Shown here: positions 1-64,000 of the stretch, in pieces
Layout: each line of letters starts with the position of its first letter
Numbering within the stretch: the stretch's first letter is position 1
NCBI RefSeq assembly: GCF_000426485.1
Contig: NZ_AUFL01000012.1
Span: 1 to 64,000 of the forward strand
Length of the DNA stretch: 64,000 nucleotides
Direction: 5' to 3'
Source: Indolivaga capnocytophagoides DSM 22835
GTDB taxonomy: Bacteria; Bacteroidota; Bacteroidia; Bacteroidales; Dysgonomonadaceae
Notes under the pieces: generated by a model
Seen by the model: only the letters and a program-made list of their open reading frames with translations
Told to the model about the DNA's origin: nothing
Database searches by the model: none
Program-made: the position numbers and the translations under genes

Positions 1-95
1 TAAAGTATTGCTACTTTCATGCTACCCCTCGACTTGCATGTGTTAGGCCTGTCGCTAGCGTTCATCCTGAGCCAGGATCAAACTCTTCTTTGTAT
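1..95 (-). rRNA. rrs: 16S ribosomal RNA, 5' end (partial)
   Basis: Read on the minus strand, positions 90-61 carry the universal 5' segment of bacterial 16S rRNA, including the classic 27F primer site (AGAGTTTGATCCTGGCTCAG). It is followed by the conserved GATGAACGCTAGCGACAGG and 'ACATGCAAGTCGAGGGG' segments. The gene runs off the left edge, so only about 95 bases are visible. The exact 5' end (near 95) is estimated from alignment to other 16S genes and is not precise. Confidence 0.97.
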
Positions 96-286
96 ATCTT
101 TTTTTATATTCTCAGAATTATTCTAACCTCTTTATTGACTCTAGGTATTGACTTAGAGTTGATACCGGTCGTAAAGACCGTATCACCCGTCTAATGCTAT
201 ATTTTTTTGTTCCTTTTCAAATCTTTCAAAGATCGCTTCTCTTTTTCGCTTTTCTTAGTGACCGTCTCTCGGTCTTAAAGCGAGTG
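96..286 (-). promoter_or_regulatory. rRNA operon leader with hairpins
   Basis: This is the transcribed leader between the rRNA promoter and 16S. It holds two clear inverted repeats: 161-184 (GATAC-GGTC arms around TAAAG) and 260-274 (GACCG-TCTCT-CGGTC). Such leader hairpins usually serve 16S processing and antitermination; that role is inferred. No protein-coding signal is seen. Confidence 0.6.
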
Positions 287-318
287 CAAAAGTAGTCCCT
301 TTTACTATACACTCCAAA
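287..318 (-). promoter_or_regulatory. rRNA operon promoter (-33/-7 type)
   Basis: On the minus strand a TTTG box (plus coordinates 315-318) is followed after exactly 20 bases by TACTTTTG (287-294). This fits the Bacteroidota consensus TTTG-N19-21-TAnnTTTG. It lies about 190 bases upstream of 16S and is among the best promoter matches in the window. From here to about 618 I see no gene. Confidence 0.8.
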
Positions 319-618
319 TATTTTTATGCCTTTTTTTAAAATATTTTTAGAACTTCCTTTCAAGGCAGTAATTGCCAGCCGTTTAGAGAGCAGAAAAAAT
401 ATAACAAGAGATTGTCCTGTTATATTTTTAGAGATTCTATATTTGCACTGAAACATGGCAAACATACATTTTTTATTTCAAATATCCAAATTTAAACGGA
501 CAATTTTTAATATTTTATGTGATTTTATTTATTTCGGCCACAATTACAAACTAAAACATTCTTTATTAGGGGTTTTCATACAGAAATGTTCAATATAGGT
601 ATTACCTTCATAAAATTC

Positions 619-1005
619 TCAGATTCTCGTTTTAACGAAGCTAATTATAAGTAAAGCCCAACCTGCAATCATAAAAAGTCCGCCCAATGGAGTTACCGGT
701 CCTAAAAATTTCAGATTTATCTTCCAATATTCAGCAAATGCCAGAAGATAGATACTTACCGAAAAGAGGAAAGTTCCGATAATAATACTTCATGCTGTCC
801 ATTTTTCTATCGATGTTTCTAAATTAAGAAATAAACCGATTATGAGTAAGACTATAGCATGATACATTTGATAACGCACTCCGACTTCAAAACTATCCAA
901 TTTGTCCGGAGTCAGCAGATTTTTGAACGCATGAGCACCAAAAGCTCCTAATATAATAGAAAGCATACCATATATACCTCCAATAATAAGTACTATTTGT
1001 TTCAT
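619..1005 (-). pseudogene. DUF423 small membrane protein interrupted by an in-frame TGA
   Basis: The reading frame from ATG at 1005 encodes a DUF423 (YgdD-like) inner-membrane protein. The N-terminal half has the family signature GAFGAHAF followed by YQMYHA. At 790-792 the frame meets TGA (codon 72), yet the same frame continues for 56 more codons with conserved family features: FSVSIYLLAF, then PVTPLGGLFMIAGWALLI, then a stop at 619-621. The whole frame gives 128 codons, the usual DUF423 length. A single TGG to TGA change, a sequencing error or true decay would all explain this. DUF423 function is unknown. The gene lies upstream of the rRNA promoter on the same strand and no partner is evident. 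Confidence 0.75.
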
Positions 1006-1155
1006 ATCAACACATAAATTACATCTATATTTATGAAACAAATATAAACAATAAAAAAAACGAAAACTATCCGATAAGGAATAATCTTCGTTTTTTCGAA
1101 GGTTAGAATAGGTTAATAATTCAAATTAGGTTTAGTTCTAGGTTTTGGTTTATGT

Positions 1156-2508
1156 CTATTGTTTATTTCTTTTATCTATCTCTTTATATTTTTTCACATC
1201 CGATGCGTTCTTATATGCCGGACGTATAATCCTTCGTTCTTTGAAATTGAGTTCCTCAATACGGTGCGCACACCATCCTACTATACGAGCCATTGCAAAA
1301 AGCGGCGTATATATTTCCTGTGGCAGACCAATCATATCATAGACAAATCCCGAATAGAAATCGACATTGGCACAGACTTGTTTCTTTACATTAGTACCTT
1401 TAAACTCCATAAAGTTTTTAATAGCTCGTTCTTCGAGCAAGCTCATAAAATTAAACTCTTTCTCACGTCCCTTTTCTATTGCGAGATCCCGAGCCATTTC
1501 TTTCAGAAGGACAGCCCTCGGATCGGATATGGTATAGATAGCATGCCCGATACCATATATAAGTCCTGTTTTATTATATGCCTCCTTATTCAATATCTTT
1601 TTGAGATAAGTATCTATTTCATCAACATCAGTCCAATCCTTGACATTCTTCTTTATATGTTTCAGCATATCTACGACACGAAGATTAGCACCTCCATGCA
1701 ATGGACCCTTCAATGAACCAATTCCGGCAGCAATGGATGAATAAGTATCGGTTCCGGCCGAACTGGTTACACGTACCGTAAACGTAGAATTATTACCTCC
1801 ACCGTGATCGGCATGAACCATGAGCGCCAAATCGAGTATCTTTACATCAAGAGGTGTATAATTATGACCTTTCATCATATACAGAAAATTCTCGGCAAGA
1901 GACAAACCCTCCTGCGGATGACGGATATGAAGCGATTTGCCGACATTGTGCCGCAATGCATTATAGGCATAGGCAATAATAGTAGGAAAGGTTGCCACTA
2001 GATTTAGTGACTGACGAACCAGATTTTCTTCTGATGTATCATCCGGCGCCTCATCGAAAGTATATAGCTCCAGCACACAACGAGCCAGAATATTCATTAT
2101 ATCCTGCCCTTCGAGATCAAGAATATGCATCGTTATCTTCTGATTCAGATCCATAGTCCGGCTCAGCATGGTAGAAAAATTATCTAACTCTTGCTTGTCG
2201 GGCAAATAGCCTGCAAGAATCAAGTATATTGTTTCTTCAAATCCCAAGCGGTTTTCGTGCTGAGCTCCCCGTACAATTTCTTCGAGACTGATGCCTCTGT
2301 ACATAAGTTTGCCAGGAATGGCTTTGAGAGAGCCATCCTCATTACGCTCATACCCTACTACATCTCCGACTTTAGTAAGCCCGACCACTACCCCTGTGTG
2401 ATCTTCGTTACGGAGCCCTCGTTTGACATTATATACGTTGAATAATTCAGGATCAATCTGTGTCGTAGTCTTTATTGTCTCAGATATTTTCTTAATAATG
2501 TCATCCAT
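1156..2508 (-). CDS. gltA: Citrate synthase
   Basis: This enzyme condenses acetyl-CoA and oxaloacetate to citrate in the cytoplasm, the entry to the oxidative TCA branch. The 450-aa protein has the catalytic trio seen in the family: His271 in HGGAN, His322 in GIGHAIY and Asp383 in DFYSG. The segment HADHGGGNNSTF near 232-243 is also conserved. It is slightly longer than the E. coli enzyme, with a charged C-terminal tail. It is the last gene of a minus-strand cluster (aconitase, PfpI protein, isocitrate dehydrogenase, citrate synthase), 67 bases after the preceding stop, so co-transcription is likely. The 2-methylcitrate synthase alternative is less likely given the neighbours. Confidence 0.95.
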   Translation of the reverse strand: MDDIIKKISETIKTTTQIDPELFNVYNVKRGLRNEDHTGVVVGLTKVGDVVGYERNEDGSLKAIPGKLMYRGISLEEIVRGAQHENRLGFEETIYLILAGYLPDKQELDNFSTMLSRTMDLNQKITMHILDLEGQDIMNILARCVLELYTFDEAPDDTSEENLVRQSLNLVATFPTIIAYAYNALRHNVGKSLHIRHPQEGLSLAENFLYMMKGHNYTPLDVKILDLALMVHADHGGGNNSTFTVRVTSSAGTDTYSSIAAGIGSLKGPLHGGANLRVVDMLKHIKKNVKDWTDVDEIDTYLKKILNKEAYNKTGLIYGIGHAIYTISDPRAVLLKEMARDLAIEKGREKEFNFMSLLEERAIKNFMEFKGTNVKKQVCANVDFYSGFVYDMIGLPQEIYTPLFAMARIVGWCAHRIEELNFKERRIIRPAYKNASDVKKYKEIDKRNKQ

Positions 2509-2575
2509 TTGAATAATCTTATTTTGTTTAAAGGTTAATGGTCAATGACCTGTATGTAAACTTACAGTAAATCAA

Positions 2576-3838
2576 CTACAGTGTTTCACCCAGTAATTTA
2601 GCAAATTGACTGGTTGAAAGGCTCGTTCCGTTTTCCATAAAGCGGGCAAGATCGTTTGTTGCCTTACCGTTGCTATATAATTTTTCGAGAGCATCGGTTA
2701 TTAGTCCGGCAGCTTCGTTCCATCCCAAATATTCAAGCATCATTACAGCGGAAAGCAATAATGACGAAGGATTAACTATATCTTTTCCGGCAATATCGGG
2801 AGCTGTACCATGTGTAGCCTCAAAAATGGCATGACCCGTTTTATAATTGATATTTGCTCCGGGAGCAATACCTATACCGCCGACCATTGCTGCAAGCTGA
2901 TCCGACACGTAATCACCATTCAGGTTCAGTGTTGCAATAACTGAATATTCAGAAGGTTTCAGCAATGTATTTTGCAAGAAAGCATCGGCTATAACATCTT
3001 TTACAACAATTTTTCCCGAATCTTGTGCTGCTTTCAGAGCTTCATTGGCAGCGGGTTCACCTTGCTCTTTTTTTATTTTTTCCCATTGAGGCCAAGTAAA
3101 TACTTTATCTCCATATTCTCTTTCAGCCAATGCGTAACCCCAGTTTTTAAATCCTCCTTCGGTAAATTTCATAATATTACCTTTATGAACAATAGTAACC
3201 GATGGTAACTTGTGGACAATGGCATAGTCGATAGCTGCACGTACCAAACGTTCGGTACCTTCTACCGAAACGGGTTTTACTCCAAAAGAAGATGTTTCGG
3301 GAAAACGAACCTTTTTCACACCCATTTCCTTTTGAAGAAACTCTAGAAACTTAGCAGCTTCAGGTGTCCCCTGCATCCACTCTATTCCGGCATAAATATC
3401 TTCGGTATTCTCACGAAAGATAGTCATATTTACTTTTTCCGGAGTTTTTACGGGTGATACAACTCCTTTAAACCAACGTACGGGACGAAGGCATACATAT
3501 AAGTCCAAATCCTGACGCAAAGCCACATTCAGAGAACGAATACCTCCTCCGACAGGGGTAGTAAGAGGGCCTTTTATCCCCACGAGAAACTCACGAAAAG
3601 AATTCATTGTCTCCTCGGGCAGCCACAAGCCATTCTCATTGAATGATTTTTCTCCGGCTAATACCTCTTTCCACTCTATCTTACGTTTTCCGTCGTAGAC
3701 TTTTTCAACAGCTTTATCTATTACAGATTGACTGTTTTTCCAAATCTCTTTTCCGACTCCGTCTCCTTCTATAAAAGGAATAGTAGGATTATCGGGTACA
3801 TTTAGATTTCCGTTTGCAATTGTTATTTTTTGCGACAT
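2576..3838 (-). CDS. icd: Isocitrate dehydrogenase, coenzyme-specificity residues of NAD type
   Basis: This 420-aa protein oxidatively decarboxylates isocitrate to 2-oxoglutarate. It follows E. coli Icd closely over its whole length: [13 protein letters not shown] (substrate loop, Ser102), [26 protein letters not shown] and [11 protein letters not shown]. The E. coli NADP-discriminating pair Lys-Tyr in HGTAPKYAG is here Asp348-Ile349, and the position of Tyr391 is Asn395, while Arg399 is kept. Asp-Ile is the pair found in NAD-dependent relatives, so the coenzyme may be NAD. No aceK-type kinase is visible nearby to act on Ser102. It lies between pfpI and gltA in the TCA cluster. Confidence 0.95.
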
Positions 3839-3876
3839 ATCTAATCTTTTCCTTTTTTGAATATTTAGAAGTTACC

Positions 3877-4470
3877 TTACTGCTGTTGATTACAAAATTC
3901 ATCTGCATCCTTATCTTCCTGCCAGCGATATTCGATCCGAAAAGCGATTTTGCGAGCTTCTTCTACCCCGAATTGATCTGCTACAAACCCCAATGCCATA
4001 TCTATTCCTGCACTGACACCCGATGATGTATAATAATTGCTGTCAACAACCCAGCGGGCTTCGCTTACCCAGAGTACTTTATCGGAACAACTTTTCACCC
4101 ATTCAAAAGACCGTTTGTTGGACGTAGCTTTTTTATGATTGAGTAAACCTGTCTTTGCCAAAATCGCACTGCCTGTACATACCGTCAACACAAATAGGCT
4201 TTGTTCAGATATACTTTTGATTTGTTTCAGCAATTCAGTATTATTTACTTCGGTACGCGCTCCCATTCCTCCGGGAATAAAAAGAACATCAAGATCTGTA
4301 ATCTTACTCACAGGCTGAGTTTCTATCCGTACTCCATCAAGGTTAGATATACTCCCTCCCTTTTCAGAAAAATAGCGAATCGTAGTATTTTCTAATTTGC
4401 CGAAAATCTCCACAGGGCCAAAAACGTCCAGTGTTTCGAAATCAGGGAAGAGGAGTATATTAAAAACCAT
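3877..4470 (-). CDS. DJ-1/PfpI family protein (class I glutamine amidotransferase-like)
   Basis: This 197-aa protein has the DJ-1/PfpI fold signature: FPDFETLDVFGP at the N-terminus, the nucleophile elbow VCTGSAILA with Cys98, and a conserved Gly-rich segment TSSGVSAGIDMAL near 148-160. Relatives include glyoxalase/deglycase-like proteins, isonitrile hydratase and the amidase part of AraC-type regulators; this one has no HTH domain. It sits inside the TCA cluster, 38 bases before icd in the direction of transcription. That placement suggests co-expression, but its substrate cannot be told from sequence. A repeat element fills the gap to aconitase. Confidence 0.85.
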   Translation of the reverse strand: MVFNILLFPDFETLDVFGPVEIFGKLENTTIRYFSEKGGSISNLDGVRIETQPVSKITDLDVLFIPGGMGARTEVNNTELLKQIKSISEQSLFVLTVCTGSAILAKTGLLNHKKATSNKRSFEWVKSCSDKVLWVSEARWVVDSNYYTSSGVSAGIDMALGFVADQFGVEEARKIAFRIEYRWQEDKDADEFCNQQQ

Positions 4471-4479
4471 TGTATATTA

Positions 4480-4534
4480 GGTAATAGTAAGTATTTAATG
4501 GTACATTAGAGTAAATAAAAAGGTCTGAGACCTT
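4480..4534 (-). repeat. AAGGTCTSAGACCTT element, short form
   Basis: On the minus strand this begins with AAGGTCTCAGACCTTTTTA, overlapping the aconitase stop codon, and ends with ATTAAATACTTACTATT. Head and tail match the element at 62400-62491, but the middle is missing. The palindromic head followed by T residues could also act as a weak terminator. Confidence 0.6.
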
Positions 4535-6788
4535 AATTTTTCATATAATTTAATGCACTACCGGCTTTAAACCATTCTATTTGTAAATGGTTGTAAGTAT
4601 GTGCAACTTCGAAAGTGTCTTTTTCCCCATCGGAATGTAATAACTCTATTGTCAGATTTCTTCCGGGACGAAAATCCGATAATCCGAGAATACTGATTTT
4701 ATCATCTTCCCTGACCTTATCATAGTCTTCTTTATTGATGAAGGTAAGAGCAAGCATTCCTTGCTTTTTAAGGTTCGTTTCGTGTATACGGGCAAATGAT
4801 TTTACAATAATCGCCTTGACATTCAGAAAACGGGGTTCCATAGCGGCATGCTCCCGAGACGAGCCTTCGCCGTAATTTTCTTCTGCCACAACAACCGAAC
4901 CCAATCCTTTCGATTTGAATTCACGAGCCAATTGTGGTACAGCTTCGAATTCTCCCGTAAAAGGATTCTTCACTGAGTTGGTTTTATCATTGAATGCATT
5001 CACCGCTCCGATCAGCATATTATCCGATATATTATCCAGATGCCCACGGAAACGGAGCCACGGACCTGCCATAGAAATATGATCTGTAGTACATTTCCCT
5101 TTTGCTTTTATCAGCAGAGGCAGGGCTGTTATATCTTTTCCATCCCATGCCGCAAAAGGATGTAATACCTGTAAACGTTGCGAGTCGGGTGCTATATTTA
5201 CTTCTATGTGACTGCCATCGGCAACGGGTTCAATATATCCAAGATCATCTACACCGAATCCTTTATTAGGCAATTCAGCCCCAACCGGTTCCTTTAACAT
5301 TACTTTTTCACCCTTATCGTTCAATAATGGATCTGTCATCGGGTTGAAACTCAAATCTCCTGCGATTGTGAGTGCTGCTACCAATTCGGGAGATGCAACA
5401 AAGGCATGAGTATTAGGGTTTCCATCGTTTCTTTTAGCAAAATTCCGATTAAAAGATGTCACGATCGAATTAGGTCTGTCGGGATTGTCGGTTTCTCTCT
5501 TCCATTGACCAATACAAGGCCCACAGGCATTTGCCATAATCGTAGCTCCTGCTTTTTCAAACACATCCAGAATTCCATCACGTTCCGAGGTATAACGTAC
5601 CTGTTCCGATCCCGGGTTAATGATAAACTGTGCCTTTACTTTTATTCCTTTTTCCTGAGCATCTTTAACTATAGACGCTGCCCGGGTCATATCCTCATAA
5701 GAAGAATTTGTACAAGACCCGATCAAACCGACTTCCATTTTCTGAGGATAACCCTTTTCGGCTGAAACTTTAGCAAACTCCGAAATCGGATTTGCCGCAT
5801 CAGGCGTAAAAGGCCCATTGATATATGGTTCGAGTTCACTCAGATTAATTTCTATCACACGGTCGTAGTATTTTTCAGGCGAGAGCTCAACTTCCGTATC
5901 AGCCTGTAAATATTGTCTTACGGCTTTGATAGCATCAGCCACTTCTTTCCGGTCTGTAGCAATGAGGTATTCGGCAGATTTTTCGTCATAAGGAAAAATC
6001 GAAGTCGTAGCACCTACCTCAGCACCCATATTGCAAATAGTTGCTTTTCCGGTAGCAGAAAGAGAGTGTACCCCCTCTCCGAAATATTCTATAATAGCAT
6101 TGGTACCGCCTTTTACGGTCAGTATTCCTGCCAATTTAAGTATCACATCTTTTGCCGAAGCCCATCCAGAGAGCTTACCTGTTAGTTTTACACCTATAAT
6201 GCGAGGCATTTTCAGCTCCCACGGCATGCCGGCCATCACATCTACGGCATCGGCTCCACCTACACCTATAGCTATCATACCCAATCCCCCTGCATTTGGA
6301 GTATGGGAATCTGTACCGATCATCATACCGCCAGGAAACGCATAGTTCTCGAGGACCACCTGATGAATGATTCCTGCTCCCGGTTTCCAAAAGCCGATTC
6401 CAAATTTATTTGATACTTCGGTCAGAAAATCATATACTTCTTTATTGGTAATCTCGGCTGTATTTAAATCTTCTTTAGCCGACTTATATGCTTGTATTAG
6501 GTGATCGCAATGAACAGTCGAAGGAACAGCTACACGTTTACGCCCCGAATTCATCAATTGGAGTAACGCCATCTGTGCGGTGGCATCCTGCATTGCAACA
6601 CGATCGGGGGCAAAGTTGACATAGTCTTCGCCTCTTTTATAATCTTTCAGCTCCTCGTCTTTCGACAAATGAGTATACAATATCTTTTCCGTTAATGTTA
6701 ATGGTCTTTTTAAAACCTGTGTTATTCTGTTTATTTTATCCGGTAGTGCTTCATATACCCCCTGAATCATTTTGATATCAAAAATCAT
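4533..6788 (-). CDS. acnA: Aconitate hydratase
   Basis: Aconitase interconverts citrate and isocitrate using a 4Fe-4S cluster. The 751-aa protein shows the three cluster ligands Cys359 (SCTNSS), Cys422 and Cys425 (ACGPCIGQW). It also has [13 protein letters not shown] near 158-170 and, in the C-terminal swivel domain, [10 protein letters not shown]. The order and motifs match the mitochondrial-type aconitases typical of Bacteroidota rather than AcnB. It is the first gene of the TCA operon, with a TATCTTTG box upstream. The start MIFDIKMIQ gives the expected length; Met7 is an alternative. The symbol acnA is used loosely. Confidence 0.94.
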
Positions 6789-6835
6789 CCTCTTATATCT
6801 TTTAGTTAATCGAATTGTATTTTAACGTACTTTTT

Positions 6836-6865
6836 CAAAGATATAAATTTTATATTAAATCCAAC
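6836..6865 (-). promoter_or_regulatory. Putative promoter of the aconitase operon
   Basis: Minus-strand TATCTTTG (plus coordinates 6836-6843) matches the TAnnTTTG -7 box, with a TTG about 18 bases further upstream. It lies 48 bases before the aconitase start and is the best candidate promoter for acn-pfpI-icd-gltA. Confidence 0.55.
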
Positions 6866-7065
6866 TATAAATTTATAATTATGTAATAAAAATGAATATT
6901 TATACATGATTTATGCATAAAAAAGAAAGATATTCCCTACAAATACCTTTCTTTATACATTAAGTAATAAAAAGTACTTATGATATACTTTTTATTTACA
7001 ACAGGCATTGGTTGTTTTATTAACCAAAGCAATAAATAAGTATGAGACTTTAAATATGTATTTTC

Positions 7066-8868
7066 TTACAATTTCATATTTCCCAGAAAATTACTCATCC
7101 CCATCACGAGCAATTGATACAGAGCTTCATTAAACACGGTCATTTCCTTTTTATTCACAGGATAACCGCCAAGCATTAAAGCCTGCACATACATAATATG
7201 GACAACCGATGAAAACAAGCTGTCGTCTTCTATTGCTATCAGATTTTTCACTATCTCATTATCCTTATTGAAGCATAATGTAGGCATGTTATCTTCTTTC
7301 TTAATAAAATTCTGAAGTGTTGCCGCAAATGGGTTTCCACTATTTGAAAGGCTTTGCAGGTTTTTATTATTCATCGCCTCATCATTAGCCACATAAATTG
7401 CCGGAGTATCGGTCGGTTCGAATTGCTTAAGCTGAGCTTTGCAATACTGCTGCTTGAGCAATTCATTCGCTTTCTTTTCGAACCGGATGAAAGATTCATC
7501 ATCCGACACCTTCACGTCCTCCAAAGTATCCAGAATGTCCTGAGGTGTTATTTTCTCGATCTTGATAGAAGGAAAACTGATCTTGATCTGTTGTATCAAA
7601 TCTGCTTCGAATGAATAAGCCGCATTGATTACCGTCTTTCCCTGTGATCCCGCAATACGCCTGATCTGGCGAAAATCGTCTAACGAAGGAGTATAATAAA
7701 TCACATCGTTATATGACTTAATCGATATAAACGGAATGTGCCCCTTATTGGTTTCGAAGGGTATATAATCCACAAAAAGTTTCAGCAGGTTGCGGTCTTC
7801 AACGGCCAGAGCTTTAATAAACATATGATGTATACTGATTATTTCGCCCAGCTTTTCGGTATCTTTCAGAGTCAGCACTTTCAGATAATCTTTGAAACTG
7901 TCACTCAGTTCTTTCTTCGCCTGTTTCATTACATCGTCATCCATCAACGACTCACGGGAAGCTGTCGGACGAAGTTCATTTGTATTGATAATACATTTGA
8001 CGAAAGACGACCATTCGGGCAATAAGTTATTGACCTGTTCGCATAAAAACATCCGTTTCAGATACACCTTATGCTGTTTACTTCCAGAAAACTGTACTTT
8101 ATGAGGCATAATATACGCTACCCCATCTATTGTTCCAGCTATCGAATGCAATGGAAAAACATCCAAAAAATTGATATTGAATGTTTCTTTTCCGTAAGTC
8201 AATAATTCTTCTTTTGTGCTTTCCCCAGATAACCAGACCGGATCTTTTTCAACAAGGACTTCGGTTTCACTATCCGCTATCAGTTTAATAGTTATAGGCA
8301 AGGCACTTCCGAAATAGAGGATATTTTTCCTCAACTCGTCTTTTTCGAAGAGCGGCAACCATTCTTTTTTCGGATAAAGAATGACCCTCGTACCGGCCTG
8401 CTCCAAATTATCGATACGCTCTACGGTATAAGTACCGTCTGCTTTTCCACGCCAGCAAATAGATTCGTCTTTTATCAAGGAACGGGTTTCAACTATAATC
8501 TCATGACTGACAACCAAACACGATAACATACCGATACCAAATTTTCCGATAAAGTCTTTCTCATTGAAATCGCCCCGCTTGGAACTTTGCCCGATTACAG
8601 ACAAAAATTCATGCACTTCTTTTTCGGATAAACCGATCCCGTTATCCTCAAATATAACCTGAGGTAATCCGTCTACCTTATTTATGTATATATTTATTTC
8701 GCCTTTATGATGTTCATCTATTGTCTTTCGGGCTGTTGTCGCATCCATTCCATTTTGCAGTACTTCCCTCACAAAAACATTCGGTGCACTGTAAATGTGT
8801 TCGGACAACAGTTCGATCATCCCTTTCAAATTTACTTGAAAGAGGTATTTATTATTTTCCTCTGCCAT
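7066..8868 (-). CDS. Divergent HSP90 family chaperone (HtpG-like)
   Basis: This 600-aa protein starts with a GHKL ATPase domain: Glu35 and Asn39 in REVLQNGMDA, DNGIG at 75-79 and GKFGIGMLS at 108-116. These are the ATP-binding and hydrolysis motifs of HSP90. Middle and dimerisation regions follow but diverge clearly from standard HtpG; for example FREVISNASDA is replaced by the sequence above. It is probably a paralogue specialised for particular clients rather than the housekeeping HtpG. It lies downstream of a Sel1-repeat protein and a small ORF on the same strand. Sel1/TPR repeats commonly bind HSP90 partners, so a functional link is plausible but inferred. Confidence 0.88.
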   Translation of the reverse strand: MAEENNKYLFQVNLKGMIELLSEHIYSAPNVFVREVLQNGMDATTARKTIDEHHKGEINIYINKVDGLPQVIFEDNGIGLSEKEVHEFLSVIGQSSKRGDFNEKDFIGKFGIGMLSCLVVSHEIIVETRSLIKDESICWRGKADGTYTVERIDNLEQAGTRVILYPKKEWLPLFEKDELRKNILYFGSALPITIKLIADSETEVLVEKDPVWLSGESTKEELLTYGKETFNINFLDVFPLHSIAGTIDGVAYIMPHKVQFSGSKQHKVYLKRMFLCEQVNNLLPEWSSFVKCIINTNELRPTASRESLMDDDVMKQAKKELSDSFKDYLKVLTLKDTEKLGEIISIHHMFIKALAVEDRNLLKLFVDYIPFETNKGHIPFISIKSYNDVIYYTPSLDDFRQIRRIAGSQGKTVINAAYSFEADLIQQIKISFPSIKIEKITPQDILDTLEDVKVSDDESFIRFEKKANELLKQQYCKAQLKQFEPTDTPAIYVANDEAMNNKNLQSLSNSGNPFAATLQNFIKKEDNMPTLCFNKDNEIVKNLIAIEDDSLFSSVVHIMYVQALMLGGYPVNKKEMTVFNEALYQLLVMGMSNFLGNMKL

Positions 8869-8883
8869 TTTTCTTATTCTCCT

Positions 8884-8963
8884 AAGGTCTCAGACCTCGT
8901 TACAGACCTGTATCAACAACAGAGAACTATCTCTGAACACATCATCAAATACCTGTTGTTGCT
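8884..8963 (+). repeat. AAGGTCTSAGACCTT element with body
   Basis: AAGGTCTCAGACCT at 8884-8897 sits 15 bases from the HSP90 start codon. The following segment ends in ACATCATCAAATACCTG, resembling the body of the copies at 50679 and 62400. The palindrome reads almost the same on both strands, so orientation is judged from the body only. Confidence 0.5.
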
Positions 8964-8994
8964 TACACTTGGTCTTATGTCCTTTTCCTTTATT

Positions 8995-9153
8995 TTACCT
9001 AATTTTAGCTAAGAGCCTGTTTATTTTCGGCAGATATGAGCGTTTCATGTCTTTACTTCCGATCAATACAGGCATTCTCTCTTTTTCAAACGGCTGTGTG
9101 TGTTCCCAACCTAAACTAACCTTTTTATAATTGACATTCGCTGTTATATTCAT
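8995..9153 (-). CDS. Small ORF of 52 aa between the Sel1 protein and HSP90
   Basis: An ATG at 9153 opens a 52-codon frame ending in TAA at 8995-8997. The peptide reads coding-like, with a Trp, an acidic-basic mix and a strongly basic C-terminus (KINRLLAKIR). It begins 22 bases after the Sel1 protein stop and lies in the same direction as both neighbours, as an operon gene would. I recognise no family. It may be a genuine small protein or a remnant of a larger gene; coding status needs comparative support. Confidence 0.45.
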   Translation of the reverse strand: MNITANVNYKKVSLGWEHTQPFEKERMPVLIGSKDMKRSYLPKINRLLAKIR

Positions 9154-9175
9154 ACAGAGAATGGACAGAGAACTC

Positions 9176-11788
9176 TTATCGCTTTCTCCGCTCTCGTCTC
9201 CCTGTCACTTTCTGAGCCTGTTCATTTCCGTTATCCGCAGCTTTCTGATACCAAACCATCGCTTGTATATCGTCTTCCGGAACTCCACGTCCTGCCAGAT
9301 AGCAATTTCCGAGTTCAAACTGAGCCCAATCGTAATTTTCTTTGGCAGCCTGTAGCAACATTTTTGCGCCTTGCTCTTCATCTTTAGTTATTCCATCGCC
9401 ACTCAACAGCATCATACCCGATTCGTATATCGCATATATATTGCCGTTCTGTGCAGCATCCGACAACCAGCGATAAGCCTCAACCATATTTATGGATGTG
9501 CCAGTTCCGTATTTATAACAAAGTCCCAAACGATATTTAGCAGGTACATAATTTTCGGCTGCGGCTAATGTATAATATTTGAAAGCTTCAGTTTCATTAG
9601 CTTCTACACCAAAACCGTATTCATAACATACGCCTATCCCTTCGGACACAACACCCTGATCTGCGGCTTGTTTATAATACTGGAAAGATTTTCCGTAATC
9701 GGGTTCATCTTTTCCTTCAATATTATACAAATAAAAATCGCCGAGCATCAAAGCCGAATAAGGATATCCTTGTTCGTTTGACTTTTCGAACCAATATTTT
9801 GCTTTTTCCAGATCGACTTCTTTCAGACCATAGTAATAATATGTTCCTAACTTATACTGTCCATAGGTATATTCTTTTTCAGCAGCCTGTTGCATATAAC
9901 TGATTGCTTTATCGGCATCAAACTCTATCCCACCGTACTCTTGCTCATAGGCCAAAGCCAACTCTACCAGCCCTGGAGCACTTCCGGCTTCTGCTGCTTT
10001 CCTGAAGCAGTCTAATGCAATCTGTGGATTTTCGGCTATTCCCACAGCATATTTATGGTATCTCCCAACGTGGTATATAGCATCCGGCAAACCGGCATCT
10101 GCTGCTATTTTGTACTGTTCGAGAGCAGCCACATAATCTTCTTTACCAAGTAGTCCGTCTTCATAATATGATGCCAAGCGAGTATTAGCATAAGGGTAAT
10201 TATTATCGGATGCAGCCTTAAACAAATCGAATGCTTTTTGATAATCTTGCTCTACGCCATAGCCTGCGTCATAACAAAATGCCAATTCTACTTTAGCATA
10301 ATTTGATCCTCGGTCTATAGCCTTCGTCAAATAGCTTACGGCTTTACGGGCAGCTTCTTCTGAATCTCCGCCAACACCTACCCTATAATAATTTCCGGCT
10401 AATTCTAAACTGTAAATATGATCCCTATCAGCCCCCCTTTCAAAGTAACCGAGAGCTTTTACATAATCGGATTCGCCTCCGAACTCTCCATTCTGATAAG
10501 CTAATCCCAAACGATAAGGAGCATATTCATTTCCTTTCGAATCAGCTTCTTCAAGTAACTGCTTTGCTTGCTCGATATCTGTATCGAGGATATCCGTTTC
10601 GAGAATAAGGTATGCCTTTTCACTGAGAGCACGCACACTTCCCTGTTTTATAGCTTGTTCGATATATTCCAAGCCTTGCGGGATATCTCTAAGTTTTTCG
10701 TTGTAAAGGTACAGGCATGCGAGTTCGAATGACGATTCTGCATTACAATACAAAGCGGCTTGCTCATGCCAGTATACCGACTTCTCCACTGAAGTATTCT
10801 CGTCATTAGCATAATTGTAATACTGCCCTAAAAAGTTTGCCGCATATACGACATTATGCTCGAAAGCATCCTCCAATAAGGCAATCCCCTCGTTCTTATC
10901 ACTATTAGCTATTCTGCCGTTCAACATATTCATCCCTAACATATATTTACAATAGGGTATATTGAGGTCAACACCTTTTTTCATAGCTTCGAGTGCCTTA
11001 TCGAAATCATCTTCACGTCTCTGATAATAGTCTGCCAGTATATGATATGGCTTACGATATTCTTTTTCCGTTTTTTTGATAAAATCCTCTATATCTTTCA
11101 ATAGCTGTAGATTATCGGCAGCATCATAAAAGTCGATATAAAGCAGCAACAGGTCGGCCGATTCGTATCCTAGTTCCCTCGATTGATTCACCAGTCTTCG
11201 CCCCTCCTCTTTATCAGCGTTTCCGTATTCGGGCAAGCCCAAATAAATTCCGTAACCATAATCGCCAAGGGAAGCCGGATCTTTCGCTTCAACCCCCTTA
11301 ACAAGATATTCCATCTTTTTGGACAGATCACGGTATTCTTTCCGTGCCGAACCATACAAATCGGCTTGCTCGCAATATCCACGAGTATGCCCCGATTTTA
11401 TAAATGCTTCATTTAGATTACAATTTACCTCAAACCAACATTTATAGTCCTGATCTTCGAAATCCATAGAGACATACTTATTCCAGTTGCGGCTGTATAT
11501 CTGCCTGTAAAGCTCTTTGATATCTTCAGTCAATATCTTTTCAGACAGAGCAGTTTCACATATAGCTAACGCTTCTACCCATCTGCTTTTGTCTTCGTAG
11601 TTATCTCCTGCTATCAGGACATTTGCTCTTTCATGTAATAAAGAAACGATATCGCCCGAAGCAAATTCTGCTAAATAACCGTTGTAGGTTTCGGCGAAAG
11701 TTCCAACCATTGTAAATGAGTGTGATTCTTTATTATCTTGAAGTTTATTTATCTCTTTTTTGCGCTTAAACAAATCAAATATTCCCAT
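9176..11788 (-). CDS. Very long Sel1-repeat (TPR-like) protein
   Basis: This protein of about 870 aa is built almost entirely from Sel1-like repeats of about 36 residues, with the recurrent pattern A-x2-LG-x2-Y-x2-G-x8-A-x2-Y-x2-AA. No signal peptide is seen; it starts MGIFDLFKRKK, and the basic C-terminus is RRERRKR. Sel1 repeats are protein-protein interaction scaffolds. I chose the ATG at 11788 (MGIFDLF) rather than the one four codons upstream because MGxFDxF-type starts are common. It follows ung by 38 bases and precedes a 52-aa ORF and an HSP90, suggesting a scaffold-chaperone operon. Confidence 0.85.
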   Translation of the reverse strand: MGIFDLFKRKKEINKLQDNKESHSFTMVGTFAETYNGYLAEFASGDIVSLLHERANVLIAGDNYEDKSRWVEALAICETALSEKILTEDIKELYRQIYSRNWNKYVSMDFEDQDYKCWFEVNCNLNEAFIKSGHTRGYCEQADLYGSARKEYRDLSKKMEYLVKGVEAKDPASLGDYGYGIYLGLPEYGNADKEEGRRLVNQSRELGYESADLLLLYIDFYDAADNLQLLKDIEDFIKKTEKEYRKPYHILADYYQRREDDFDKALEAMKKGVDLNIPYCKYMLGMNMLNGRIANSDKNEGIALLEDAFEHNVVYAANFLGQYYNYANDENTSVEKSVYWHEQAALYCNAESSFELACLYLYNEKLRDIPQGLEYIEQAIKQGSVRALSEKAYLILETDILDTDIEQAKQLLEEADSKGNEYAPYRLGLAYQNGEFGGESDYVKALGYFERGADRDHIYSLELAGNYYRVGVGGDSEEAARKAVSYLTKAIDRGSNYAKVELAFCYDAGYGVEQDYQKAFDLFKAASDNNYPYANTRLASYYEDGLLGKEDYVAALEQYKIAADAGLPDAIYHVGRYHKYAVGIAENPQIALDCFRKAAEAGSAPGLVELALAYEQEYGGIEFDADKAISYMQQAAEKEYTYGQYKLGTYYYYGLKEVDLEKAKYWFEKSNEQGYPYSALMLGDFYLYNIEGKDEPDYGKSFQYYKQAADQGVVSEGIGVCYEYGFGVEANETEAFKYYTLAAAENYVPAKYRLGLCYKYGTGTSINMVEAYRWLSDAAQNGNIYAIYESGMMLLSGDGITKDEEQGAKMLLQAAKENYDWAQFELGNCYLAGRGVPEDDIQAMVWYQKAADNGNEQAQKVTGRRERRKR

Positions 11789-11800
11789 ATTATACATTTA

Positions 11801-11814
11801 AAGGTCTCAGACCC
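11801..11814. repeat. AAGGTCTSAGACCTT palindrome copy
   Basis: AAGGTCTCAGACCC lies 12 bases upstream of the Sel1 protein start, between it and the ung stop. No body sequence of the longer element is evident here. Confidence 0.5.
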
Positions 11815-11826
11815 ATTCGTTATTTA

Positions 11827-12489
11827 TTACCATTGTATCGGAGACTGCCCTTTGGAAATCAGATATTCATTTGCTTTACTGAAATGCTTGTTTCCAAAAA
11901 ATCCTCTATGCGCCGATAATGGAGAAGGATGCACAGATGTCAATACCATATGTTTGTGTGAATCTATAAAAGATGCTTTTTTCTGAGCATACGATCCCCA
12001 TAGCATGAATACAATATTAGAACGTTCATTTGCCAGTTTTCGTATAGCGGCATCAGTAAAATTTTCCCATCCTTTATTTTGATGTGATCCCGCCAAATGA
12101 GCTTGTACCGTTAGAGTTGCATTGAGCAAGAGCACCCCTTGATCTGCCCATCGGGTAAGATTTCCGGATGAAGGTACGGATATATTGAGATCGTCGTTTA
12201 TCTCTTTAAAGATATTTATGAGTGACGGAGGAAATTTCACCCCGTCATTTACTGAAAACGATAACCCGTGCGCCTGCCCGTCATTATGATATGGATCCTG
12301 CCCTAGTATTACCACTTTAACTTTATCGAAAGGGGTATGATCAAAAGCATTAAATATCAATTTTGCAGGAGGAAATACCTGTCGAGACAAATACTCACTT
12401 CGTACGAAATCGGTTAGTTTTATAAAATAATCTTTTTCAAATTCTTCACTTAAATGTTCATGCCACGATGGCTCTATTTTTACATTCAT
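11827..12489 (-). CDS. ung: Uracil-DNA glycosylase (family 1)
   Basis: Ung removes uracil from DNA and starts base-excision repair. The 220-aa protein has the water-activating loop GQDPYH with Asp65, the FxxGLxF-type uracil pocket (GLSFSV, 75-80) and the Leu-intercalation loop HPSPLSAHRG with His187. Length and motif order are as in E. coli Ung. It is the first gene of a minus-strand run that continues with the Sel1-repeat protein 38 bases later. A TATCTTTG box lies 32 bases upstream. Confidence 0.96.
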   Translation of the reverse strand: MNVKIEPSWHEHLSEEFEKDYFIKLTDFVRSEYLSRQVFPPAKLIFNAFDHTPFDKVKVVILGQDPYHNDGQAHGLSFSVNDGVKFPPSLINIFKEINDDLNISVPSSGNLTRWADQGVLLLNATLTVQAHLAGSHQNKGWENFTDAAIRKLANERSNIVFMLWGSYAQKKASFIDSHKHMVLTSVHPSPLSAHRGFFGNKHFSKANEYLISKGQSPIQW

Positions 12490-12520
12490 GCAGGTTTCTT
12501 TTCTGTGTTATCCTTACGAA

Positions 12521-12550
12521 CAAAGATATAAATTATAAAGAAAAGGCAAA
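12521..12550 (-). promoter_or_regulatory. Putative promoter upstream of ung
   Basis: Minus-strand TATCTTTG (plus 12521-12528), with TTTG (12547-12550) after an 18-base spacer, matches the Bacteroidota promoter pattern. Beyond it, 12551-12957 is AT-rich and I see no gene. Confidence 0.55.
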
Positions 12551-12957
12551 TCAAAAAAAGAAGTAACTGTTTAAATTTTCCCAAAATAAGTTCCCTTCAA
12601 ACAAAAACTTACTAACGAGCATATCTTTTTCAACTTTTTTTAAAATATAATATACCTCATATGAACATTTTACAACCAATTATATTATTTTAAGAAATAG
12701 GGATTTTTCACACAAAATTTACAAAATATCTTATATTGATTCGGAACAATATAAGATTACTTAATAAAACCACTCATGATAACAAACTCATTTATTTATT
12801 TTCAGGAGGGATTATATATTCCTTTTAATTTCGGGTAAACAGAAATAAGCTCTATAGTCATTATTTCTATTATATAAAATGAATTCATTCTATAATGGAC
12901 TCAAGCGGAATTATATCAAAACAATATTTTTATGTACCTGTACTCAAGGAATCATCG

Positions 12958-12985
12958 CAGTAGGGTGTCGGGAGACACTCTGCTG
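12958..12985 (+). promoter_or_regulatory. Stable hairpin in the leader of the next gene
   Basis: CAGTAGGGTGTC and GACACTCTGCTG form a 12-bp stem (two G-U pairs) around a GGGA tetraloop, followed by TATTTTATTG. It lies 41 bases before the start of the secreted protein at 13027. It may be a terminator, an attenuator or an mRNA stabiliser. Confidence 0.5.
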
Positions 12986-13026
12986 TATTTTATTGCTTTA
13001 ACATAAACCATTAAAACATTTTATAT

Positions 13027-13701
13027 ATGAAAACACTTACAGCAATATTCTTATCCAGCCTCCCGTTTCTCTTATATTCTCAAGTCGGGATAAATACCGA
13101 ACAGCCTACCTCTATGCTCGATATCAATGGAGATCTCAGAATCAGAAGTGTACCGGTCAACAATACCCAAACCAATATATTGGTTATAGAAAGTGACGGG
13201 AAAGTTTCTCAAAACCAGACATTAGGTTTACAGACCCGGAAAACTTTCATAAGAGCTACCGGCAGCACAAGTATGTCTCTGATAAATTTGACAATTCTAC
13301 AGGGATGGTATCAAATAGGCTTTAACACCTCTGCTTTTGATGAAAACAGCGAATACAGTACAACAACCTATCTATATACAGCCAAGCAAGACGGAATATA
13401 CGATATTTATGTACAGGCTAAAACCGAATCTCTTGTATCTGCCGCAGAATTCGGAGTTGGTATTTTCAAGCGAAATGTTGGAGAGACTACTTATACGCTC
13501 ATGGCGGAAGAAACATTTCTCAGTGTAAACATCAATTTAGGGGTAACCAGTATAGATGTTTCTCCTCCAATCAGAAGCACCCGTACTCTTTTAAAACTAA
13601 AACAAGGGGATGCTATCACCTTTGCCGTCAAAGTTCCTCTGCTTTCATTAAAACTCGTGGGTGGCACATCTTCATTTTTCTCTATATATCAGGTCAAATA
13701 A
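13027..13701 (+). CDS. Secreted 'GINT'-motif protein with C1q-like C-terminal domain
   Basis: This 224-aa protein has a signal peptide (about 1-19) followed at once by QVGINTEQPTSMLDINGDLRI. That short module, VGIxTxxPxxxLdi(n)G, opens many Bacteroidota surface and tail-fibre-like proteins. The C-terminal part of about 150 aa has alternating aromatic and beta-strand residues (TAKQDGIYDIYV, LKLKQGDAITF, FFSIYQV) resembling a C1q/TNF-like jelly roll; this is pattern recognition, not a search result. Related proteins occur at 44130-46495. It is monocistronic, between ung and tRNA-Arg. Function is unknown; an exported structural or adhesive role is possible. Confidence 0.8.
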   Translation: MKTLTAIFLSSLPFLLYSQVGINTEQPTSMLDINGDLRIRSVPVNNTQTNILVIESDGKVSQNQTLGLQTRKTFIRATGSTSMSLINLTILQGWYQIGFNTSAFDENSEYSTTTYLYTAKQDGIYDIYVQAKTESLVSAAEFGVGIFKRNVGETTYTLMAEETFLSVNINLGVTSIDVSPPIRSTRTLLKLKQGDAITFAVKVPLLSLKLVGGTSSFFSIYQVK

Positions 13702-13846
13702 GGTTATTTGGATCGGATCTCCGGAAACCGGACTATGATTAATAAACTAAACTATGCATTTATCAAGAAAAGACAACTCAAAAAGATAAGAAATGAAAAT
13801 GATTAATAAATATTTTATACATTTGCACCACAAATCGGAAAAAGCA

Positions 13847-13918
13847 GGTCCCGTAGTTTAATGGATAAAACGTAGGATTCCGGTTCCTATGATGGGGGTT
13901 CGATTCCCTTCGGGATCA
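13847..13918 (+). tRNA. tRNA-Arg (anticodon CCG)
   Basis: A complete 72-nt cloverleaf is visible. The acceptor stem is GGTCCCG with CGGGATC, the D-arm AGTTTAATGGATAAAACG, the anticodon stem TAGGA/TCCTA around loop TTCCGGT (anticodon CCG at 13880-13882), and the T-arm contains GGTTCGATTCC. The discriminator base is A and CCA is not encoded. A TACATTTG promoter-like box lies at 13818-13825. Confidence 0.95.
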
Positions 13919-13929
13919 CATAAACATAG

Positions 13930-13967
13930 AAATCCAATTATAAATCAATAGTTTATAATTGGATTTT
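13930..13967 (+). terminator. Terminator after tRNA-Arg
   Basis: AAATCCAATTATAAA pairs with TTTATAATTGGATTT around a 7-base loop, followed by a T run. It lies 12 bases downstream of the tRNA. Confidence 0.8.
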
Positions 13968-14130
13968 TTATATCATCATTTTATTTTTCTTTAAAAAAAT
14001 CTACGTTAAAGACAGTCGTATTAGTATAGCAAATTTTAATTTCTAGTCTTATTTTTCTATCGCCTTTATATTCCCTATATTTGGACTAAATAAAATATTT
14101 CAATAGGAAAAAAACTATCTTAATGCTATC

Positions 14131-14229
14131 ATGGGTAAAGAGTATATTCTAGAATCAATGTCTCAGGAAGAAGACGGTACACTTGAAATCATTAAGTACT
14201 ATTCAGAATTAGATATTTCATATTGGTAG
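14131..14229 (+). CDS. Doubtful 32-aa ORF
   Basis: ATG at 14131 opens a short acidic frame (MGKEYILESMSQEEDG...) ending in TAG at 14227-14229. It lies alone between tRNA-Arg and the metallophosphoesterase. The composition is protein-like, but the frame is too short to be convincing; it may be a remnant. The rest of 13968-14361 shows no feature. Confidence 0.2.
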   Translation: MGKEYILESMSQEEDGTLEIIKYYSELDISYW

Positions 14230-14361
14230 GCTAATCCTTTTTAACAGATATTATTCACCTCATATACCAGAATAGATAGTGATAATTAAGCATGAAAACG
14301 AATAGAACTAAACAGCTTAATCTTAAAACGGACTTAGTTTAATTGATCATTTTAGAGCCTT

Positions 14362-14973
14362 ATGAAAAAAATAAATGATATTTCATCTAAAATATTTTTC
14401 ACATCCGATCAGCATTTCGGTCACGACGGAATTATAAAGTTTGCAAACCGACCCCATAATGATGTAGAGAAAATGGATGAAGATATCATAAATAGATGGA
14501 ATAATACAGTGCCTTCAGATGGTCTGACTTTTGTTTTGGGCGACATCGGTTTTTGCAGTAAAAATCAAATTATCGACATATATTCTCAATTAAACGGAAG
14601 AAAAATACTAATAAGAGGAAATCACGACAGTAATTATCCTGACAGTGTATTATCCTCTATCTTCGATGAAATATACGATCTTCTGTATATAAGAATACAA
14701 GATGACGAAACTATGAAGTACATGTATATAGTCTTATGTCATTATCCGATGTTTGATTGGCAGGGATCTTTCAAAGGGGCATGGCAATTATTCGGACATA
14801 TACATACCAGAGAGCTTTCTGAATTTGAAACACTTAAAACAAAGTTGTTTGCTTCTCAATATGACGTGGGTGTTGATAATAATAATTTTGAACCTGTTCC
14901 TTTTAAATCATTAAAGGAGATCATGATTCGTCAATCAAACATTTCCTCGTTTAAAAAGACTAATTATTATTAA
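14362..14973 (+). CDS. Calcineurin-like metallophosphoesterase
   Basis: This 203-aa protein has all five metal-binding motifs in order: SDQHFGH (DxH), LGDIGF (GDxx), RGNHDS (GNHD), CHYPM (histidine) and FGHIHTR (GHxH). It is a cytoplasmic enzyme with no signal peptide. Relatives of this short type hydrolyse phosphodiesters or are annotated as phage and bacterial phosphoesterases of unknown substrate. It is transcribed alone and ends near the convergent thioesterase gene. Family assignment is firm, substrate unknown. Confidence 0.9.
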   Translation: MKKINDISSKIFFTSDQHFGHDGIIKFANRPHNDVEKMDEDIINRWNNTVPSDGLTFVLGDIGFCSKNQIIDIYSQLNGRKILIRGNHDSNYPDSVLSSIFDEIYDLLYIRIQDDETMKYMYIVLCHYPMFDWQGSFKGAWQLFGHIHTRELSEFETLKTKLFASQYDVGVDNNNFEPVPFKSLKEIMIRQSNISSFKKTNYY

Positions 14974-15030
14974 CTAAACATTCTTCGCAGGCATATACTG
15001 AGTCAGAACATTGGGTAGATTAAATACTTA

Positions 15031-15465
15031 CTATTTTTTCTTCACCAAATCCTTACCTTCATATTGGCAGATGGCTTTTATCCACACATCGGGTAACGGT
15101 TTTGACTTGTGCAATGCAAGATCATAAGTAACCATTACCGAACGACAGAAACATTTTACTTCCTGCGTATCGATATCTATCACCTGCTGAGCTAGTTCAA
15201 AACTTTTCGTTCCGATGCTCGTAATAGCTGTTTGTACAGCAATATGATCCGTACCGAAAATCTGAGATATAAAATTAACATTGATCTGAACAACTACAAT
15301 AGCCTCTTTTTCCCAATCGACATCAGGACATACAGTTTCGACATAGTTCGTTTTTCCTAAATCATAGAATGTAAAATAAACGGCATTATTTATATGTCCG
15401 AACCGATCGAGATCATTCGTCCTCAGTTGAAGAGGAATTGTATGTTTAAATGAGATATCATCCAT
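15031..15465 (-). CDS. Acyl-CoA thioesterase, hotdog fold
   Basis: This 144-aa protein resembles the 4-hydroxybenzoyl-CoA thioesterase/YbgC group. The diagnostic segment is NDLDRFGHINNAVYFTFYD near residues 17-35, with the catalytic Asp and the GHxNN motif. It would hydrolyse acyl-CoA thioesters in the cytoplasm. The lysine-rich C-terminus (KKK) is ordinary. A TAACTTTG box at plus 15485-15492 (minus strand) is a likely promoter. Substrate is not predictable from sequence. Confidence 0.88.
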   Translation of the reverse strand: MDDISFKHTIPLQLRTNDLDRFGHINNAVYFTFYDLGKTNYVETVCPDVDWEKEAIVVVQINVNFISQIFGTDHIAVQTAITSIGTKSFELAQQVIDIDTQEVKCFCRSVMVTYDLALHKSKPLPDVWIKAICQYEGKDLVKKK

Positions 15466-15645
15466 TTTGGCTTATTGTTTTTCGCAAAGTTATAATATCT
15501 CCCGCACTTAAGGTCTCCGACAGGTACATTAATTTACCAAAATGATGTATATATATGCAATAAATCCGGAGAGAGGTAAAAGAGTATGCACTACTCCCTA
15601 TCCTCTTTCCGGACTTATCATTTATTTATTCTCAGTTCCACTTAT

Positions 15646-16854
15646 TTATCTGAATTTAGTTCGTTTAAACCAAGTCTCAAACATCGAGAAACCAACAGTT
15701 ACACCAACATAAGACTCACGGATATACCCCTTAGGTGCGGATAATGAGTTTCCGTATTCGAGGCTCATATTTAATAGTCCGGCTCCTTTCAGCGGCCAGC
15801 TGTATCCTGCCGAAACGGTATAATTGTATACATCGTTTTCTCTGACTTGTAGATACGATTTAGCTAATGAAACTCCAAACTGATATTGACTTTGAGAGCG
15901 ATAATGATGTATGTCCTTGTCGGGAGTATAACTCATCCCTGCTTTAATCCTATGATAATCGGTAATCTTAATACTACTTGCTCCCGAAGCCAAACCTTTT
16001 AGCTTCTGATACTCATAGTCCATAGCTAAAACGATATTCTTTTTCGACCATGACAGTCCGGCACTAAAGGTTTCAGGGATAAACTGGGAAGAAGACCTGC
16101 TATCTTCGGAGTCCAGCTCGGTATTACTGCTGTTATATATCACAGTCGAATTTTCCATCATAAGCTTTTGCTTGTACCCATAGGTAAGACCTGCAACCCA
16201 GGGACCATTGTGATACTGGAGTCCGAATGTATTATAAAGCTGCGACGTACGCGACGATTTCTCGAAGAGATAATCCGTTTGATTTTCGGTTTGCTTTATA
16301 TTTCCGGATATATACATCGAGTTGATACCCAGTGACAGATATTTATTTAACAGAAAAGCATTAGACCAATATATACTGTACAGACCGCCATCGCCTTCGA
16401 TATAAACAGATTTGGTTTCGGTAGATCCTTCAATATCTACGTCTGACTCAATCTGGTATCCGACATTAGAGAAAGGTTTTGTTCCGAAAGCCATCGCCCA
16501 ACGGTGTGATACTTTAAAACCGAAAGCCAGACGGCGGAAATTTGCATTGAATGTATTCTCTCTTTTTGATCCTGATGCAAAATAAGACTGCTTGGCCGTA
16601 GCACTTATATCAAAAACAAACTTAAGACTGTCTAAAGCTGTCAATCCCGAAGGATTTGTTGTATTCAGCAAGTCATAGTCCCTCATACCGGCTCCTACTC
16701 CTCCCATGCCGGCGGTGCGTCCGTAATCACGGGTTTCGAGCTCTCCCAGCCCCAACATCGAATAAGGAGAATATGATGTTTGCGAATATAAATTATACAC
16801 CGAAAATAAGATCATGCATATATACGATATGCTGCGTTTGTTATAGATCATCAT
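15646..16854 (-). CDS. Outer-membrane beta-barrel protein
   Basis: This 402-aa protein has a signal peptide (about 1-25, ending in LYSQTSYSPYS). A glycine-rich N-terminal segment (MLGLGELETRDYGRTAGMGG) recalls FadL/UPF0164-type porins. Many alternating beta strands follow, and the chain ends in an aromatic-rich strand (FETWFKRTKFR). The start overlaps the end of the upstream DUF4270 gene by 14 bases, so the two are translationally coupled. Met2 is an equally good start. The cargo is unknown. Confidence 0.8.
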   Translation of the reverse strand: MMIYNKRSISYICMILFSVYNLYSQTSYSPYSMLGLGELETRDYGRTAGMGGVGAGMRDYDLLNTTNPSGLTALDSLKFVFDISATAKQSYFASGSKRENTFNANFRRLAFGFKVSHRWAMAFGTKPFSNVGYQIESDVDIEGSTETKSVYIEGDGGLYSIYWSNAFLLNKYLSLGINSMYISGNIKQTENQTDYLFEKSSRTSQLYNTFGLQYHNGPWVAGLTYGYKQKLMMENSTVIYNSSNTELDSEDSRSSSQFIPETFSAGLSWSKKNIVLAMDYEYQKLKGLASGASSIKITDYHRIKAGMSYTPDKDIHHYRSQSQYQFGVSLAKSYLQVRENDVYNYTVSAGYSWPLKGAGLLNMSLEYGNSLSAPKGYIRESYVGVTVGFSMFETWFKRTKFR

Positions 16855-18181
16855 TCACTACAAAATATATAAGTAATTTAATCTGTCTGTCTGTATTCTT
16901 CGAATCTCCGATTACCAGACTTTTAAATGTCCCGGAAGCATCGTCATCCGAAAGGTCGAGTTGCAGCATCGTTTTATTTACGCCTATTGCCCCCAGTTCA
17001 TTGGTTATATAGGATGATATATCAAACGCATAGTAAGTCCCATTTTCATAAATAGGATTCTGAGTAAGCGACCCCGACTGTACGGCTGTTTTATCGCTGT
17101 CGACATATATATCCAGTGCTTTTCCGTTTTCATCCAGATAATTCAAGACCAAACTCTTGGGCAAAGGAATAAACGTGCTATACGAATTTTTGGCAGGATA
17201 TATATATAAATAGGCACTTGCGATATTAACGAATTTACCGATTTGGAGTAAGTTGTTGATATGAGGAAAATTCATTTTTATATACAGGCTGTTTATACCT
17301 TGTATATATGCTTTGTTATCAGTCTCGGTAGATACAATCGAACGATTTTTATATGTTAAAGGCGCAAGTTTTGTAGCTGATCGGTCGTTGTTGACATGCG
17401 AAAAAGCAGTTGTGGTTACCGGTGCTATATCCAGCGTTTTCTCAGTAGGCCCAACTCCGTAAGTATGATAATACAAACGAATGACAGGAGAAGAAGTGCT
17501 TACTGCAAAACCGCTGACAGTTGCATCATCCGTTTTTCCGGGAGATATCTTAAACCCTTTGAAGTATTGCTGAAATTTGGTAGTGGAATCCAGCGTATCA
17601 GACTGTGCCTTCATCATCCGTATAAGTTCTTCTCCGAAAGCATCGGGGAGACGCATCTCAAATATCGAATCATTCTCCCAATTGCTGTTCGGACGATAAA
17701 AAGTATGAGAAGCGAAGGCTGTTTCTTCAGCACTGAACGATGATGTAGTGTACAACTTGCTGTTGTTTTCATCAAGTTCGAGTTTTTCTTTCAGCTTATA
17801 AAGATTAATTGTCTGAACTTTTGTAGTATCTCCATAGTGAACATTATCATAACTCATCCGAAGTGTGATAGAATCGAGTTTAACCTTGAGTGTTGCCTGA
17901 GACCCAAATTCAGAAGAACTATAAGAAGGGGTCTCAAAAGACACATATCCATCCGACTCGATAATACCGAAATCCGAAGATTCGTAACGCCCTACAAAAA
18001 TTTTACCCAGCCCCGAAGTTGTAGTCGAGTCATCAAGCTGTGTATACAATTGTACCGTACACGTATCTATCAGTATATTCCGCGCATCGGATGAAACCAG
18101 ATTGTCGCCAATGTTAAAACCATCGCTTACGCATGAGGTCAGTAGACCCGTAAACGTCAATAGGTAAAAGAAGTATTTCAT
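16841..18181 (-). CDS. DUF4270 family lipoprotein
   Basis: From ATG at 18181 the protein begins MKYFFYLLTFTGLLTSC, a lipoprotein signal with Cys at position 17. An in-frame ATG 144 bases upstream would bury this signal, so I prefer the downstream start. The mature protein of about 430 aa has the DUF4270 pattern: IGDNLV, a strand-rich body and repeated SxFGxIESDGYVSFETPSY-like segments. It is probably surface or periplasmic and forms a two-gene operon with the beta-barrel protein downstream. Function of DUF4270 is not established. Confidence 0.85.
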   Translation of the reverse strand: MKYFFYLLTFTGLLTSCVSDGFNIGDNLVSSDARNILIDTCTVQLYTQLDDSTTTSGLGKIFVGRYESSDFGIIESDGYVSFETPSYSSSEFGSQATLKVKLDSITLRMSYDNVHYGDTTKVQTINLYKLKEKLELDENNSKLYTTSSFSAEETAFASHTFYRPNSNWENDSIFEMRLPDAFGEELIRMMKAQSDTLDSTTKFQQYFKGFKISPGKTDDATVSGFAVSTSSPVIRLYYHTYGVGPTEKTLDIAPVTTTAFSHVNNDRSATKLAPLTYKNRSIVSTETDNKAYIQGINSLYIKMNFPHINNLLQIGKFVNIASAYLYIYPAKNSYSTFIPLPKSLVLNYLDENGKALDIYVDSDKTAVQSGSLTQNPIYENGTYYAFDISSYITNELGAIGVNKTMLQLDLSDDDASGTFKSLVIGDSKNTDRQIKLLIYFVVNDDL

Positions 18182-18545
18182 CGAGTCCGTTTTTAGTTTA
18201 AAGAGGAACAATCGCACGCCTAAAGTCACAATTGACCGTTGCAAAGAAATAAATAGGCACTCCATTATGAAAATTGAATATATAAGCAGCCCAATTCTAT
18301 CTATCGAATACCGATAATACTCCATAAACGGGCAGAATTATTATTACACCGCCAAAATATCAGGTTACAGACATAAATGTCCCGTTCATAGATTTTAGAA
18401 CCCTGCTAACAGATATTTTTTTTACAAGCAAATCTGTCTATATACATTTGTGAGCCTGCATAGAAGCCATAAATCTCGGTTATCGGTTGCAGTGACCTGA
18501 AAGGGACTAACAAGGATTGTATACTATAAATAAATTACTGAAATT
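18182..18545. promoter_or_regulatory. Divergent promoter region
   Basis: This 364-base gap separates the divergent DUF4270 and kelch genes. On the plus strand TACATTTG at 18443-18450 is a -7-like box about 95 bases before the kelch start. Nothing else is recognised. Confidence 0.4.
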
Positions 18546-19538
18546 ATGAATAGAAGATTTATTCTGTTTTTATTATTATCATCGATCTTATTGACATCAT
18601 GTTCGAGTGATGATGATGATCTTGTCGGCAACTGGATCAAGCGTTCCGATTTTGGGGGTGTGGCACGTAGTGATGCCTCCTTATTCGTCATTGGAGGTAA
18701 GGTCTATGTGTTTGGCGGATATACTGGAAAAAAAAGATTAAAAGATATTTGGGAATACGATATAACAGGTGATTCGTGGACGCAAAAAGCAGACCTGCCA
18801 GGAACCGAACGCAGTTCGGCTGTAGGCTTTGCGATATCCGATAAAGGATACATAGGTACAGGATACGATGGCGAAAATTACCTGAAAGATTTCTGGGAAT
18901 TCAATCCTACATCAAATCTTTGGACTCAGAAAGCCGACTTTGCCGGCTCGGCCAGATACGGAGCAGTCGCTTTTACGCTCAATAATATAGGTTATGTAGG
19001 AACCGGATATGATGATAATTACCTGATGGACTTTTACAAATACAATCCATCATCCGATTCATGGACTGCAGGAACAAGTATAAAAGGTTCGAAACGTGCA
19101 TTTGCTACGACCTTCATATATGATAGCAAAGCATACGTAGTGTGCGGTATCAACAATGGGAGCTATGTAACCGACTTCTGGATGTTCGACCCTTCGACCG
19201 AAACATGGTCTGAGAAAGCTCAAATAGCCGATAAAACCGACGAAAGTTTCGACGACGACTATAATATCAAAAGGATGAATGCAGTTGCATTAAACATCAA
19301 TGATAAGATATACCTATCAACAGGCGAATCAGGTTCTCTGCGTTCTGATACTTGGGAATACAACCCTATAACAGATCGATGGTATGAAAAAACCGCATTC
19401 GAAGGAACCAGCCGTTCGGGAGCCGTAGGTTTTTCTTATAACAACCGTGGGTACATCCTTACAGGACGTAGCTCAACATATTACTTCGATGATATGTTCG
19501 AGTTTATGCCTGAAGAAGAATATGATGAGTACGATTAA
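18546..19538 (+). CDS. Kelch-repeat lipoprotein
   Basis: This 330-aa protein has a lipoprotein signal with lipobox LLTSC (Cys19) and an acidic SSDDDD stretch, a common surface-export signal in this phylum. About six kelch repeats follow (GYIGTGYDG...DFWEFNPTSNLWTQKADF and similar), forming a likely six-bladed beta-propeller, and the C-terminus is acidic. It is the first of three linked genes: a miniature paralogue overlaps its end, then a DUF4907 protein. Kelch plus DUF4907 pairs are recurrent in Bacteroidota. Ligand unknown. Confidence 0.88.
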   Translation: MNRRFILFLLLSSILLTSCSSDDDDLVGNWIKRSDFGGVARSDASLFVIGGKVYVFGGYTGKKRLKDIWEYDITGDSWTQKADLPGTERSSAVGFAISDKGYIGTGYDGENYLKDFWEFNPTSNLWTQKADFAGSARYGAVAFTLNNIGYVGTGYDDNYLMDFYKYNPSSDSWTAGTSIKGSKRAFATTFIYDSKAYVVCGINNGSYVTDFWMFDPSTETWSEKAQIADKTDESFDDDYNIKRMNAVALNINDKIYLSTGESGSLRSDTWEYNPITDRWYEKTAFEGTSRSGAVGFSYNNRGYILTGRSSTYYFDDMFEFMPEEEYDEYD

Positions 19539-19800
19539 TCAAAGACAGATGCCAAGGCTTGTATATATTATAATTTCGGTAGTGAACATTGTACTGTTTA
19601 CAGCTTGCAACGATAATTCCGACACAGTTATTCCGGTTGATAAAACCGGGAAACTTGTTGGTAATTGGGTTAAATGCTATAACTTCGAAGGAACCAGCCA
19701 TTCGGATGCTGTCGTTTTTTCGTACAATAACCGTGGATTTATCCTTACTGACCGTACCGGATCTTATTATTTTGACGACATGTATGAATTAAAAGCCTAA
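19522..19800 (+). CDS. Miniature kelch lipoprotein (collapsed paralogue)
   Basis: The frame from ATG at 19522 or 19525 encodes about 92 aa: a basic start, a lipoprotein signal (IVLFTAC) and then VGNWVK plus one kelch unit. The unit FEGTSHSDAVVFSYNNRGF...YYFDDMYEL closely matches the last repeat of the upstream gene (FEGTSRSGAVGFSYNNRGY...YYFDDMFEF). It therefore looks like an upstream-gene copy that lost all central repeats but kept signal and terminal repeat. It overlaps the end of the preceding gene by 17 bases. It may be a functional small lipoprotein or a decaying duplicate. Confidence 0.65.
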   Translation: MMSTINQRQMPRLVYIIISVVNIVLFTACNDNSDTVIPVDKTGKLVGNWVKCYNFEGTSHSDAVVFSYNNRGFILTDRTGSYYFDDMYELKA

Positions 19801-19811
19801 TGATAAATATA

Positions 19812-20153
19812 ATGAGCTCGATTAATCAAAAACGTTTACTTTGGGCTATAATATCGCTTATTATAGTGATAGCCTGTATCTTTGTATTTAACAATACAAA
19901 AAGTGCATCTTCAAATTCTGTAAGTGTCGAAACTTATAAAGTTAAACAAGGATGGGGGTATCTTATACGCAAAGGACAAAAAAAGATCATAGATCAACCG
20001 TACATGCCCTGTATAGCCGGTAATCTTCCTTTTCCTGATGAGGTATCGGCTAAGAATACAGGAGAACTTGTAGCATCAAAAGTATCAAAAGATGAACTGC
20101 CAACTATCACTCACGATGAGTTGGTAAAGATTATAGGAAACCGGATAAAGTAA
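19812..20153 (+). CDS. DUF4907 family membrane-anchored protein
   Basis: From ATG at 19812 (MSSINQKR) the product is 113 aa with one N-terminal membrane helix (LLWAIISLIIVIACIFVF) and a C-terminal DUF4907-like domain. The domain has GWGYLIRKGQKKIIDQPYMP and PFPDEVSAKNTGELVASKV, matching the GWGY...QP..PA..G.. pattern. An ATG at 19800 is an alternative start. The N-terminal MSSINQ resembles the MSTINQ of the preceding gene, which suggests the start regions were duplicated. It is last in the kelch operon, before a strong bidirectional terminator. Confidence 0.7.
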   Translation: MSSINQKRLLWAIISLIIVIACIFVFNNTKSASSNSVSVETYKVKQGWGYLIRKGQKKIIDQPYMPCIAGNLPFPDEVSAKNTGELVASKVSKDELPTITHDELVKIIGNRIK

Positions 20154-20188
20154 GCTCCACAACCCTATTCATAGTTATTCGCTTAAAT

Positions 20189-20233
20189 AAAAGCCCCTCC
20201 TAAAATTAGGTTCTACTTTTAGGAGGGGCTTTT
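20189..20233. terminator. Bidirectional terminator
   Basis: AAAAGCCCCTCCTAAAA and TTTTAGGAGGGGCTTTT are perfect 17-base arms around an 11-base loop. They lie between convergent gene ends (kelch operon and LytTR regulator) and can work in both directions. Confidence 0.9.
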
Positions 20234-20360
20234 ATCATCAAATCATTAATTAACCTTCTTAATCAACCCCTTCAACAGTTCTGCCTATAGCGAATTCTTC
20301 CACATCCTGAGCGATCTTATCTTCAGACTTAAGTATTTGATCGCTTTACAGACAAAAATC

Positions 20361-21113
20361 CTACTTAAGAATATTATTCGATATCAGAGTATTGAAGAAG
20401 TTATCATAATACGAGTTACTGATCGGAAGTGAAGCTCTTTCTCCGATCAGAACTTTCTTATGCTCTATTGCCTTGATCTTGCTCAACGATACAATATAAG
20501 ACCGATGTATACGCTTAAAACGATTCGACGGCAGTTTCTCCTCAAGGCTTTTCAAGCTGCTCAACGATAGTATCGGACGCTGAGAATCTTCGGTATATAT
20601 TTTTATATAATCGGACAAGCTTTCGATATAAAGAATCTTATCGTAATTTATTTTCAACAGCTTATTATTTGATTTGACGAAGATATAGCTCTCAGAGGCT
20701 TCTTCGGTCTGAAAATGTTGTTCCACCGGATTTTCATGTGAGGCATTTTGTATCCGTACCTGATCTTGAAGCTTCTGTGCCGTTTTCAGAAATCGAGAAA
20801 ACGATACAGGTTTCAGCAGATAGTCAATTACATCCAGATTGAAACCTTCTATCGCATACTGATCATGCGCAGACACCATTACAAACAGAGGCTTACGAGA
20901 TATCCGTAAACTTTCGACAAACTGTAAACCGTTGATATCAGGCATTTCTATATCGCAAAAGATTACATCGGGAGCCTGAGCGGGTACTTCGGTCAATGCC
21001 TTGATGGCATCAGTATATGCTCCTGCGAAATTGAGATAAGGAACCTTTTCGATATATGTTTTCAGCACTTCGAGAGCATGAGGCTCATCGTCTATTAGAA
21101 CACAATTAATCAT
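20361..21113 (-). CDS. LytTR-family response regulator
   Basis: This 250-aa protein has a receiver domain (about 1-120) with the acidic pair DDE at 8-10, phospho-acceptor Asp54 in FCDIEMPD and the conserved Lys in LLKPVSF. A LytTR DNA-binding domain follows (about 145-245: IFVKSNNKLLKINYDKILYIES, RIHRSYIVSLSKI). It is the output partner of the histidine kinase 54 bases upstream. Regulons of such pairs in Bacteroidota vary; no target is evident here. Confidence 0.93.
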   Translation of the reverse strand: MINCVLIDDEPHALEVLKTYIEKVPYLNFAGAYTDAIKALTEVPAQAPDVIFCDIEMPDINGLQFVESLRISRKPLFVMVSAHDQYAIEGFNLDVIDYLLKPVSFSRFLKTAQKLQDQVRIQNASHENPVEQHFQTEEASESYIFVKSNNKLLKINYDKILYIESLSDYIKIYTEDSQRPILSLSSLKSLEEKLPSNRFKRIHRSYIVSLSKIKAIEHKKVLIGERASLPISNSYYDNFFNTLISNNILK

Positions 21114-21167
21114 CTCTTGTATATTTTTAATTTTCCGTTTTCTTCTGCTTTGTTAATCTTAGAGAAT

Positions 21168-22400
21168 CTATGAAATACCGTCTTTGTCTGTCTGATCATA
21201 TCCTACATTAATGTCCAGATCGACTCTGTATTCGTATCCATCATTCATTATATTCAATCTATAATTGTCGGGATAAATCAGATCCAGCTTTTTTGTTGTA
21301 TTACCGATTCCTATACTTTGCCTGCCCGCTCCCACCTGTTTCTGGGTCTTATATATCTTATTCGTAATATCAAAATGAATTATGCCTGCTTTGGCAGACA
21401 GGTTGATTATAATATCAGAGATATAGTGAGTACTTACACCATACTGAAAAGCATTTTCGACAAAAGTCATGATCAATAACGGGGCAATTGTATATTTTTC
21501 GATATCACCACTTACGTTAAACTCTACTTTCAAATTTTCGGAAAAGCGCAATTTCTGTAAATCAATATAATCACTCAGATAAACTATTTCTTCCGAAAGC
21601 GGAACTGTATCCTGCTCGGCCTTATTCAGAACATACCTCACCAATTGTGAGAAAACCAGAATGGCATCCGTAGCTTTATCCGATTTATTGAGCGACAGTG
21701 CATATATCGTATTCAATGTATTAAAAAAGAAGTGCGGATTTATCTGCGCCTTGAGGAAAGACAGTTCAGCTTTGAGTTTTTCGGCTTCTATCTCCTTATT
21801 TCTCTGATTGATTGAAAACCACTCTAGACTAATTCGATAACCGATACTCAGAAGAAAGAACATCAGAAACTGAAAAAAAGGCAGGGTGATAAGCCTGAAT
21901 TCGAAAGGCATATTACTTCCGTTGCGGTTCGGAACAATATGTATTCGGGATTGACTGTTGTCCGGCTCGAGATCAGCTCTCGGCATGTCCTTCATTTCAT
22001 GGGGAGGCATTCGCTCTTTGAATGTCTCATTATAATCGGCAAAAGTACCCTCTCTGTCGAATGGCTTTCTATGTGAAAACTTATGCTCGAAATTAGATCT
22101 CGTTTCATTCCATACAACACGTTGTATTACCATAAAAGACACAAATCCGATAAATATACACACCCCATACAAGAGATATTTCCGTTTCGAAACCAATCTG
22201 GGTATTAACACGTAAACATTCAAATAAAAAAATAACAACAGATAAATATAAGCAAACACAAAAGGCAGCATATTTATCAGATTGAATGATTCTCCGGGAC
22301 GCATAGGCATCAGCGGTACTATGATCAAAAAAATTACCCAAGCAACGGTATGAGTCGCTATAGTAAGCAAACGTCTCTTCATCAATTTATATTTACTCAT
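21168..22400 (-). CDS. LytS/YehU-type sensor histidine kinase
   Basis: This 410-aa inner-membrane protein has four predicted membrane helices (about 18-35, 42-64, 74-95, 168-190), a periplasmic loop between the third and fourth, and a His_kinase domain with the phospho-acceptor His223 in AQINPHFFFNTLNTIYAL. An HATPase region follows (VENAFQYG, GIGNTTKKLDLIY). It forms a two-gene operon with the LytTR regulator. The loop is rich in Arg, Met and His; the signal is unknown. Confidence 0.92.
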   Translation of the reverse strand: MSKYKLMKRRLLTIATHTVAWVIFLIIVPLMPMRPGESFNLINMLPFVFAYIYLLLFFYLNVYVLIPRLVSKRKYLLYGVCIFIGFVSFMVIQRVVWNETRSNFEHKFSHRKPFDREGTFADYNETFKERMPPHEMKDMPRADLEPDNSQSRIHIVPNRNGSNMPFEFRLITLPFFQFLMFFLLSIGYRISLEWFSINQRNKEIEAEKLKAELSFLKAQINPHFFFNTLNTIYALSLNKSDKATDAILVFSQLVRYVLNKAEQDTVPLSEEIVYLSDYIDLQKLRFSENLKVEFNVSGDIEKYTIAPLLIMTFVENAFQYGVSTHYISDIIINLSAKAGIIHFDITNKIYKTQKQVGAGRQSIGIGNTTKKLDLIYPDNYRLNIMNDGYEYRVDLDINVGYDQTDKDGIS

Positions 22401-22573
22401 CAGACATTATTCATATGATGATAAAATTAGCTCTCAGAATTGGTCTATTCAATAAAAATCGACATACTATGCATTTTAATCGGCGAATAAGTGCATTTAC
22501 AGCACATATCTACAAATTCATACAATTATAGATTCGCAATAAAACTAATTAAACAGTTAATTTCATAGATAAA

Positions 22574-22688
22574 ATTGAACTAATTTTTCGGACTATTGTT
22601 TACATTATATTAAAACCATAGTGATTAGTGTTTGTAAAAAATGTTGTTTTAAGTTGAAAAGTCTGTGATGTGAAATCACGGGCTTTTT
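22574..22688 (+). repeat. Hairpin element copy 1 (candidate small RNA)
   Basis: This is one of three related intergenic copies (22574, 23554, 36811). Shared landmarks are ATTGAAC, CATAGTGATTAGTGTT, a TGTTGTTTT box and a terminal hairpin GTCTGTGAT-GTGAA-ATCACGGGC followed by seven Ts. The ending is a textbook intrinsic terminator, so the element may be a small RNA with its own promoter or an exported terminator module. Outside it, 22401-22844 holds no visible gene. Confidence 0.6.
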
Positions 22689-22844
22689 TTATTATCACCC
22701 CTCTGCTTCGGTCTATATAAAATAGAATCCTCGCTGTTGAACAAACTATTTAAGACCTATTAAAACACTATTATTAAACTATTTATCAATCCGCAAAACA
22801 CTAAAAATTAGAAAAGGTTACAAAAGTGACAATAAAATCAGTTA

Positions 22845-23390
22845 TCAGACTTCATTTTCGCAGGTCTGCTGTTCCGCTGCTTTTTGTTCTGCTGATTCAC
22901 GCAGCCACTTTTGATACTTTCTCTCTCTTTCCTCTTCCCATAATTGGTCTTCCAGCTCTTGCTGTAAAATACGTTCTTCTTCCTTCAGTTGCAAAAGAAT
23001 TTTTTTCTCTTTATTGTTGATGTCGCTTTCTTTGGATATCGCCATTTTGAGGGTCTTTTCATCCGGAGAGTATTCTTTCATCGTTACGGTTTTTCCAGTC
23101 AGATACAATTCGCCATACTCATCCACTGCATATTTATAGCGGGTTGTAGTAACTGTACGTCCCTGTTCTATTCTCTGTTTGAGTATCTGACGTGCTTTCT
23201 GAGACAGACGTTCATCTCTCTCCAGACGGGCATTCTCAACCATCCCCTCAAAATCGGGATATTTAATCATCCACTGATAAAATGTTTTTCGGCTGATATT
23301 GTGTATTGAGCAGATTTCTCCCAGTGTATACTCATCCTGTTCTATTGCTTCAGCTATTTTCTTTCCTAGTTTTTCTGTGTACTTTGCCAT
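22845..23390 (-). CDS. Phage terminase small-subunit-like HTH protein (solitary)
   Basis: This 181-aa protein starts MAKYTEKLGKKI (ATG at 23390 chosen; an upstream in-frame ATG adds 22 uncharged residues). It has an N-terminal helix-turn-helix (TLGEICSIHNISRKTFYQWM), a feature of small terminases and phBC6A51-type HTH proteins. A long, highly charged C-terminal coiled coil follows (about 120-170, rich in E, K, Q). There is no large terminase, portal or other phage gene nearby. Copies 1 and 2 of the hairpin element lie on either side as direct repeats. It could be a domesticated phage gene or a small mobile cassette. Confidence 0.65.
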   Translation of the reverse strand: MAKYTEKLGKKIAEAIEQDEYTLGEICSIHNISRKTFYQWMIKYPDFEGMVENARLERDERLSQKARQILKQRIEQGRTVTTTRYKYAVDEYGELYLTGKTVTMKEYSPDEKTLKMAISKESDINNKEKKILLQLKEEERILQQELEDQLWEEERERKYQKWLRESAEQKAAEQQTCENEV

Positions 23391-23553
23391 AATTGAATGT
23401 GTTTTTATACATAGATAAAAAATGAGAAAACACACCGGATTATGGTTCAACTTCAAGAGTCTGTTTAAATTTTATAAGAATAGGAATAACCTCCGATCAT
23501 ATCACAATACATTCATTCTGTTTTATTTTTTTAACATTGAATAACAAGTTGAA

Positions 23554-23673
23554 ATTGAACTATTCTTTTTATTCTGCGTTTAAACTATACAAATCCATAG
23601 TGATTAGTGTTAATTCAAAAAGAAAGTGTTGTTTTTAAAGAAAAAAGCCTGTGATGTGAGATCACGGGCTTTC
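23554..23673 (+). repeat. Hairpin element copy 2 (candidate small RNA)
   Basis: Same order of landmarks as copy 1: ATTGAAC, TGCGTTTA, CATAGTGATTAGTGTT, AGTGTTGTTTTTAA and hairpin GCCTGTGAT-GTGAG-ATCACGGGC followed by TTTC. It lies in direct orientation about 980 bases from copy 1, upstream of the terminase-like gene. Confidence 0.6.
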
Positions 23674-23837
23674 TTGCTCTTTGGGGTCTAGGACCTTCTT
23701 CAACATCCTAAATACAATAGCAGCATTAAGCTATCGCTTTAGATCACGACATTAACACTCTCTGCTGCTTGAGTAAGAATTGAAACTAAAAATATATAAA
23801 ATGTTTATAGGTAGCGTCTCTATTAACTGTATTTTAC

Positions 23838-23871
23838 GACCTGCCGCAATCTTTACGAATTGGAGCAGGTC
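23838..23871 (-). terminator. Hairpin after the 52-aa gene
   Basis: GACCTGC and GCAGGTC arms enclose a 20-base loop, just downstream of the small minus-strand gene. No long T run follows on that strand, so termination strength is uncertain. The rest of 23391-23877 holds repeat copy 2 and a GGGGTCTAGGACCTT palindrome (23683-23698) but no gene. Confidence 0.45.
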
Positions 23872-23877
23872 TTTGGT

Positions 23878-24036
23878 TTAACCTCGATCCTGAGTATTCT
23901 CATCAGGATTTATTCTGTTCAATGCCGCCTTCACAGCCTTTGGATTTGCTTTCTTCACCTTCTTTACAGGTGTTGCAATACGAGCGTCTTCATAACCAGT
24001 GAATCCGTGGTATTCATTTTTATCCAAATTCTTCAT
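23878..24036 (-). CDS. Small basic protein of 52 aa
   Basis: From ATG at 24036 the peptide MKNLDKNEYHGFTGYEDARI... is followed by a lysine-rich stretch (VKKVKKANPKAVKAALNRI). The longer in-frame start 105 bases upstream would overlap the leader of the divergent GNAT gene and reads unlike protein. Composition suggests a nucleic-acid-binding or ribosome-associated peptide, but I recognise no family. A hairpin follows its stop. Confidence 0.5.
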   Translation of the reverse strand: MKNLDKNEYHGFTGYEDARIATPVKKVKKANPKAVKAALNRINPDENTQDRG

Positions 24037-24188
24037 TTCTAATAGATTTAGAATAATATACCTTTCTAACAAAATAGACACATCATATGTTCGGTACAGA
24101 TAAAAGAAAAGTGTTTTTTGTTCTGAAAAGGAATCAGGCAAATATTCCGGAGTCTTTCATTTCTTACTACCTTTACGAAAAAAGGATA

Positions 24189-24713
24189 ATGACACACACA
24201 AGTATAAACATAAAAGAAATAGGTGTAGGGGACAAAGTCCAACTACAAAAGATAAGCAGTCAGACTTTTGTCGAAACATTTTCAGAAAGCAATACAAAGG
24301 AAGATATGGATAGATATCTTCAGGAAAATCTGAATTTAGAAGTACTTGAGGCAGAAATCAGAAATGAATCATCGTTTTTTTATTTTGCCATCTCCAACAA
24401 CGACATAATAGGCTATCTGAAACTGAATTCGGGCAGTGCACAGACTGAATTAAATGATATCCAAGCCATTGAAATAGAAAGAATATACATTCTGAAAGAT
24501 TATCATGGGCAGAAAATAGGCCAGTTACTTTATGAAAAAGCAATAGAGGTCGCTCACAAGATCAATGCAAAGTATATCTGGTTAGGTGTTTGGGAGAAAA
24601 ATTTCAAAGCCATAAGATTTTATAAAAAAAACGGTTTCATGGAATTCGACAAACACATCTTCAAACTTGGGAACGACGAACAAACCGATATAATGATGAA
24701 ACTAATATTGTAA
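24189..24713 (+). CDS. GNAT family N-acetyltransferase
   Basis: This 174-aa protein starts at MTHTSINIKEI; the upstream in-frame Met adds a non-homologous basic tail. The acetyl-CoA-binding motif A is seen as IERIYILKDYHGQKIGQLLYEKAIEVA (about 100-125), and LGVWEKNFKAIRFYKKNGF is the usual C-terminal GNAT signature. This form resembles PaiA/spermidine-acetyltransferase-like proteins, but the acceptor cannot be assigned. It is monocistronic, and its terminator is shared with tRNA-Leu. Confidence 0.88.
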   Translation: MTHTSINIKEIGVGDKVQLQKISSQTFVETFSESNTKEDMDRYLQENLNLEVLEAEIRNESSFFYFAISNNDIIGYLKLNSGSAQTELNDIQAIEIERIYILKDYHGQKIGQLLYEKAIEVAHKINAKYIWLGVWEKNFKAIRFYKKNGFMEFDKHIFKLGNDEQTDIMMKLIL

Positions 24714-24735
24714 GTTGTGAGACTTATAATAAAGA

Positions 24736-24767
24736 AAAAAGGACTTCAAGAAATTGAAATCCTTTTT
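24736..24767. terminator. Bidirectional terminator between GNAT gene and tRNA-Leu
   Basis: AAAAAGGACTTCAA pairs with TTGAAATCCTTTTT (one mismatch) around GAAA. It is T-rich on both sides and serves the plus-strand GNAT gene and the minus-strand tRNA. Confidence 0.75.
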
Positions 24768-24768
24768 G

Positions 24769-24852
24769 TGCGCACGACGAGATTTGAACTCACACACCCG
24801 AACGGGCACTACCTTCTGAGAGTAGCGTGTCTACCAATTCCACCACGCGCGC
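24769..24852 (-). tRNA. tRNA-Leu (anticodon CAG)
   Basis: A complete 84-nt class II tRNA is seen on the minus strand. The acceptor stem is GCGCGCG/CGTGCGC with discriminator A, the D-arm is GGTGGAATTGGTAGACAC, the anticodon stem is CTACT/GGTAG with loop CTCAGAA (anticodon CAG), then a long variable arm (TGCCCGTTCGGGTG) and T-arm GAGTTCAAATCTC. CCA is not encoded. Confidence 0.95.
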
Positions 24853-25487
24853 ATGCTCTTTTATTTGGTGCTACAAAAATACGATATATTTTAAATATGA
24901 TCAATCAAAATCCGAACAAAAAAACGAAGGATGGTTTAAATTTTAATAAAACCGGCTGTTATAGGCTTATAATAATAGTTGCCTAAGATATTTTACCATC
25001 TTTAACTACTAATTCAGGTTTTAATAAAATCTGACATCTTAACATCTGCTCAGATTCTAAATTATTTATAACCAAAATATCATTTTTATTTTATTTAAGC
25101 CCCATTTTCAAGTTAAAAACAACATTAAAAAAAATATGTTAACGTATAAATTTCGAAAACGAACTATTTTTTAAGAAAAAAGCATTATATTTTTAGTAAT
25201 CACATCCTAAAAAAAACAGCATCACACAATACAACAAGCTGATTATTTACATTTTCACTTTTCATTTGAGAGAAACAGCAATCCTAGCACCGCCTTGTGT
25301 TAAAATGATACAAAGAACCTTTTCTATAACATATTTTAACAACACAAAGCGAGATTATATTAATCTGTTATACTATATTTGCCCATTGAACAACAAGTTC
25401 TTATAATAGAACAAACCAAAAAACAACAAAAAACTCTTTTTTTTCTATTTACAACACAATTAAATAAAGAGAGTTATTTTTTTTGAT
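24853..25487 (+). promoter_or_regulatory. Long upstream region of the fimbrial operon
   Basis: This 635-base AT-rich region has no gene. A TATATTTG box at 25374-25381 is the best -7 match, about 105 bases before the first start codon. The small inverted repeat GTTCT-TATAAT-AGAAC follows near 25400. I found no long inverted repeats or invertase gene that would indicate an invertible promoter. Confidence 0.45.
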
Positions 25488-26675
25488 ATGAACAACAAAA
25501 ACAAAAGAACCATTCTGATTATTGTTTTAATAATCCTGGCACTGTTAACATTTACCCAAATGTGTAATGGATGCTCTGTCAGGGATAATACGAAAGATAA
25601 AAATCAGGTATCAGTCGAAAAAGTAATCAGTTTAATTAAACACAAACACAATTATACTATCACGGGGCTTCCCGATTTGGATATGTCGAAACAAGTCCAA
25701 ATCACCAATCAAGATGATATAGATGAGCTACTCTTATCCATATTAGATCATAACATCTACACATATCAAATAAGCAAAAAAAACGGACAGAACATTATAT
25801 CTATCACAGATACAGAAGATTCAGAAAAAAATCTGTTTAAAAATATTATAATAGACGAATTAGACAGAAATTTAACGACTTCAAATTCCAGCTCTAAAAA
25901 TTCTGGATCAGGACGAGCTAGCCATGCAGCTGCAAACCAAAGATATAATATAGTCTCGGATTCAGATCCACCGGTACCTTCTTTCGGAAACAAAGAAGAC
26001 TCTGAATCTGATATCGACACGCCTCATAAAAACGACATCATTACTCCTGAAAATACATTTCAACAGAAAGATACAATAATCCACACACCGGATACATATA
26101 CTGAATCCAAACCTTCGAAGGAGGATATACAACAACACTCTATATATTCTGATGAGATTGATTACAGCGTAAAGGCAAAGCCTGCGAAATGGTCCATCAA
26201 AACAAACCTGCTTTATGATGCTACACTAAGTGTCAATCTAGGAGTGGAATACCTGATATCAGACAAATACTCTATCGACGTCCCTATCAACTGGAACTCA
26301 TGGACATTTTCTAACAACAAAAGATTTAAACATGTACTCATTCAACCCGAATTTCGTTATTGGAAAGATCGTTCGTTATCAGGCCACTTCTTTGGATTGC
26401 ACTTACACTGGGCTTTTTATAATGTAGGTAAAACCAGCTATCCGCTTCGTATAAAAGACAGATATCAAGGATGGCTTGCAGGTGCAGGGCTTTCGTACGG
26501 CTATCGGTGGAATCTGAATAACAAGTTTGACATTGAAGCTGAAATTGGCGGCGGATATGCTTATCTCCACCATTCTAAATACGCACATGAAGTTTGCGGC
26601 CCATTTATAAAACGAGATAATAAGCATTATTGGGGCATTACGAAAACAGCAATTAACATTATATACAAATTTTAG
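25488..26675 (+). CDS. DUF3575 outer-membrane protein with STN-like N-terminal region
   Basis: This 395-aa protein has an N-terminal membrane segment (about 7-25), then a region near 35-110 with the rhythm of an STN (secretin/TonB short N-terminal) domain: VEKVISLIKHKHNYTI, then QVQITNQDDIDELLLSIL, then NIISITD. A Ser/Pro/Asp-rich linker follows, and a C-terminal DUF3575 barrel-like domain from about 225 (WSIKTNLLYDATLSVNLGVEYL, GWLAGAGLSYGYRW). DUF3575 proteins accompany Bacteroidales fimbrial operons. It is the first gene of the operon, 48 bases before the major subunit. The STN assignment is inference. Confidence 0.78.
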   Translation: MNNKNKRTILIIVLIILALLTFTQMCNGCSVRDNTKDKNQVSVEKVISLIKHKHNYTITGLPDLDMSKQVQITNQDDIDELLLSILDHNIYTYQISKKNGQNIISITDTEDSEKNLFKNIIIDELDRNLTTSNSSSKNSGSGRASHAAANQRYNIVSDSDPPVPSFGNKEDSESDIDTPHKNDIITPENTFQQKDTIIHTPDTYTESKPSKEDIQQHSIYSDEIDYSVKAKPAKWSIKTNLLYDATLSVNLGVEYLISDKYSIDVPINWNSWTFSNNKRFKHVLIQPEFRYWKDRSLSGHFFGLHLHWAFYNVGKTSYPLRIKDRYQGWLAGAGLSYGYRWNLNNKFDIEAEIGGGYAYLHHSKYAHEVCGPFIKRDNKHYWGITKTAINIIYKF

Positions 26676-26723
26676 AATATACGATTTAAACTATTCTATA
26701 ACAACACTCTAAAAACGAGAAAA

Positions 26724-27911
26724 ATGAAAACAATCAAAAAATTCAGCTATTTATTTACGGTAGCTTTAGCTACTGTTATCGGATTCGCAAGTTGTTCGAG
26801 CGACGATGACAATGGAACTGATGTTAATCCGACAGGAAAAACTAAGGAAGTAAGCCTTAGCATATCTATCGGAAGTAATACACAATTGAGAGCAGACGGA
26901 CCATCAGCTGTAGGACTTACACCTGATGTGGCTGATCTAACTCTTTATTTCTACGATGGTACCGGAAATATACTAAGTACACAGCAATTCCCTATCTCTG
27001 GATCTTTGCCGGCAGGAACAACAATGAAAACTTTCACTGTGCCTGCAGCTGCCACTAAAATTTATGCTATAGGTAATACGGGAGCTATCTCTGGATCTAT
27101 CACTTTTGCTTCTCCTCTGGCAAACATTACAGACCTAAAATCCAGCTTTATCCACATCGATAAACAAACTCATCCCCAAAATGCTGTTAATGTAAAAGGA
27201 GAAGCTACGATCACAGCCGGAACTCCATCTAGCGCAAGCATAGAATTAAGAGCCGTTGTTGCCAGAATAGAAGTGAAAGAAATCAAATCTGCACTGGAAA
27301 CCAATGTTGTAGCAACACCTCTGACATCATTCAAGGTAACAAATATATTTATCAATAATACATATATGAAGTTCCCTTTAAACGAAACTCTTCCTTCATC
27401 AGGATTGGTTGCTGCCGATATTCTAAATTTTGATAAATCGGTATGGGGATCACCATTCCCTGCAATATACAGTGCAGCAGGAGCCATCTACCGTGACGAT
27501 AACTCCGCAGCGACAGCAGGCACAAGCCATACTCCCTCTGGAGCAGTTTGGGGATACTTTGTTCCCGCAACTACAGGTGCAGCTAACGGAACAACATTCC
27601 CTGATCCTACGGATGATGGCAGTGGTGCGGTTAAGCAACAAAATGTTCCTCATATCATACTTGAGATAACTGATGCAACAGCCACAGGAATGGTCATACC
27701 AGCCAAACAATATGTAACAGTTAAAGGTTTGAAGAAAGCTTCAGACGGATCATCTGTCGCAAATCTGGCAGGAGGTTATTATTATATAATCAACTCCTTG
27801 AATATTGGAGCTGAGCACCTGACTACTGCTCCTGAAGATCCTAAAGTTGAATTAGAAGTAACCGTAGAGGTTAAACCTTGGGAAGAAGTAGAGGTATTAC
27901 CCGAAATTTAA
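26724..27911 (+). CDS. FimA/Mfa1-like major fimbrial subunit
   Basis: This 395-aa lipoprotein precursor begins MKTIKKFSYLFTV with lipobox GFASC (Cys24) and SSDDDN. The organisation is that of FimA/Mfa1 fimbrillins: N-terminal beta domain with DLTLYFYDGTGN, followed by RAVVARIEV and a C-terminal domain ending in EVTVEVKPWEEVEVLPEI. In this family a trypsin-like protease cuts after an Arg before polymerisation by strand exchange; Arg56 in NTQLRADG is a candidate. The Ala/Thr/Gly-rich surface composition fits a stalk subunit. Confidence 0.85.
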   Translation: MKTIKKFSYLFTVALATVIGFASCSSDDDNGTDVNPTGKTKEVSLSISIGSNTQLRADGPSAVGLTPDVADLTLYFYDGTGNILSTQQFPISGSLPAGTTMKTFTVPAAATKIYAIGNTGAISGSITFASPLANITDLKSSFIHIDKQTHPQNAVNVKGEATITAGTPSSASIELRAVVARIEVKEIKSALETNVVATPLTSFKVTNIFINNTYMKFPLNETLPSSGLVAADILNFDKSVWGSPFPAIYSAAGAIYRDDNSAATAGTSHTPSGAVWGYFVPATTGAANGTTFPDPTDDGSGAVKQQNVPHIILEITDATATGMVIPAKQYVTVKGLKKASDGSSVANLAGGYYYIINSLNIGAEHLTTAPEDPKVELEVTVEVKPWEEVEVLPEI

Positions 27912-28005
27912 GTAAAAAAAATAAATTAAAGCCTAATATTTTTAATAACCGGAACGGACTGTAAGTCTGTTCCGGTTGTATAAAAAGAACAGAAACGAAC
28001 AAAGG

Positions 28006-28881
28006 ATGAATTTACCGAAAACTATATCACTGCTATTTACAGTATGCATGTTTGCAGCATGCATAAGGGAAGATATGTCTAAATGTGGAGAATGCGAAGG
28101 TATTATCCTCAATTTCGAATATCCGAATTTCCCTAACAAAATAAATAAAGTGAATATCGGTATTTTCGACAAAGACGGAAATCTGGTAGAATCGCGCCTG
28201 ATAAATAAAGAATCCCTGACTGAATTTCAGGGAGTCAAACTAGGGCTCGAATCAGGGAATTACACAGCTATATGCTGGGGAAATGCATTTGACAATACTC
28301 AAATAAAAGGTTTGGGTGTTGACTCTAAAATAACAAATATGGAAGTATCGCATCCTAACAGCGGTTCTTCGAAAATAATACAAACAAGCGATTCGCTTTT
28401 TTACGGCAAGCTTGCGTTTACCATACCATCCGACCGTAAATACACAGGTACTGTAAAGTTTAAACCGGCTTTTATCCATTTTAAAGTTGCAGTAAAAGGT
28501 CTTGATACTAAGAAGAATATGGTAGCAATCTATATTACTAATCTCAAGACGTATTATAATTCTGAAATGCAGACATACGGAGCAGTAAGCAGTTACATTC
28601 CGTCAATGACAGCGGCAGCCGACAAAACGTGGGCAACCTGCAGTGATGTTTTCAGATTTGACTATGACAATCCGATTACGGTTGATTTGTTAAATCCGAC
28701 CGATAATAATAATATACTTGCTAGTGTCGACATTAAAACTTTCGTAAAGAATAACAACATATCCTTAGATAAGGATCGTGAGGTAACGATTCCCATCCTG
28801 TTTAATTATACATCAGGAGATATATCTATCTCTCCCGAAATAGGAGTCTGGGACGAAAGCACAGTTATCCCCGAATGGTAA
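28006..28881 (+). CDS. FimB/Mfa2-like fimbrial anchor lipoprotein
   Basis: ATG at 28006 gives a clean lipoprotein signal (MNLPKTISLLFTVCMFAAC) followed by IREDMSKCGEC, the typical C-rich start of FimB/Mfa2 anchors. The in-frame ATG 30 bases upstream would spoil the signal. The 291-aa body has the two-domain beta pattern of the family (GNYTAICWGN, YGKLAFTIPSDRKYTGTVKFKPAFIHFKVAVKG). In this family the protein caps and anchors the fimbrial base to the outer membrane. It lies between stalk and tip-like genes in the operon. Confidence 0.83.
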   Translation: MNLPKTISLLFTVCMFAACIREDMSKCGECEGIILNFEYPNFPNKINKVNIGIFDKDGNLVESRLINKESLTEFQGVKLGLESGNYTAICWGNAFDNTQIKGLGVDSKITNMEVSHPNSGSSKIIQTSDSLFYGKLAFTIPSDRKYTGTVKFKPAFIHFKVAVKGLDTKKNMVAIYITNLKTYYNSEMQTYGAVSSYIPSMTAAADKTWATCSDVFRFDYDNPITVDLLNPTDNNNILASVDIKTFVKNNNISLDKDREVTIPILFNYTSGDISISPEIGVWDESTVIPEW

Positions 28882-28918
28882 CAATACAGCAGGCACTACC
28901 CTCTTAAAAAAAACGATT

Positions 28919-30220
28919 ATGTACAAAGTAATATTACACATACTATTGGCAGTCGTTGCGGCATTTATGTTTCAGTCGTGCTGTAATGATGCAGATCCCG
29001 ATACTGGACAGGGAAGTAATAAGCAGAAAGTAACGATAAGCCTAGTCCAATCCACACAAGATCGGACAGGAGCTTCTCTGAGATCAATGTCTGTTGCCCA
29101 AGAAAACGAAATAAATGAAATAGACATTCTGGCCTTTCGAAAAACAGGAGGTATCTATAAATTGGCATACTCTGTCAAAGGGATCGATATACAACAACAA
29201 AACCCTCAGTATGAATTCTCAACATTCACAGCTTGGCTCGAAACCGGCGAACAAAAATTCGTATTTATAGCAAATGCATCCTCCTATATTCATAATTCAG
29301 GGATACAAATAGGGGACAGATTCGATGATATTATTTCAAATCTGACAGTAGATTCGAATTCAGAATGGCTTAATCTTTATATCCCCATGTATGGAGAGAT
29401 AGATACAGAAATAACAAATACTTCCACTACATTAAGTAATATATACCTTATACGGATGCTGGCTCGCTTTGACATAAGCCTGCTAAATACGGTCACAAAT
29501 TTCAATCTAGAAGAAGCATATATTTTCAATCGTAAGAATAAGGGCTATATAGCAAGCCAGCACATAACCGGCAATATAGCAACGAATGCAACCGTACCAT
29601 CGGATGCTATACAGATAAAAACTCCGGCATACACATACACTACCACAAGCAACAATGAAATAAGCCAAAGCATCTATACTTTTGAAGTTAAAGGGGTGAA
29701 TTTAAGTACGAATAAAAAAGATGCAACAGCCATTGTGGTAGGTGGTGATTTTAACAACTCTGGTAAAACAACCTATTATCGGGTAGACATCCACAATCCA
29801 CAAACAAGTATTCAAACACTGGATATTCTGAGAAATCACCTGTACAATATCGTCATACAGTCGGTATCGGAAGCCGGGGCACCTACCCCCGAAGAAGCAT
29901 TTGACGGCATATATACCCTCAACGCAGAAATAGAGGTGTGGACGAATAATGAGATAGGTGTCGATCTGGATGAACAATATTATCTACAAGTAAGCCATCC
30001 GTCCATTCAATCTTCTGCAATACCTGCCGATGGACTAACGGTAACAGCCATTACCAATCACCCGAAAGGCATATCTCTCGAAAATAACGGCTCAACTATA
30101 GACCTCCCCCTTCCGGACGAAGGTAAGTCGGTCATGACATTAAAACTCATGCCTACCGCTGCCGGCAATAAATTTACGTTCATAGCTGGCAACCTGAGAT
30201 ATGTTGTCACAATCAAGTAA
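28919..30220 (+). CDS. Fimbrial tip-complex lipoprotein (Mfa-like)
   Basis: This 433-aa lipoprotein has lipobox FQSC (Cys21). Its N-terminal half has the fimbrillin features NEIDILAFRKTGG...YKLAYSVKG, AWLETGEQKFVFIANAS and MARFDISLL-like RMLARFDISLL. The C-terminal beta region ends in FIAGNLRYVVTIK. It is similar in its first 300 residues to the next gene, consistent with duplication. It probably acts as a minor or tip-adaptor subunit exposed at the fibre end. It starts 37 bases after the anchor gene. Confidence 0.75.
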   Translation: MYKVILHILLAVVAAFMFQSCCNDADPDTGQGSNKQKVTISLVQSTQDRTGASLRSMSVAQENEINEIDILAFRKTGGIYKLAYSVKGIDIQQQNPQYEFSTFTAWLETGEQKFVFIANASSYIHNSGIQIGDRFDDIISNLTVDSNSEWLNLYIPMYGEIDTEITNTSTTLSNIYLIRMLARFDISLLNTVTNFNLEEAYIFNRKNKGYIASQHITGNIATNATVPSDAIQIKTPAYTYTTTSNNEISQSIYTFEVKGVNLSTNKKDATAIVVGGDFNNSGKTTYYRVDIHNPQTSIQTLDILRNHLYNIVIQSVSEAGAPTPEEAFDGIYTLNAEIEVWTNNEIGVDLDEQYYLQVSHPSIQSSAIPADGLTVTAITNHPKGISLENNGSTIDLPLPDEGKSVMTLKLMPTAAGNKFTFIAGNLRYVVTIK

Positions 30221-30232
30221 AACTACAAACAA

Positions 30233-32779
30233 ATGAAGTCATTATACAATATAATAGGTGCTATACTTATCTTTACAGGAATAATTTCCTGTAAAGATGA
30301 TCACGCGACTTATAACTCAAACCCAACAGAAGGGTTGCAGGAAGTGACATTCAAAGTGATACTCCCTCAATATACAAGTCCTGATATTCCGAAATTAAGA
30401 TCTATGGGGGCAGGTGAACAAGAAATAAAGAGCCTCGATGTACTGGTTTTTGATGTAGATGGATCAGGTAGCGAAACTTTAACATATAAGTATAGTGTGA
30501 GGAGTGCAGATATTTCGCAATCCGGAAATACCGTAACATTCAAATCGTGGCTCAAAGCAACCAACAGTTACAATGTAGCAATAGTAGCTAATGCCTCTGA
30601 AGTAAAAAATAATGGTTCGGTTCAGTTGAGCAATGTTATCGCCGGATTTACCGAAGGTATGACCAAAACGGCAATCCTCTCAGCCTTGAATGTTCGTAAT
30701 ACATCGGGGTGGTTATCCGACTATAGCAATAGTTATACAGCTATTCCAATGTACGGAGAAATAAAAAACCCAACAGTCACTTCGGGTACTATCAGTAATA
30801 TTCTGCTCAAACGAATGCTTGCCCGGATAGATGTGGAGGTAGATACAAATGTTACCGATTTTATATTGGAAAAGGTGCATCTATGCAACTACAATACGGT
30901 AGGAATGGTTACTCCATTGAAAAATATATCCCCCTTGGACGAAGTAAATATGTCGCCGGCCACTGTTCCTAATATTGAACTACCCGGTAGCCCTCAGACA
31001 GGGGTTTCTGATGCTGTCATCTATTCCGGTAATGCTGTCGTGCAGGATATATATACATTTGAATCAGCAGCTGCCAGCGATAACAACGAAACAAGCAGAC
31101 AAAATGCGACCTGCCTAATTATAGAAGGGAAATACAAAGGGCAAACCTATTTTTACAGAGTTGACTTTACTTATGACAACAGCACTTCCAATCTCAGCAA
31201 TTACATGCCTCTGCTGAGAAACTACAAATACGAGGTCAAAATAATAAACGCAGCCGATATTGGTTACGATTCGGCAAATGAAGCTTTCAATTCATACTCT
31301 GTTATATCAAATCTCAAAACACGGATCATCAGTTATGACGAAGGAGAAATGAAAGACATCAATTACAACGGACAGTATTATCTGGCCATGAGCGATGACG
31401 GGGTTTTAGTCGAAAAAAGCGGAGTCTTCCTCGATGAAACAGGTACAGGATATTACCCTTCCGAATTTACTGTTCAAACTGATTATCCCGATGGAATAGA
31501 TCTTTCAAGTATAACCGTTACAGATCAGGAAGGAAGCGGCAGTACAGTCAATTGGATAAACGGATTGACTGTTTCTCCCGACTTTGTAAAGGGTAATCAA
31601 AAATTAACCATTAATGTTCCTGTGTCAACAATGGAATCTTCCGAACCGGAAGATGTAAGAGTGGCATACATCAATTTCAAGGCCGGACGACTACAAGCCA
31701 GTTTTGAGATTATACAGTTCAAAACAAGCCTAGGGCTCACATCGAACTGCTATATGGTAAAGCCGGGTTCTGCCCCTATTCTTATACCTATATTAAGAGC
31801 AGAGGAAGGAGTTCCGGGAAGTCTAAGCAGAAGGAATAATCTCGAAGCCGAATACATTTGGACAGACAATGCAAATGGAATCGGAAAAAGTGGTTCATCA
31901 GTAAAAAATGCCAAGGCATACGGTAAAAGCCGTAAGGCTCTATTATGGGTCGAGCCTGGATTAATAGAAGGCAATGCTGTGATAGCCGTGAAAAACACCA
32001 ACGATAACAAAATAAAATGGAGTTGGCACATGTGGGTAACTAATTATGAGCCATCCGGTGATATTATGGATCGTAATTTGGGAGCATTAGCTGAAGGGTC
32101 GGGAACAAACAACACCGACTGGTGGAACAGTCACGGTTTATTTTATCAATGGGGCAGAAAAGACCCTTTCCCTTATTTCTTTGAAAAAAGATTTGATAAT
32201 GGAACATACAGTCAAGCCCTCATATACAACGCCAACGGGGGAGCACCCGAAAAAGTAGCCTTTGATATTTTCAGTGACTTAGTAACGTCTATTGAAAATC
32301 CAATATTATTTTCAAGAAATCACGACACCAATAGCAGCCACAGATGGTTTGGATCGGATGGCGCAAATTCTTGGAACAAAGGCAATAAGAAGTCTGTATA
32401 CGACCCTTCACCCCAAGGATGGCGTGTTATACCCGATCACTCCCGATTGGATGCAAGTTTGTTTACCCCGAACTCTACAACATGGAATACAAATTATTTG
32501 ACATTCCAATTACCCTATCTACAAACCGGATATAACGCAGGACGGACAACTTACACCTACCTAGATGGAGGTTTCTATCCCGGAGCTGGAGGAATCTTCT
32601 TCGGTAAAAATTCGGGGGAAGTCGTTCACAATGATACGGCCGGCATCGGTTATTACTGGACAGCGACATCGTCCGGTACATCTATGGCAGAAGTTACTAA
32701 AATATCGGGCAGCGAATATACGCCCGGTTATGCCTCTTCGCGGTCGAATGCTTTTTCAATCAGATGTATCAAAGAATAA
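30233..32779 (+). CDS. Large fimbrial tip adhesin-like lipoprotein
   Basis: This 848-aa lipoprotein has lipobox IISC (Cys20). The N-terminal 330 residues repeat the fimbrillin plan of the previous gene (EIKSLDVLVFDVDGSG, RMLARIDVEV). A central region with DUF4906-like character follows, and then a C-terminal lectin-like module of about 230 aa. That module reads HGLFYQWGRKDPFPY, WRVIPDHSRLD, GYYWTATSSG and AFSIRCIKE, the pattern of FISUMP-type domains common at the end of Bacteroidota tip proteins. As last and largest gene of the operon it is the likely adhesin. Confidence 0.78.
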   Translation: MKSLYNIIGAILIFTGIISCKDDHATYNSNPTEGLQEVTFKVILPQYTSPDIPKLRSMGAGEQEIKSLDVLVFDVDGSGSETLTYKYSVRSADISQSGNTVTFKSWLKATNSYNVAIVANASEVKNNGSVQLSNVIAGFTEGMTKTAILSALNVRNTSGWLSDYSNSYTAIPMYGEIKNPTVTSGTISNILLKRMLARIDVEVDTNVTDFILEKVHLCNYNTVGMVTPLKNISPLDEVNMSPATVPNIELPGSPQTGVSDAVIYSGNAVVQDIYTFESAAASDNNETSRQNATCLIIEGKYKGQTYFYRVDFTYDNSTSNLSNYMPLLRNYKYEVKIINAADIGYDSANEAFNSYSVISNLKTRIISYDEGEMKDINYNGQYYLAMSDDGVLVEKSGVFLDETGTGYYPSEFTVQTDYPDGIDLSSITVTDQEGSGSTVNWINGLTVSPDFVKGNQKLTINVPVSTMESSEPEDVRVAYINFKAGRLQASFEIIQFKTSLGLTSNCYMVKPGSAPILIPILRAEEGVPGSLSRRNNLEAEYIWTDNANGIGKSGSSVKNAKAYGKSRKALLWVEPGLIEGNAVIAVKNTNDNKIKWSWHMWVTNYEPSGDIMDRNLGALAEGSGTNNTDWWNSHGLFYQWGRKDPFPYFFEKRFDNGTYSQALIYNANGGAPEKVAFDIFSDLVTSIENPILFSRNHDTNSSHRWFGSDGANSWNKGNKKSVYDPSPQGWRVIPDHSRLDASLFTPNSTTWNTNYLTFQLPYLQTGYNAGRTTYTYLDGGFYPGAGGIFFGKNSGEVVHNDTAGIGYYWTATSSGTSMAEVTKISGSEYTPGYASSRSNAFSIRCIKE

Positions 32780-32782
32780 TAT

Positions 32783-32820
32783 GATCAGATGATCTCAAGC
32801 ATGCTTGAGATCATCTGGTC
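32783..32820. terminator. 38-base near-perfect palindrome after the fimbrial operon
   Basis: GATCAGATGATCTCAAGC and GCTTGAGATCATCTGGTC pair over 18 bases (one G-U) with almost no loop. It lies between the convergent fimbrial and EamA genes. No T run follows, so it may be a protein-binding or extruding palindrome as much as a terminator. Confidence 0.55.
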
Positions 32821-32864
32821 TAGGCTCTTCAGACAGAAGAGTGTCCAAAGCTCGTATTTAGACC

Positions 32865-33758
32865 TTATTGATGTATACTTTTCAGATGAAATTTCTTTTT
32901 GAAATTAAATTCAGAAATAAACATCGCCGATAGGATACAAATACCTCCTATTACGGTATAAATGGTTATAGTTTCGTTGATTAAAAAATAAGCTGCAATC
33001 ACGGCAAATACAGGTTCGCAAAGGTAAGTCAGTGCAATCTTTTCCTCCTCTATAAATTTCTGTGAAATATTTTGTATTCCATACATGTAGGCAGTAGCCA
33101 AAACTCCGGTAAATAAAACTGCTTTCCAGACGCCTCCATCAGCAGGAAGCATTAATTGATCAGTTCCCAATACACTGACAACCAATACAGCATATGCAAC
33201 GGCACATGTATAAAGCTGTACGATTACCATTGATATGGTCTCTGCTTTAGCCGTATATTTCCCAACAAGCAAGACATAGAATCCGAAGGCTAAAGCACCT
33301 CCGAGCACATATAAATCACCGGTATTGAAACCTCCGTTCTCTGAACTCATCGCTATGATATAAAGACCGACTAAAGCCACACTACAGGCGACCCATGTTT
33401 TCGGCTTTACAGATTTCTTGAATATAAACAGTTTAAGTACCGGAATCAACAAAACATCCATCCCTGAGATAAAAGAAGCATTGGCCGAACTTGTATATTG
33501 CAATCCGACTGTCTGGAACAATATGGCCAGAAAAAGAGGTATCCCCACCAGAATACCGTATTTCACAGTCTGCCAATTGATACGTTTGAGGTGATTGTAG
33601 AATAGCACAGACAGAACTATTGCCGCTAAACAAAACCGATATAATAGAAATGAATACGGATGAACGACATTCAGACCGTCTTTCACCAATGGGAAAGAGA
33701 TTCCCCAAAATGCAGTGCCCATGACCAAAAGAGCCAAGTAGATTCTACTTTTCTTCAT
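32865..33758 (-). CDS. EamA/DMT-family transporter
   Basis: This 297-aa inner-membrane protein has ten predicted helices in two EamA repeats. The first begins LLVMGTAFWGISFPLVKDGL, the second around residue 148. Family members export or import small metabolites such as amino acids; the substrate is not predictable. The tail is basic (FNFKKKFHLKSIHQ). A strong promoter and a structured leader of about 130 nt precede it. Confidence 0.9.
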   Translation of the reverse strand: MKKSRIYLALLVMGTAFWGISFPLVKDGLNVVHPYSFLLYRFCLAAIVLSVLFYNHLKRINWQTVKYGILVGIPLFLAILFQTVGLQYTSSANASFISGMDVLLIPVLKLFIFKKSVKPKTWVACSVALVGLYIIAMSSENGGFNTGDLYVLGGALAFGFYVLLVGKYTAKAETISMVIVQLYTCAVAYAVLVVSVLGTDQLMLPADGGVWKAVLFTGVLATAYMYGIQNISQKFIEEEKIALTYLCEPVFAVIAAYFLINETITIYTVIGGICILSAMFISEFNFKKKFHLKSIHQ

Positions 33759-33892
33759 AACTCAATAATTTAAGTTTTTAAATTAAACTATTAGGGTATG
33801 TAAAAAAGAATACATTTACAAAAGGTAGCCTACACCCCCGATTTTCTTCCCTAATGCTAGGGCATAAGCCATCAATAACCTTATCTGAGCCG
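33759..33892 (-). promoter_or_regulatory. Structured leader RNA upstream of the EamA gene
   Basis: This minus-strand leader runs from the predicted start site (about 33886) to the EamA ATG. It contains CCCTA-GCAT-TAGGG, ATAAGG paired with a distant CTTAT, and GGTGTAGGCTACC. It also holds a possible 18-codon peptide (MAYALALGKKIGGVGYLL). I cannot match it to a named riboswitch. A regulatory RNA or leader peptide is possible. Confidence 0.4.
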
Positions 33893-33924
33893 CAAAGTTA
33901 TATCATATTGCCGATATTTGCAAA
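33893..33924 (-). promoter_or_regulatory. Promoter of the EamA gene
   Basis: Minus-strand TTTG (plus 33921-33924), a spacer of exactly 20 bases and TAACTTTG (33893-33900) match the Bacteroidota -33/-7 consensus fully. Confidence 0.75.
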
Positions 33925-33968
33925 TTTTCGCACTATTCTATCTCACGACAAAACGGAACAATCACAAA

Positions 33969-34277
33969 TTATTCGGCGTCGGTATTAAACCGCCAGCATT
34001 TTATGATATTATCATATACAATAGTAAACATCTCCACTGAAGGCAGATGCATATGTTTAAATTTATGATTGAGCGAATTACGGTTTTCTTCCATATCCGA
34101 GACATCCGAATTCCATGATTGTATCTTCAGATAACAGCTTTCTACTTTAGGCTTATCTCCGTAATAAATGGCTTCATTGATACCGGATACAATACTTTTA
34201 ATATCCGAATTGTTATACCTGTCTGCCAGCTTGTTGTAGTTTTCGATATACTGTTTCGATAGTTTTTCTGAGTCCAT
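33969..34277 (-). CDS. Hypothetical protein of 102 aa
   Basis: This soluble, helix-rich, charged protein (MDSEKLSKQYIENYNKLADRY...) has no signal peptide or membrane segment. It carries two Cys and two Trp. I do not recognise the family. It stands alone. Upstream lies an AAGGTCTCTGACTTT variant of the palindrome family (34339-34353). The remaining upstream gap to 34716 holds only an inverted repeat (ACAAAAGG/CCTTTTGT, 34653-34690) and no gene. Confidence 0.6.
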   Translation of the reverse strand: MDSEKLSKQYIENYNKLADRYNNSDIKSIVSGINEAIYYGDKPKVESCYLKIQSWNSDVSDMEENRNSLNHKFKHMHLPSVEMFTIVYDNIIKCWRFNTDAE

Positions 34278-34716
34278 AAGATTTTCGTTTTAAGTTTTGT
34301 ATAATATGTTACAAAAAAATGAGATCAGATTCTAATGCAAGGTCTCTGACTTTAAAATTACATATTAATCATATTAACAACTAAGTTGAAGGTATGTTCT
34401 TCAATATATTTTCGATAAAATAAAGGTAAAATGCTTCTGTGGATATTTTACTGAAGTATTTTTTGCAATTAAGAAGAATAAAAGAGAAAAATATTATACA
34501 ACATTCTATAACAACAGAATACATTTGTAAAACAAGCTTCAATAATTTTATTTATTAGTAGTTATTAGAATTTTTTACGGGAACTTAAAATGATTAGTAC
34601 TTAGGCAAACTAAACATGTAAGACAATTACCGGAATGGATGTTAGGGATTTTCCACAAAAGGTTTTCCAGGGATGGAAGGCCTTTTGTGCTATTTAAGAA
34701 AATCCTATTACAGCTT

Positions 34717-34896
34717 TTAAAATACCAATTTAGATCCCAGCACTATGATAAGTAAAACGCCAAACATCACTCTCAGGCTTATTCTGAAAAAATGAATGGC
34801 CTTATCTCCATGACACAGCCATGCAATAAAATATCCTGCAGAAAACAACGATATACATATTGAAAAAATAATTACTATTAAAAGAAATAATTCCAT
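34717..34896 (-). CDS. Small two-helix membrane protein, 59 aa
   Basis: ATG at 34896 opens a frame of 59 codons: MELFLLIVIIFSICISLFSAGYF, a short polar loop (CHGDKAIHFFRIS), then a second hydrophobic stretch (VMFGVLLIIVLGSKLVF). Two clean helices with charged residues in the loop argue for a real small membrane protein. No family is recognised. Upstream (34937-34982) is an imperfect inverted repeat with GCGAG/CTCGC ends. Confidence 0.5.
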   Translation of the reverse strand: MELFLLIVIIFSICISLFSAGYFIAWLCHGDKAIHFFRISLRVMFGVLLIIVLGSKLVF

Positions 34897-35147
34897 CCCG
34901 AGTGCTTTTATATACGTTCAATTATATTAGTCGTTTTGCGAGAGTCGGCATAGTCCAAACGAGTTTGACTCTGCACTCGCTACTTAAAACGTTCAGTTCC
35001 GTTTATTAAATCAACAGGTTAAAATGTTTATTATACTCCGATCTCAATAAACTCAAATATAAGCATTTTCCGATAAAACACAAAGCGTTTTTTCAAAAAG
35101 ACAATATCTATTAGGAGAATCAAACCCTAGTACTGAAAGGCTTTTTC

Positions 35148-35155
35148 TATCTTTG
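35148..35155 (+). promoter_or_regulatory. TATCTTTG box close to a start codon
   Basis: This -7-type box ends five bases before the ATG at 35160. Transcription would begin at or next to the start codon, giving an almost leaderless mRNA. Confidence 0.45.
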
Positions 35156-35159
35156 TAGA

Positions 35160-35339
35160 ATGAAACTGAAGCACGGCAGAGATTACATCATAAAAAAAAC
35201 AGATAACAAACGTTCTATAAGAGCTATGTTCTTGTCGGAATACACCAATTTGTTCGGCGAACATTACAAAAACATATTCATCGACCAGTCAAATCTTCTC
35301 CACCGCGTTAAAGACTGCACTTTTATAAAAGAAGTTTAA
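35160..35339 (+). CDS. Small basic protein of 59 aa
   Basis: The frame MKLKHGRDYIIKKTDNKR... is basic and contains several aromatic residues. It ends in TAA at 35337-35339, 86 bases before the DUF5131 gene. I recognise no family. The nearby -7 box implies a very short or absent 5' UTR. It may form a functional pair with DUF5131, but that gene also has its own promoter-like box. Confidence 0.45.
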   Translation: MKLKHGRDYIIKKTDNKRSIRAMFLSEYTNLFGEHYKNIFIDQSNLLHRVKDCTFIKEV

Positions 35340-35390
35340 TCTCATCAGTCCACGACATCCGTTCCATTAGGTAATCGTCGGGCAATTCAT

Positions 35391-35398
35391 TATCTTTG
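35391..35398 (+). promoter_or_regulatory. -7 box for the DUF5131 gene
   Basis: TATCTTTG lies 27 bases before the ATG at 35426. It supports that ATG over the in-frame one at 35396, which would overlap the box. Confidence 0.5.
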
Positions 35399-35425
35399 GT
35401 TCTAAACATCATCTTTCCTACCAAT

Positions 35426-36151
35426 ATGCAAAAACTGTGGAATCCATGGCATGGTTGTCATAAATTGAGCGAAGGCTGCCGCAATTGTTACGTGTACAGG
35501 GGCGATGCGAAGAGAGGTATAGATAGCAGTATTGTTTCCAAGACTAAAAACTTCGACCTACCAGTGCAGAAAAAGAAAAACGGTGAATATAAAATACCAC
35601 CCGGATCGGAAGTTGCAACTTGTTTCACCTCAGATTTTTTCGTTGAAGATGCCGATGAATGGAGAACCGAAGCTTGGCAGATGATACGAGAACGCTCCGA
35701 TCTCACTTTTCTGATGATAACCAAACGTATAGACAGACTCTCTGTAAATCTGCCTGAAGACTGGGGAGACGGATACGATCATGTTACGATCTGTTGTACC
35801 GTAGAGAATCAGGAGAGAGCCAATTACCGACTGCCATTGTATAAAAACAGTCCCATAAAACACAAGATCATTATATGTGAACCGATACTCGAATCAATAA
35901 ACTTACGCCCGTTTGTCGGAAAATGGATAGAACAGGTTGTTGCCGGAGGCGAATCGGGTTACCATAATATACGTACCTGCAACTACGATTGGATTTTGGA
36001 TATCAGGCAGGTTTGTATAGAAAATAACATCCCGTTTTGGTTTAAACAAACAGGAAGCAATTTCGTGAAAGACGGGCATGAGTATAATATACAACGGAGA
36101 CTCCAGCATTCACAAGCCCGAAAAGCAGGAATAAACTACAAAATCAGATAA
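35426..36151 (+). CDS. DUF5131 family protein (phage Gp37/Gp68-like)
   Basis: The 241-aa protein from MQKLWNPWHGC has the family signature NPWHGCHKLSEGCRNCYVYRGD at its N-terminus, with three cysteines (GC-x7-GC-x2-C) recalling a radical-SAM-like cluster site. Later come FTSDFFVEDADEWR, LMITKRIDR, VTICCTVENQERANYRLP and VVAGGESGYHNIR. The family occurs in phages and scattered bacterial islands and has no proven function. It is alone here apart from the 59-aa gene upstream. Confidence 0.85.
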   Translation: MQKLWNPWHGCHKLSEGCRNCYVYRGDAKRGIDSSIVSKTKNFDLPVQKKKNGEYKIPPGSEVATCFTSDFFVEDADEWRTEAWQMIRERSDLTFLMITKRIDRLSVNLPEDWGDGYDHVTICCTVENQERANYRLPLYKNSPIKHKIIICEPILESINLRPFVGKWIEQVVAGGESGYHNIRTCNYDWILDIRQVCIENNIPFWFKQTGSNFVKDGHEYNIQRRLQHSQARKAGINYKIR

Positions 36152-36314
36152 AGTCCGACTGTGGCTAGCCGCTTCACCAAAACTCAAGATTTACAGACAA
36201 TTGAATACGACAAGATAAATATCACAGCCTACAGACAAGTATCGATTAAAAAATAAAATGAACATTTTGTCAAAAAAAGTGTCTTCAAAATAGCGTGCAA
36301 ACGAGGATAGAATA

Positions 36315-36322
36315 TATCTTTG
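36315..36322 (+). promoter_or_regulatory. -7 box for the H1-like gene
   Basis: TATCTTTG lies 27 bases before the start codon of the small histone-like gene. Confidence 0.5.
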
Positions 36323-36349
36323 TCCCGATTTAATTTTTAATAGAACAAA

Positions 36350-36526
36350 ATGAAAGCATTACTAGACAACTTAAACGAGCTTTTCGCAGAATTTGCAAAA
36401 GACGCAGCTCTTCAAGTAGAAAACGGAAACAAAGCAGCCGGAACTCGTGCCAGAAAATCTTCTTTAGCAATTGAAAAAGCGCTTAAAGAATTTCGTAAGG
36501 TATCTGTTGAAGAGTCTAAAAAATAA
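36350..36526 (+). CDS. Histone H1/Hc1-like small basic protein
   Basis: This 58-aa protein (MKALLDNLNELFAEFAKDAALQ...) has the pattern of the short H1-like proteins of Bacteroidota: a helical N-terminus, the centre GNKAAGTRARKSSLAIEKALKEFRKV, and a Lys-rich end. It likely binds DNA or RNA and helps compact the nucleoid. It is transcribed alone from a TATCTTTG promoter and is followed by the hairpin GGAGCTTT-TAAAGCTCC. Confidence 0.75.
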   Translation: MKALLDNLNELFAEFAKDAALQVENGNKAAGTRARKSSLAIEKALKEFRKVSVEESKK

Positions 36527-36535
36527 GAAGGAACA

Positions 36536-36556
36536 GGAGCTTTTAAAGCTCCACCT
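36536..36556 (+). terminator. Terminator after the H1-like gene
   Basis: GGAGCTTTTAAAGCTCC is an almost perfect palindrome followed by a T-rich segment, about ten bases after the stop codon. Confidence 0.55.
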
Positions 36557-36810
36557 TTCTTTATTGATAAACAGCATCACCTTTTCTGCACAACTTTCAC
36601 ACCATTCCAACCTTTTGTCATAAGACATATATTAAAATCGGCAATACTACATCATCTGCCAGAGCTATCAACTTATCCTTGTCTTCTCCAACTTAGTTTT
36701 ACTTTTTCGGATAAAACACATCCGACGCCAGCTATTCATTTTTTGTTCCACCCTACTGACTATAAAAAAGGGAAAACAACGCAGTCAATCAAAAAACAGA
36801 GTATATAATG

Positions 36811-36939
36811 CGAAAAAGCCCGTGATCTCACATCACAGGCTTTCGCTACTTAAAAACAACACTTTTTTTTTGAATAAACACTAACCTTCGAAGTGTGAAG
36901 GTATGCACTATAAACGCATGTGATGAACAATGGTTCAAT
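36811..36939 (-). repeat. Hairpin element copy 3 (candidate small RNA)
   Basis: On the minus strand this matches copies 1 and 2: ATTGAAC, GCGTTTATA, GGTTAGTGTT, AGTGTTGTTTTTAAG and hairpin GCCTGTGAT-GTGAG-ATCACGGGC followed by TTTTTC. No gene lies next to it within 280 bases. The surrounding 36557-37314 holds no other recognised feature besides the dnaK upstream region. Confidence 0.6.
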
Positions 36940-37314
36940 ATATCTTATTTATGCGATATAAATAGCATAAATAAAAACAAAATAAATACCTATATATAAA
37001 TATATTACAAACAACTAAAGCTAAAATTTACGCTAATTTTTTTCTCAAAAAAATATCAAAATACCCAAAACAACTAAAATACTAGCAAAATATATCTAAT
37101 ACCGAATAAACGGCTTCAGCACCTCCTAATATTATCGCAAAACACATTCAAAAGAAATAGAATGAGTATGAATCAAATTTCTGTCAAAATGTCATATTTA
37201 AAAAAACCCTTATTTTTTGGCACAAGTTTTGAACAAACCCTAATGTCTTTGCGAATACAAAACGCAAGACAGACAAAACAAGTAAATGAAAACAATAAAA
37301 TATAATATATAAAA

Positions 37315-39228
37315 ATGGGAAAAATAATTGGAATTGACTTAGGTACCACAAACTCTTGTGTTGCCGTATTGGAAGGTAACGAACCTATCGTTATCGCCAA
37401 CAACGAAGGAAAACGTACTACGCCTTCTATAGTTGCCTTTGTAGATGGCGGCGAGCGTAAAGTAGGTGACCCCGCTAAGCGTCAGGCTATAACAAATCCC
37501 GAAAAAACTATCTTCTCTATCAAGAGATTTATGGGTGAAACATGGGATCAAGTGCAAAACGAAATCCCCCGTGTGCCTTATAAGGTAGTAAAAGGAGACA
37601 ACAATACACCTCGTGTAGATATAGACGGACGTTTATACACTCCACAGGAAATATCGGCTATGATACTTCAAAAGATGAAGAAAACAGCCGAAGATTATTT
37701 AGGACAAGAAGTAACTGATGCTGTAATTACAGTACCTGCATATTTCAACGACTCGCAACGTCAGGCAACTAAAGAAGCCGGTGAAATCGCAGGACTTAAA
37801 GTTCAACGTATTGTCAACGAACCTACAGCCGCAGCTTTGGCTTACGGATTGGACAAAAAGAACCAAGACCTTAAGATTGCTGTATTCGACTTAGGTGGAG
37901 GAACTTTCGATATATCTATCCTTGAACTTGGAGACGGAGTATTCGAGGTAAAATCAACTAATGGTGATACTCACTTGGGTGGTGATGACTTCGACCACGT
38001 TATTATCGACTGGTTAGCCGAAGAATTCTTAAAAGAAGAAGGACTTGATTTACGTAAAGACCCAATGGCTCTTCAACGTTTGAAAGAAGCTGCCGAAAAA
38101 GCTAAAATAGAACTTTCGAGCACAACTTCAACAGAAATCAATCTTCCATATATCATGCCGGTAAACGGTATGCCTAAGCACTTGGTTAAAACATTAACTC
38201 GTGCTAAATTCGAACAGTTGGCTGATTCTCTTATCCGCGCTTGTGTAGAACCATGCCGCAATGCATTGAAAGATGCAGGATTATCAGCATCAGACATCAA
38301 TGAAGTTATCCTTGTAGGAGGTTCGACACGTATACCTGCTGTACAAGCTGAAGTTGAAAAATTCTTCGGAAAAGCTCCTTCTAAAGGTGTTAATCCCGAC
38401 GAAGTAGTTGCCGTGGGTGCTGCTATACAAGGTGCAGTATTGACAGGAGACGTTAAAGATGTATTGTTGCTAGACGTAACTCCTCTTTCTTTAGGTATCG
38501 AAACAATGGGTGGAGTAATGACAAAACTTATCGAGTCGAATACTACCATACCTACACGTAAGAGCGAAACTTTCTCTACTGCTGCTGATAATCAGCCTTC
38601 AGTACAAATCAATGTACTTCAAGGAGAACGTCCGATGGCCAGAGACAATAAGCAAATAGGTGTGTTCAACCTTGACGGACTACCACCTGCAATGCGTGGG
38701 GTACCTCAGATTGAAGTTACATTCGATATCGATGCCAACGGTATATTGAAAGTATCAGCTAAAGATAAGGCAACAGGAAAAGAACAATCGATCAGAATCG
38801 AAGCATCATCAGGTTTGAGCGATGCTGAAATTCAAAGAATGAAAGACGAAGCTGCTGCAAATGCTGAATCAGACAAAAAAGAAAAAGAAAAAATCGATAA
38901 GCTTAATCAGGCTGACTCTTTAATTTTCCAAACAGAAAAGCAATTAACTGAACTTGGAGATAAAATTCCAGCCGACAAAAAAGCTCCTATTGAAGCTGCA
39001 TTGAACAAATTGAAAGATGCTCATAAGGCTCAGGATATAGATGCAATAGATACAGCAATGGCTGAATTGAACAATCTGTTTCAGGCTTTAAGTCAGGAAA
39101 TGTATAACGCTACAGGCGGACAACCGGGTGCAGATCCTAATATGGGAGGAAACCCTAACGCCGGAGGTAGTTCTCAACAAAAGAACGACGACAGCGTAAC
39201 AGATGTAGATTTTGAAGAAGTGAAGTAA
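37315..39228 (+). CDS. dnaK: Chaperone protein DnaK (HSP70)
   Basis: DnaK is the ATP-dependent HSP70 that folds and protects proteins in the cytoplasm with DnaJ and GrpE. The 637-aa sequence has every landmark: [14 protein letters not shown] at the start, [41 protein letters not shown], the substrate domain with [14 protein letters not shown], and the C-terminal tail [10 protein letters not shown]. It is transcribed alone; dnaJ and grpE are not in this window. Upstream, TGTCTTTG at 37244-37251 is a degenerate -7 candidate. Confidence 0.98.
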
Positions 39229-39248
39229 TCAACTTCAATATTAATAAA

Positions 39249-39285
39249 GAAAAGGTCATACCAAATGGTATGACCTTTTCTTTTT
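39249..39285 (+). terminator. dnaK terminator
   Basis: GAAAAGGTCATACCA and TGGTATGACCTTTTC form a perfect 15-bp stem with an AA loop, followed by a T run. Confidence 0.9.
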
Positions 39286-39351
39286 ATCTGATAGAATTTC
39301 TAGATCTTTCTAGCTATATTTAGACTTTATTAATAACACAAAATTTACAGT

Positions 39352-40302
39352 ATGAAGAAACTAATATTGACTATTTTTTATTTATCTATCACTAATCTAT
39401 TATTTTCTCAAGAAATCTCAACTTTAAACACTCTGGATTGGAATACTTTAAGATATTCCGGATTTTATGAATCGGCAAGATCTAGTTCTGTAAATATGCC
39501 TAATAAAGATTATGATTTATTTTGGGGTATAAATATCGCTCACTCTATTAATAAAAGCTTATTATCTAAGCCGTACCATTGGGGTGGGCAAATTGCTTTT
39601 GGCATAAACAGGACTAACAGTTGGCCAGCCATGTATATCAGAAGTACAAATGAATTGGGTGAAGGTAAATGGGCTAAGGCTCTTGTAGATAATGGAGATC
39701 AAGCCATTGATGGTAGCTTAGGTGTCACTCAGAATATTAATGCAGGAGGTAATATCAAACTATCGAATGGAGAATTGACATATGTATATAACGACAATTT
39801 CATATATGACCAAAAGTCTATCGGAAACTATGCAATAAAATGGGTCGTTGATTCATGGCAGCCCGGAGCTGCAACATTATGGCAAAGCGGACATGCTGGT
39901 ATAAAGTTCTTTACTGCCACACAATGTCGTTTAGCGATTACCTCTACTGGTAACATAGGTATAGGAGTGATTAATCCTCAGAACAAACTCGATGTAGCCG
40001 GAACGATCCGTGCGACTGAAGTAAAAGTTGAAGCTGGATGGGCTGATTTCGTATTTGATAAAGATTACAAACTGCCGACACTTCAGGATGTTGAAAATCA
40101 CATCAACACACACAAACATCTACCCGACATTCCATCCGAAAAAGAGGTTAAAGAAAATGGGGTTAGCCTGGGGAAAATGCAAACTAAGTTATTGCAAAAG
40201 ATAGAAGAACTGACACTGTATGTAATCGACCTAAAGAAAGAAAATGAAGAACAAGAAAAGAAAATATCAGAGCTGCAATATGAGCTGCAAAACAAACAAT
40301 AA
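39352..40302 (+). CDS. Secreted tail-fibre-like protein
   Basis: This 316-aa protein has a signal peptide (about 1-20, ending FSQ). A middle region of about 180 aa is rich in Trp, Asn and Gly. The conserved C-terminal module has IGIGVINPQNKLDVAGTIRA, then EAGWADFVFDKDYKLPTLQ, then HLPDIPSEKEVKENGVSLGKM, and a coiled coil of about 40 residues (KKENEEQEKKISELQ). This C-terminal module recurs in many Bacteroidota exported proteins and resembles trimeric tail-fibre stalks. No phage genes are near, so it is probably a cell-surface fibre. Receptor unknown. Confidence 0.8.
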   Translation: MKKLILTIFYLSITNLLFSQEISTLNTLDWNTLRYSGFYESARSSSVNMPNKDYDLFWGINIAHSINKSLLSKPYHWGGQIAFGINRTNSWPAMYIRSTNELGEGKWAKALVDNGDQAIDGSLGVTQNINAGGNIKLSNGELTYVYNDNFIYDQKSIGNYAIKWVVDSWQPGAATLWQSGHAGIKFFTATQCRLAITSTGNIGIGVINPQNKLDVAGTIRATEVKVEAGWADFVFDKDYKLPTLQDVENHINTHKHLPDIPSEKEVKENGVSLGKMQTKLLQKIEELTLYVIDLKKENEEQEKKISELQYELQNKQ

Positions 40303-40483
40303 ACGGATCTGAAAATCATGGATCAAGATCTGTCTAAAGGCAGACTTTGATTTAATTTTAATTTTTCGCTTACAGAGTTATTTTATTCTAAAAAAAGAAC
40401 TCTTATCAAGGCTTTTTTCATACTTTCACAAATAAAAACACAATAATATAGAATACCATATCACACATAAAATATCAAGGCAT

Positions 40484-41293
40484 ATGAAAAAGCTTATTTT
40501 ACTTGCGACACTACCTTTCTTGCTTTCTTCGTGCGCATCTACCTATTTCTATTCTTATCTGAATACCGAAACCCCGACAACTACTAAAGTAGAAAACGGC
40601 GATTTCGTTTTTGAAAATGACAGTTTATGGATAGCACACTCTTTTAATGGAGAAAATGCACCTATACAGATCACAGTATATAATAAGTTGAATGTTCCAA
40701 TGTATGTCGATTGGGGAAGATCAGCTCTGATTATACAAGATCAGGCTATAAGCTATATTGGAAATGTTATGCAGTTCCAAGGTAGTTCAAATACATATAC
40801 TAATGGTTACGACAGAGCTATCAGTGACATCAGTGGCAAAATGAGTCTTCCAAGCAATGTCACATTTATACCTCCAAAAACTAAGGTTAGTAATTCGAAT
40901 CTCAACCTTAATTTCGGGATAGAATCAATGAATCGACAACCGTATAGGAGTACTTACATGGGAAATAAACTTAGCGAAAGAAAGACTGTAAAAAGAGCGG
41001 ACTTTTCGCCTCAAGAAGCTCCTTTTAAGTTTACCAGCTATGTAACAATATATACAAGTCCTGATAAACCCCAATCATACGAACAAGATTTTTACATCTC
41101 TAGTTTAATAAAAACGAATGCCATTTCGCCAAAAAATTTACCCGGGGATATGTCTGCACGAGGAGATATATTTTACATAGAGAAACCTGCCAACAATACC
41201 GGTTGGGAGGTTCTACTAGGAGCTTCAATCATTGCGGGAGCCGCTGTACTGAATGCAAAAACGAATTACGGTTCCAATACTTATTACTATTAA
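40484..41293 (+). CDS. Conserved Bacteroidota-type lipoprotein
   Basis: This 269-aa protein has a lipoprotein signal (MKKLILLATLPFLLSSC, Cys17). The N-terminal half (WIAHSFNGENAPIQITVYNKLNVPMYVDWGRSALII) describes a beta-sandwich-like domain. A hydrophobic segment near the C-terminus (WEVLLGASIIAGAAVL) ends in a Tyr-rich tail. I know of no assigned function. It is monocistronic with a clear terminator. Confidence 0.75.
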   Translation: MKKLILLATLPFLLSSCASTYFYSYLNTETPTTTKVENGDFVFENDSLWIAHSFNGENAPIQITVYNKLNVPMYVDWGRSALIIQDQAISYIGNVMQFQGSSNTYTNGYDRAISDISGKMSLPSNVTFIPPKTKVSNSNLNLNFGIESMNRQPYRSTYMGNKLSERKTVKRADFSPQEAPFKFTSYVTIYTSPDKPQSYEQDFYISSLIKTNAISPKNLPGDMSARGDIFYIEKPANNTGWEVLLGASIIAGAAVLNAKTNYGSNTYYY

Positions 41294-41329
41294 AATCGAC
41301 AATATACTTTTACATTTGTACTTACATAT

Positions 41330-41365
41330 AATCCTACCAAGTTGCAACTCCGGTAGGATTTTTTA
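41330..41365 (+). terminator. Terminator after the lipoprotein gene
   Basis: AATCCTACC and GGTAGGATT arms enclose a 13-base loop and are followed by TTTT. Confidence 0.85.
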
Positions 41366-41419
41366 TTTGAAATAGGATACTTTCTTTTATTTCAGACTGA
41401 AGGTTTTACCCATTTTTAC

Positions 41420-41427
41420 TAATTTTG
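41420..41427 (+). promoter_or_regulatory. -7 box upstream of the GNAT gene
   Basis: TAATTTTG fits TAnnTTTG and lies 20 bases before the ATG at 41448. Confidence 0.45.
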
Positions 41428-41447
41428 TTTGCAAAATAACGACAGAA

Positions 41448-41945
41448 ATGCATATAGAAAAAGCAGGAATTAAAGACATACCATTGATACGTAATATTGC
41501 AACAACAGCCTGGACGAAAACATATGGTGAAATACTATCCTCCGAGCAATCTATGTATATGTTAGATATGATGTATAGTGATGAATCACTTTCTGATCAA
41601 ATGCAGAATGGACAGTATTTTATTCTAATCCGTAACAGTACCACCCAAGAATATAACGGTTTTGCATCGATTGAATACCATTATAAGGGAACGAACAAAA
41701 CAAAAATTCATAAGCTATATGTACTGCCCAACAAGCAAGGTGGCGGCTTTGGCAAAACACTTCTCGAATATATCTCATCACTTGCCCAAAAGCAGGGAGA
41801 TAAATATATTACTCTTAATATGAATAGATTCAACCGTTCACACGGATTCTATACAAAGATGGGGTTCAGTATTTCAGGAGAAGAGGATATTGATATCGGC
41901 AACGGTTATCTGATGGAAGATTATATCTTTGAAAAAGAAATCTGA
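41448..41945 (+). CDS. GNAT family N-acetyltransferase
   Basis: This 165-aa acetyltransferase has motif A as IHKLYVLPNKQGGGFGKTLLEYISSLA (about 85-111), the Q-x2-G-x-G/A acetyl-CoA loop being QGGGFG. Motif B is NRSHGFYTKMGFSISGEEDIDIGNGYLMEDYIF. It is cytoplasmic, of unknown acceptor. The HAD gene follows after 74 bases containing a palindrome copy, so co-transcription is uncertain. Confidence 0.9.
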   Translation: MHIEKAGIKDIPLIRNIATTAWTKTYGEILSSEQSMYMLDMMYSDESLSDQMQNGQYFILIRNSTTQEYNGFASIEYHYKGTNKTKIHKLYVLPNKQGGGFGKTLLEYISSLAQKQGDKYITLNMNRFNRSHGFYTKMGFSISGEEDIDIGNGYLMEDYIFEKEI

Positions 41946-41986
41946 TAATAAACAATTATAAAAACTCTTTTAGTCTATAAACAAAC

Positions 41987-42000
41987 AGGTCTTGGACCTT
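41987..42000. repeat. AAGGTCTSAGACCTT palindrome variant
   Basis: AGGTCTTGGACCTT lies 19 bases before the HAD gene start codon, in the gap after the GNAT gene. Confidence 0.45.
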
Positions 42001-42019
42001 ACTTTAAATTATCACTTAA

Positions 42020-42658
42020 ATGGCAAATATAACTTGTGCCCTTTTCGATATGGACGGGGTAATAATAGATACAGAACCACAATACAGTATTTTCTGGAAA
42101 CAAACCGGAGAAAAATATAAAGTAGGTATAGCTAACTTCGAATCCGTGATAAAAGGCACAACCATGCCTAATATCCTAAAAAAATATTTCGCACACGTGT
42201 CTGCCCGAAAAATAGATGAACTACTCGAAGATCACGACCGGTTCGAAGAACAAATGTCTTTTCCAGAAATTCCCGGTTCGGTCAAATTTGTTGAGTCCCT
42301 GAAAGCGAAAGGAATAAAAGTTGGGCTGGTAACAAGCTCTTCCGAAACGAAACTAATAGGAGTCAATAAAGAAAAACATTTCGACAAGTTGTTCGACACG
42401 ATTGTTTCGGCGGCCAGAGTAAAGAATGGAAAACCAAATCCAGAGTGTTATCTGTTGGCTGCCAAAGAATTAGGCATCGAACCTCAAAACTGTATTGTTT
42501 TTGAAGACTCTTTTGCGGGATTGGAAGCAGGTAATGCAGCCGGAATGACTACCGTAGGTGTAGCGACCACACATCCAGCTAATAGCTTGGCCGGCAAGTG
42601 TAATAAGGTTATAAACGGGTTTGCTTCGTTAGAATGGAATGCTCTGACAAGCGAATAA
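42020..42658 (+). CDS. HAD superfamily phosphatase (beta-phosphoglucomutase-like)
   Basis: This 212-aa HAD hydrolase has FDMDGVIIDTEP (nucleophile Asp9 and acid Asp11), a helical cap domain (about 15-85), motif II LVTSSSE, motif III Lys in KNGKPNPECYLLAA, and motif IV FEDSFAGLEAGNAAGM. The cap and GVxIDTEP form place it with beta-phosphoglucomutase and phosphatase-type enzymes. It is four bases upstream of a NUDIX hydrolase, so the two are co-translated. Confidence 0.92.
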   Translation: MANITCALFDMDGVIIDTEPQYSIFWKQTGEKYKVGIANFESVIKGTTMPNILKKYFAHVSARKIDELLEDHDRFEEQMSFPEIPGSVKFVESLKAKGIKVGLVTSSSETKLIGVNKEKHFDKLFDTIVSAARVKNGKPNPECYLLAAKELGIEPQNCIVFEDSFAGLEAGNAAGMTTVGVATTHPANSLAGKCNKVINGFASLEWNALTSE

Positions 42659-42662
42659 AAAC

Positions 42663-43289
42663 ATGGAGCCGGAAAAAGAAATACTCAACATAGCCACACG
42701 CATCAGGGCACTGGCCCAAACAGGACTGGTATACGCCGCTGATGAATATAATACCGAACGTTATCAGGAGCTATTATCACTTAGTAACAAAATCACTTCA
42801 CTCGTAACCAACATTTCTCTATCAACAGTAGAAAGCTGTTATCGGATAGAAACCGACTATGTGACACCTAAAGTAGATATACGGGCTGTGGTATTTAATG
42901 ATCAGAATGAAATACTGCTTGTTAAAGAAAGGGCAGATGGAGGATGGGCTATTCCCGGAGGATGGGCAGATGTTGGTTTTTCACCATCGGAAGTTGCAGT
43001 GAAGGAGGTAAAGGAAGAAACAGGTTTGGACATACAACCAATCCGAATTGCAGCCGTTCATGATAAACGCTGTCATCCCCACCCTCCCGCATCTCATTAC
43101 GCATATAAAATATTTATACTCTGTAAACTGACAGGCGGAGAATTCAACACAGCTTTCGATATACTTGATAAAGGATTTTTCGGGCAAAATAATATTCCTC
43201 CCCTATCAGAGGAGCGAACACTCAAAAGCCAGATAGACCTGATGTTTGAGTATCTATATAATCCCGATAAACAGGCCGAAACAGATTAA
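42663..43289 (+). CDS. NUDIX hydrolase with NUDIX-N domain (ADP-ribose pyrophosphatase-like)
   Basis: This 208-aa protein has an N-terminal helical NUDIX-N region (about 1-65: IATRIRALAQTGLVYAADEYNTERYQEL) and a NUDIX domain (about 70-195). The NUDIX box reads GGWADVGFSPSEVAVKEVKEETGL; the usual Arg before the first Glu of REVxEE is Lys here. The C-terminal part (YKIFILCKLTGGEF, FDILDKGFFGQNNIPPLS) fits ADP-sugar or nucleotide-sugar pyrophosphatases. It pairs with the HAD gene upstream. Confidence 0.9.
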   Translation: MEPEKEILNIATRIRALAQTGLVYAADEYNTERYQELLSLSNKITSLVTNISLSTVESCYRIETDYVTPKVDIRAVVFNDQNEILLVKERADGGWAIPGGWADVGFSPSEVAVKEVKEETGLDIQPIRIAAVHDKRCHPHPPASHYAYKIFILCKLTGGEFNTAFDILDKGFFGQNNIPPLSEERTLKSQIDLMFEYLYNPDKQAETD

Positions 43290-43326
43290 AAACATTAACA
43301 AATAACGAATTATACAACAGCACTTT

Positions 43327-43356
43327 TTTGCTTTTCGGAAATAATTCTTATATTTG
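43327..43356 (+). promoter_or_regulatory. Putative promoter upstream of the GA tract
   Basis: TTTG (43327-43330), an 18-base spacer and TATATTTG (43349-43356) fit the Bacteroidota promoter. Transcription would run through the (GA)24 tract toward the three GINT genes. Confidence 0.45.
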
Positions 43357-43468
43357 TCATTATAATAACTCTTTAACGTACAGTTAATGACTAATAATCT
43401 TACACATAAAAACTTAGACCTCTATCTAAATTTTAACAATTTGGATTTGTCTCTTTCGTGTGAATTAT

Positions 43469-44096
<628 letters not shown>

Positions 44097-44110
44097 GGGT
44101 CTTAGACCCC
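44097..44110. repeat. AAGGTCTSAGACCTT palindrome variant
   Basis: GGGTCTTAGACCCC lies 19 bases before the start of the first GINT gene. Confidence 0.45.
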
Positions 44111-44129
44111 AACACTCAAACAAACAACA

Positions 44130-44921
44130 ATGAAAAAGAAAATTCTTTTACTGATGGTAGTATTCTCATTGGGGATAGTTCATGCACAAGTGGGTATTAA
44201 TACTCAAACTCCGTTGGGTATATTCCATATAGACCCGAAAGGAGATACATCCGGAGGTATAACAAATACCTCTGATGATATTATAGTAACCGCAACCGGA
44301 AATGTGGGAATAGGAACAATCTCACCCGATGCTCGGATGCATATAAAAACCGACAATGACACACCGGCCTTTAAATTGCAAGATGGAAACGAAAAATCAG
44401 CATCGGTATTAATATCCGATGAATCCGGTAATGCAACGTGGGGTCGAGGGCTTATCGGCTCCGTGATCGGTAAACTTGGTGTAGGAGCAACAATGTATCT
44501 GCCAGACTACAAACTTACAGGGTTGCCTTATATTGTAAAGGATACAGGATCGTATATAGACTTACCTCCCGGAAGGTGGCTTGTATATGTTACTTTTCAA
44601 CTGCCTCCTTTGGATGCGTCGAAACATGATTCAACTCCTGCATATTGGATAAGAAGTACATTTTATGATAGTCCTGCGCTAGTATCTTTACCCGGTTTTA
44701 GCAGTGATATTGAAGACGGATCCCAGATTTCCGGAAGTGGATGGTATGATACTCCTGGTATAGTTTCAGGCTTTACCATTTTAAAAAACACGGGAGTGAA
44801 AAAAAAATATTATTTGTATATAGGATTAGTTTCTTTCTACAAGGCAGCCCCTTATACAATAACTATCGGGGGAAACGGGCACCCTGAAAATAGTATAGTT
44901 GCGATCCAATTAAATAGCTAA
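44130..44921 (+). CDS. Secreted GINT-motif protein, paralogue 1
   Basis: This 263-aa protein has a signal peptide (about 1-19, ending VHAQ), then VGINTQTPLGIFHIDPKGDTSGG, a DDIIVTATGNVGIGT segment and SPDARMHIKTDNDTPAFKLQDG. These fibre-like modules are followed by a C-terminal beta domain beginning KLGVGATMYLPDYKL and containing TGSYIDLPPGRWLVYVTFQLP. The same architecture recurs in the next two genes. It is the first gene of a three-gene tandem (gaps of 3 and 26 bases), about 610 bases after the GA tract. Probably surface-displayed; function unknown. Confidence 0.8.
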   Translation: MKKKILLLMVVFSLGIVHAQVGINTQTPLGIFHIDPKGDTSGGITNTSDDIIVTATGNVGIGTISPDARMHIKTDNDTPAFKLQDGNEKSASVLISDESGNATWGRGLIGSVIGKLGVGATMYLPDYKLTGLPYIVKDTGSYIDLPPGRWLVYVTFQLPPLDASKHDSTPAYWIRSTFYDSPALVSLPGFSSDIEDGSQISGSGWYDTPGIVSGFTILKNTGVKKKYYLYIGLVSFYKAAPYTITIGGNGHPENSIVAIQLNS

Positions 44922-44924
44922 TCT

Positions 44925-45683
44925 ATGAAACAAATATTACAATTAAACATATGTCTGATTCTTTCATTACTTAGTGTTTGTAAAAGTAATGCTCAGATAG
45001 GTATCAATATTAAAAATCCGGTAGGTACGCTATATATCGACTCGTCAGGAGATAATACGACTTCCGGAACGCTTACTCCGGATGATATATTTATCGATGG
45101 CACAGGTAACTTAGGGATAGGTGTTACTCCAACGAAAAAACTAAATATAAAAAGTGCGACTATAAACCGTGCTTTGCGAATAGTCGATGGAAAGCAATCT
45201 GAAAGGAAGGTGTTAACTTCGGCTTTCGACGGAACCGCTTCATGGCAATATGCCGGTGCTGTACCTACTGTAATGGGGCAGCTTTCTGTAACAGGAGTCA
45301 ATCTATTTTTAAACACTTCTTCATTCGTTAATACGGGCAGCTATATAATTCTGCCTCCCGGAAAGTGGTACATTCAGATAACAATGTTAGCCGAATTTTC
45401 GGCAATTTCTCTGATGGAAAGAGCTTGGGTAAGAACCCGATTTACTCCGATTTCGGATCTCGAAGGTCCATCTTATATTTCTGGTATTGCTCATAATAAA
45501 CAGCCCTTGTCTATTATCGGTAATCTTATCATAAATAATACATCGAGCAACGTTAAGCGCTACGATTTTCAGGCAGGAGATATTCAATATTCCGGATCAG
45601 ATGGAGCCAGTGTTTATCTTAAAAGTTTTGGAAATAATTATTCGGAAAATACAATATCTGCATTTCAATTATTAGGTGATTAA
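44925..45683 (+). CDS. Secreted GINT-motif protein, paralogue 2
   Basis: This 252-aa protein has a signal peptide ending KSNAQ, then IGINIKNPVGTLYIDSSGDNT, DDIFIDGTGNLGIGVTPTKKLNIKS and a C-terminal domain with TGSYIILPPGKWYIQITM. It aligns with paralogue 1 end to end by motif order, with diverged surface residues. It starts three bases after the previous stop, which implies a single mRNA. Confidence 0.8.
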   Translation: MKQILQLNICLILSLLSVCKSNAQIGINIKNPVGTLYIDSSGDNTTSGTLTPDDIFIDGTGNLGIGVTPTKKLNIKSATINRALRIVDGKQSERKVLTSAFDGTASWQYAGAVPTVMGQLSVTGVNLFLNTSSFVNTGSYIILPPGKWYIQITMLAEFSAISLMERAWVRTRFTPISDLEGPSYISGIAHNKQPLSIIGNLIINNTSSNVKRYDFQAGDIQYSGSDGASVYLKSFGNNYSENTISAFQLLGD

Positions 45684-45709
45684 ACTCATTCTCAATCGTA
45701 CATCAAAAT

Positions 45710-46495
45710 ATGAAAATAATAATCTCTTTGTTATTCTTGATATTATCAACAATAAGTTTTGCTCAAATCGGGATCAATACCGATGAACCCCAGCAATTAG
45801 TACATATCGATGCTTTGCACGATACTCAGGTACACCCTACGCCGGTAAATTATTATGATGATGTAGTGGTTACTTCGTCCGGCAAAATAGGCTTAGGAAC
45901 ATTATCTCCTGATGCCCGTTTACAAATAAATACGGCAGGAACTCCGACTACTCCCGTAATAGGTCTTCGTTTACAAGACGGAAGCGAAGCCAATGGATAT
46001 GGATGGACGTCCGACAACGATGGATACGGACAATGGAAAGTAATATCGCCTGAAGGTTCCAGAAAAGGAATCAGGCAAAACGGGATTACTCTCAATCTAT
46101 TAAGTGTTAAGAATAAATTTATTAATACCAATACATATATAGATCTACCAACAGGCCGATGGTTGCTAAACCTCACTATTCTTTGTCCGGCAACAGTCTT
46201 GCCTATAGGAACAACCTATAAGATACAAATTACTGTTGGTGATGGTGTAACATCTGGGGGAAGCAATCCGACAAATACTTCCGATCTGGAAGGGAATACA
46301 ACTCTTACAGGTGTAGCATGGCCTGCTACACATGCGATGATTAAGAATATTCTGATTATCAATAATACTACTACAGCCACTAAGAGGTATTATCTGTTAG
46401 CCGGAAAAACGGATTCGACCCTCAATATTAATATTCAGAAGTTTGGAGGAGGCTGGGGTGAAGATGTCATTACGGCTTTCCAACTTCAGGATTAA
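45710..46495 (+). CDS. Secreted GINT-motif protein, paralogue 3
   Basis: This 261-aa protein has a signal peptide ending SFAQ, then IGINTDEPQQLVHIDALHDTQ, DDVVVTSSGKIGLGTLSPDARLQI and a C-terminal domain with NTYIDLPTGRWLLNLTI. It is the third member of the tandem. Its Thr/Asn-rich C-terminal half differs most from the others. A strong bidirectional terminator follows. Confidence 0.8.
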   Translation: MKIIISLLFLILSTISFAQIGINTDEPQQLVHIDALHDTQVHPTPVNYYDDVVVTSSGKIGLGTLSPDARLQINTAGTPTTPVIGLRLQDGSEANGYGWTSDNDGYGQWKVISPEGSRKGIRQNGITLNLLSVKNKFINTNTYIDLPTGRWLLNLTILCPATVLPIGTTYKIQITVGDGVTSGGSNPTNTSDLEGNTTLTGVAWPATHAMIKNILIINNTTTATKRYYLLAGKTDSTLNINIQKFGGGWGEDVITAFQLQD

Positions 46496-46521
46496 ATTTC
46501 CTGAAAAATAAAATATACATA

Positions 46522-46563
46522 ATAAACAGCAAATTCTGGAAATTTCCAGAATTTGCTGTTTAT
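46522..46563. terminator. Bidirectional terminator between GINT operon and poxB
   Basis: ATAAACAGCAAATTCTGGAA pairs perfectly with its inverted copy (arms of about 20 bases, nearly no loop), with A and T runs at the ends, between convergent genes. Confidence 0.85.
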
Positions 46564-46576
46564 ATAAAATCAATAT

Positions 46577-48313
46577 TTATAACAAATCCCGCCAGTGTTT
46601 TAAGTTGCTTTTAGCTGTATCCCAAACTTCATCAATACGTCCTGCCCAAAGCAACCTTGCCATCGATTTAGCAAAACCTTTCATCTGTACAAATTCTATT
46701 TTAGGAGGCATAGCTAAAGCATTCGGATCGGTTTTGACCGATACCAGCACAGGACCTTCCATGGCAAAAGCCGTCGAGATTGTTTCCTCAACCTTTTCCG
46801 GATCATTAACCGATAGGCTCTTCATACCCATAGCATTTGCGATTGCAGCAAAATCGGGATTATACATATTAGTTTCATGATCAGGCAAACCTGCAACTTC
46901 CATTTCAAGTTTTACCATTCCAAGCGTGCGATTATCAAATACAATCAACTTAATGGGCAGTTTATACTCTACGATTGTAGCCAAATCTCCCATCATCATA
47001 GACAAGCCGCCATCGCCGCACAATGCCACAATCTGTTGATCGGGACGAGCCAAGGCGGCTCCTATCGCCATCGGCATGGCATTCGCCATAGACCCATGAC
47101 TGAACGATCCTAACATTTCGCGTTTTCCGGTTGCATGCAAATACCTTGCCCCCCATACACAACACATTCCGGTGTCAACGGTAAAAATGGTATCATCGTT
47201 TGCCAGATTATCTATAATGGTTGCAACATATTCAGGTGCTATATTATCTATTTTACCCCGTTGATCAGCCATAGCCGCCAGATTCTTCTTCACTTTATCA
47301 TAAAGTTTCATCTGATCACGAAGGAAATCATCTTTTTCTTTCTTCTTAACCAATGGCAGCAAAGCCCGTAAGGTATCCTCTACCGTTCCTGCCAAACCCA
47401 TATTTACTCTGGCTCTTCGTCCTATACGTTCGGGACGCACATCCACTTGTACAATCTTGCAATCATCGGGCATAAACAAAGCATAGGGAAAATCCGTACC
47501 TAAAAGAATCAATAGATCGGTATCATTCATACTCGAAAATGCAGATGGAAGGCCAAGCAAACCAGTCATTCCTACCTCATTCGGGTTATTATATTGTACA
47601 GCCATTTTTCCCCTGAAACTATATCCTACAGGAGCGTTTATAAGTTTCGAAAGCTGAACAACTTCATCATGAGCATCTTTTGCCCCGATACCGCAATACA
47701 GCGTTACTTTCTCAGTACTGTTGATCAACTCTGCCAAAGCTGCTATCTCTGCATCCTGAGGACGGTATACCGATTTGGAGGGTAATACCTGCACCGATGT
47801 ATGAATATCACACGCTTCGGATTCCGCCAAATCGCCGGGAAGCCCCAGTACGGCTACTTCTTTTTTATGAACAGTATGTTGTAAAGCCGCCTGCAACATA
47901 CGGGCAAACTGCATGGGTGTATTTGCAATCTGATTGTAACCGCTGCAGTCGTCAAATAATTTTATAGTATTGGTTTCCTGAAAAAATGAAGATCCGAATT
48001 CTCCCGTAGGACAAGTCGATGCTATAGCCAGCACAGATGCATTAGCTCTTTGAGCATCGTATAATCCATTGATAAGGTGTACGTGTCCTGGACCGCTGCT
48101 TCCGGCACAACAGGCAATACCATTCAGTTCAGCTTCAGCTAAAGCTGCATAGGCTCCTGTCTCTTCGTGACGCACATGTATCCATTTTACATCATCATCT
48201 TTACGAACGGCATCGTTCACTTCATTCAGGCTATCACCTGTTACCGCATAAATATGTCTTATTCCTGCATGTTTAATTGTTTCAATCAATTGTTCTGCTA
48301 CTTTTTTTCCCAT
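46577..48313 (-). CDS. poxB: Pyruvate dehydrogenase (quinone)/pyruvate oxidase, PoxB type
   Basis: This thiamine-diphosphate enzyme oxidatively decarboxylates pyruvate, to acetate and CO2 in the E. coli PoxB case, passing electrons to quinone. From ATG at 48313 (MGKKVAEQLIETI) it has 578 aa, close to PoxB (572). Visible features are the ThDP-activating Glu in RHEETGAYAAL, CAGSSGPGHVHLINGLYDAQR, FQETNTIKLF and the GDG-type metal motif LCGDGGLSMMMGDLATIVEY with its downstream Asn (FDNRTLGM). An in-frame start 102 bases upstream gives an unrelated hydrophobic extension and is rejected. The exact acceptor is not certain. Confidence 0.9.
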   Translation of the reverse strand: MGKKVAEQLIETIKHAGIRHIYAVTGDSLNEVNDAVRKDDDVKWIHVRHEETGAYAALAEAELNGIACCAGSSGPGHVHLINGLYDAQRANASVLAIASTCPTGEFGSSFFQETNTIKLFDDCSGYNQIANTPMQFARMLQAALQHTVHKKEVAVLGLPGDLAESEACDIHTSVQVLPSKSVYRPQDAEIAALAELINSTEKVTLYCGIGAKDAHDEVVQLSKLINAPVGYSFRGKMAVQYNNPNEVGMTGLLGLPSAFSSMNDTDLLILLGTDFPYALFMPDDCKIVQVDVRPERIGRRARVNMGLAGTVEDTLRALLPLVKKKEKDDFLRDQMKLYDKVKKNLAAMADQRGKIDNIAPEYVATIIDNLANDDTIFTVDTGMCCVWGARYLHATGKREMLGSFSHGSMANAMPMAIGAALARPDQQIVALCGDGGLSMMMGDLATIVEYKLPIKLIVFDNRTLGMVKLEMEVAGLPDHETNMYNPDFAAIANAMGMKSLSVNDPEKVEETISTAFAMEGPVLVSVKTDPNALAMPPKIEFVQMKGFAKSMARLLWAGRIDEVWDTAKSNLKHWRDLL

Positions 48314-48504
48314 AATCTTATATCGATAATAATTATATTTCGTTAGTTCAGTGAAGACTGCATTTATAACAATCGTTATGATATTTGAGGGCATCAGCCC
48401 TCTTCTTTTTAACATATTTTAGATCTAAAACATGATAATTATAAAAAAAGAAACAGACCTTGACTTACTCTCTATTTAGATATTCTGTATATCGAAGTAA
48501 TTAT

Positions 48505-48512
48505 TATCTTTG
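48505..48512 (+). promoter_or_regulatory. Putative promoter of the terD genes
   Basis: TATCTTTG fits the -7 box, about 160 bases before the first terD start. The rest of 48314-48670 shows no gene. Confidence 0.5.
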
Positions 48513-48670
48513 TCAAAACGGGATAGTCTTTTTTCCGGACACTATAGAGCTATTAAGGAGCAAGTCTGATTATCTCTTTAGCCGGGACGAATAGAATAAG
48601 TGGTTTGACTTAAACAATATATCATCAGATACTTTCATCTACTTAACATATAATATAAGACAGTATAATT

Positions 48671-49225
48671 ATGGCAATAAATTTGACTAAAGGTCAACGC
48701 ATTGAAATCGGTTTATCGAAAGTAGGCGTTGGACTTGGATGGGATCCAAATGAAGGAACAGGGCACGATTTTGACCTTGATGCCTGCGCTTTTATGCTTG
48801 GAGATAATAAGAAACTACCTAAGGACGAATATTTCGTTTTCTACAATAATCCCAAATCACCGGATGAATCTGTTGAATCTTCGGGTGATGACCTGACCGG
48901 AGGAAACAGCGATGGAGATGATGAAACACTTACTGTTGATTTGTCAAGAGTCGACCCTAAAATACAGGAAATTGTATTTACGGTAACTATCCATGACTAT
49001 GAAACACGCCGTCAGAATTTCGGGCAGGTTCGTAATTCATTCATCCGTATTTATAATGCGCAAACCAATGAAGAAATCGCAAAATACGAATTAGATGAAG
49101 ATTTTTCGATCGAAACAGCCGTTGAATTCGGACGTCTTTATAAACGTGGCGGCGAATGGAAATTCGAAGCAATGGGCATAGGATACAAAGGTGGATTACA
49201 ATACTTTGTGGATAAATACGTTTAA
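48671..49225 (+). CDS. terD: TerD family protein 1
   Basis: This 184-aa protein belongs to the TerD/TerE/CABP1 family of calcium-binding stress proteins tied to tellurite, phage and colicin resistance. Diagnostic features are MAINLTKGQRIEI, GLGWDPNEGTGHDFDLDACAF, SSGDDLTGGNSDGDDE (acidic, calcium-binding) and ETAVEFGRLYKRGGEWKFEAMG. It is cytoplasmic. It is the first of three adjacent terD genes in the Ter locus and very close to the second (conserved C-terminal half). Confidence 0.95.
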   Translation: MAINLTKGQRIEIGLSKVGVGLGWDPNEGTGHDFDLDACAFMLGDNKKLPKDEYFVFYNNPKSPDESVESSGDDLTGGNSDGDDETLTVDLSRVDPKIQEIVFTVTIHDYETRRQNFGQVRNSFIRIYNAQTNEEIAKYELDEDFSIETAVEFGRLYKRGGEWKFEAMGIGYKGGLQYFVDKYV

Positions 49226-49286
49226 AGTAAAAAATCATCACTACCAACTCATTACACAATTGTCTCATTAAGAAAATAAAATAATA

Positions 49287-49841
49287 ATGGCTATAAATTT
49301 AGAAAAAGGGCAACGAACTGAGATAAAGCTGCCTAAGTTTACAGTAGGTTTAGGATGGGATACAAACTCATCAAGTACAGGACAGGCTTTTGACCTCGAC
49401 TGCTCGGTTTTTGCTTTAGGTGACAATAGAAAACTTGTTGCCGATGATTTCTTTATATTTTATAATAATCTGAAATCGCCGGATGCAGCAATAGAACATA
49501 CAGGGGATAACCTTACCGGAGATGGAGATGGAGATGATGAATCAATAAAAATTGATTTATCAAAACTCGATTCGAGAGTAAACGAATTATGCTTTGTAGT
49601 GACTATACATGATGCCGAAAACAGAAAACAGAATTTCGGGCAGGTACGCAACTCGTTCGTTCGGATTTATAATCCTGATAATAACGAAGAAATTCTTAAA
49701 TACGAACTTGAAGAAGATTTTTCGATCGAAACCGCAGTCGAATTCGGACGACTTTACAAGCGTAACGGCGAATGGAAATTCGAAGCTGTTGGTGTAGGTC
49801 AAAAAGGCGGATTAGCTGAGTATCTCCAAAAATATAACTAA
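49287..49841 (+). CDS. terD: TerD family protein 2
   Basis: This 184-aa paralogue of the preceding gene has MAINLEKGQRTEI, FDLDCSVFALGDNRK, HTGDNLTGDGDGDDE and QNFGQVRNSFVRIYN identical in layout. The central acidic site GDGDGDDE is the likely calcium site. It sits 61 bases after terD 1 and is presumably co-transcribed and able to hetero-oligomerise with it; that is inference. Confidence 0.95.
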   Translation: MAINLEKGQRTEIKLPKFTVGLGWDTNSSSTGQAFDLDCSVFALGDNRKLVADDFFIFYNNLKSPDAAIEHTGDNLTGDGDGDDESIKIDLSKLDSRVNELCFVVTIHDAENRKQNFGQVRNSFVRIYNPDNNEEILKYELEEDFSIETAVEFGRLYKRNGEWKFEAVGVGQKGGLAEYLQKYN

Positions 49842-49888
49842 AGATTAAAATAAACTACTCATTTCTTAAACATAAAAAATAACCAATC

Positions 49889-50575
49889 ATGGCTATAAAT
49901 TTGCAGAAAGGACAACGCATCAATCTTGAAAAAAGTTCAGGAGCGAAACTCACACAATTTTGTGTAGGTGTAAACTGGGGTGCGATAGAATATCAGGTAG
50001 AAGAAGGAGGATTCCTTGGTTTCGGAAAAAAAACAGTAACCAGAACCAAAGATGTAGATTTGGATCTAAGCTGTGTAATGTATGACGAAAACGGTAACCT
50101 GTGCGATCATCTGTACTCACCGCTGTATCGTCCCGAACTACTTGCTCAATTTGGTCTGAATACAGGTAAATTAGTTTCTCTGACAGGAGCAATGCGCCAC
50201 ACTGGTGATGACCTCGAAGGAGATAAAGGTGGTGATGATGGACTTGATAATGAAATTATCACAGTAGACCTTTCGAAACTGGGAAGTAATATCCATCGTA
50301 TATTTTTCTTTCTGAACAATGTCGGAGAAGAAGACTTTTCTCAGGTTCCATATGCTAAAATCAGAATGTACGAAGGAACTCCCGTTAAGGTAGACAGTGT
50401 ATATGCAGAATATAATGTAGTAGCAGAACCTCAATACAGAGGTAAAAAAGCCCTTATTATGGGAGAATTGTACAAAAAAGGAGACGACTGGAAATTCAAT
50501 GCCATCGGAGATGCCTTTGAAGATGTATTCTTAGGACAAACCATACAGCGTATCTCTCAAAATTATGCCAAATAA
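49889..50575 (+). CDS. TerD family protein 3 (longer variant)
   Basis: This 228-aa TerD-like protein has an insertion after the N-terminus (EEGGFLGFGKKTVTRTKDVDLDLSC) and the acidic site HTGDDLEGDKGGDDGLDNE. The end, GELYKKGDDWKFNAIGDAF, is family-typical. The extended form recalls TerZ/TerX-like members that act beside classical TerD. It ends the first transcription block, followed by a clear terminator. Confidence 0.9.
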   Translation: MAINLQKGQRINLEKSSGAKLTQFCVGVNWGAIEYQVEEGGFLGFGKKTVTRTKDVDLDLSCVMYDENGNLCDHLYSPLYRPELLAQFGLNTGKLVSLTGAMRHTGDDLEGDKGGDDGLDNEIITVDLSKLGSNIHRIFFFLNNVGEEDFSQVPYAKIRMYEGTPVKVDSVYAEYNVVAEPQYRGKKALIMGELYKKGDDWKFNAIGDAFEDVFLGQTIQRISQNYAK

Positions 50576-50598
50576 GGCTTAGTGATATAATTTTTCCT

Positions 50599-50636
50599 AA
50601 TCCTTTTTGCTTATGATATAAAAAGCAAAAAGGATT
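50599..50636 (+). terminator. Terminator after the terD block
   Basis: AATCCTTTTTGCTT and AAGCAAAAAGGATT form a 14-bp stem with a 10-base loop, followed by TTTGT. It separates the terD block from the telA block. Confidence 0.85.
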
Positions 50637-50678
50637 TTGTATTTTTACGAAGAACGCATTGTTCTATAAATCAAAAAC

Positions 50679-50771
50679 AAGGTCACAGACCTATTTATTG
50701 ACTTAGCAAGCATAACAGCAACAGCTAGTTATCGTTTTGAAATATCTCATTAAATATTTTCTATTACTTAT
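50679..50771 (+). repeat. AAGGTCTSAGACCTT element, long form
   Basis: This copy starts AAGGTCACAGACCTATTTATT, continues ACTTAGCAAGCATAACAGC and ends CTCATTAAATATTTTCTATT. It aligns along its length with the copy at 62400-62491. It lies in the gap between the terD block and telA. Confidence 0.65.
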
Positions 50772-50791
50772 ATTATTTAACCAACAGAAAT

Positions 50792-51910
50792 ATGGACATG
50801 AATAGTATGCCCGAAATGGCACCGGTAAACCCAAGCCAGACACCGGCTGTGCAACGTATAGACAGGGATGGCAATGTTGATCTGAGCCATTTAAGTCAAA
50901 ATGAAATAGACAAATTATCGCAGCTCAATCGCAGTCTTGTCGTTACTGACGTCAACTCGGTATTGAATTACGGAGCTGATTTGCAGGCTACAATGGAAAA
51001 GTACAGCAATGACTTCCTCACATCAGTGCGTACATTTAATTCGGGAGAAGTAGGAGCTCATATCAGTGATTTGCTTACCGAACTGAACTATATAGATGTA
51101 GACGAACTGAATCAGAGCGCATTCAAATCATTCCTCAGCAAAATTCCATTGGTTAAAAATCTGGTGGTAAATGTGAAAAGGATATTCCAGAAATACGACA
51201 CCGTTATTTCGAATGTCGATAAGATTTCAAATAAGATAAAAGCCGGACGTATCAACTCGCTCAAAGATAATACCGCCCTGCAAACCATGTTCGACAATAA
51301 TATCGAATACATCAAGCAAATAGAAGAACTCATCATGGCCGGACAGTTGAAAATGCAGGATTTGCAGGTCAAACTGGCCGAGATGGAAGGAGCTCCCGCC
51401 CAGTATAAGGATTACGAGATCAGTGATATGCGGGAATTTATCTCCCGGCTCGACAAACGATTGGCTGATATGAAAATCATCCGATATGTGATGATGCAGT
51501 CTTTGGCTCAAATACGTGTGGTACAGAACAACAATGTGGCAATTGCGGACAAAGCACAGTCTATCATCTCGACAACGATACCTGTATGGAAGAACCAGTT
51601 GACTATCGCTGTAGCTCTTTACAGACAGAAGGCCAACGTCGAAATGCAGCGGAAAGTGGCGGAAACAACAAACACCATTTTGGAAAAGAATGCCGAACTG
51701 CTCAGACAGAACAGCATCGAGGTTGCCCGTGAAAATGAAAATACAGTTGTATCTATCGAAACGTTGAAGAAAACAACTCAATCGCTGATCAGCACTCTCG
51801 ACGAAGTGAAACGTATACATGAAGAAGGTATGCGCAACCGTCAGGTATTAGACAAGGAACTGCAATCACTCGAAACAGAATTAAGAAAAAATGTGACCGG
51901 TATTCGCTAA
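50792..51910 (+). CDS. telA: Toxic anion resistance protein TelA/KlaA family
   Basis: This 372-aa soluble helical protein fits the TelA family (PF05816 type) from residue 55 onward: LNYGADLQATMEKYSNDFL, KIPLVKNLVVNVKRIFQKYDTV and LQDLQVKLAEM-like helices, then ISTTIPVWKNQLTIAVALYRQK. TelA proteins are linked to tellurite and lantibiotic or cell-envelope stress resistance and usually sit in Ter operons. It is followed after six bases by an unrecognised coiled-coil gene, so the two are probably made together. Confidence 0.92.
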   Translation: MDMNSMPEMAPVNPSQTPAVQRIDRDGNVDLSHLSQNEIDKLSQLNRSLVVTDVNSVLNYGADLQATMEKYSNDFLTSVRTFNSGEVGAHISDLLTELNYIDVDELNQSAFKSFLSKIPLVKNLVVNVKRIFQKYDTVISNVDKISNKIKAGRINSLKDNTALQTMFDNNIEYIKQIEELIMAGQLKMQDLQVKLAEMEGAPAQYKDYEISDMREFISRLDKRLADMKIIRYVMMQSLAQIRVVQNNNVAIADKAQSIISTTIPVWKNQLTIAVALYRQKANVEMQRKVAETTNTILEKNAELLRQNSIEVARENENTVVSIETLKKTTQSLISTLDEVKRIHEEGMRNRQVLDKELQSLETELRKNVTGIR

Positions 51911-51916
51911 AGGATA

Positions 51917-52882
51917 ATGGATGACAACAGAGCCGAAATATTAGAGACATCGACCCGCACTATTGAGCAATTATATGATCTGACGGTATTTTTTGAAGAC
52001 CAGACGATCATGAATATATATCTGCAAAATCAGGTTATTCACAAGTTATTTGAGGATAATCCTGATATGGATGTAAACAAACTTGAGCTGTATCACATAC
52101 AGTTTACCATGACATTGGTAGAATTGCTCGAGAAAATAAAGAAGAAAAACGAGCGCATAGTAGGGATGATGAAATCGGAGATCGAACTGAATAACGATAT
52201 GATGCAGAAACTCCGTAAAGCAATTGCCATGGAAGGCAGCTTCGAAGGAGAAAAAGTTCAGCAGGCTTTGAAAGTTTCACGCTCTATCTATAATTTCCAT
52301 AAAATACTGTCATCACAATCTCGTGATTATCCATTTCTTGAAAATACAACGATATTCGGTCTCAAGTTCTACAAAGAATATTTCTTTGAAGTAGATCCTC
52401 AATTACAAGAAGCCTTAATAGGCTATTCGAGTTCGGATGTTTACCGCAATTCTTACGGAGCTATCGGACGCGGGTTGTTAACTATACTTGCAGCGAATTC
52501 ATATGCTATTGATTTCTTCGCAGGAATCCGTATAGGAAATCTGCTTGCTGAAATATACAGGATACGGAATAACGATACGTATTTTATTTTTGTTCCGTCC
52601 AAAAACCTGTTCCTGCAGGTCGAAATGTCCTTATTTACGGATAAAGACGAATGGATTGCCGAATTATCGAAAAAAGAATCGACCATCAAAGACCTGGCAA
52701 TAAAGAATATTGAATTGGAGAAGAATATAAAATCCAATCTGAAGAAAATAGATGATGATATTGCCGACCTGCTGAAAGAAAATCTCAAGAAAGTAACGGA
52801 CATCGATTTTCTTGCCGATCTTGAAAATGTCGATATTCAGGCAAATACATTGAAGGCTATGCTGGAAACTAAGATGATATAA
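51917..52882 (+). CDS. Unrecognised coiled-coil Ter-locus protein
   Basis: This 321-aa soluble protein starts MDDNRAEILETSTRTIEQLYD. It is mostly alpha-helical with Lys/Glu-rich coiled-coil segments at about 75-110 and at the C-terminus (about 245-320). A central globular part contains GAIGRGLLTILAANSYAIDFFAGIRIGNLL. I match it to no family. Its position, six bases after telA and 38 bases before the first VWA gene, argues that it works with TelA, for instance as a stable partner or adaptor. It has no transmembrane segment and no catalytic motif I can see. Confidence 0.75.
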   Translation: MDDNRAEILETSTRTIEQLYDLTVFFEDQTIMNIYLQNQVIHKLFEDNPDMDVNKLELYHIQFTMTLVELLEKIKKKNERIVGMMKSEIELNNDMMQKLRKAIAMEGSFEGEKVQQALKVSRSIYNFHKILSSQSRDYPFLENTTIFGLKFYKEYFFEVDPQLQEALIGYSSSDVYRNSYGAIGRGLLTILAANSYAIDFFAGIRIGNLLAEIYRIRNNDTYFIFVPSKNLFLQVEMSLFTDKDEWIAELSKKESTIKDLAIKNIELEKNIKSNLKKIDDDIADLLKENLKKVTDIDFLADLENVDIQANTLKAMLETKMI

Positions 52883-52919
52883 AACATCAGACAAAAAGCA
52901 ACATAACAAACAACAAAAT

Positions 52920-53558
52920 ATGAGAAAACTACCTGTATATTTAATTCTTGACACCTCAGGGTCAATGCATGGAGAACCTATCGAAGCCGTTAAAAACGGA
53001 GTGCAAGTATTGGTTTCAACTCTACGGCAGGATCCCTATGCACTCGAAACTGCATTCCTGAGCATCATTACATTCGATGACAGGGCACAGCAAATAACAC
53101 CTCTTACCGAATTGTCGATGTTTCAGATGCCGACCATCTCGGCTAACGGAACAACCTGCCTGGGAGGAGCTTTATCTTTGCTGGCAGAGCGTATAGATGC
53201 AGAAGTACATAAAAGCACAGCCGAGAAAAAAGGAGATTGGCGTCCGCTCGTTTTCATTATGACAGACGGAGCACCGACTGACAATTGGGAAAGAGGACTC
53301 GAAGATTTTAGAAAAACCAAATGTGCCATGGTAGTGGCTTGTGCAGCAGGACAAAACGCCCAGACCAAAATATTGAAGAAAATTACCGACACAGTAGTAT
53401 CGCTCGACACTGCCGATAGTACAACCATTAAGGCATTTTTCAAATGGGTATCGGCATCTATCAGTTTCGGCAGCCAGAAGGTAGAATCGTCTCATCAGGA
53501 AATATCCGGACTGAACGAACTTCCGCCGCCTCCACCCGAAGTGAATATTGTTCTCTGA
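52920..53558 (+). CDS. VWA domain protein 1 (TerY-like)
   Basis: This 212-aa protein is one von Willebrand A domain with a complete MIDAS: DTSGS (Asp11, Ser13, Ser15), the Thr in NGTTCLGGAL, and Asp in IMTDGAPTD. It matches TerY of Ter operons. The C-terminus is a short proline tail, LPPPPPEVNIVL, nearly repeated in the next protein. It is cytoplasmic and would bind a metal ion and a partner protein. Third gene of the telA block. Confidence 0.92.
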   Translation: MRKLPVYLILDTSGSMHGEPIEAVKNGVQVLVSTLRQDPYALETAFLSIITFDDRAQQITPLTELSMFQMPTISANGTTCLGGALSLLAERIDAEVHKSTAEKKGDWRPLVFIMTDGAPTDNWERGLEDFRKTKCAMVVACAAGQNAQTKILKKITDTVVSLDTADSTTIKAFFKWVSASISFGSQKVESSHQEISGLNELPPPPPEVNIVL

Positions 53559-53623
53559 TGAGAAAACTAAAATAGAAATAGAATCAGTATATTACTGATT
53601 AACAAATAAAAAAACATTTAATA

Positions 53624-54259
53624 ATGAGACGTTTACCCGTATATTTATTATTAGACACATCCGGATCAATGAGAGGAGAGCCTATCGAGTCGGTCAAGGT
53701 TGGATTGGAGTCGATGGTTGCTAGTCTCAGACAAGACCCGTTTGCTCTCGAATCGGTATATATGAGCATCATTACTTTCGATAGAGAGGTAAAGCAATTA
53801 CTGCCTCTTACAGCTTTGGAACATCTACAGATACCGCCCATAGTTACCCCCGAATCGGGTCCGACACATCTGGGAGCAGCTCTCGAAATGCTTTGCCAGA
53901 AAGTGAACTCAGAGGTAAAGTTAAGCTCTGCCGAAGAAAAAGGCGACTGGATGCCATTACTCTTTATCATGACAGACGGAAAACCATCCGATTTACAAAA
54001 ATACAATCAGATGATACCCGAAGTACGCAAGCGAAACTTCGCAGGAGTGATTGCTTGTGCTGCAGGCGTTAAAGCTGACACGCAGCCATTGCTGGCATTA
54101 ACCAATCAGGTATATTCGCTCGATACGACAGATAGTTCTACTTTCCGTCAGTTTTTCAAATGGGTATCGGCATCGGTCAGTGTGGGTAACCGCAGTATCG
54201 GTGTCAACAGCGATATAGCATTGCCGCCTCCACCACCCGAAATCCATACAGTTATCTGA
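53624..54259 (+). CDS. VWA domain protein 2 (TerY-like)
   Basis: This 211-aa TerY-like protein is highly similar to the previous one: RRLPVYLLLDTSGSMRGEPIES, the Thr in SGPTHLGAAL, and IMTDGKPSD for the MIDAS. It also ends in a proline tail, LPPPPPEIHTVI. It is an apparent tandem duplicate, separated by 65 bases. The shared tail suggests a common docking partner such as the kinase or phosphatase zinc ribbon; that is inference. Confidence 0.92.
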   Translation: MRRLPVYLLLDTSGSMRGEPIESVKVGLESMVASLRQDPFALESVYMSIITFDREVKQLLPLTALEHLQIPPIVTPESGPTHLGAALEMLCQKVNSEVKLSSAEEKGDWMPLLFIMTDGKPSDLQKYNQMIPEVRKRNFAGVIACAAGVKADTQPLLALTNQVYSLDTTDSSTFRQFFKWVSASVSVGNRSIGVNSDIALPPPPPEIHTVI

Positions 54260-54296
54260 TAAGCTGTTTCATCATTGTATAAAAAGGGATAAACCA

Positions 54297-55361
54297 ATGA
54301 GACGACTACCTATTTATTTTCTGATAGATGTATCCGAATCGATGATCGGAGAACCTCTTACTCACGTACAGAATGGAGTTGAAACTATCATTCGAGAGCT
54401 TCGGACAGATCCTTATGCCCTCGAAACCGTATATTTATCTATTATAGCCTTTGCTGGAAAGGCAAAGAAATTATGCTCAATGCAGGAGTTATCGAACTTC
54501 TACCCTCCCCGATTACCTATTGGCGGGGGAACGTCTTTAGGGAATGCGCTTCTCTTTCTGATGAATGATATGGATGCTGCCATACAAAGGACAACAACCG
54601 AAACAAAAGGAGATTGGAAACCTATTGTTTTTCTCTTTACAGACGGAGCACCCACAGATGATACCAAAGCTGCATTTGAAAGATGGAACAGTAAATACCG
54701 CAGTAAAGCCAATCTTATAGCCATTGCTATGGGAGACAATATGGATACATCGGTTCTCAAAGAGATAACCGAAAATGTACTGCAATTGAAGGATACGGAC
54801 GAAGTATCGTTCAAAGCCTTTTTCAAATGGGTAACTGCGTCCATTAAAACCACCAGCGTAAGTGTAAGCAGCTTAAACAGTGATGACCTGAAACTGGCTC
54901 CGCTTACAGACGATTTCCTTACCAAGATAGAGAAGGAAATGAATATACCTATAAAAGTAGATGAAAATTTTGCCGTTATTCTGGGAAAATGCCAGAATAC
55001 AAAACAACCTTATCTGCTTAAATATCAAAAGAGAATCGACAGAAATGATTTTTCGCACATGACCTCAGCAGGAGGACGGCACTTTAAATTTGTCGGTGGT
55101 TATCCTATTGACAATTCTTACTTCGAAATGGTAGATGGATATGGAGACGGAAACCTCAGCGGAAAACGTATCAATACGAGTGAACTAATCGGATTTCCTT
55201 CGTGTCCCTGTTGTGCCAATCAAGTAGCTATAGGGCTTTGTATGTGTGGCAATATTATGTGCGTAGGACATGAGCAGAACAGCATCTGCCCGTGGTGTGG
55301 TATGCAGCTGTCGTTCCGTGAATCGGGAGGAGGAATGGATATCGGACGCACCAGAGGATAA
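54297..55361 (+). CDS. VWA domain protein 3 with C-terminal zinc ribbon (TerY-C)
   Basis: This 354-aa protein starts with a VWA domain (1-200) whose MIDAS reads DVSES, a Thr in GGGTSLGNAL and FTDGAPTD. A middle domain (about 205-295) resembles the TerY-C extension. The C-terminus holds a cysteine-rich ribbon, FPSCPCCANQVAIGLCMCG then CPWC, which would bind zinc. It lacks the proline tail of VWA 1 and 2. It is 36 bases before the PP2C gene. TerY proteins with such ribbons are the receptor partners of the phosphatase and kinase in Ter loci. Confidence 0.9.
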   Translation: MRRLPIYFLIDVSESMIGEPLTHVQNGVETIIRELRTDPYALETVYLSIIAFAGKAKKLCSMQELSNFYPPRLPIGGGTSLGNALLFLMNDMDAAIQRTTTETKGDWKPIVFLFTDGAPTDDTKAAFERWNSKYRSKANLIAIAMGDNMDTSVLKEITENVLQLKDTDEVSFKAFFKWVTASIKTTSVSVSSLNSDDLKLAPLTDDFLTKIEKEMNIPIKVDENFAVILGKCQNTKQPYLLKYQKRIDRNDFSHMTSAGGRHFKFVGGYPIDNSYFEMVDGYGDGNLSGKRINTSELIGFPSCPCCANQVAIGLCMCGNIMCVGHEQNSICPWCGMQLSFRESGGGMDIGRTRG

Positions 55362-55397
55362 AGCGTACCTTTTTATAAAAGAGATAACCAGTAAGTT

Positions 55398-56915
55398 ATG
55401 GATTTTGACAAAATATTACCCTACTTCGAAAACTCATCTGAGAATGAAGAATTACTGCGTCAATTCTTCGATTCGGAAGAAATTAAGAACTTCCTTTCTG
55501 AGAAATGGGATGAATTTCGGAAGGATGATGCACCTGCACCCGAAATACCGAGTATAAACCCCGAAACACCTATTGATGATATGCCTTTTATACCCCTCAT
55601 ACCCGATGACGAGGAAACTAAAGCTCGTTATCAACCGTCTTTCCAAGAAGAGAAATACGAGACTATCAACCGTCAGTTGCAAAATGTACATATACAATTC
55701 AATAATGGTAAAGTAAATCAGCCATACCAGATGTTATTCGATTTTACGGAATTGAACATTCCCGGTATAGAGCAATTCGAATTTGTAGGACTGGAGGAAA
55801 CCGGACTGAGATTCAATACTTCAACCGATATGATAGAGGGTACACCTTCGGTATCGGGAGACTTCAAAATTAGATTATCTTGTTACCCTGTAGGCTGGCA
55901 GGAAGGAGAACCTGTTTTCGAGAAAAAGATTACACTGATTATCAATCCCGATCCCCGTGCTTTGTGGAACAATATCCCGACACCGGAAGATATTACCTAT
56001 TATAAGCCTGACTCGGACTGCGAATATGTGACAGTGAAAAAGTCGAAAGGCTTTCTTGGTATAAGCAGTCACGAAAAAAAAGACATTGTTGCTGCCAGCC
56101 AGCGAGGTCGCTCTCATGCTCACGAAGGAAAAGCAAGGGACGATGATTTCAGTATACTACACAACGAAGAGTCAGATTGGTATGTTACTGTTGTTGCGGA
56201 TGGAGCAGGCTCTGCCCAATTTTCCCGAAAAGGATCGGAGATAGCATGCACTACAGTATCGGACATTAGCAATATACATCTGGCAAAATACAATAAAGAA
56301 ATAGACGAACTTGTTAAAGATTTTCAGAAAGAGAATTCGGAGATCAAACGAAAAAAGCTGGGAGACGCACTTTACAACATACTAGGTGCAGCCGTTTTCA
56401 AAGCATATAAAAATATCGAGCAAGAAGCTGTAGAGAATAACAATCAGATAAAAGATTATGCTACTACCCTATTGGCTGCTGTTGCTAAGAAATATAAATT
56501 CGGATGGTTCGTTGCAACTTTCTGGGTGGGAGACGGAGGTATTGCCCTGTATAATAAAGAAACAGGATTCGTAAAAGTAATGGGAGACCCCGATGGAGGA
56601 GACTTTGCAGGACAGACACGATTTCTTACGATGGGAGAAGTGATGCAGCCTGCCGAAATATACAAACGGCTGCGATTCGAAATTATCGAAGATTTTACCG
56701 CACTCGTTTTAATGACAGACGGTGTAACCGATCCCAAATTCGAAACTGATGCTAATTTGCAAAGAATTGAGAAATGGAACAATTTGTGGGAAGATATCAC
56801 ATCTTCCGTAGAATTGACCGATGACAACGAAAATGCGGCACCTCAATTATTGAAGTGGCTCGATTTCTGGTCTCCCGGCAATCATGACGATCGTACCATA
56901 GCTATTATTTATTAG
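55398..56915 (+). CDS. PP2C-type Ser/Thr phosphatase with Ig-like region
   Basis: This 505-aa protein has three parts. The acidic N-terminus (1-85, rich in Asp, Glu, Pro) may be flexible. Residues about 90-180 read like a putative Ig (He_PIG) domain: GLEETGLRFNTSTDMIEGTP followed by SVSGDFKIRLSC. The C-terminal half is a PP2C phosphatase with metal-binding motifs RDDDFSI, VVADGAGSA, LMTDGVTD and HDDRTIAI. It should remove phosphates placed by the partner kinase. It directly follows the zinc-ribbon VWA gene. The Ig assignment is by eye. Confidence 0.9.
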   Translation: MDFDKILPYFENSSENEELLRQFFDSEEIKNFLSEKWDEFRKDDAPAPEIPSINPETPIDDMPFIPLIPDDEETKARYQPSFQEEKYETINRQLQNVHIQFNNGKVNQPYQMLFDFTELNIPGIEQFEFVGLEETGLRFNTSTDMIEGTPSVSGDFKIRLSCYPVGWQEGEPVFEKKITLIINPDPRALWNNIPTPEDITYYKPDSDCEYVTVKKSKGFLGISSHEKKDIVAASQRGRSHAHEGKARDDDFSILHNEESDWYVTVVADGAGSAQFSRKGSEIACTTVSDISNIHLAKYNKEIDELVKDFQKENSEIKRKKLGDALYNILGAAVFKAYKNIEQEAVENNNQIKDYATTLLAAVAKKYKFGWFVATFWVGDGGIALYNKETGFVKVMGDPDGGDFAGQTRFLTMGEVMQPAEIYKRLRFEIIEDFTALVLMTDGVTDPKFETDANLQRIEKWNNLWEDITSSVELTDDNENAAPQLLKWLDFWSPGNHDDRTIAIIY

Positions 56916-56961
56916 ACACAACAAAACAACTCGCTGTTACTTATTTTATCTATAGAGATAA

Positions 56962-56989
56962 GATCAGTTAACAGTGATCAGTTAACAGT
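56962..56989 (+). repeat. Tandem 14-base repeat
   Basis: GATCAGTTAACAGT occurs twice back to back after the phosphatase gene, 15 bases before the first 42-base direct repeat. Confidence 0.8.
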
Positions 56990-57004
56990 GAAAAAAGTGA
57001 CATC

Positions 57005-57047
57005 AAAAAGTGTACATAAAAGCTGTTACTTTTGTAACTTTTTTTAA
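57005..57047 (+). repeat. Direct repeat R1 flanking the insert
   Basis: AAAAAGTGTACATAAAAGC followed by TGTTACTTTTGTAACTTTTT. It contains the small palindrome GTTAC-TTTT-GTAAC and a -7-like TACTTTTG (57027-57034). R2 at 57594 differs by about two bases. Confidence 0.75.
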
Positions 57048-57593
57048 TAATTAGTAATAATGTCAATGAGTAGCTGGATTGATAAAAACGTTATTTTATA
57101 CTCTCAGGTTTAGCTATTTACTAACGCAGCCTCCCGGCTTTGTTTTTCATTTTGGCTTGATGCAAAACGAAACAAAAGATCAAGACTGCGTCTCCAACCC
57201 GACCCGCTGAGCTCTCGAAAGCTAAGACAAATAAACATGATTATCGCTGATATCTATCTGTCTTTTAACGCTTTCTTCGTGCAGCGGGTACCCCGGGCTT
57301 CCGCCGAGGTCGAAAACCTGACGGACGAGGAGGCTTGCGCCGGCGAAATCGTGCGTCAGCCGGGGTGCATACAGAGGTGAAGCCGTAATCTGACCAGTGA
57401 AACGGGCGTTTAAACTAAATGCTGTCTGAGCTCGCAGAGCGAGTTTTATTTAGTTTCGCCCATGAACGTTGTCAGATAGGCAGAGCCTCGAAGCGCCAAA
57501 GACCTTTTGGTTCCTTTTGGGGCTTTGGCCAAAAGGAATACAAGCAATCTTTGATTGCGCGTAGAAGTTACAAGAGAGAAAAAGTTACAGATG
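57048..57593. mobile_element. GC-rich insert between direct repeats (possible mobile element)
   Basis: This 546-base segment differs from its surroundings: its core (57270-57390) is very GC-rich in an AT-rich region. It contains structured sequence, including AAACTAAAT...ATTTAGTTT arms around GCTCGCAGAGCGAG near 57412-57458, and a short 47-codon frame (57237-57380) of doubtful meaning. It has no transposase. It sits between two 42-base direct repeats. It may be a non-autonomous mobile element or an RNA element. Confidence 0.45.
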
Positions 57594-57636
57594 AAAAGTG
57601 TACATAAAAGCTGTTACCTTTGTAACCTTTTTTTAA
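57594..57636 (+). repeat. Direct repeat R2 with promoter-like core
   Basis: AAAAGTGTACATAAAAGCTG followed by TTACCTTTGTAACC and a T run matches R1. TACCTTTG (57615-57622) could be the -7 box for the kinase gene about 107 bases downstream. Confidence 0.75.
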
Positions 57637-57728
57637 CAATGATCGATAAACAATAAGGAGTTCTCAATTGATAACTGTTGACTGACAAAAACTAAAATGC
57701 AAAAAAGCAATATATTTATCAAGATATA

Positions 57729-59228
57729 ATGAGCAATAAAACAATTACACTGAAAGCAAGCGACGGCTCTACAGTCGAATTTGTTGACGAAATTATCGGT
57801 TCGGGTGGAATGAAAGATGTTTATTTCAGCCCGGATAAATCATATGTAGTGGGATTTTTTCGAGATAAGCAGGATTTCAACGCTAAAGACCGACTGCAAA
57901 CCATCACCGGAATTTATCGAGAACGGATTTTTTCCCAGCAAGGCGGAGATTATTGGAAAGACCTTTTTTGCTGGCCTACCAAAATGGTTGAATATAAAGG
58001 TAAACTGGGATTAGTCTGCCCTACTTATCAACCCGATTTCTTCTTTAAATACGGATCTGTCAATAATGACTTTCTGGGAATCAAAGGAAAAGAAAAAGAG
58101 GGTAAATGGTTTGCTTCCGCCAAAAATCAAAATCGTTTCCTTGCTGCCGAAGAACGAGGAGACTGGTTTAAATACATCCAGATATGTATCCGTATAAGCC
58201 GTGCCGTAAAACGAATGCACGCCGCAGGGCTGGCTCACTCCGACCTTTCCTACAAAAATGTACTGATAGACCCTACCTCCGGACGTGCAGCCATTATAGA
58301 TATAGATGGTCTGGTCGTTCCCGGAAAGTTTGCGCCTGATGTACTCGGAACTCCGGATTTCATTGCTCCGGAAGTAATCATGACTAAGCACCTCAAAATG
58401 GACGATCCAAATCGTAAGCTGCCCAATATACTGACCGACAGACACGCTTTGGCTGTAATGATCTATATGTACCTGCTGTATAGGCACCCTTTGAGAGGAG
58501 GAAAAGTAAACGCAATGGAAGCTGGTAAAGACGAAGAACTGTCGATGGGTGAAAAAGCCTTGTTTATAGAACATCCAACCGATACATCAAATAGAGTAAA
58601 AGTATCTCAACTACAACCTAGTCAATTGCCGCAGGCTGATCCTGCGAAAATACCTTATACTGTTTGTGGACCTTACTTAAAGGAATTATTTGATAGAGCT
58701 TTTATAGATGGATTACATAACCCGAACTTACGCCCAACCGCTAACGAATGGGAAGACGCCTTACTGAAAACTGTCGATCTGGTTCAGCCCTGCCAAAATC
58801 CGAAATGCTGGCACAAATGGTTCGTTTTCGATAATACAACCAGGCCCCGATGCCCGTTCTGCGAAACAGATTACAAAGGACAATTACCCGTCTTAAATTT
58901 ATATTCGCCCCGTCATCAGGGAACATTTACGCCCGATAATTATCGCCTGATGGTTTATAATAACCAATATCTTTACCCTTGGCATGTCAATCGCCATATC
59001 TGGCCGAACGAACGGCTGTCGGATGAAGACAAAAAGCCTGTCGGATACTTTGTATTTCATCAAAATAAATGGCTTCTTGTCAACCAACGGCTGACAGATC
59101 TTGAGGATAAAACCGAAGGTAAGAAAATAGGCATAAATGAAGCTGTCGAATTAACCGATAACAAGCAAATACTTTTGTCTAAAGAAGACGATGGCAGGCT
59201 GGTTGTCGTACAGATTGTAAACAATTAA
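57729..59228 (+). CDS. Atypical Ser/Thr kinase with C-terminal zinc ribbon (Ter locus)
   Basis: This 499-aa protein has an N-terminal kinase domain with glycine loop IGSGGMKDVY (23-32), catalytic loop HSDLSYKNVL (Asp172, Asn177), a DID motif (191-193) where DFG is expected, and an APE equivalent (FIAPEV). The usual VAIK lysine is not obvious: the strand reads SYVVGFFR. After about 355 comes a zinc ribbon (CQNPKCWHKWF, then CPFC) and a beta-rich C-terminal domain ending LVVVQIVNN. It is the kinase of the VWA-phosphatase-kinase set. The insert upstream separates it from the phosphatase gene. Confidence 0.88.
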   Translation: MSNKTITLKASDGSTVEFVDEIIGSGGMKDVYFSPDKSYVVGFFRDKQDFNAKDRLQTITGIYRERIFSQQGGDYWKDLFCWPTKMVEYKGKLGLVCPTYQPDFFFKYGSVNNDFLGIKGKEKEGKWFASAKNQNRFLAAEERGDWFKYIQICIRISRAVKRMHAAGLAHSDLSYKNVLIDPTSGRAAIIDIDGLVVPGKFAPDVLGTPDFIAPEVIMTKHLKMDDPNRKLPNILTDRHALAVMIYMYLLYRHPLRGGKVNAMEAGKDEELSMGEKALFIEHPTDTSNRVKVSQLQPSQLPQADPAKIPYTVCGPYLKELFDRAFIDGLHNPNLRPTANEWEDALLKTVDLVQPCQNPKCWHKWFVFDNTTRPRCPFCETDYKGQLPVLNLYSPRHQGTFTPDNYRLMVYNNQYLYPWHVNRHIWPNERLSDEDKKPVGYFVFHQNKWLLVNQRLTDLEDKTEGKKIGINEAVELTDNKQILLSKEDDGRLVVVQIVNN

Positions 59229-59241
59229 GGTCTCAGACCTT
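59227..59241. repeat. AAGGTCTSAGACCTT palindrome copy
   Basis: AAGGTCTCAGACCTT overlaps the last two bases of the kinase stop codon and is followed by a T run, so it may act as a terminator for the Ter operon. Confidence 0.55.
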
Positions 59242-59333
59242 TTTTCAAAGAACAAGCTCGGATTTCCTTATAAATTTAAGCTAAACTACAGGGTTTAGCA
59301 GAACAGGATAAACCGAATATTAAACTAAAAGGC

Positions 59334-59341
59334 TATATTTG
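59334..59341 (+). promoter_or_regulatory. -7 box upstream of the cyclophilin gene
   Basis: TATATTTG fits TAnnTTTG and lies 43 bases before the ATG at 59385. Confidence 0.5.
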
Positions 59342-59384
59342 TATCGCAATTTTTTACAGGATAACCCATCTCAATCCCGAGAAT

Positions 59385-60209
59385 ATGAAAAAGATATTTC
59401 TACTACTTATACTTATTTTAACAATGACCACCAATAGCGCACATTCGCAGGAAAAGGATTCTCTCGTTTTGATAACAACGGAATTCGGTAATATAAAGCT
59501 GAAACTATATGATGATACTCCTTTGCATAAGGAAAACTTCAAAAAACTGATTACTGAAGGTTTTTATAAAGATTTGCTCTTTCATCGTGTTATCAAGAAT
59601 TTTATGATACAAGGCGGTGACCCTAATTCACGTAATGCTTCAGATACAACAGCATTGGGCAGCGGAGATCTGGGATATACAATTCCTGCCGAAATAAAAT
59701 TTCCTAAACATTTCAACAAAAGAGGAGCTTTGGCCGCTGCCCGCACAGGAAATGACAGCAACCCCGAAAAAGAATCATCAGCCAGCCAGTTCTATATAGT
59801 TACAGGTAAAACTTATTCGGAAAAAGAACTGAACAAAATTGAAACAGAGCGTGTAGAACGTCAGGTTCAAGCACTTTACAATAATCTTCAGGCAGACAAC
59901 AAAGCTAAGATTAAAGAGTTTTACAGCAGCGGAGACAGAGACGGATTAGCGGCTTTCCGGCAAGGATTGTACGCCCAGTCTCAGGAAACAGCAAAAACGG
60001 ATTCAACACTGGTATTCTCTCCGGAACAACGCCTTGCTTATACCAAAGAAGGTGGAGCCATGCATCTTGATGGGGAATATACTGTCTTTGGAGAAGTAGT
60101 TGAAGGTATGGATGTTATAGAAAAGATTCAGCAAGCCAAAACTGACAAAAAGGATCGTCCGATAAAGGATATTAAGATGGATATTACTTTGATCCCTGCC
60201 AATAATTAA
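59385..60209 (+). CDS. Periplasmic peptidyl-prolyl isomerase, cyclophilin type
   Basis: This 274-aa enzyme has a signal peptide (about 1-21, ending SAHSQ) and therefore acts outside the cytoplasm, catalysing proline cis-trans isomerisation. The cyclophilin core is split: FHRVIKNFMIQGGDPNSRN and GALAAARTGNDSNPEKESSASQFYIVTGK in the first half, then an 80-residue helical insert (about 145-220), then MHLDGEYTVFGEVVEGMDVIEKI. Such inserts are usual in Bacteroidota cyclophilins. It stands alone between two terminator-like sequences. Confidence 0.93.
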   Translation: MKKIFLLLILILTMTTNSAHSQEKDSLVLITTEFGNIKLKLYDDTPLHKENFKKLITEGFYKDLLFHRVIKNFMIQGGDPNSRNASDTTALGSGDLGYTIPAEIKFPKHFNKRGALAAARTGNDSNPEKESSASQFYIVTGKTYSEKELNKIETERVERQVQALYNNLQADNKAKIKEFYSSGDRDGLAAFRQGLYAQSQETAKTDSTLVFSPEQRLAYTKEGGAMHLDGEYTVFGEVVEGMDVIEKIQQAKTDKKDRPIKDIKMDITLIPANN

Positions 60210-60275
60210 AACGAGTTAATTATCAGCATATAATTCAGATAAGAAAGAGACAAACATAAAACTCTCAATATAGTT

Positions 60276-60301
60276 ATCCCCTATATACATTTATAGGGGA
60301 T
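60276..60301 (+). terminator. Terminator after the cyclophilin gene
   Basis: ATCCCCTATA and TATAGGGGAT enclose TACATT, followed by ATTTATTGT. Confidence 0.75.
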
Positions 60302-60349
60302 ATTTATTGTCTATCTACAATTTTGATAAGTTCATATTACAAAATTACA

Positions 60350-60357
60350 TATCTTTG
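60350..60357 (+). promoter_or_regulatory. -7 box upstream of the flavoprotein gene
   Basis: TATCTTTG lies 30 bases before the ATG at 60388. A TTTTG sits about 24 bases further upstream (60321-60325), slightly longer than the usual spacing. Confidence 0.5.
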
Positions 60358-60387
60358 TAAACTTGAACAAGAATTATCAACACATCA

Positions 60388-61746
60388 ATGGAAGTGAATC
60401 AGGATCAACAAAAAGGAACATTAGCTGCACTAGCCGAATTACACGTCGGTTATACAATGAAAGAAGCAATAGATGAAGCAAAACGCTGCCTCAATTGCAA
60501 GAATCCTCTCTGCGTTCAGGGATGTCCCATCGATCATAAAATACCGGAATGGATACATCAGCTATCTAAAGGAAACATAGGCGGTGCAATGGAGTTACTG
60601 AACGAGAAAAGTAACCTGCCTGCTATTTGCGGACGTGTCTGTCCTCACGAGAAACAATGCGAAGGACACTGCATCCTCAACAAAAAGGGTAACCCTGTAC
60701 GAGTAGGAAAACTCGAACGTTTTATTGCCGACTTCGACAGTGAAATGGGGCTAACGAAAGAGCGACTGAAGCCAAAAACCAGAGGTAAAGTTGCAGTGAT
60801 AGGTTCGGGACCTGCCGGACTGACTGTTGCCGGAGACCTTGCTCGGGATGGCTTTAATGTGACTGTTTTCGAAAGCCAGAAAGAACCGGGAGGTGTACTA
60901 CTGTACGGCATACCTGAGTATCGCCTGCCAAATGAAATTACACGTCGTGAAGTTAAAAAGATAGAAGCTCTGGGCGTTACATTCCGTAATAGCTGTATTG
61001 TAGGCGAAAGTATCACTGTAGATGCCATGTTCAGCGATGAAGATTTCGATGCTGTCTTTATAGGCTCAGGAACAGCTCTGCCGCAATCACTTAAAATAAC
61101 AGGCGACAACTTATACGGTGTTGCTCAATCTGCTTATTTCCTGCGGATGGTCAGTTTATTCGCCAGTGATGATATTCCCAGAACCGATGTACCCCTTAAG
61201 GCAAAAGAGAAGGTAGCTGTAATCGGAGCGGGAAATGTAGCCATGGACACTGCACGTACAGCCTTACGGATGGGGGCAGAAAGTGTAACTCTCATATATC
61301 GCCGGAAAGAAGAAGATATGCCTGCCCTAAGATCCGAGTTTCTGGAAGCTCAGAAAGAAGGTGTACAATTCCTGTGGGAAGCTAATACTCAGGAACTGAT
61401 AGGCGAAGAGGTTAACGGTAAACAAAAACTGGTCAGAATGCGTATTGCAACTCCCGATGGAGAAATAACCATTCCTATGGACAGGGTATATATGGCTGTC
61501 GGCTCTAAGCCTGCTAACCGTATTGTATCTACATCATTGGGAATAGAAGTTAATGACAAAGGCTATATCACAACATCCGAACACCCTTACGGCATGACTA
61601 CCAGAAGGGGAGTTTTTGCAGGTGGAGATGTCGTGCATACCCCTCAAACTGTAGTGCTTGCCATGCGGGAAGCCAAGAAAGTGGCTGTCGGTATTGCACA
61701 GTATGTTGATGCCATGAAACTATTAGGTGTGAAAAATTATGACTGA
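60388..61746 (+). CDS. Glutamate synthase small-subunit-like NAD(P)H oxidoreductase
   Basis: This 452-aa flavoprotein resembles the GltD/sulfide dehydrogenase (SudA/NfnB) group. An N-terminal iron-sulfur region has Cys34, 37, 42, 46 (CLNCKNPLCVQGC) and Cys81, 85, 91, 95 (CGRVCPHEKQCEGHC). FAD (GSGPAG, 139-144) and NAD(P) (GAGNVA, about 283-288) dinucleotide folds follow. GltD normally pairs with GltB, and SudA with SudB; neither is adjacent, so the physiological partner is open. It overlaps the next gene by eight bases. Confidence 0.85.
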   Translation: MEVNQDQQKGTLAALAELHVGYTMKEAIDEAKRCLNCKNPLCVQGCPIDHKIPEWIHQLSKGNIGGAMELLNEKSNLPAICGRVCPHEKQCEGHCILNKKGNPVRVGKLERFIADFDSEMGLTKERLKPKTRGKVAVIGSGPAGLTVAGDLARDGFNVTVFESQKEPGGVLLYGIPEYRLPNEITRREVKKIEALGVTFRNSCIVGESITVDAMFSDEDFDAVFIGSGTALPQSLKITGDNLYGVAQSAYFLRMVSLFASDDIPRTDVPLKAKEKVAVIGAGNVAMDTARTALRMGAESVTLIYRRKEEDMPALRSEFLEAQKEGVQFLWEANTQELIGEEVNGKQKLVRMRIATPDGEITIPMDRVYMAVGSKPANRIVSTSLGIEVNDKGYITTSEHPYGMTTRRGVFAGGDVVHTPQTVVLAMREAKKVAVGIAQYVDAMKLLGVKNYD

Positions 61747-62401
61747 AAACAACAAAACCGCAATATTGTTGGGAGCCTCCGGATTAGTCGGAGGCTTTCT
61801 GCTCGATATGCTTCTCGACTGCGGAACATACAATCATGTACTGATCTTTGTGCGTAAACCTCTGGGTAAAGAACATCCTATACTTACCGAATATGTTATT
61901 GACTTTGACGATCCTCAAAGTTACAAAGACTTGGTAAAAGGAGATGACCTCTTTTGCTGCTTAGGTACAACCATAAAGAAAGCAGGTTCTCAGGCAGCCT
62001 TTCGTAAAGTAGATTATGAATACCCTATCACTTTCGCAGAGATAGCCAAAGAGAACGGAATAAAGCAGTACCTGATAATTACCGCTATTGGTGCAAATGC
62101 TCAATCTTCGGTGTTCTATACCAGAACCAAAGGCGAGTGCGAAAACTCAATCAAGGCATTGGGTTTACCATCGGTAAAGATATTCCGTCCGTCACTACTC
62201 ACTGGCAACAGGAAAGAGTTTAGGTTAGGTGAAAAGCTATCGACTTATGTCATGAAGGCTTTCTCATTCTTCATGACTGGCAAATGGAAGAAATATCGTC
62301 CTGTAGAATGCCGGCAGGTAGCCAAAGCTATGTTATGCTCGGCAAATCAAGAGTCAGCGGGAGTTTCGATATTCGAATCCGATCAGATACAAGCCTTTTA
62401 A
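61739..62401 (+). CDS. NAD(P)-binding SDR-like protein (HTATIP2/YwnB-like)
   Basis: This 220-aa protein has an N-terminal Rossmann loop GASGLVGG (12-19) and an SDR-like core: DLFCCLGTTIKKAGSQAAFRKVDYEYP. The rest resembles atypical short-chain dehydrogenases of the HTATIP2/oxidoreductase type (YLIITAIGANAQSSVFYTRTKGECENSIKALGLPSVKIFRPSLLTG). The ATG at 61739 overlaps the preceding stop by eight bases, so translation is coupled. Substrate unknown. Confidence 0.87.
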   Translation: MTENNKTAILLGASGLVGGFLLDMLLDCGTYNHVLIFVRKPLGKEHPILTEYVIDFDDPQSYKDLVKGDDLFCCLGTTIKKAGSQAAFRKVDYEYPITFAEIAKENGIKQYLIITAIGANAQSSVFYTRTKGECENSIKALGLPSVKIFRPSLLTGNRKEFRLGEKLSTYVMKAFSFFMTGKWKKYRPVECRQVAKAMLCSANQESAGVSIFESDQIQAF

Positions 62402-62491
62402 GGTCACAGACCTTTTTATTTACTTTGCAAGTATAAAAAGAACAGCCTATTATTACTTAAAAACACATCATTAAATACTTTCTATTCCTTA
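62400..62491 (+). repeat. AAGGTCTSAGACCTT element, long form
   Basis: AAGGTCACAGACCTTTTTATT overlaps the previous stop codon, followed by TTTGCAAGTATAAAAAGAAC and ending ACATCATTAAATACTTTCT. It matches the copy at 50679 nearly end to end. hisS lies immediately downstream. Confidence 0.65.
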
Positions 62492-62507
62492 CTTAGCACA
62501 ATTTACT

Positions 62508-62515
62508 TACCTTTG
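62508..62515 (+). promoter_or_regulatory. -7 box of hisS
   Basis: TACCTTTG lies 30 bases before the ATG at 62546. This placement supports that ATG; an in-frame TTG at 62513 lies inside the box and would make no sense as a start. Confidence 0.55.
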
Positions 62516-62545
62516 TACTTGCTAAAAATTAAGAATAATAATACG

Positions 62546-63907
62546 ATGCAGAAACCTTCAATTGTAAAAGGCACCCGAGACTTTTCTCCCGAAGAAATGG
62601 CTAAACGCAATTATATCTTCGACACAATCAGGAGTGTATATAAACTGTTTGGATACAAGCAGATAGAAACTCCCTCGATGGAAAACCTTTCAACCCTTAT
62701 GGGTAAGTATGGTGAAGAAGGAGACAAATTACTGTTCAAAATACTGAACTCAGGAGACTGTTTAGCAGGATTTACGGACGAAGAGCTATTGCAAAAGAAC
62801 TCGGTATCGTTTGCCGCCAAAGCGTGCGAAAAAGGACTGAGATATGATCTTACCGTACCTTTTGCCCGTTACGTGGTTATGCACCGCAATGAAATATCCT
62901 TTCCATTCAAACGATATCAAATACAACCTGTATGGAGAGCAGACCGACCTCAGAAAGGACGTTACAGAGAATTCTTCCAGTGCGATGCTGATGTTGTAGG
63001 CTCCGATTCGTTATTGAATGAAGTTGAACTGATTCAGATCATAGACGAAGTATTCAGCAGGCTCAATGTCAGAGTATGCACAAAACTCAACAACAGAAAG
63101 ATATTGTCGGGCATAGCTGAAATTATCGGAGCACCCGAAAAGGTAGTCGATATAACTGTTGCCATAGACAAATTAGATAAAATAGGACTGGAGAAAGTAA
63201 ATGAAGAACTCTTATCTAAAGACTTGTCACAGGAGGCTATAGACAAACTGCAGCCGATAATTCTGCTAGAAGGCAGTAATTCACAAAAGCTCCAGACTCT
63301 GAAAACAAGTCTGGCTGCATCAGAAATCGGACTGAAAGGAGTTGAGGAGTTAGAGTTTATTCTGGCTAAAACCGAATTGATAAACTTAAAATCTGAGCTA
63401 GAATTAGATTTGACTCTGGCACGAGGATTAAATTACTACACAGGTGCGATTATAGAAGTAAAAGCTTTGGACGTACAAATCGGAAGTATCACAGGAGGTG
63501 GTAGATATGACAACCTGACCGGAATTTTTGGACTACCCGGTGTATCAGGCGTAGGTATATCTTTTGGAGCAGACCGAATATTTGATGTTTTGAACCAACT
63601 GGATTTGTATCCTAAAGATTCGGTATTGGGAACCCGAGTTTTGTTTGTAAACTTCGGTGAAGCCGAATCGGATTATATATTACCTATCATCAGCCGTTTC
63701 AGGCAGGAAGGTATCTCATCTGAGATCTATCCTGAATCCACCAAGATGAAAAAGCAAATGTCCTATGCCGATTCTAATAATATACCTTATGTGGCAATAA
63801 TAGGCGAAGATGAGAAAAACTCACATATGATTATGCTGAAGAATATGCAGACAGGGACTCAGGAGTTATTGAGTGCCGACGAATGTATTAATACACTTCG
63901 TTACTGA
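62546..63907 (+). CDS. hisS: Histidine-tRNA ligase
   Basis: HisRS charges tRNA-His. From [13 protein letters not shown] the product is 453 aa. Class II motifs are visible: motif 1 region [18 protein letters not shown], motif 2 [24 protein letters not shown], and the HisA block [15 protein letters not shown] with [12 protein letters not shown] as motif 3. The C-terminal anticodon-binding domain (about 355-453) contains [18 protein letters not shown]. Length is typical for the longer Bacteroidota HisRS type. It is preceded by a repeat element and a -7 box. Confidence 0.97.
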
Positions 63908-64000
63908 CAGGCTTGCTAAGTATACTATCCGCTAGTTGCTTAGCCCGCTCGATACACTTCGTATCATCAATACTCTGAGATTTAGAAGACAGGCGTGGTA
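63888..64000 (-). CDS. Possible C-terminus of a minus-strand gene (partial)
   Basis: On the minus strand a frame from the right edge stays open for 36 codons ([12 protein letters not shown]...[12 protein letters not shown]...) and ends in TAA at 63888-63890. It overlaps the 3' end of hisS by 20 bases, in convergent arrangement. The peptide looks soluble and helical, but no family is recognised. The fragment is too short to be sure it is coding. Confidence 0.3.

Follow-up and report, generated by a model that had tools for sequence, protein, structure and literature searches.

The locus described here joins two modules that are known from elsewhere in the phylum, where they lie apart, namely TelA, CC, HAD and PRTase, usually together with an Alx-type TerC, and two VWA proteins with TerY, PP2C and a kinase, each module being accompanied by TerD; CC is our label for the unclassified helical or coiled-coil protein of 321 aa encoded at the locus. 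TerB and Alx-type TerC, which form the core according to the literature, were not found here. Judged from its gene families and gene order, the locus is probably a Bacteroidota form of the Ter/TerY-phosphorylation stress-response and defence system, vertically inherited in Dysgonomonas, and it would most likely work as a soluble Ter system tuned by phosphorylation. Resistance plasmids often carry Ter systems, and a natural version without TerB and ter-type TerC is a test of the idea that their core is a membrane complex centred on TerC.

Within the window, that is, the whole stretch of 64,000 nucleotides that was analysed, ten intact open reading frames occupy positions 48671-59228, all on the plus strand. 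Two TerD family proteins (48671..49225, Pfam TerD 2.6e-73; 49287..49841, 7.9e-72) are followed by a third, divergent one (49889..50575, 1.4e-28), all three exceeding the Pfam cut-off, and then by TelA (50792..51910, Pfam TelA 6.6e-95) and CC (51917..52882), which starts 6 nt after TelA. VWA proteins 1 (52920..53558, Pfam VWA 7.5e-11) and 2 (53624..54259, 6.2e-12) share the same kind of proline-rich C-terminal tail, which is kept in homologues with small changes, and precede a third, TerY-like VWA protein with a TerY_C metal-binding domain (54297..55361, VWA 9.2e-12, TerY_C 2.5e-41). The run closes with a PP2C phosphatase (55398..56915, Pfam PP2C_2 6.3e-39) and an atypical Ser/Thr kinase carrying a C-terminal Cys-rich, zinc-ribbon-like segment (57729..59228, Pfam Pkinase 5e-10). 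Intergenic gaps measure 6 to 65 bp, except for 216 bp between the third TerD gene and TelA and 813 bp between PP2C and kinase, the latter (56916..57728) being dispersed-repeat DNA with 48 matches in its own genome, itself included. Open reading frames and Pfam matches thus bear out the ten one-strand genes named by the sequence-only reading, and their co-location is far beyond chance. The highest mean hydropathy across the ten proteins was 1.57 over 19 residues in a simple hydropathy scan, and since no strongly hydrophobic stretch was seen, all of them look soluble.

Four other Dysgonomonas genomes (G296, G297, G298 and G300) preserve this order, reading TerD, TerD, TerD, TelA, CC, an extra VWA in three of them, VWA1, VWA2, TerY, PP2C, kinase, HAD and PRTase. 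Upstream of the locus all four have the same oxidase-like gene as the window (46577-48415), and these common flanks point to vertical inheritance. CC is present in five of six genomes of the genus, the host's own included, and PRTase in the same five; the sixth member (G299, 62% complete), with no match to either, was dropped before counting. In the host genome the PRTase and HAD genes (PRTase_3 2.9e-81, HAD_2 1.8e-13) lie just past the window's end, at about 66108-67611 on the minus strand of the same contig, roughly 7 kb from the kinase that they follow in the four relatives. The ten genes do lie at 48671-59228 as proposed from the sequence, but the ancestral run also includes this pair. Likewise, the description of the locus as a reduced version holds with regard to the absent TerB and Alx-type TerC, but with HAD and PRTase still near, a stripped system is not supported.

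The displacement of this pair can be traced by gene order. After the kinase, G297 has HAD and PRTase, followed by four small genes and, on the opposite strand, by HisS, an NAD-binding gene, a GltD-like gene and PPIase; a YidB-like gene comes next. The host genome has exactly the reverse order from PPIase to HAD, again flanked by the kinase and the YidB-like gene; the part of this block inside the window (PPIase, GltD-like, NAD-binding and HisS) lies at 59385..63907 on the plus strand, and PRTase and HAD form its other end. G300 has the arrangement of G297, except that four more ORFs separate HisS from the NAD-binding gene, so that one inversion in the host genome separated the kinase from HAD. 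Between PP2C and kinase the host genome has 813 bp, where its four relatives have only 0 to 45 bp. Given that the run is broken by both the repeat and the inversion, the locus may have ceased to be transcribed as one unit.

The modular nature of the locus becomes apparent from our sample of 296 Bacteroidota genomes. TerD occurs in 13 of them, and TelA likewise in 13 at E 0.001, of which nine score above the family cut-off; the four below it (G174, G245, G160 and G192), none with TerD, were dropped. CC was detected in eight genomes, exactly those with both TerD and TelA, and it had no match in the five genomes with TerD alone nor in G002, which has a full-scoring TelA without TerD; the CC counts come from a single-sequence search, by which a distant CC could be missed. 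Counted by genus (140 genera, five with TelA), CC is found in four of the five (chance probability 3e-7) and TerY_C in three (2e-5), the genera not being independent. G012 and G017 carry HAD, PRTase, TerD, TelA, CC, TerD and TerC without TerY_C, and G284 has TerD, VWA, VWA, PP2C and kinase alone, without TelA, CC or TerY_C. Against our own reading, the VWA-PP2C-kinase set of G284 does without TelA and TerY_C, and TelA of G002 without TerD or CC. The separability of the TelA-CC-HAD-PRTase and VWA-PP2C-kinase modules indicates which gene sets might be deleted together.

Comparison with two plasmid ter loci, on Aromatoleum aromaticum plasmid 1 and on E. coli plasmid CP099135, identifies the VWA-VWA-TerY-PP2C-kinase half as a known module. 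Both carry VWA, TerD, VWA, TerY_C, PP2C and kinase on one strand, the same order as here apart from the extra TerD between the VWA genes, with identities over the aligned length of 60-65% for the kinase, 59-69% for VWA1 (69% with the E. coli plasmid protein), 56-58% for VWA2, 45% for TerY and 35-37% for PP2C. Families and order together support the Ter/TerY-phosphatase-kinase identity that had been assigned to the locus from its sequence. As in the host locus, TerD genes and PRTase-type genes are close by; unlike it, the plasmid loci have genes for Alx-type TerC, TerB, ATP-grasp, StiP and HpcH/HpaI, whereas neither TelA nor CC is annotated in the two plasmid stretches. The Flavobacteriia-like genomes G021 and G170 (loci L014 and L015) bring both halves together in one run of TerD, HAD, PRTase, TerD, TerD, TelA, CC, TerD, TerD, VWA1, VWA2, TerY, PP2C and kinase, with HAD and PRTase upstream instead of downstream, and these clusters end with an Alx-type TerC that is absent in Dysgonomonas.

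Two published systems share parts of the locus. According to PMC11090510, the TerY-P triad likewise consists of a TerY-like VWA protein, a PP2C phosphatase and a Ser/Thr kinase with a C-terminal zinc-ribbon-like segment, but the host locus has three VWA proteins, and its partners are TerD, TelA, CC, HAD and PRTase instead of the CoCoNuT nuclease system. The jumbo-phage Ter operons presented in PMC7824862 have TerD, TelA, PRTase and HAD in common with it. Our PRTase matches 154 of 50,697 phage records, and in the one phage examined a HAD-like gene directly precedes PRTase. Unlike these four, CC was found neither in the phage collection nor in viral contigs: a search of phages and plasmids with the G017 homologue (L016) as query, in place of the window's own protein, gave no match, and a profile scan of viral contigs gave 44 candidate stretches, none of which was confirmed. 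Literature searches listed no account of this arrangement; Anantharaman 2012 may contain one.

A phosphorylation switch at the locus is plausible, as catalytic residues of the phosphatase and of the kinase are conserved. The PP2C motifs DGAG, (M)(T/S)DG and DDRT are kept in all seven sequences aligned; its N-terminal piece, which we take to look Ig-like, matched no family in Pfam. In the kinase, the HxDxxxxN and DxDG motifs are invariant in nine homologues, and so are C355, C360, C375 and C378 of the putative zinc ribbon. The beta-3 lysine is the usual ATP-binding position in kinases, and at its likely place all nine aligned sequences have Arg and the E. coli plasmid homologue (L080) has His, so that activity of a kinase without this invariant lysine is not certain. 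Its AlphaFold2 model is poor (pLDDT 54), and PADLOC returned weak general kinase matches only, neither VWA nor PP2C being matched at E 0.01. In line with the intact MIDAS motifs of the sequence-only reading, MIDAS-type residues are readable in all three VWA proteins as DxSxS ... T ... TDG. The TerY protein matches 2,276 of 72,556 plasmid records, 2,238 of them over at least 80% of its length.

CC lies directly 3' of TelA in all 12 loci aligned, and the CC family seems to represent a new, specific TelA partner. The protein has no family in Pfam, NCBIfam or PHROGs. For its AlphaFold2 model (mean pLDDT 81, pTM 0.51), Foldseek gave nothing at E 0.001 from the PDB (none of the 170 listed at E 10) or from BFVD (none of 324), and the best PDB match by sequence profile (E 0.023) was taken as chance. 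Relationship to TerB, TelA or the plasmid neighbours was rejected at profile-comparison probabilities of 0.8, 0.3, 0.1 and 0.1 per cent, and a single-sequence scan of genome contigs had D. macrotermitis as its sole match. We consider it a rather improbable proposition that CC acts as a hub through which TelA is connected with TerD and with the phosphorylation module, and that it replaces the TerB-TerC unit, giving a Dysgonomonas Ter system without its own membrane protein; as profile comparison showed no CC-TerB homology, such a replacement would be in role only.

The sequence-only reading had staked its claim on the lack of a standard TerB or TerC elsewhere in the genome, and the search left it standing. 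TerB had no match in the whole draft genome (98.65% complete) nor in D. macrotermitis (G301), with G296, G298 and G300 outside this TerB search, and the lone TerC-family gene of the host, at C2:365727 (Pfam TerC 5.6e-46), is not of the Alx subfamily. The accompanying statement that such loci normally come with TerB and TerC is true of both plasmid loci; in the other Bacteroidota relatives TerC indeed lies inside the cluster, but no TerB was seen near the ter genes of eight other CC-carrying genomes (partial weak matches occurred in two, one of them above the cut-off). An ordinary but dispersed Ter system, with the unlinked TerC-family gene as its membrane part and only TerB missing, is in our estimate unlikely. 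In favour of this explanation, each of the five Dysgonomonas genomes tested does have a single TerC-family gene unlinked to the locus, but with the Alx model these five reach at most 20.6 bits, none near the cut-off of 246.4 (four of the five being scored for subfamily over the Pfam-matched part only), whereas ter-cluster TerC proteins (L014, L079 and L080) score 348 to 360 bits. The Dysgonomonas proteins are similar to the YkoY and YjbE models without reaching the cut-off of either, and the neighbours of the TerC-family gene in L042 include no ter gene. Across the five genomes tested, the absence of Alx-type TerC is therefore a genus-wide state and not an assembly gap.

Another explanation is a decaying locus: the genus would have lost TerC, and this species would be losing the rest by way of the repeat insertion and the inversion, both of which are specific to the host genome. 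Y1-type transposase genes lie inside the run in three relatives. Decay of this kind is nevertheless quite improbable, in that all ten ORFs as well as HAD and PRTase are intact and full length, and the kinase and CC are 92% and 86% identical to their D. macrotermitis counterparts. Very unlikely, finally, is the mere adjoining of two or more unrelated operons, which would agree with the wide gaps before TelA and before the kinase and with the two modules being apart in several genomes (G277, G210 and G265 have both, unlinked). TerY_C is found in only six of the 296 genomes, and all six also have TelA, CC and TerD, even though the module is unlinked in three; moreover, the joined gene order is kept in five Dysgonomonas genomes and in two genomes of other families.

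With regard to mechanism, the model of PMC7824862 has PRTase and HAD as makers of a nucleotide-like signal, which TerB and TerD may sense, TerC as the part within the membrane and TelA as the part beneath it. In PMC11090510, TerY-P is hypothesised to be a metal-sensing phosphorylation switch. According to PMC12054061, mutation of terC in Klebsiella affects resistance to tellurite, zinc, manganese and phage; the same paper cites work with TerC-TerD as the minimal unit. Except for TerC and TerB, the locus fits the published view of Ter, and we infer from this a soluble response in which kinase and phosphatase tune the VWA/TerY proteins and TelA-CC acts. For the vertically inherited, phosphorylation-tuned Ter system that we favour, we propose that stress or phage attack is sensed and that PRTase and HAD then produce a nucleotide-like signal, to which the TerD proteins might respond, TerD being a calcium- and ligand-binding protein. 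The zinc-ribbon kinase and the PP2C phosphatase would control how the VWA/TerY scaffold is phosphorylated, and TelA together with CC would make up the assembly that acts, located at the membrane or beneath it. Such a system might need no dedicated membrane protein, relying on the unlinked YkoY/YjbE-like relative of TerC or on none at all.

A scan with a pattern that we take to be of the Bacteroidota promoter type gave no match between 48 and 60 kb and six in the window, against 3.4 expected by chance. The sigma-70 scan gave 46 matches against a shuffle mean of 29.2 and the terminator scan 15 against 8.0, counts that are no evidence of function. A hairpin, AGGTCT..AGACCT, lies near both inversion breakpoints, and with two more copies within the same 20 kb it may be merely a terminator.

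The gap between the PP2C and kinase genes of the ter locus (window 56916-57728) is occupied by dispersed repeat DNA, which has 48 matches in the draft genome, itself included, several of them at contig ends. Most of this repeat is bounded by two 40-nt direct repeats, at 57006 and 57594. In three relatives, the ter run contains Y1-type (IS200-like) transposase genes in line with the gene run (L005 10963-11511, L039 9424-9960 and L041 12316-12864). Upstream of the ter locus, window 44130-46495 encodes a tandem trio of similar secreted-looking proteins, all starting with a signal-like stretch and a QVGIN/QIGIN motif, and ORFs resembling this trio are found upstream of the ter locus of L005 as well.

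Downstream of the kinase gene, the block from PPIase to HAD is cleanly inverted relative to other Dysgonomonas (L038 700-9997, corresponding to about 59.2-68.5 kb of contig 9), and a hairpin, AGGTCT..AGACCT, lies close to both inversion ends, with two further copies in the same 20 kb. The PRTase, encoded after the kinase in other Dysgonomonas, was matched by 154 of 50,697 phage records. In the one record of the 154 that was read, Xanthomonas phage XaC1, a HAD-like gene is directly followed by a PRTase_3-like gene (L119 5276-6759).

Two genomes with TerD but lacking TelA carry Pfam-assigned P-type cation ATPase genes near their TerD genes (L111 4439-7357 and L113 16050-18923). The L113 run at 8448-15854 comprises four TerD genes, VWA1, VWA2, PP2C and kinase, and within that stretch neither a TerY_C protein nor TelA nor the coiled-coil protein was found.
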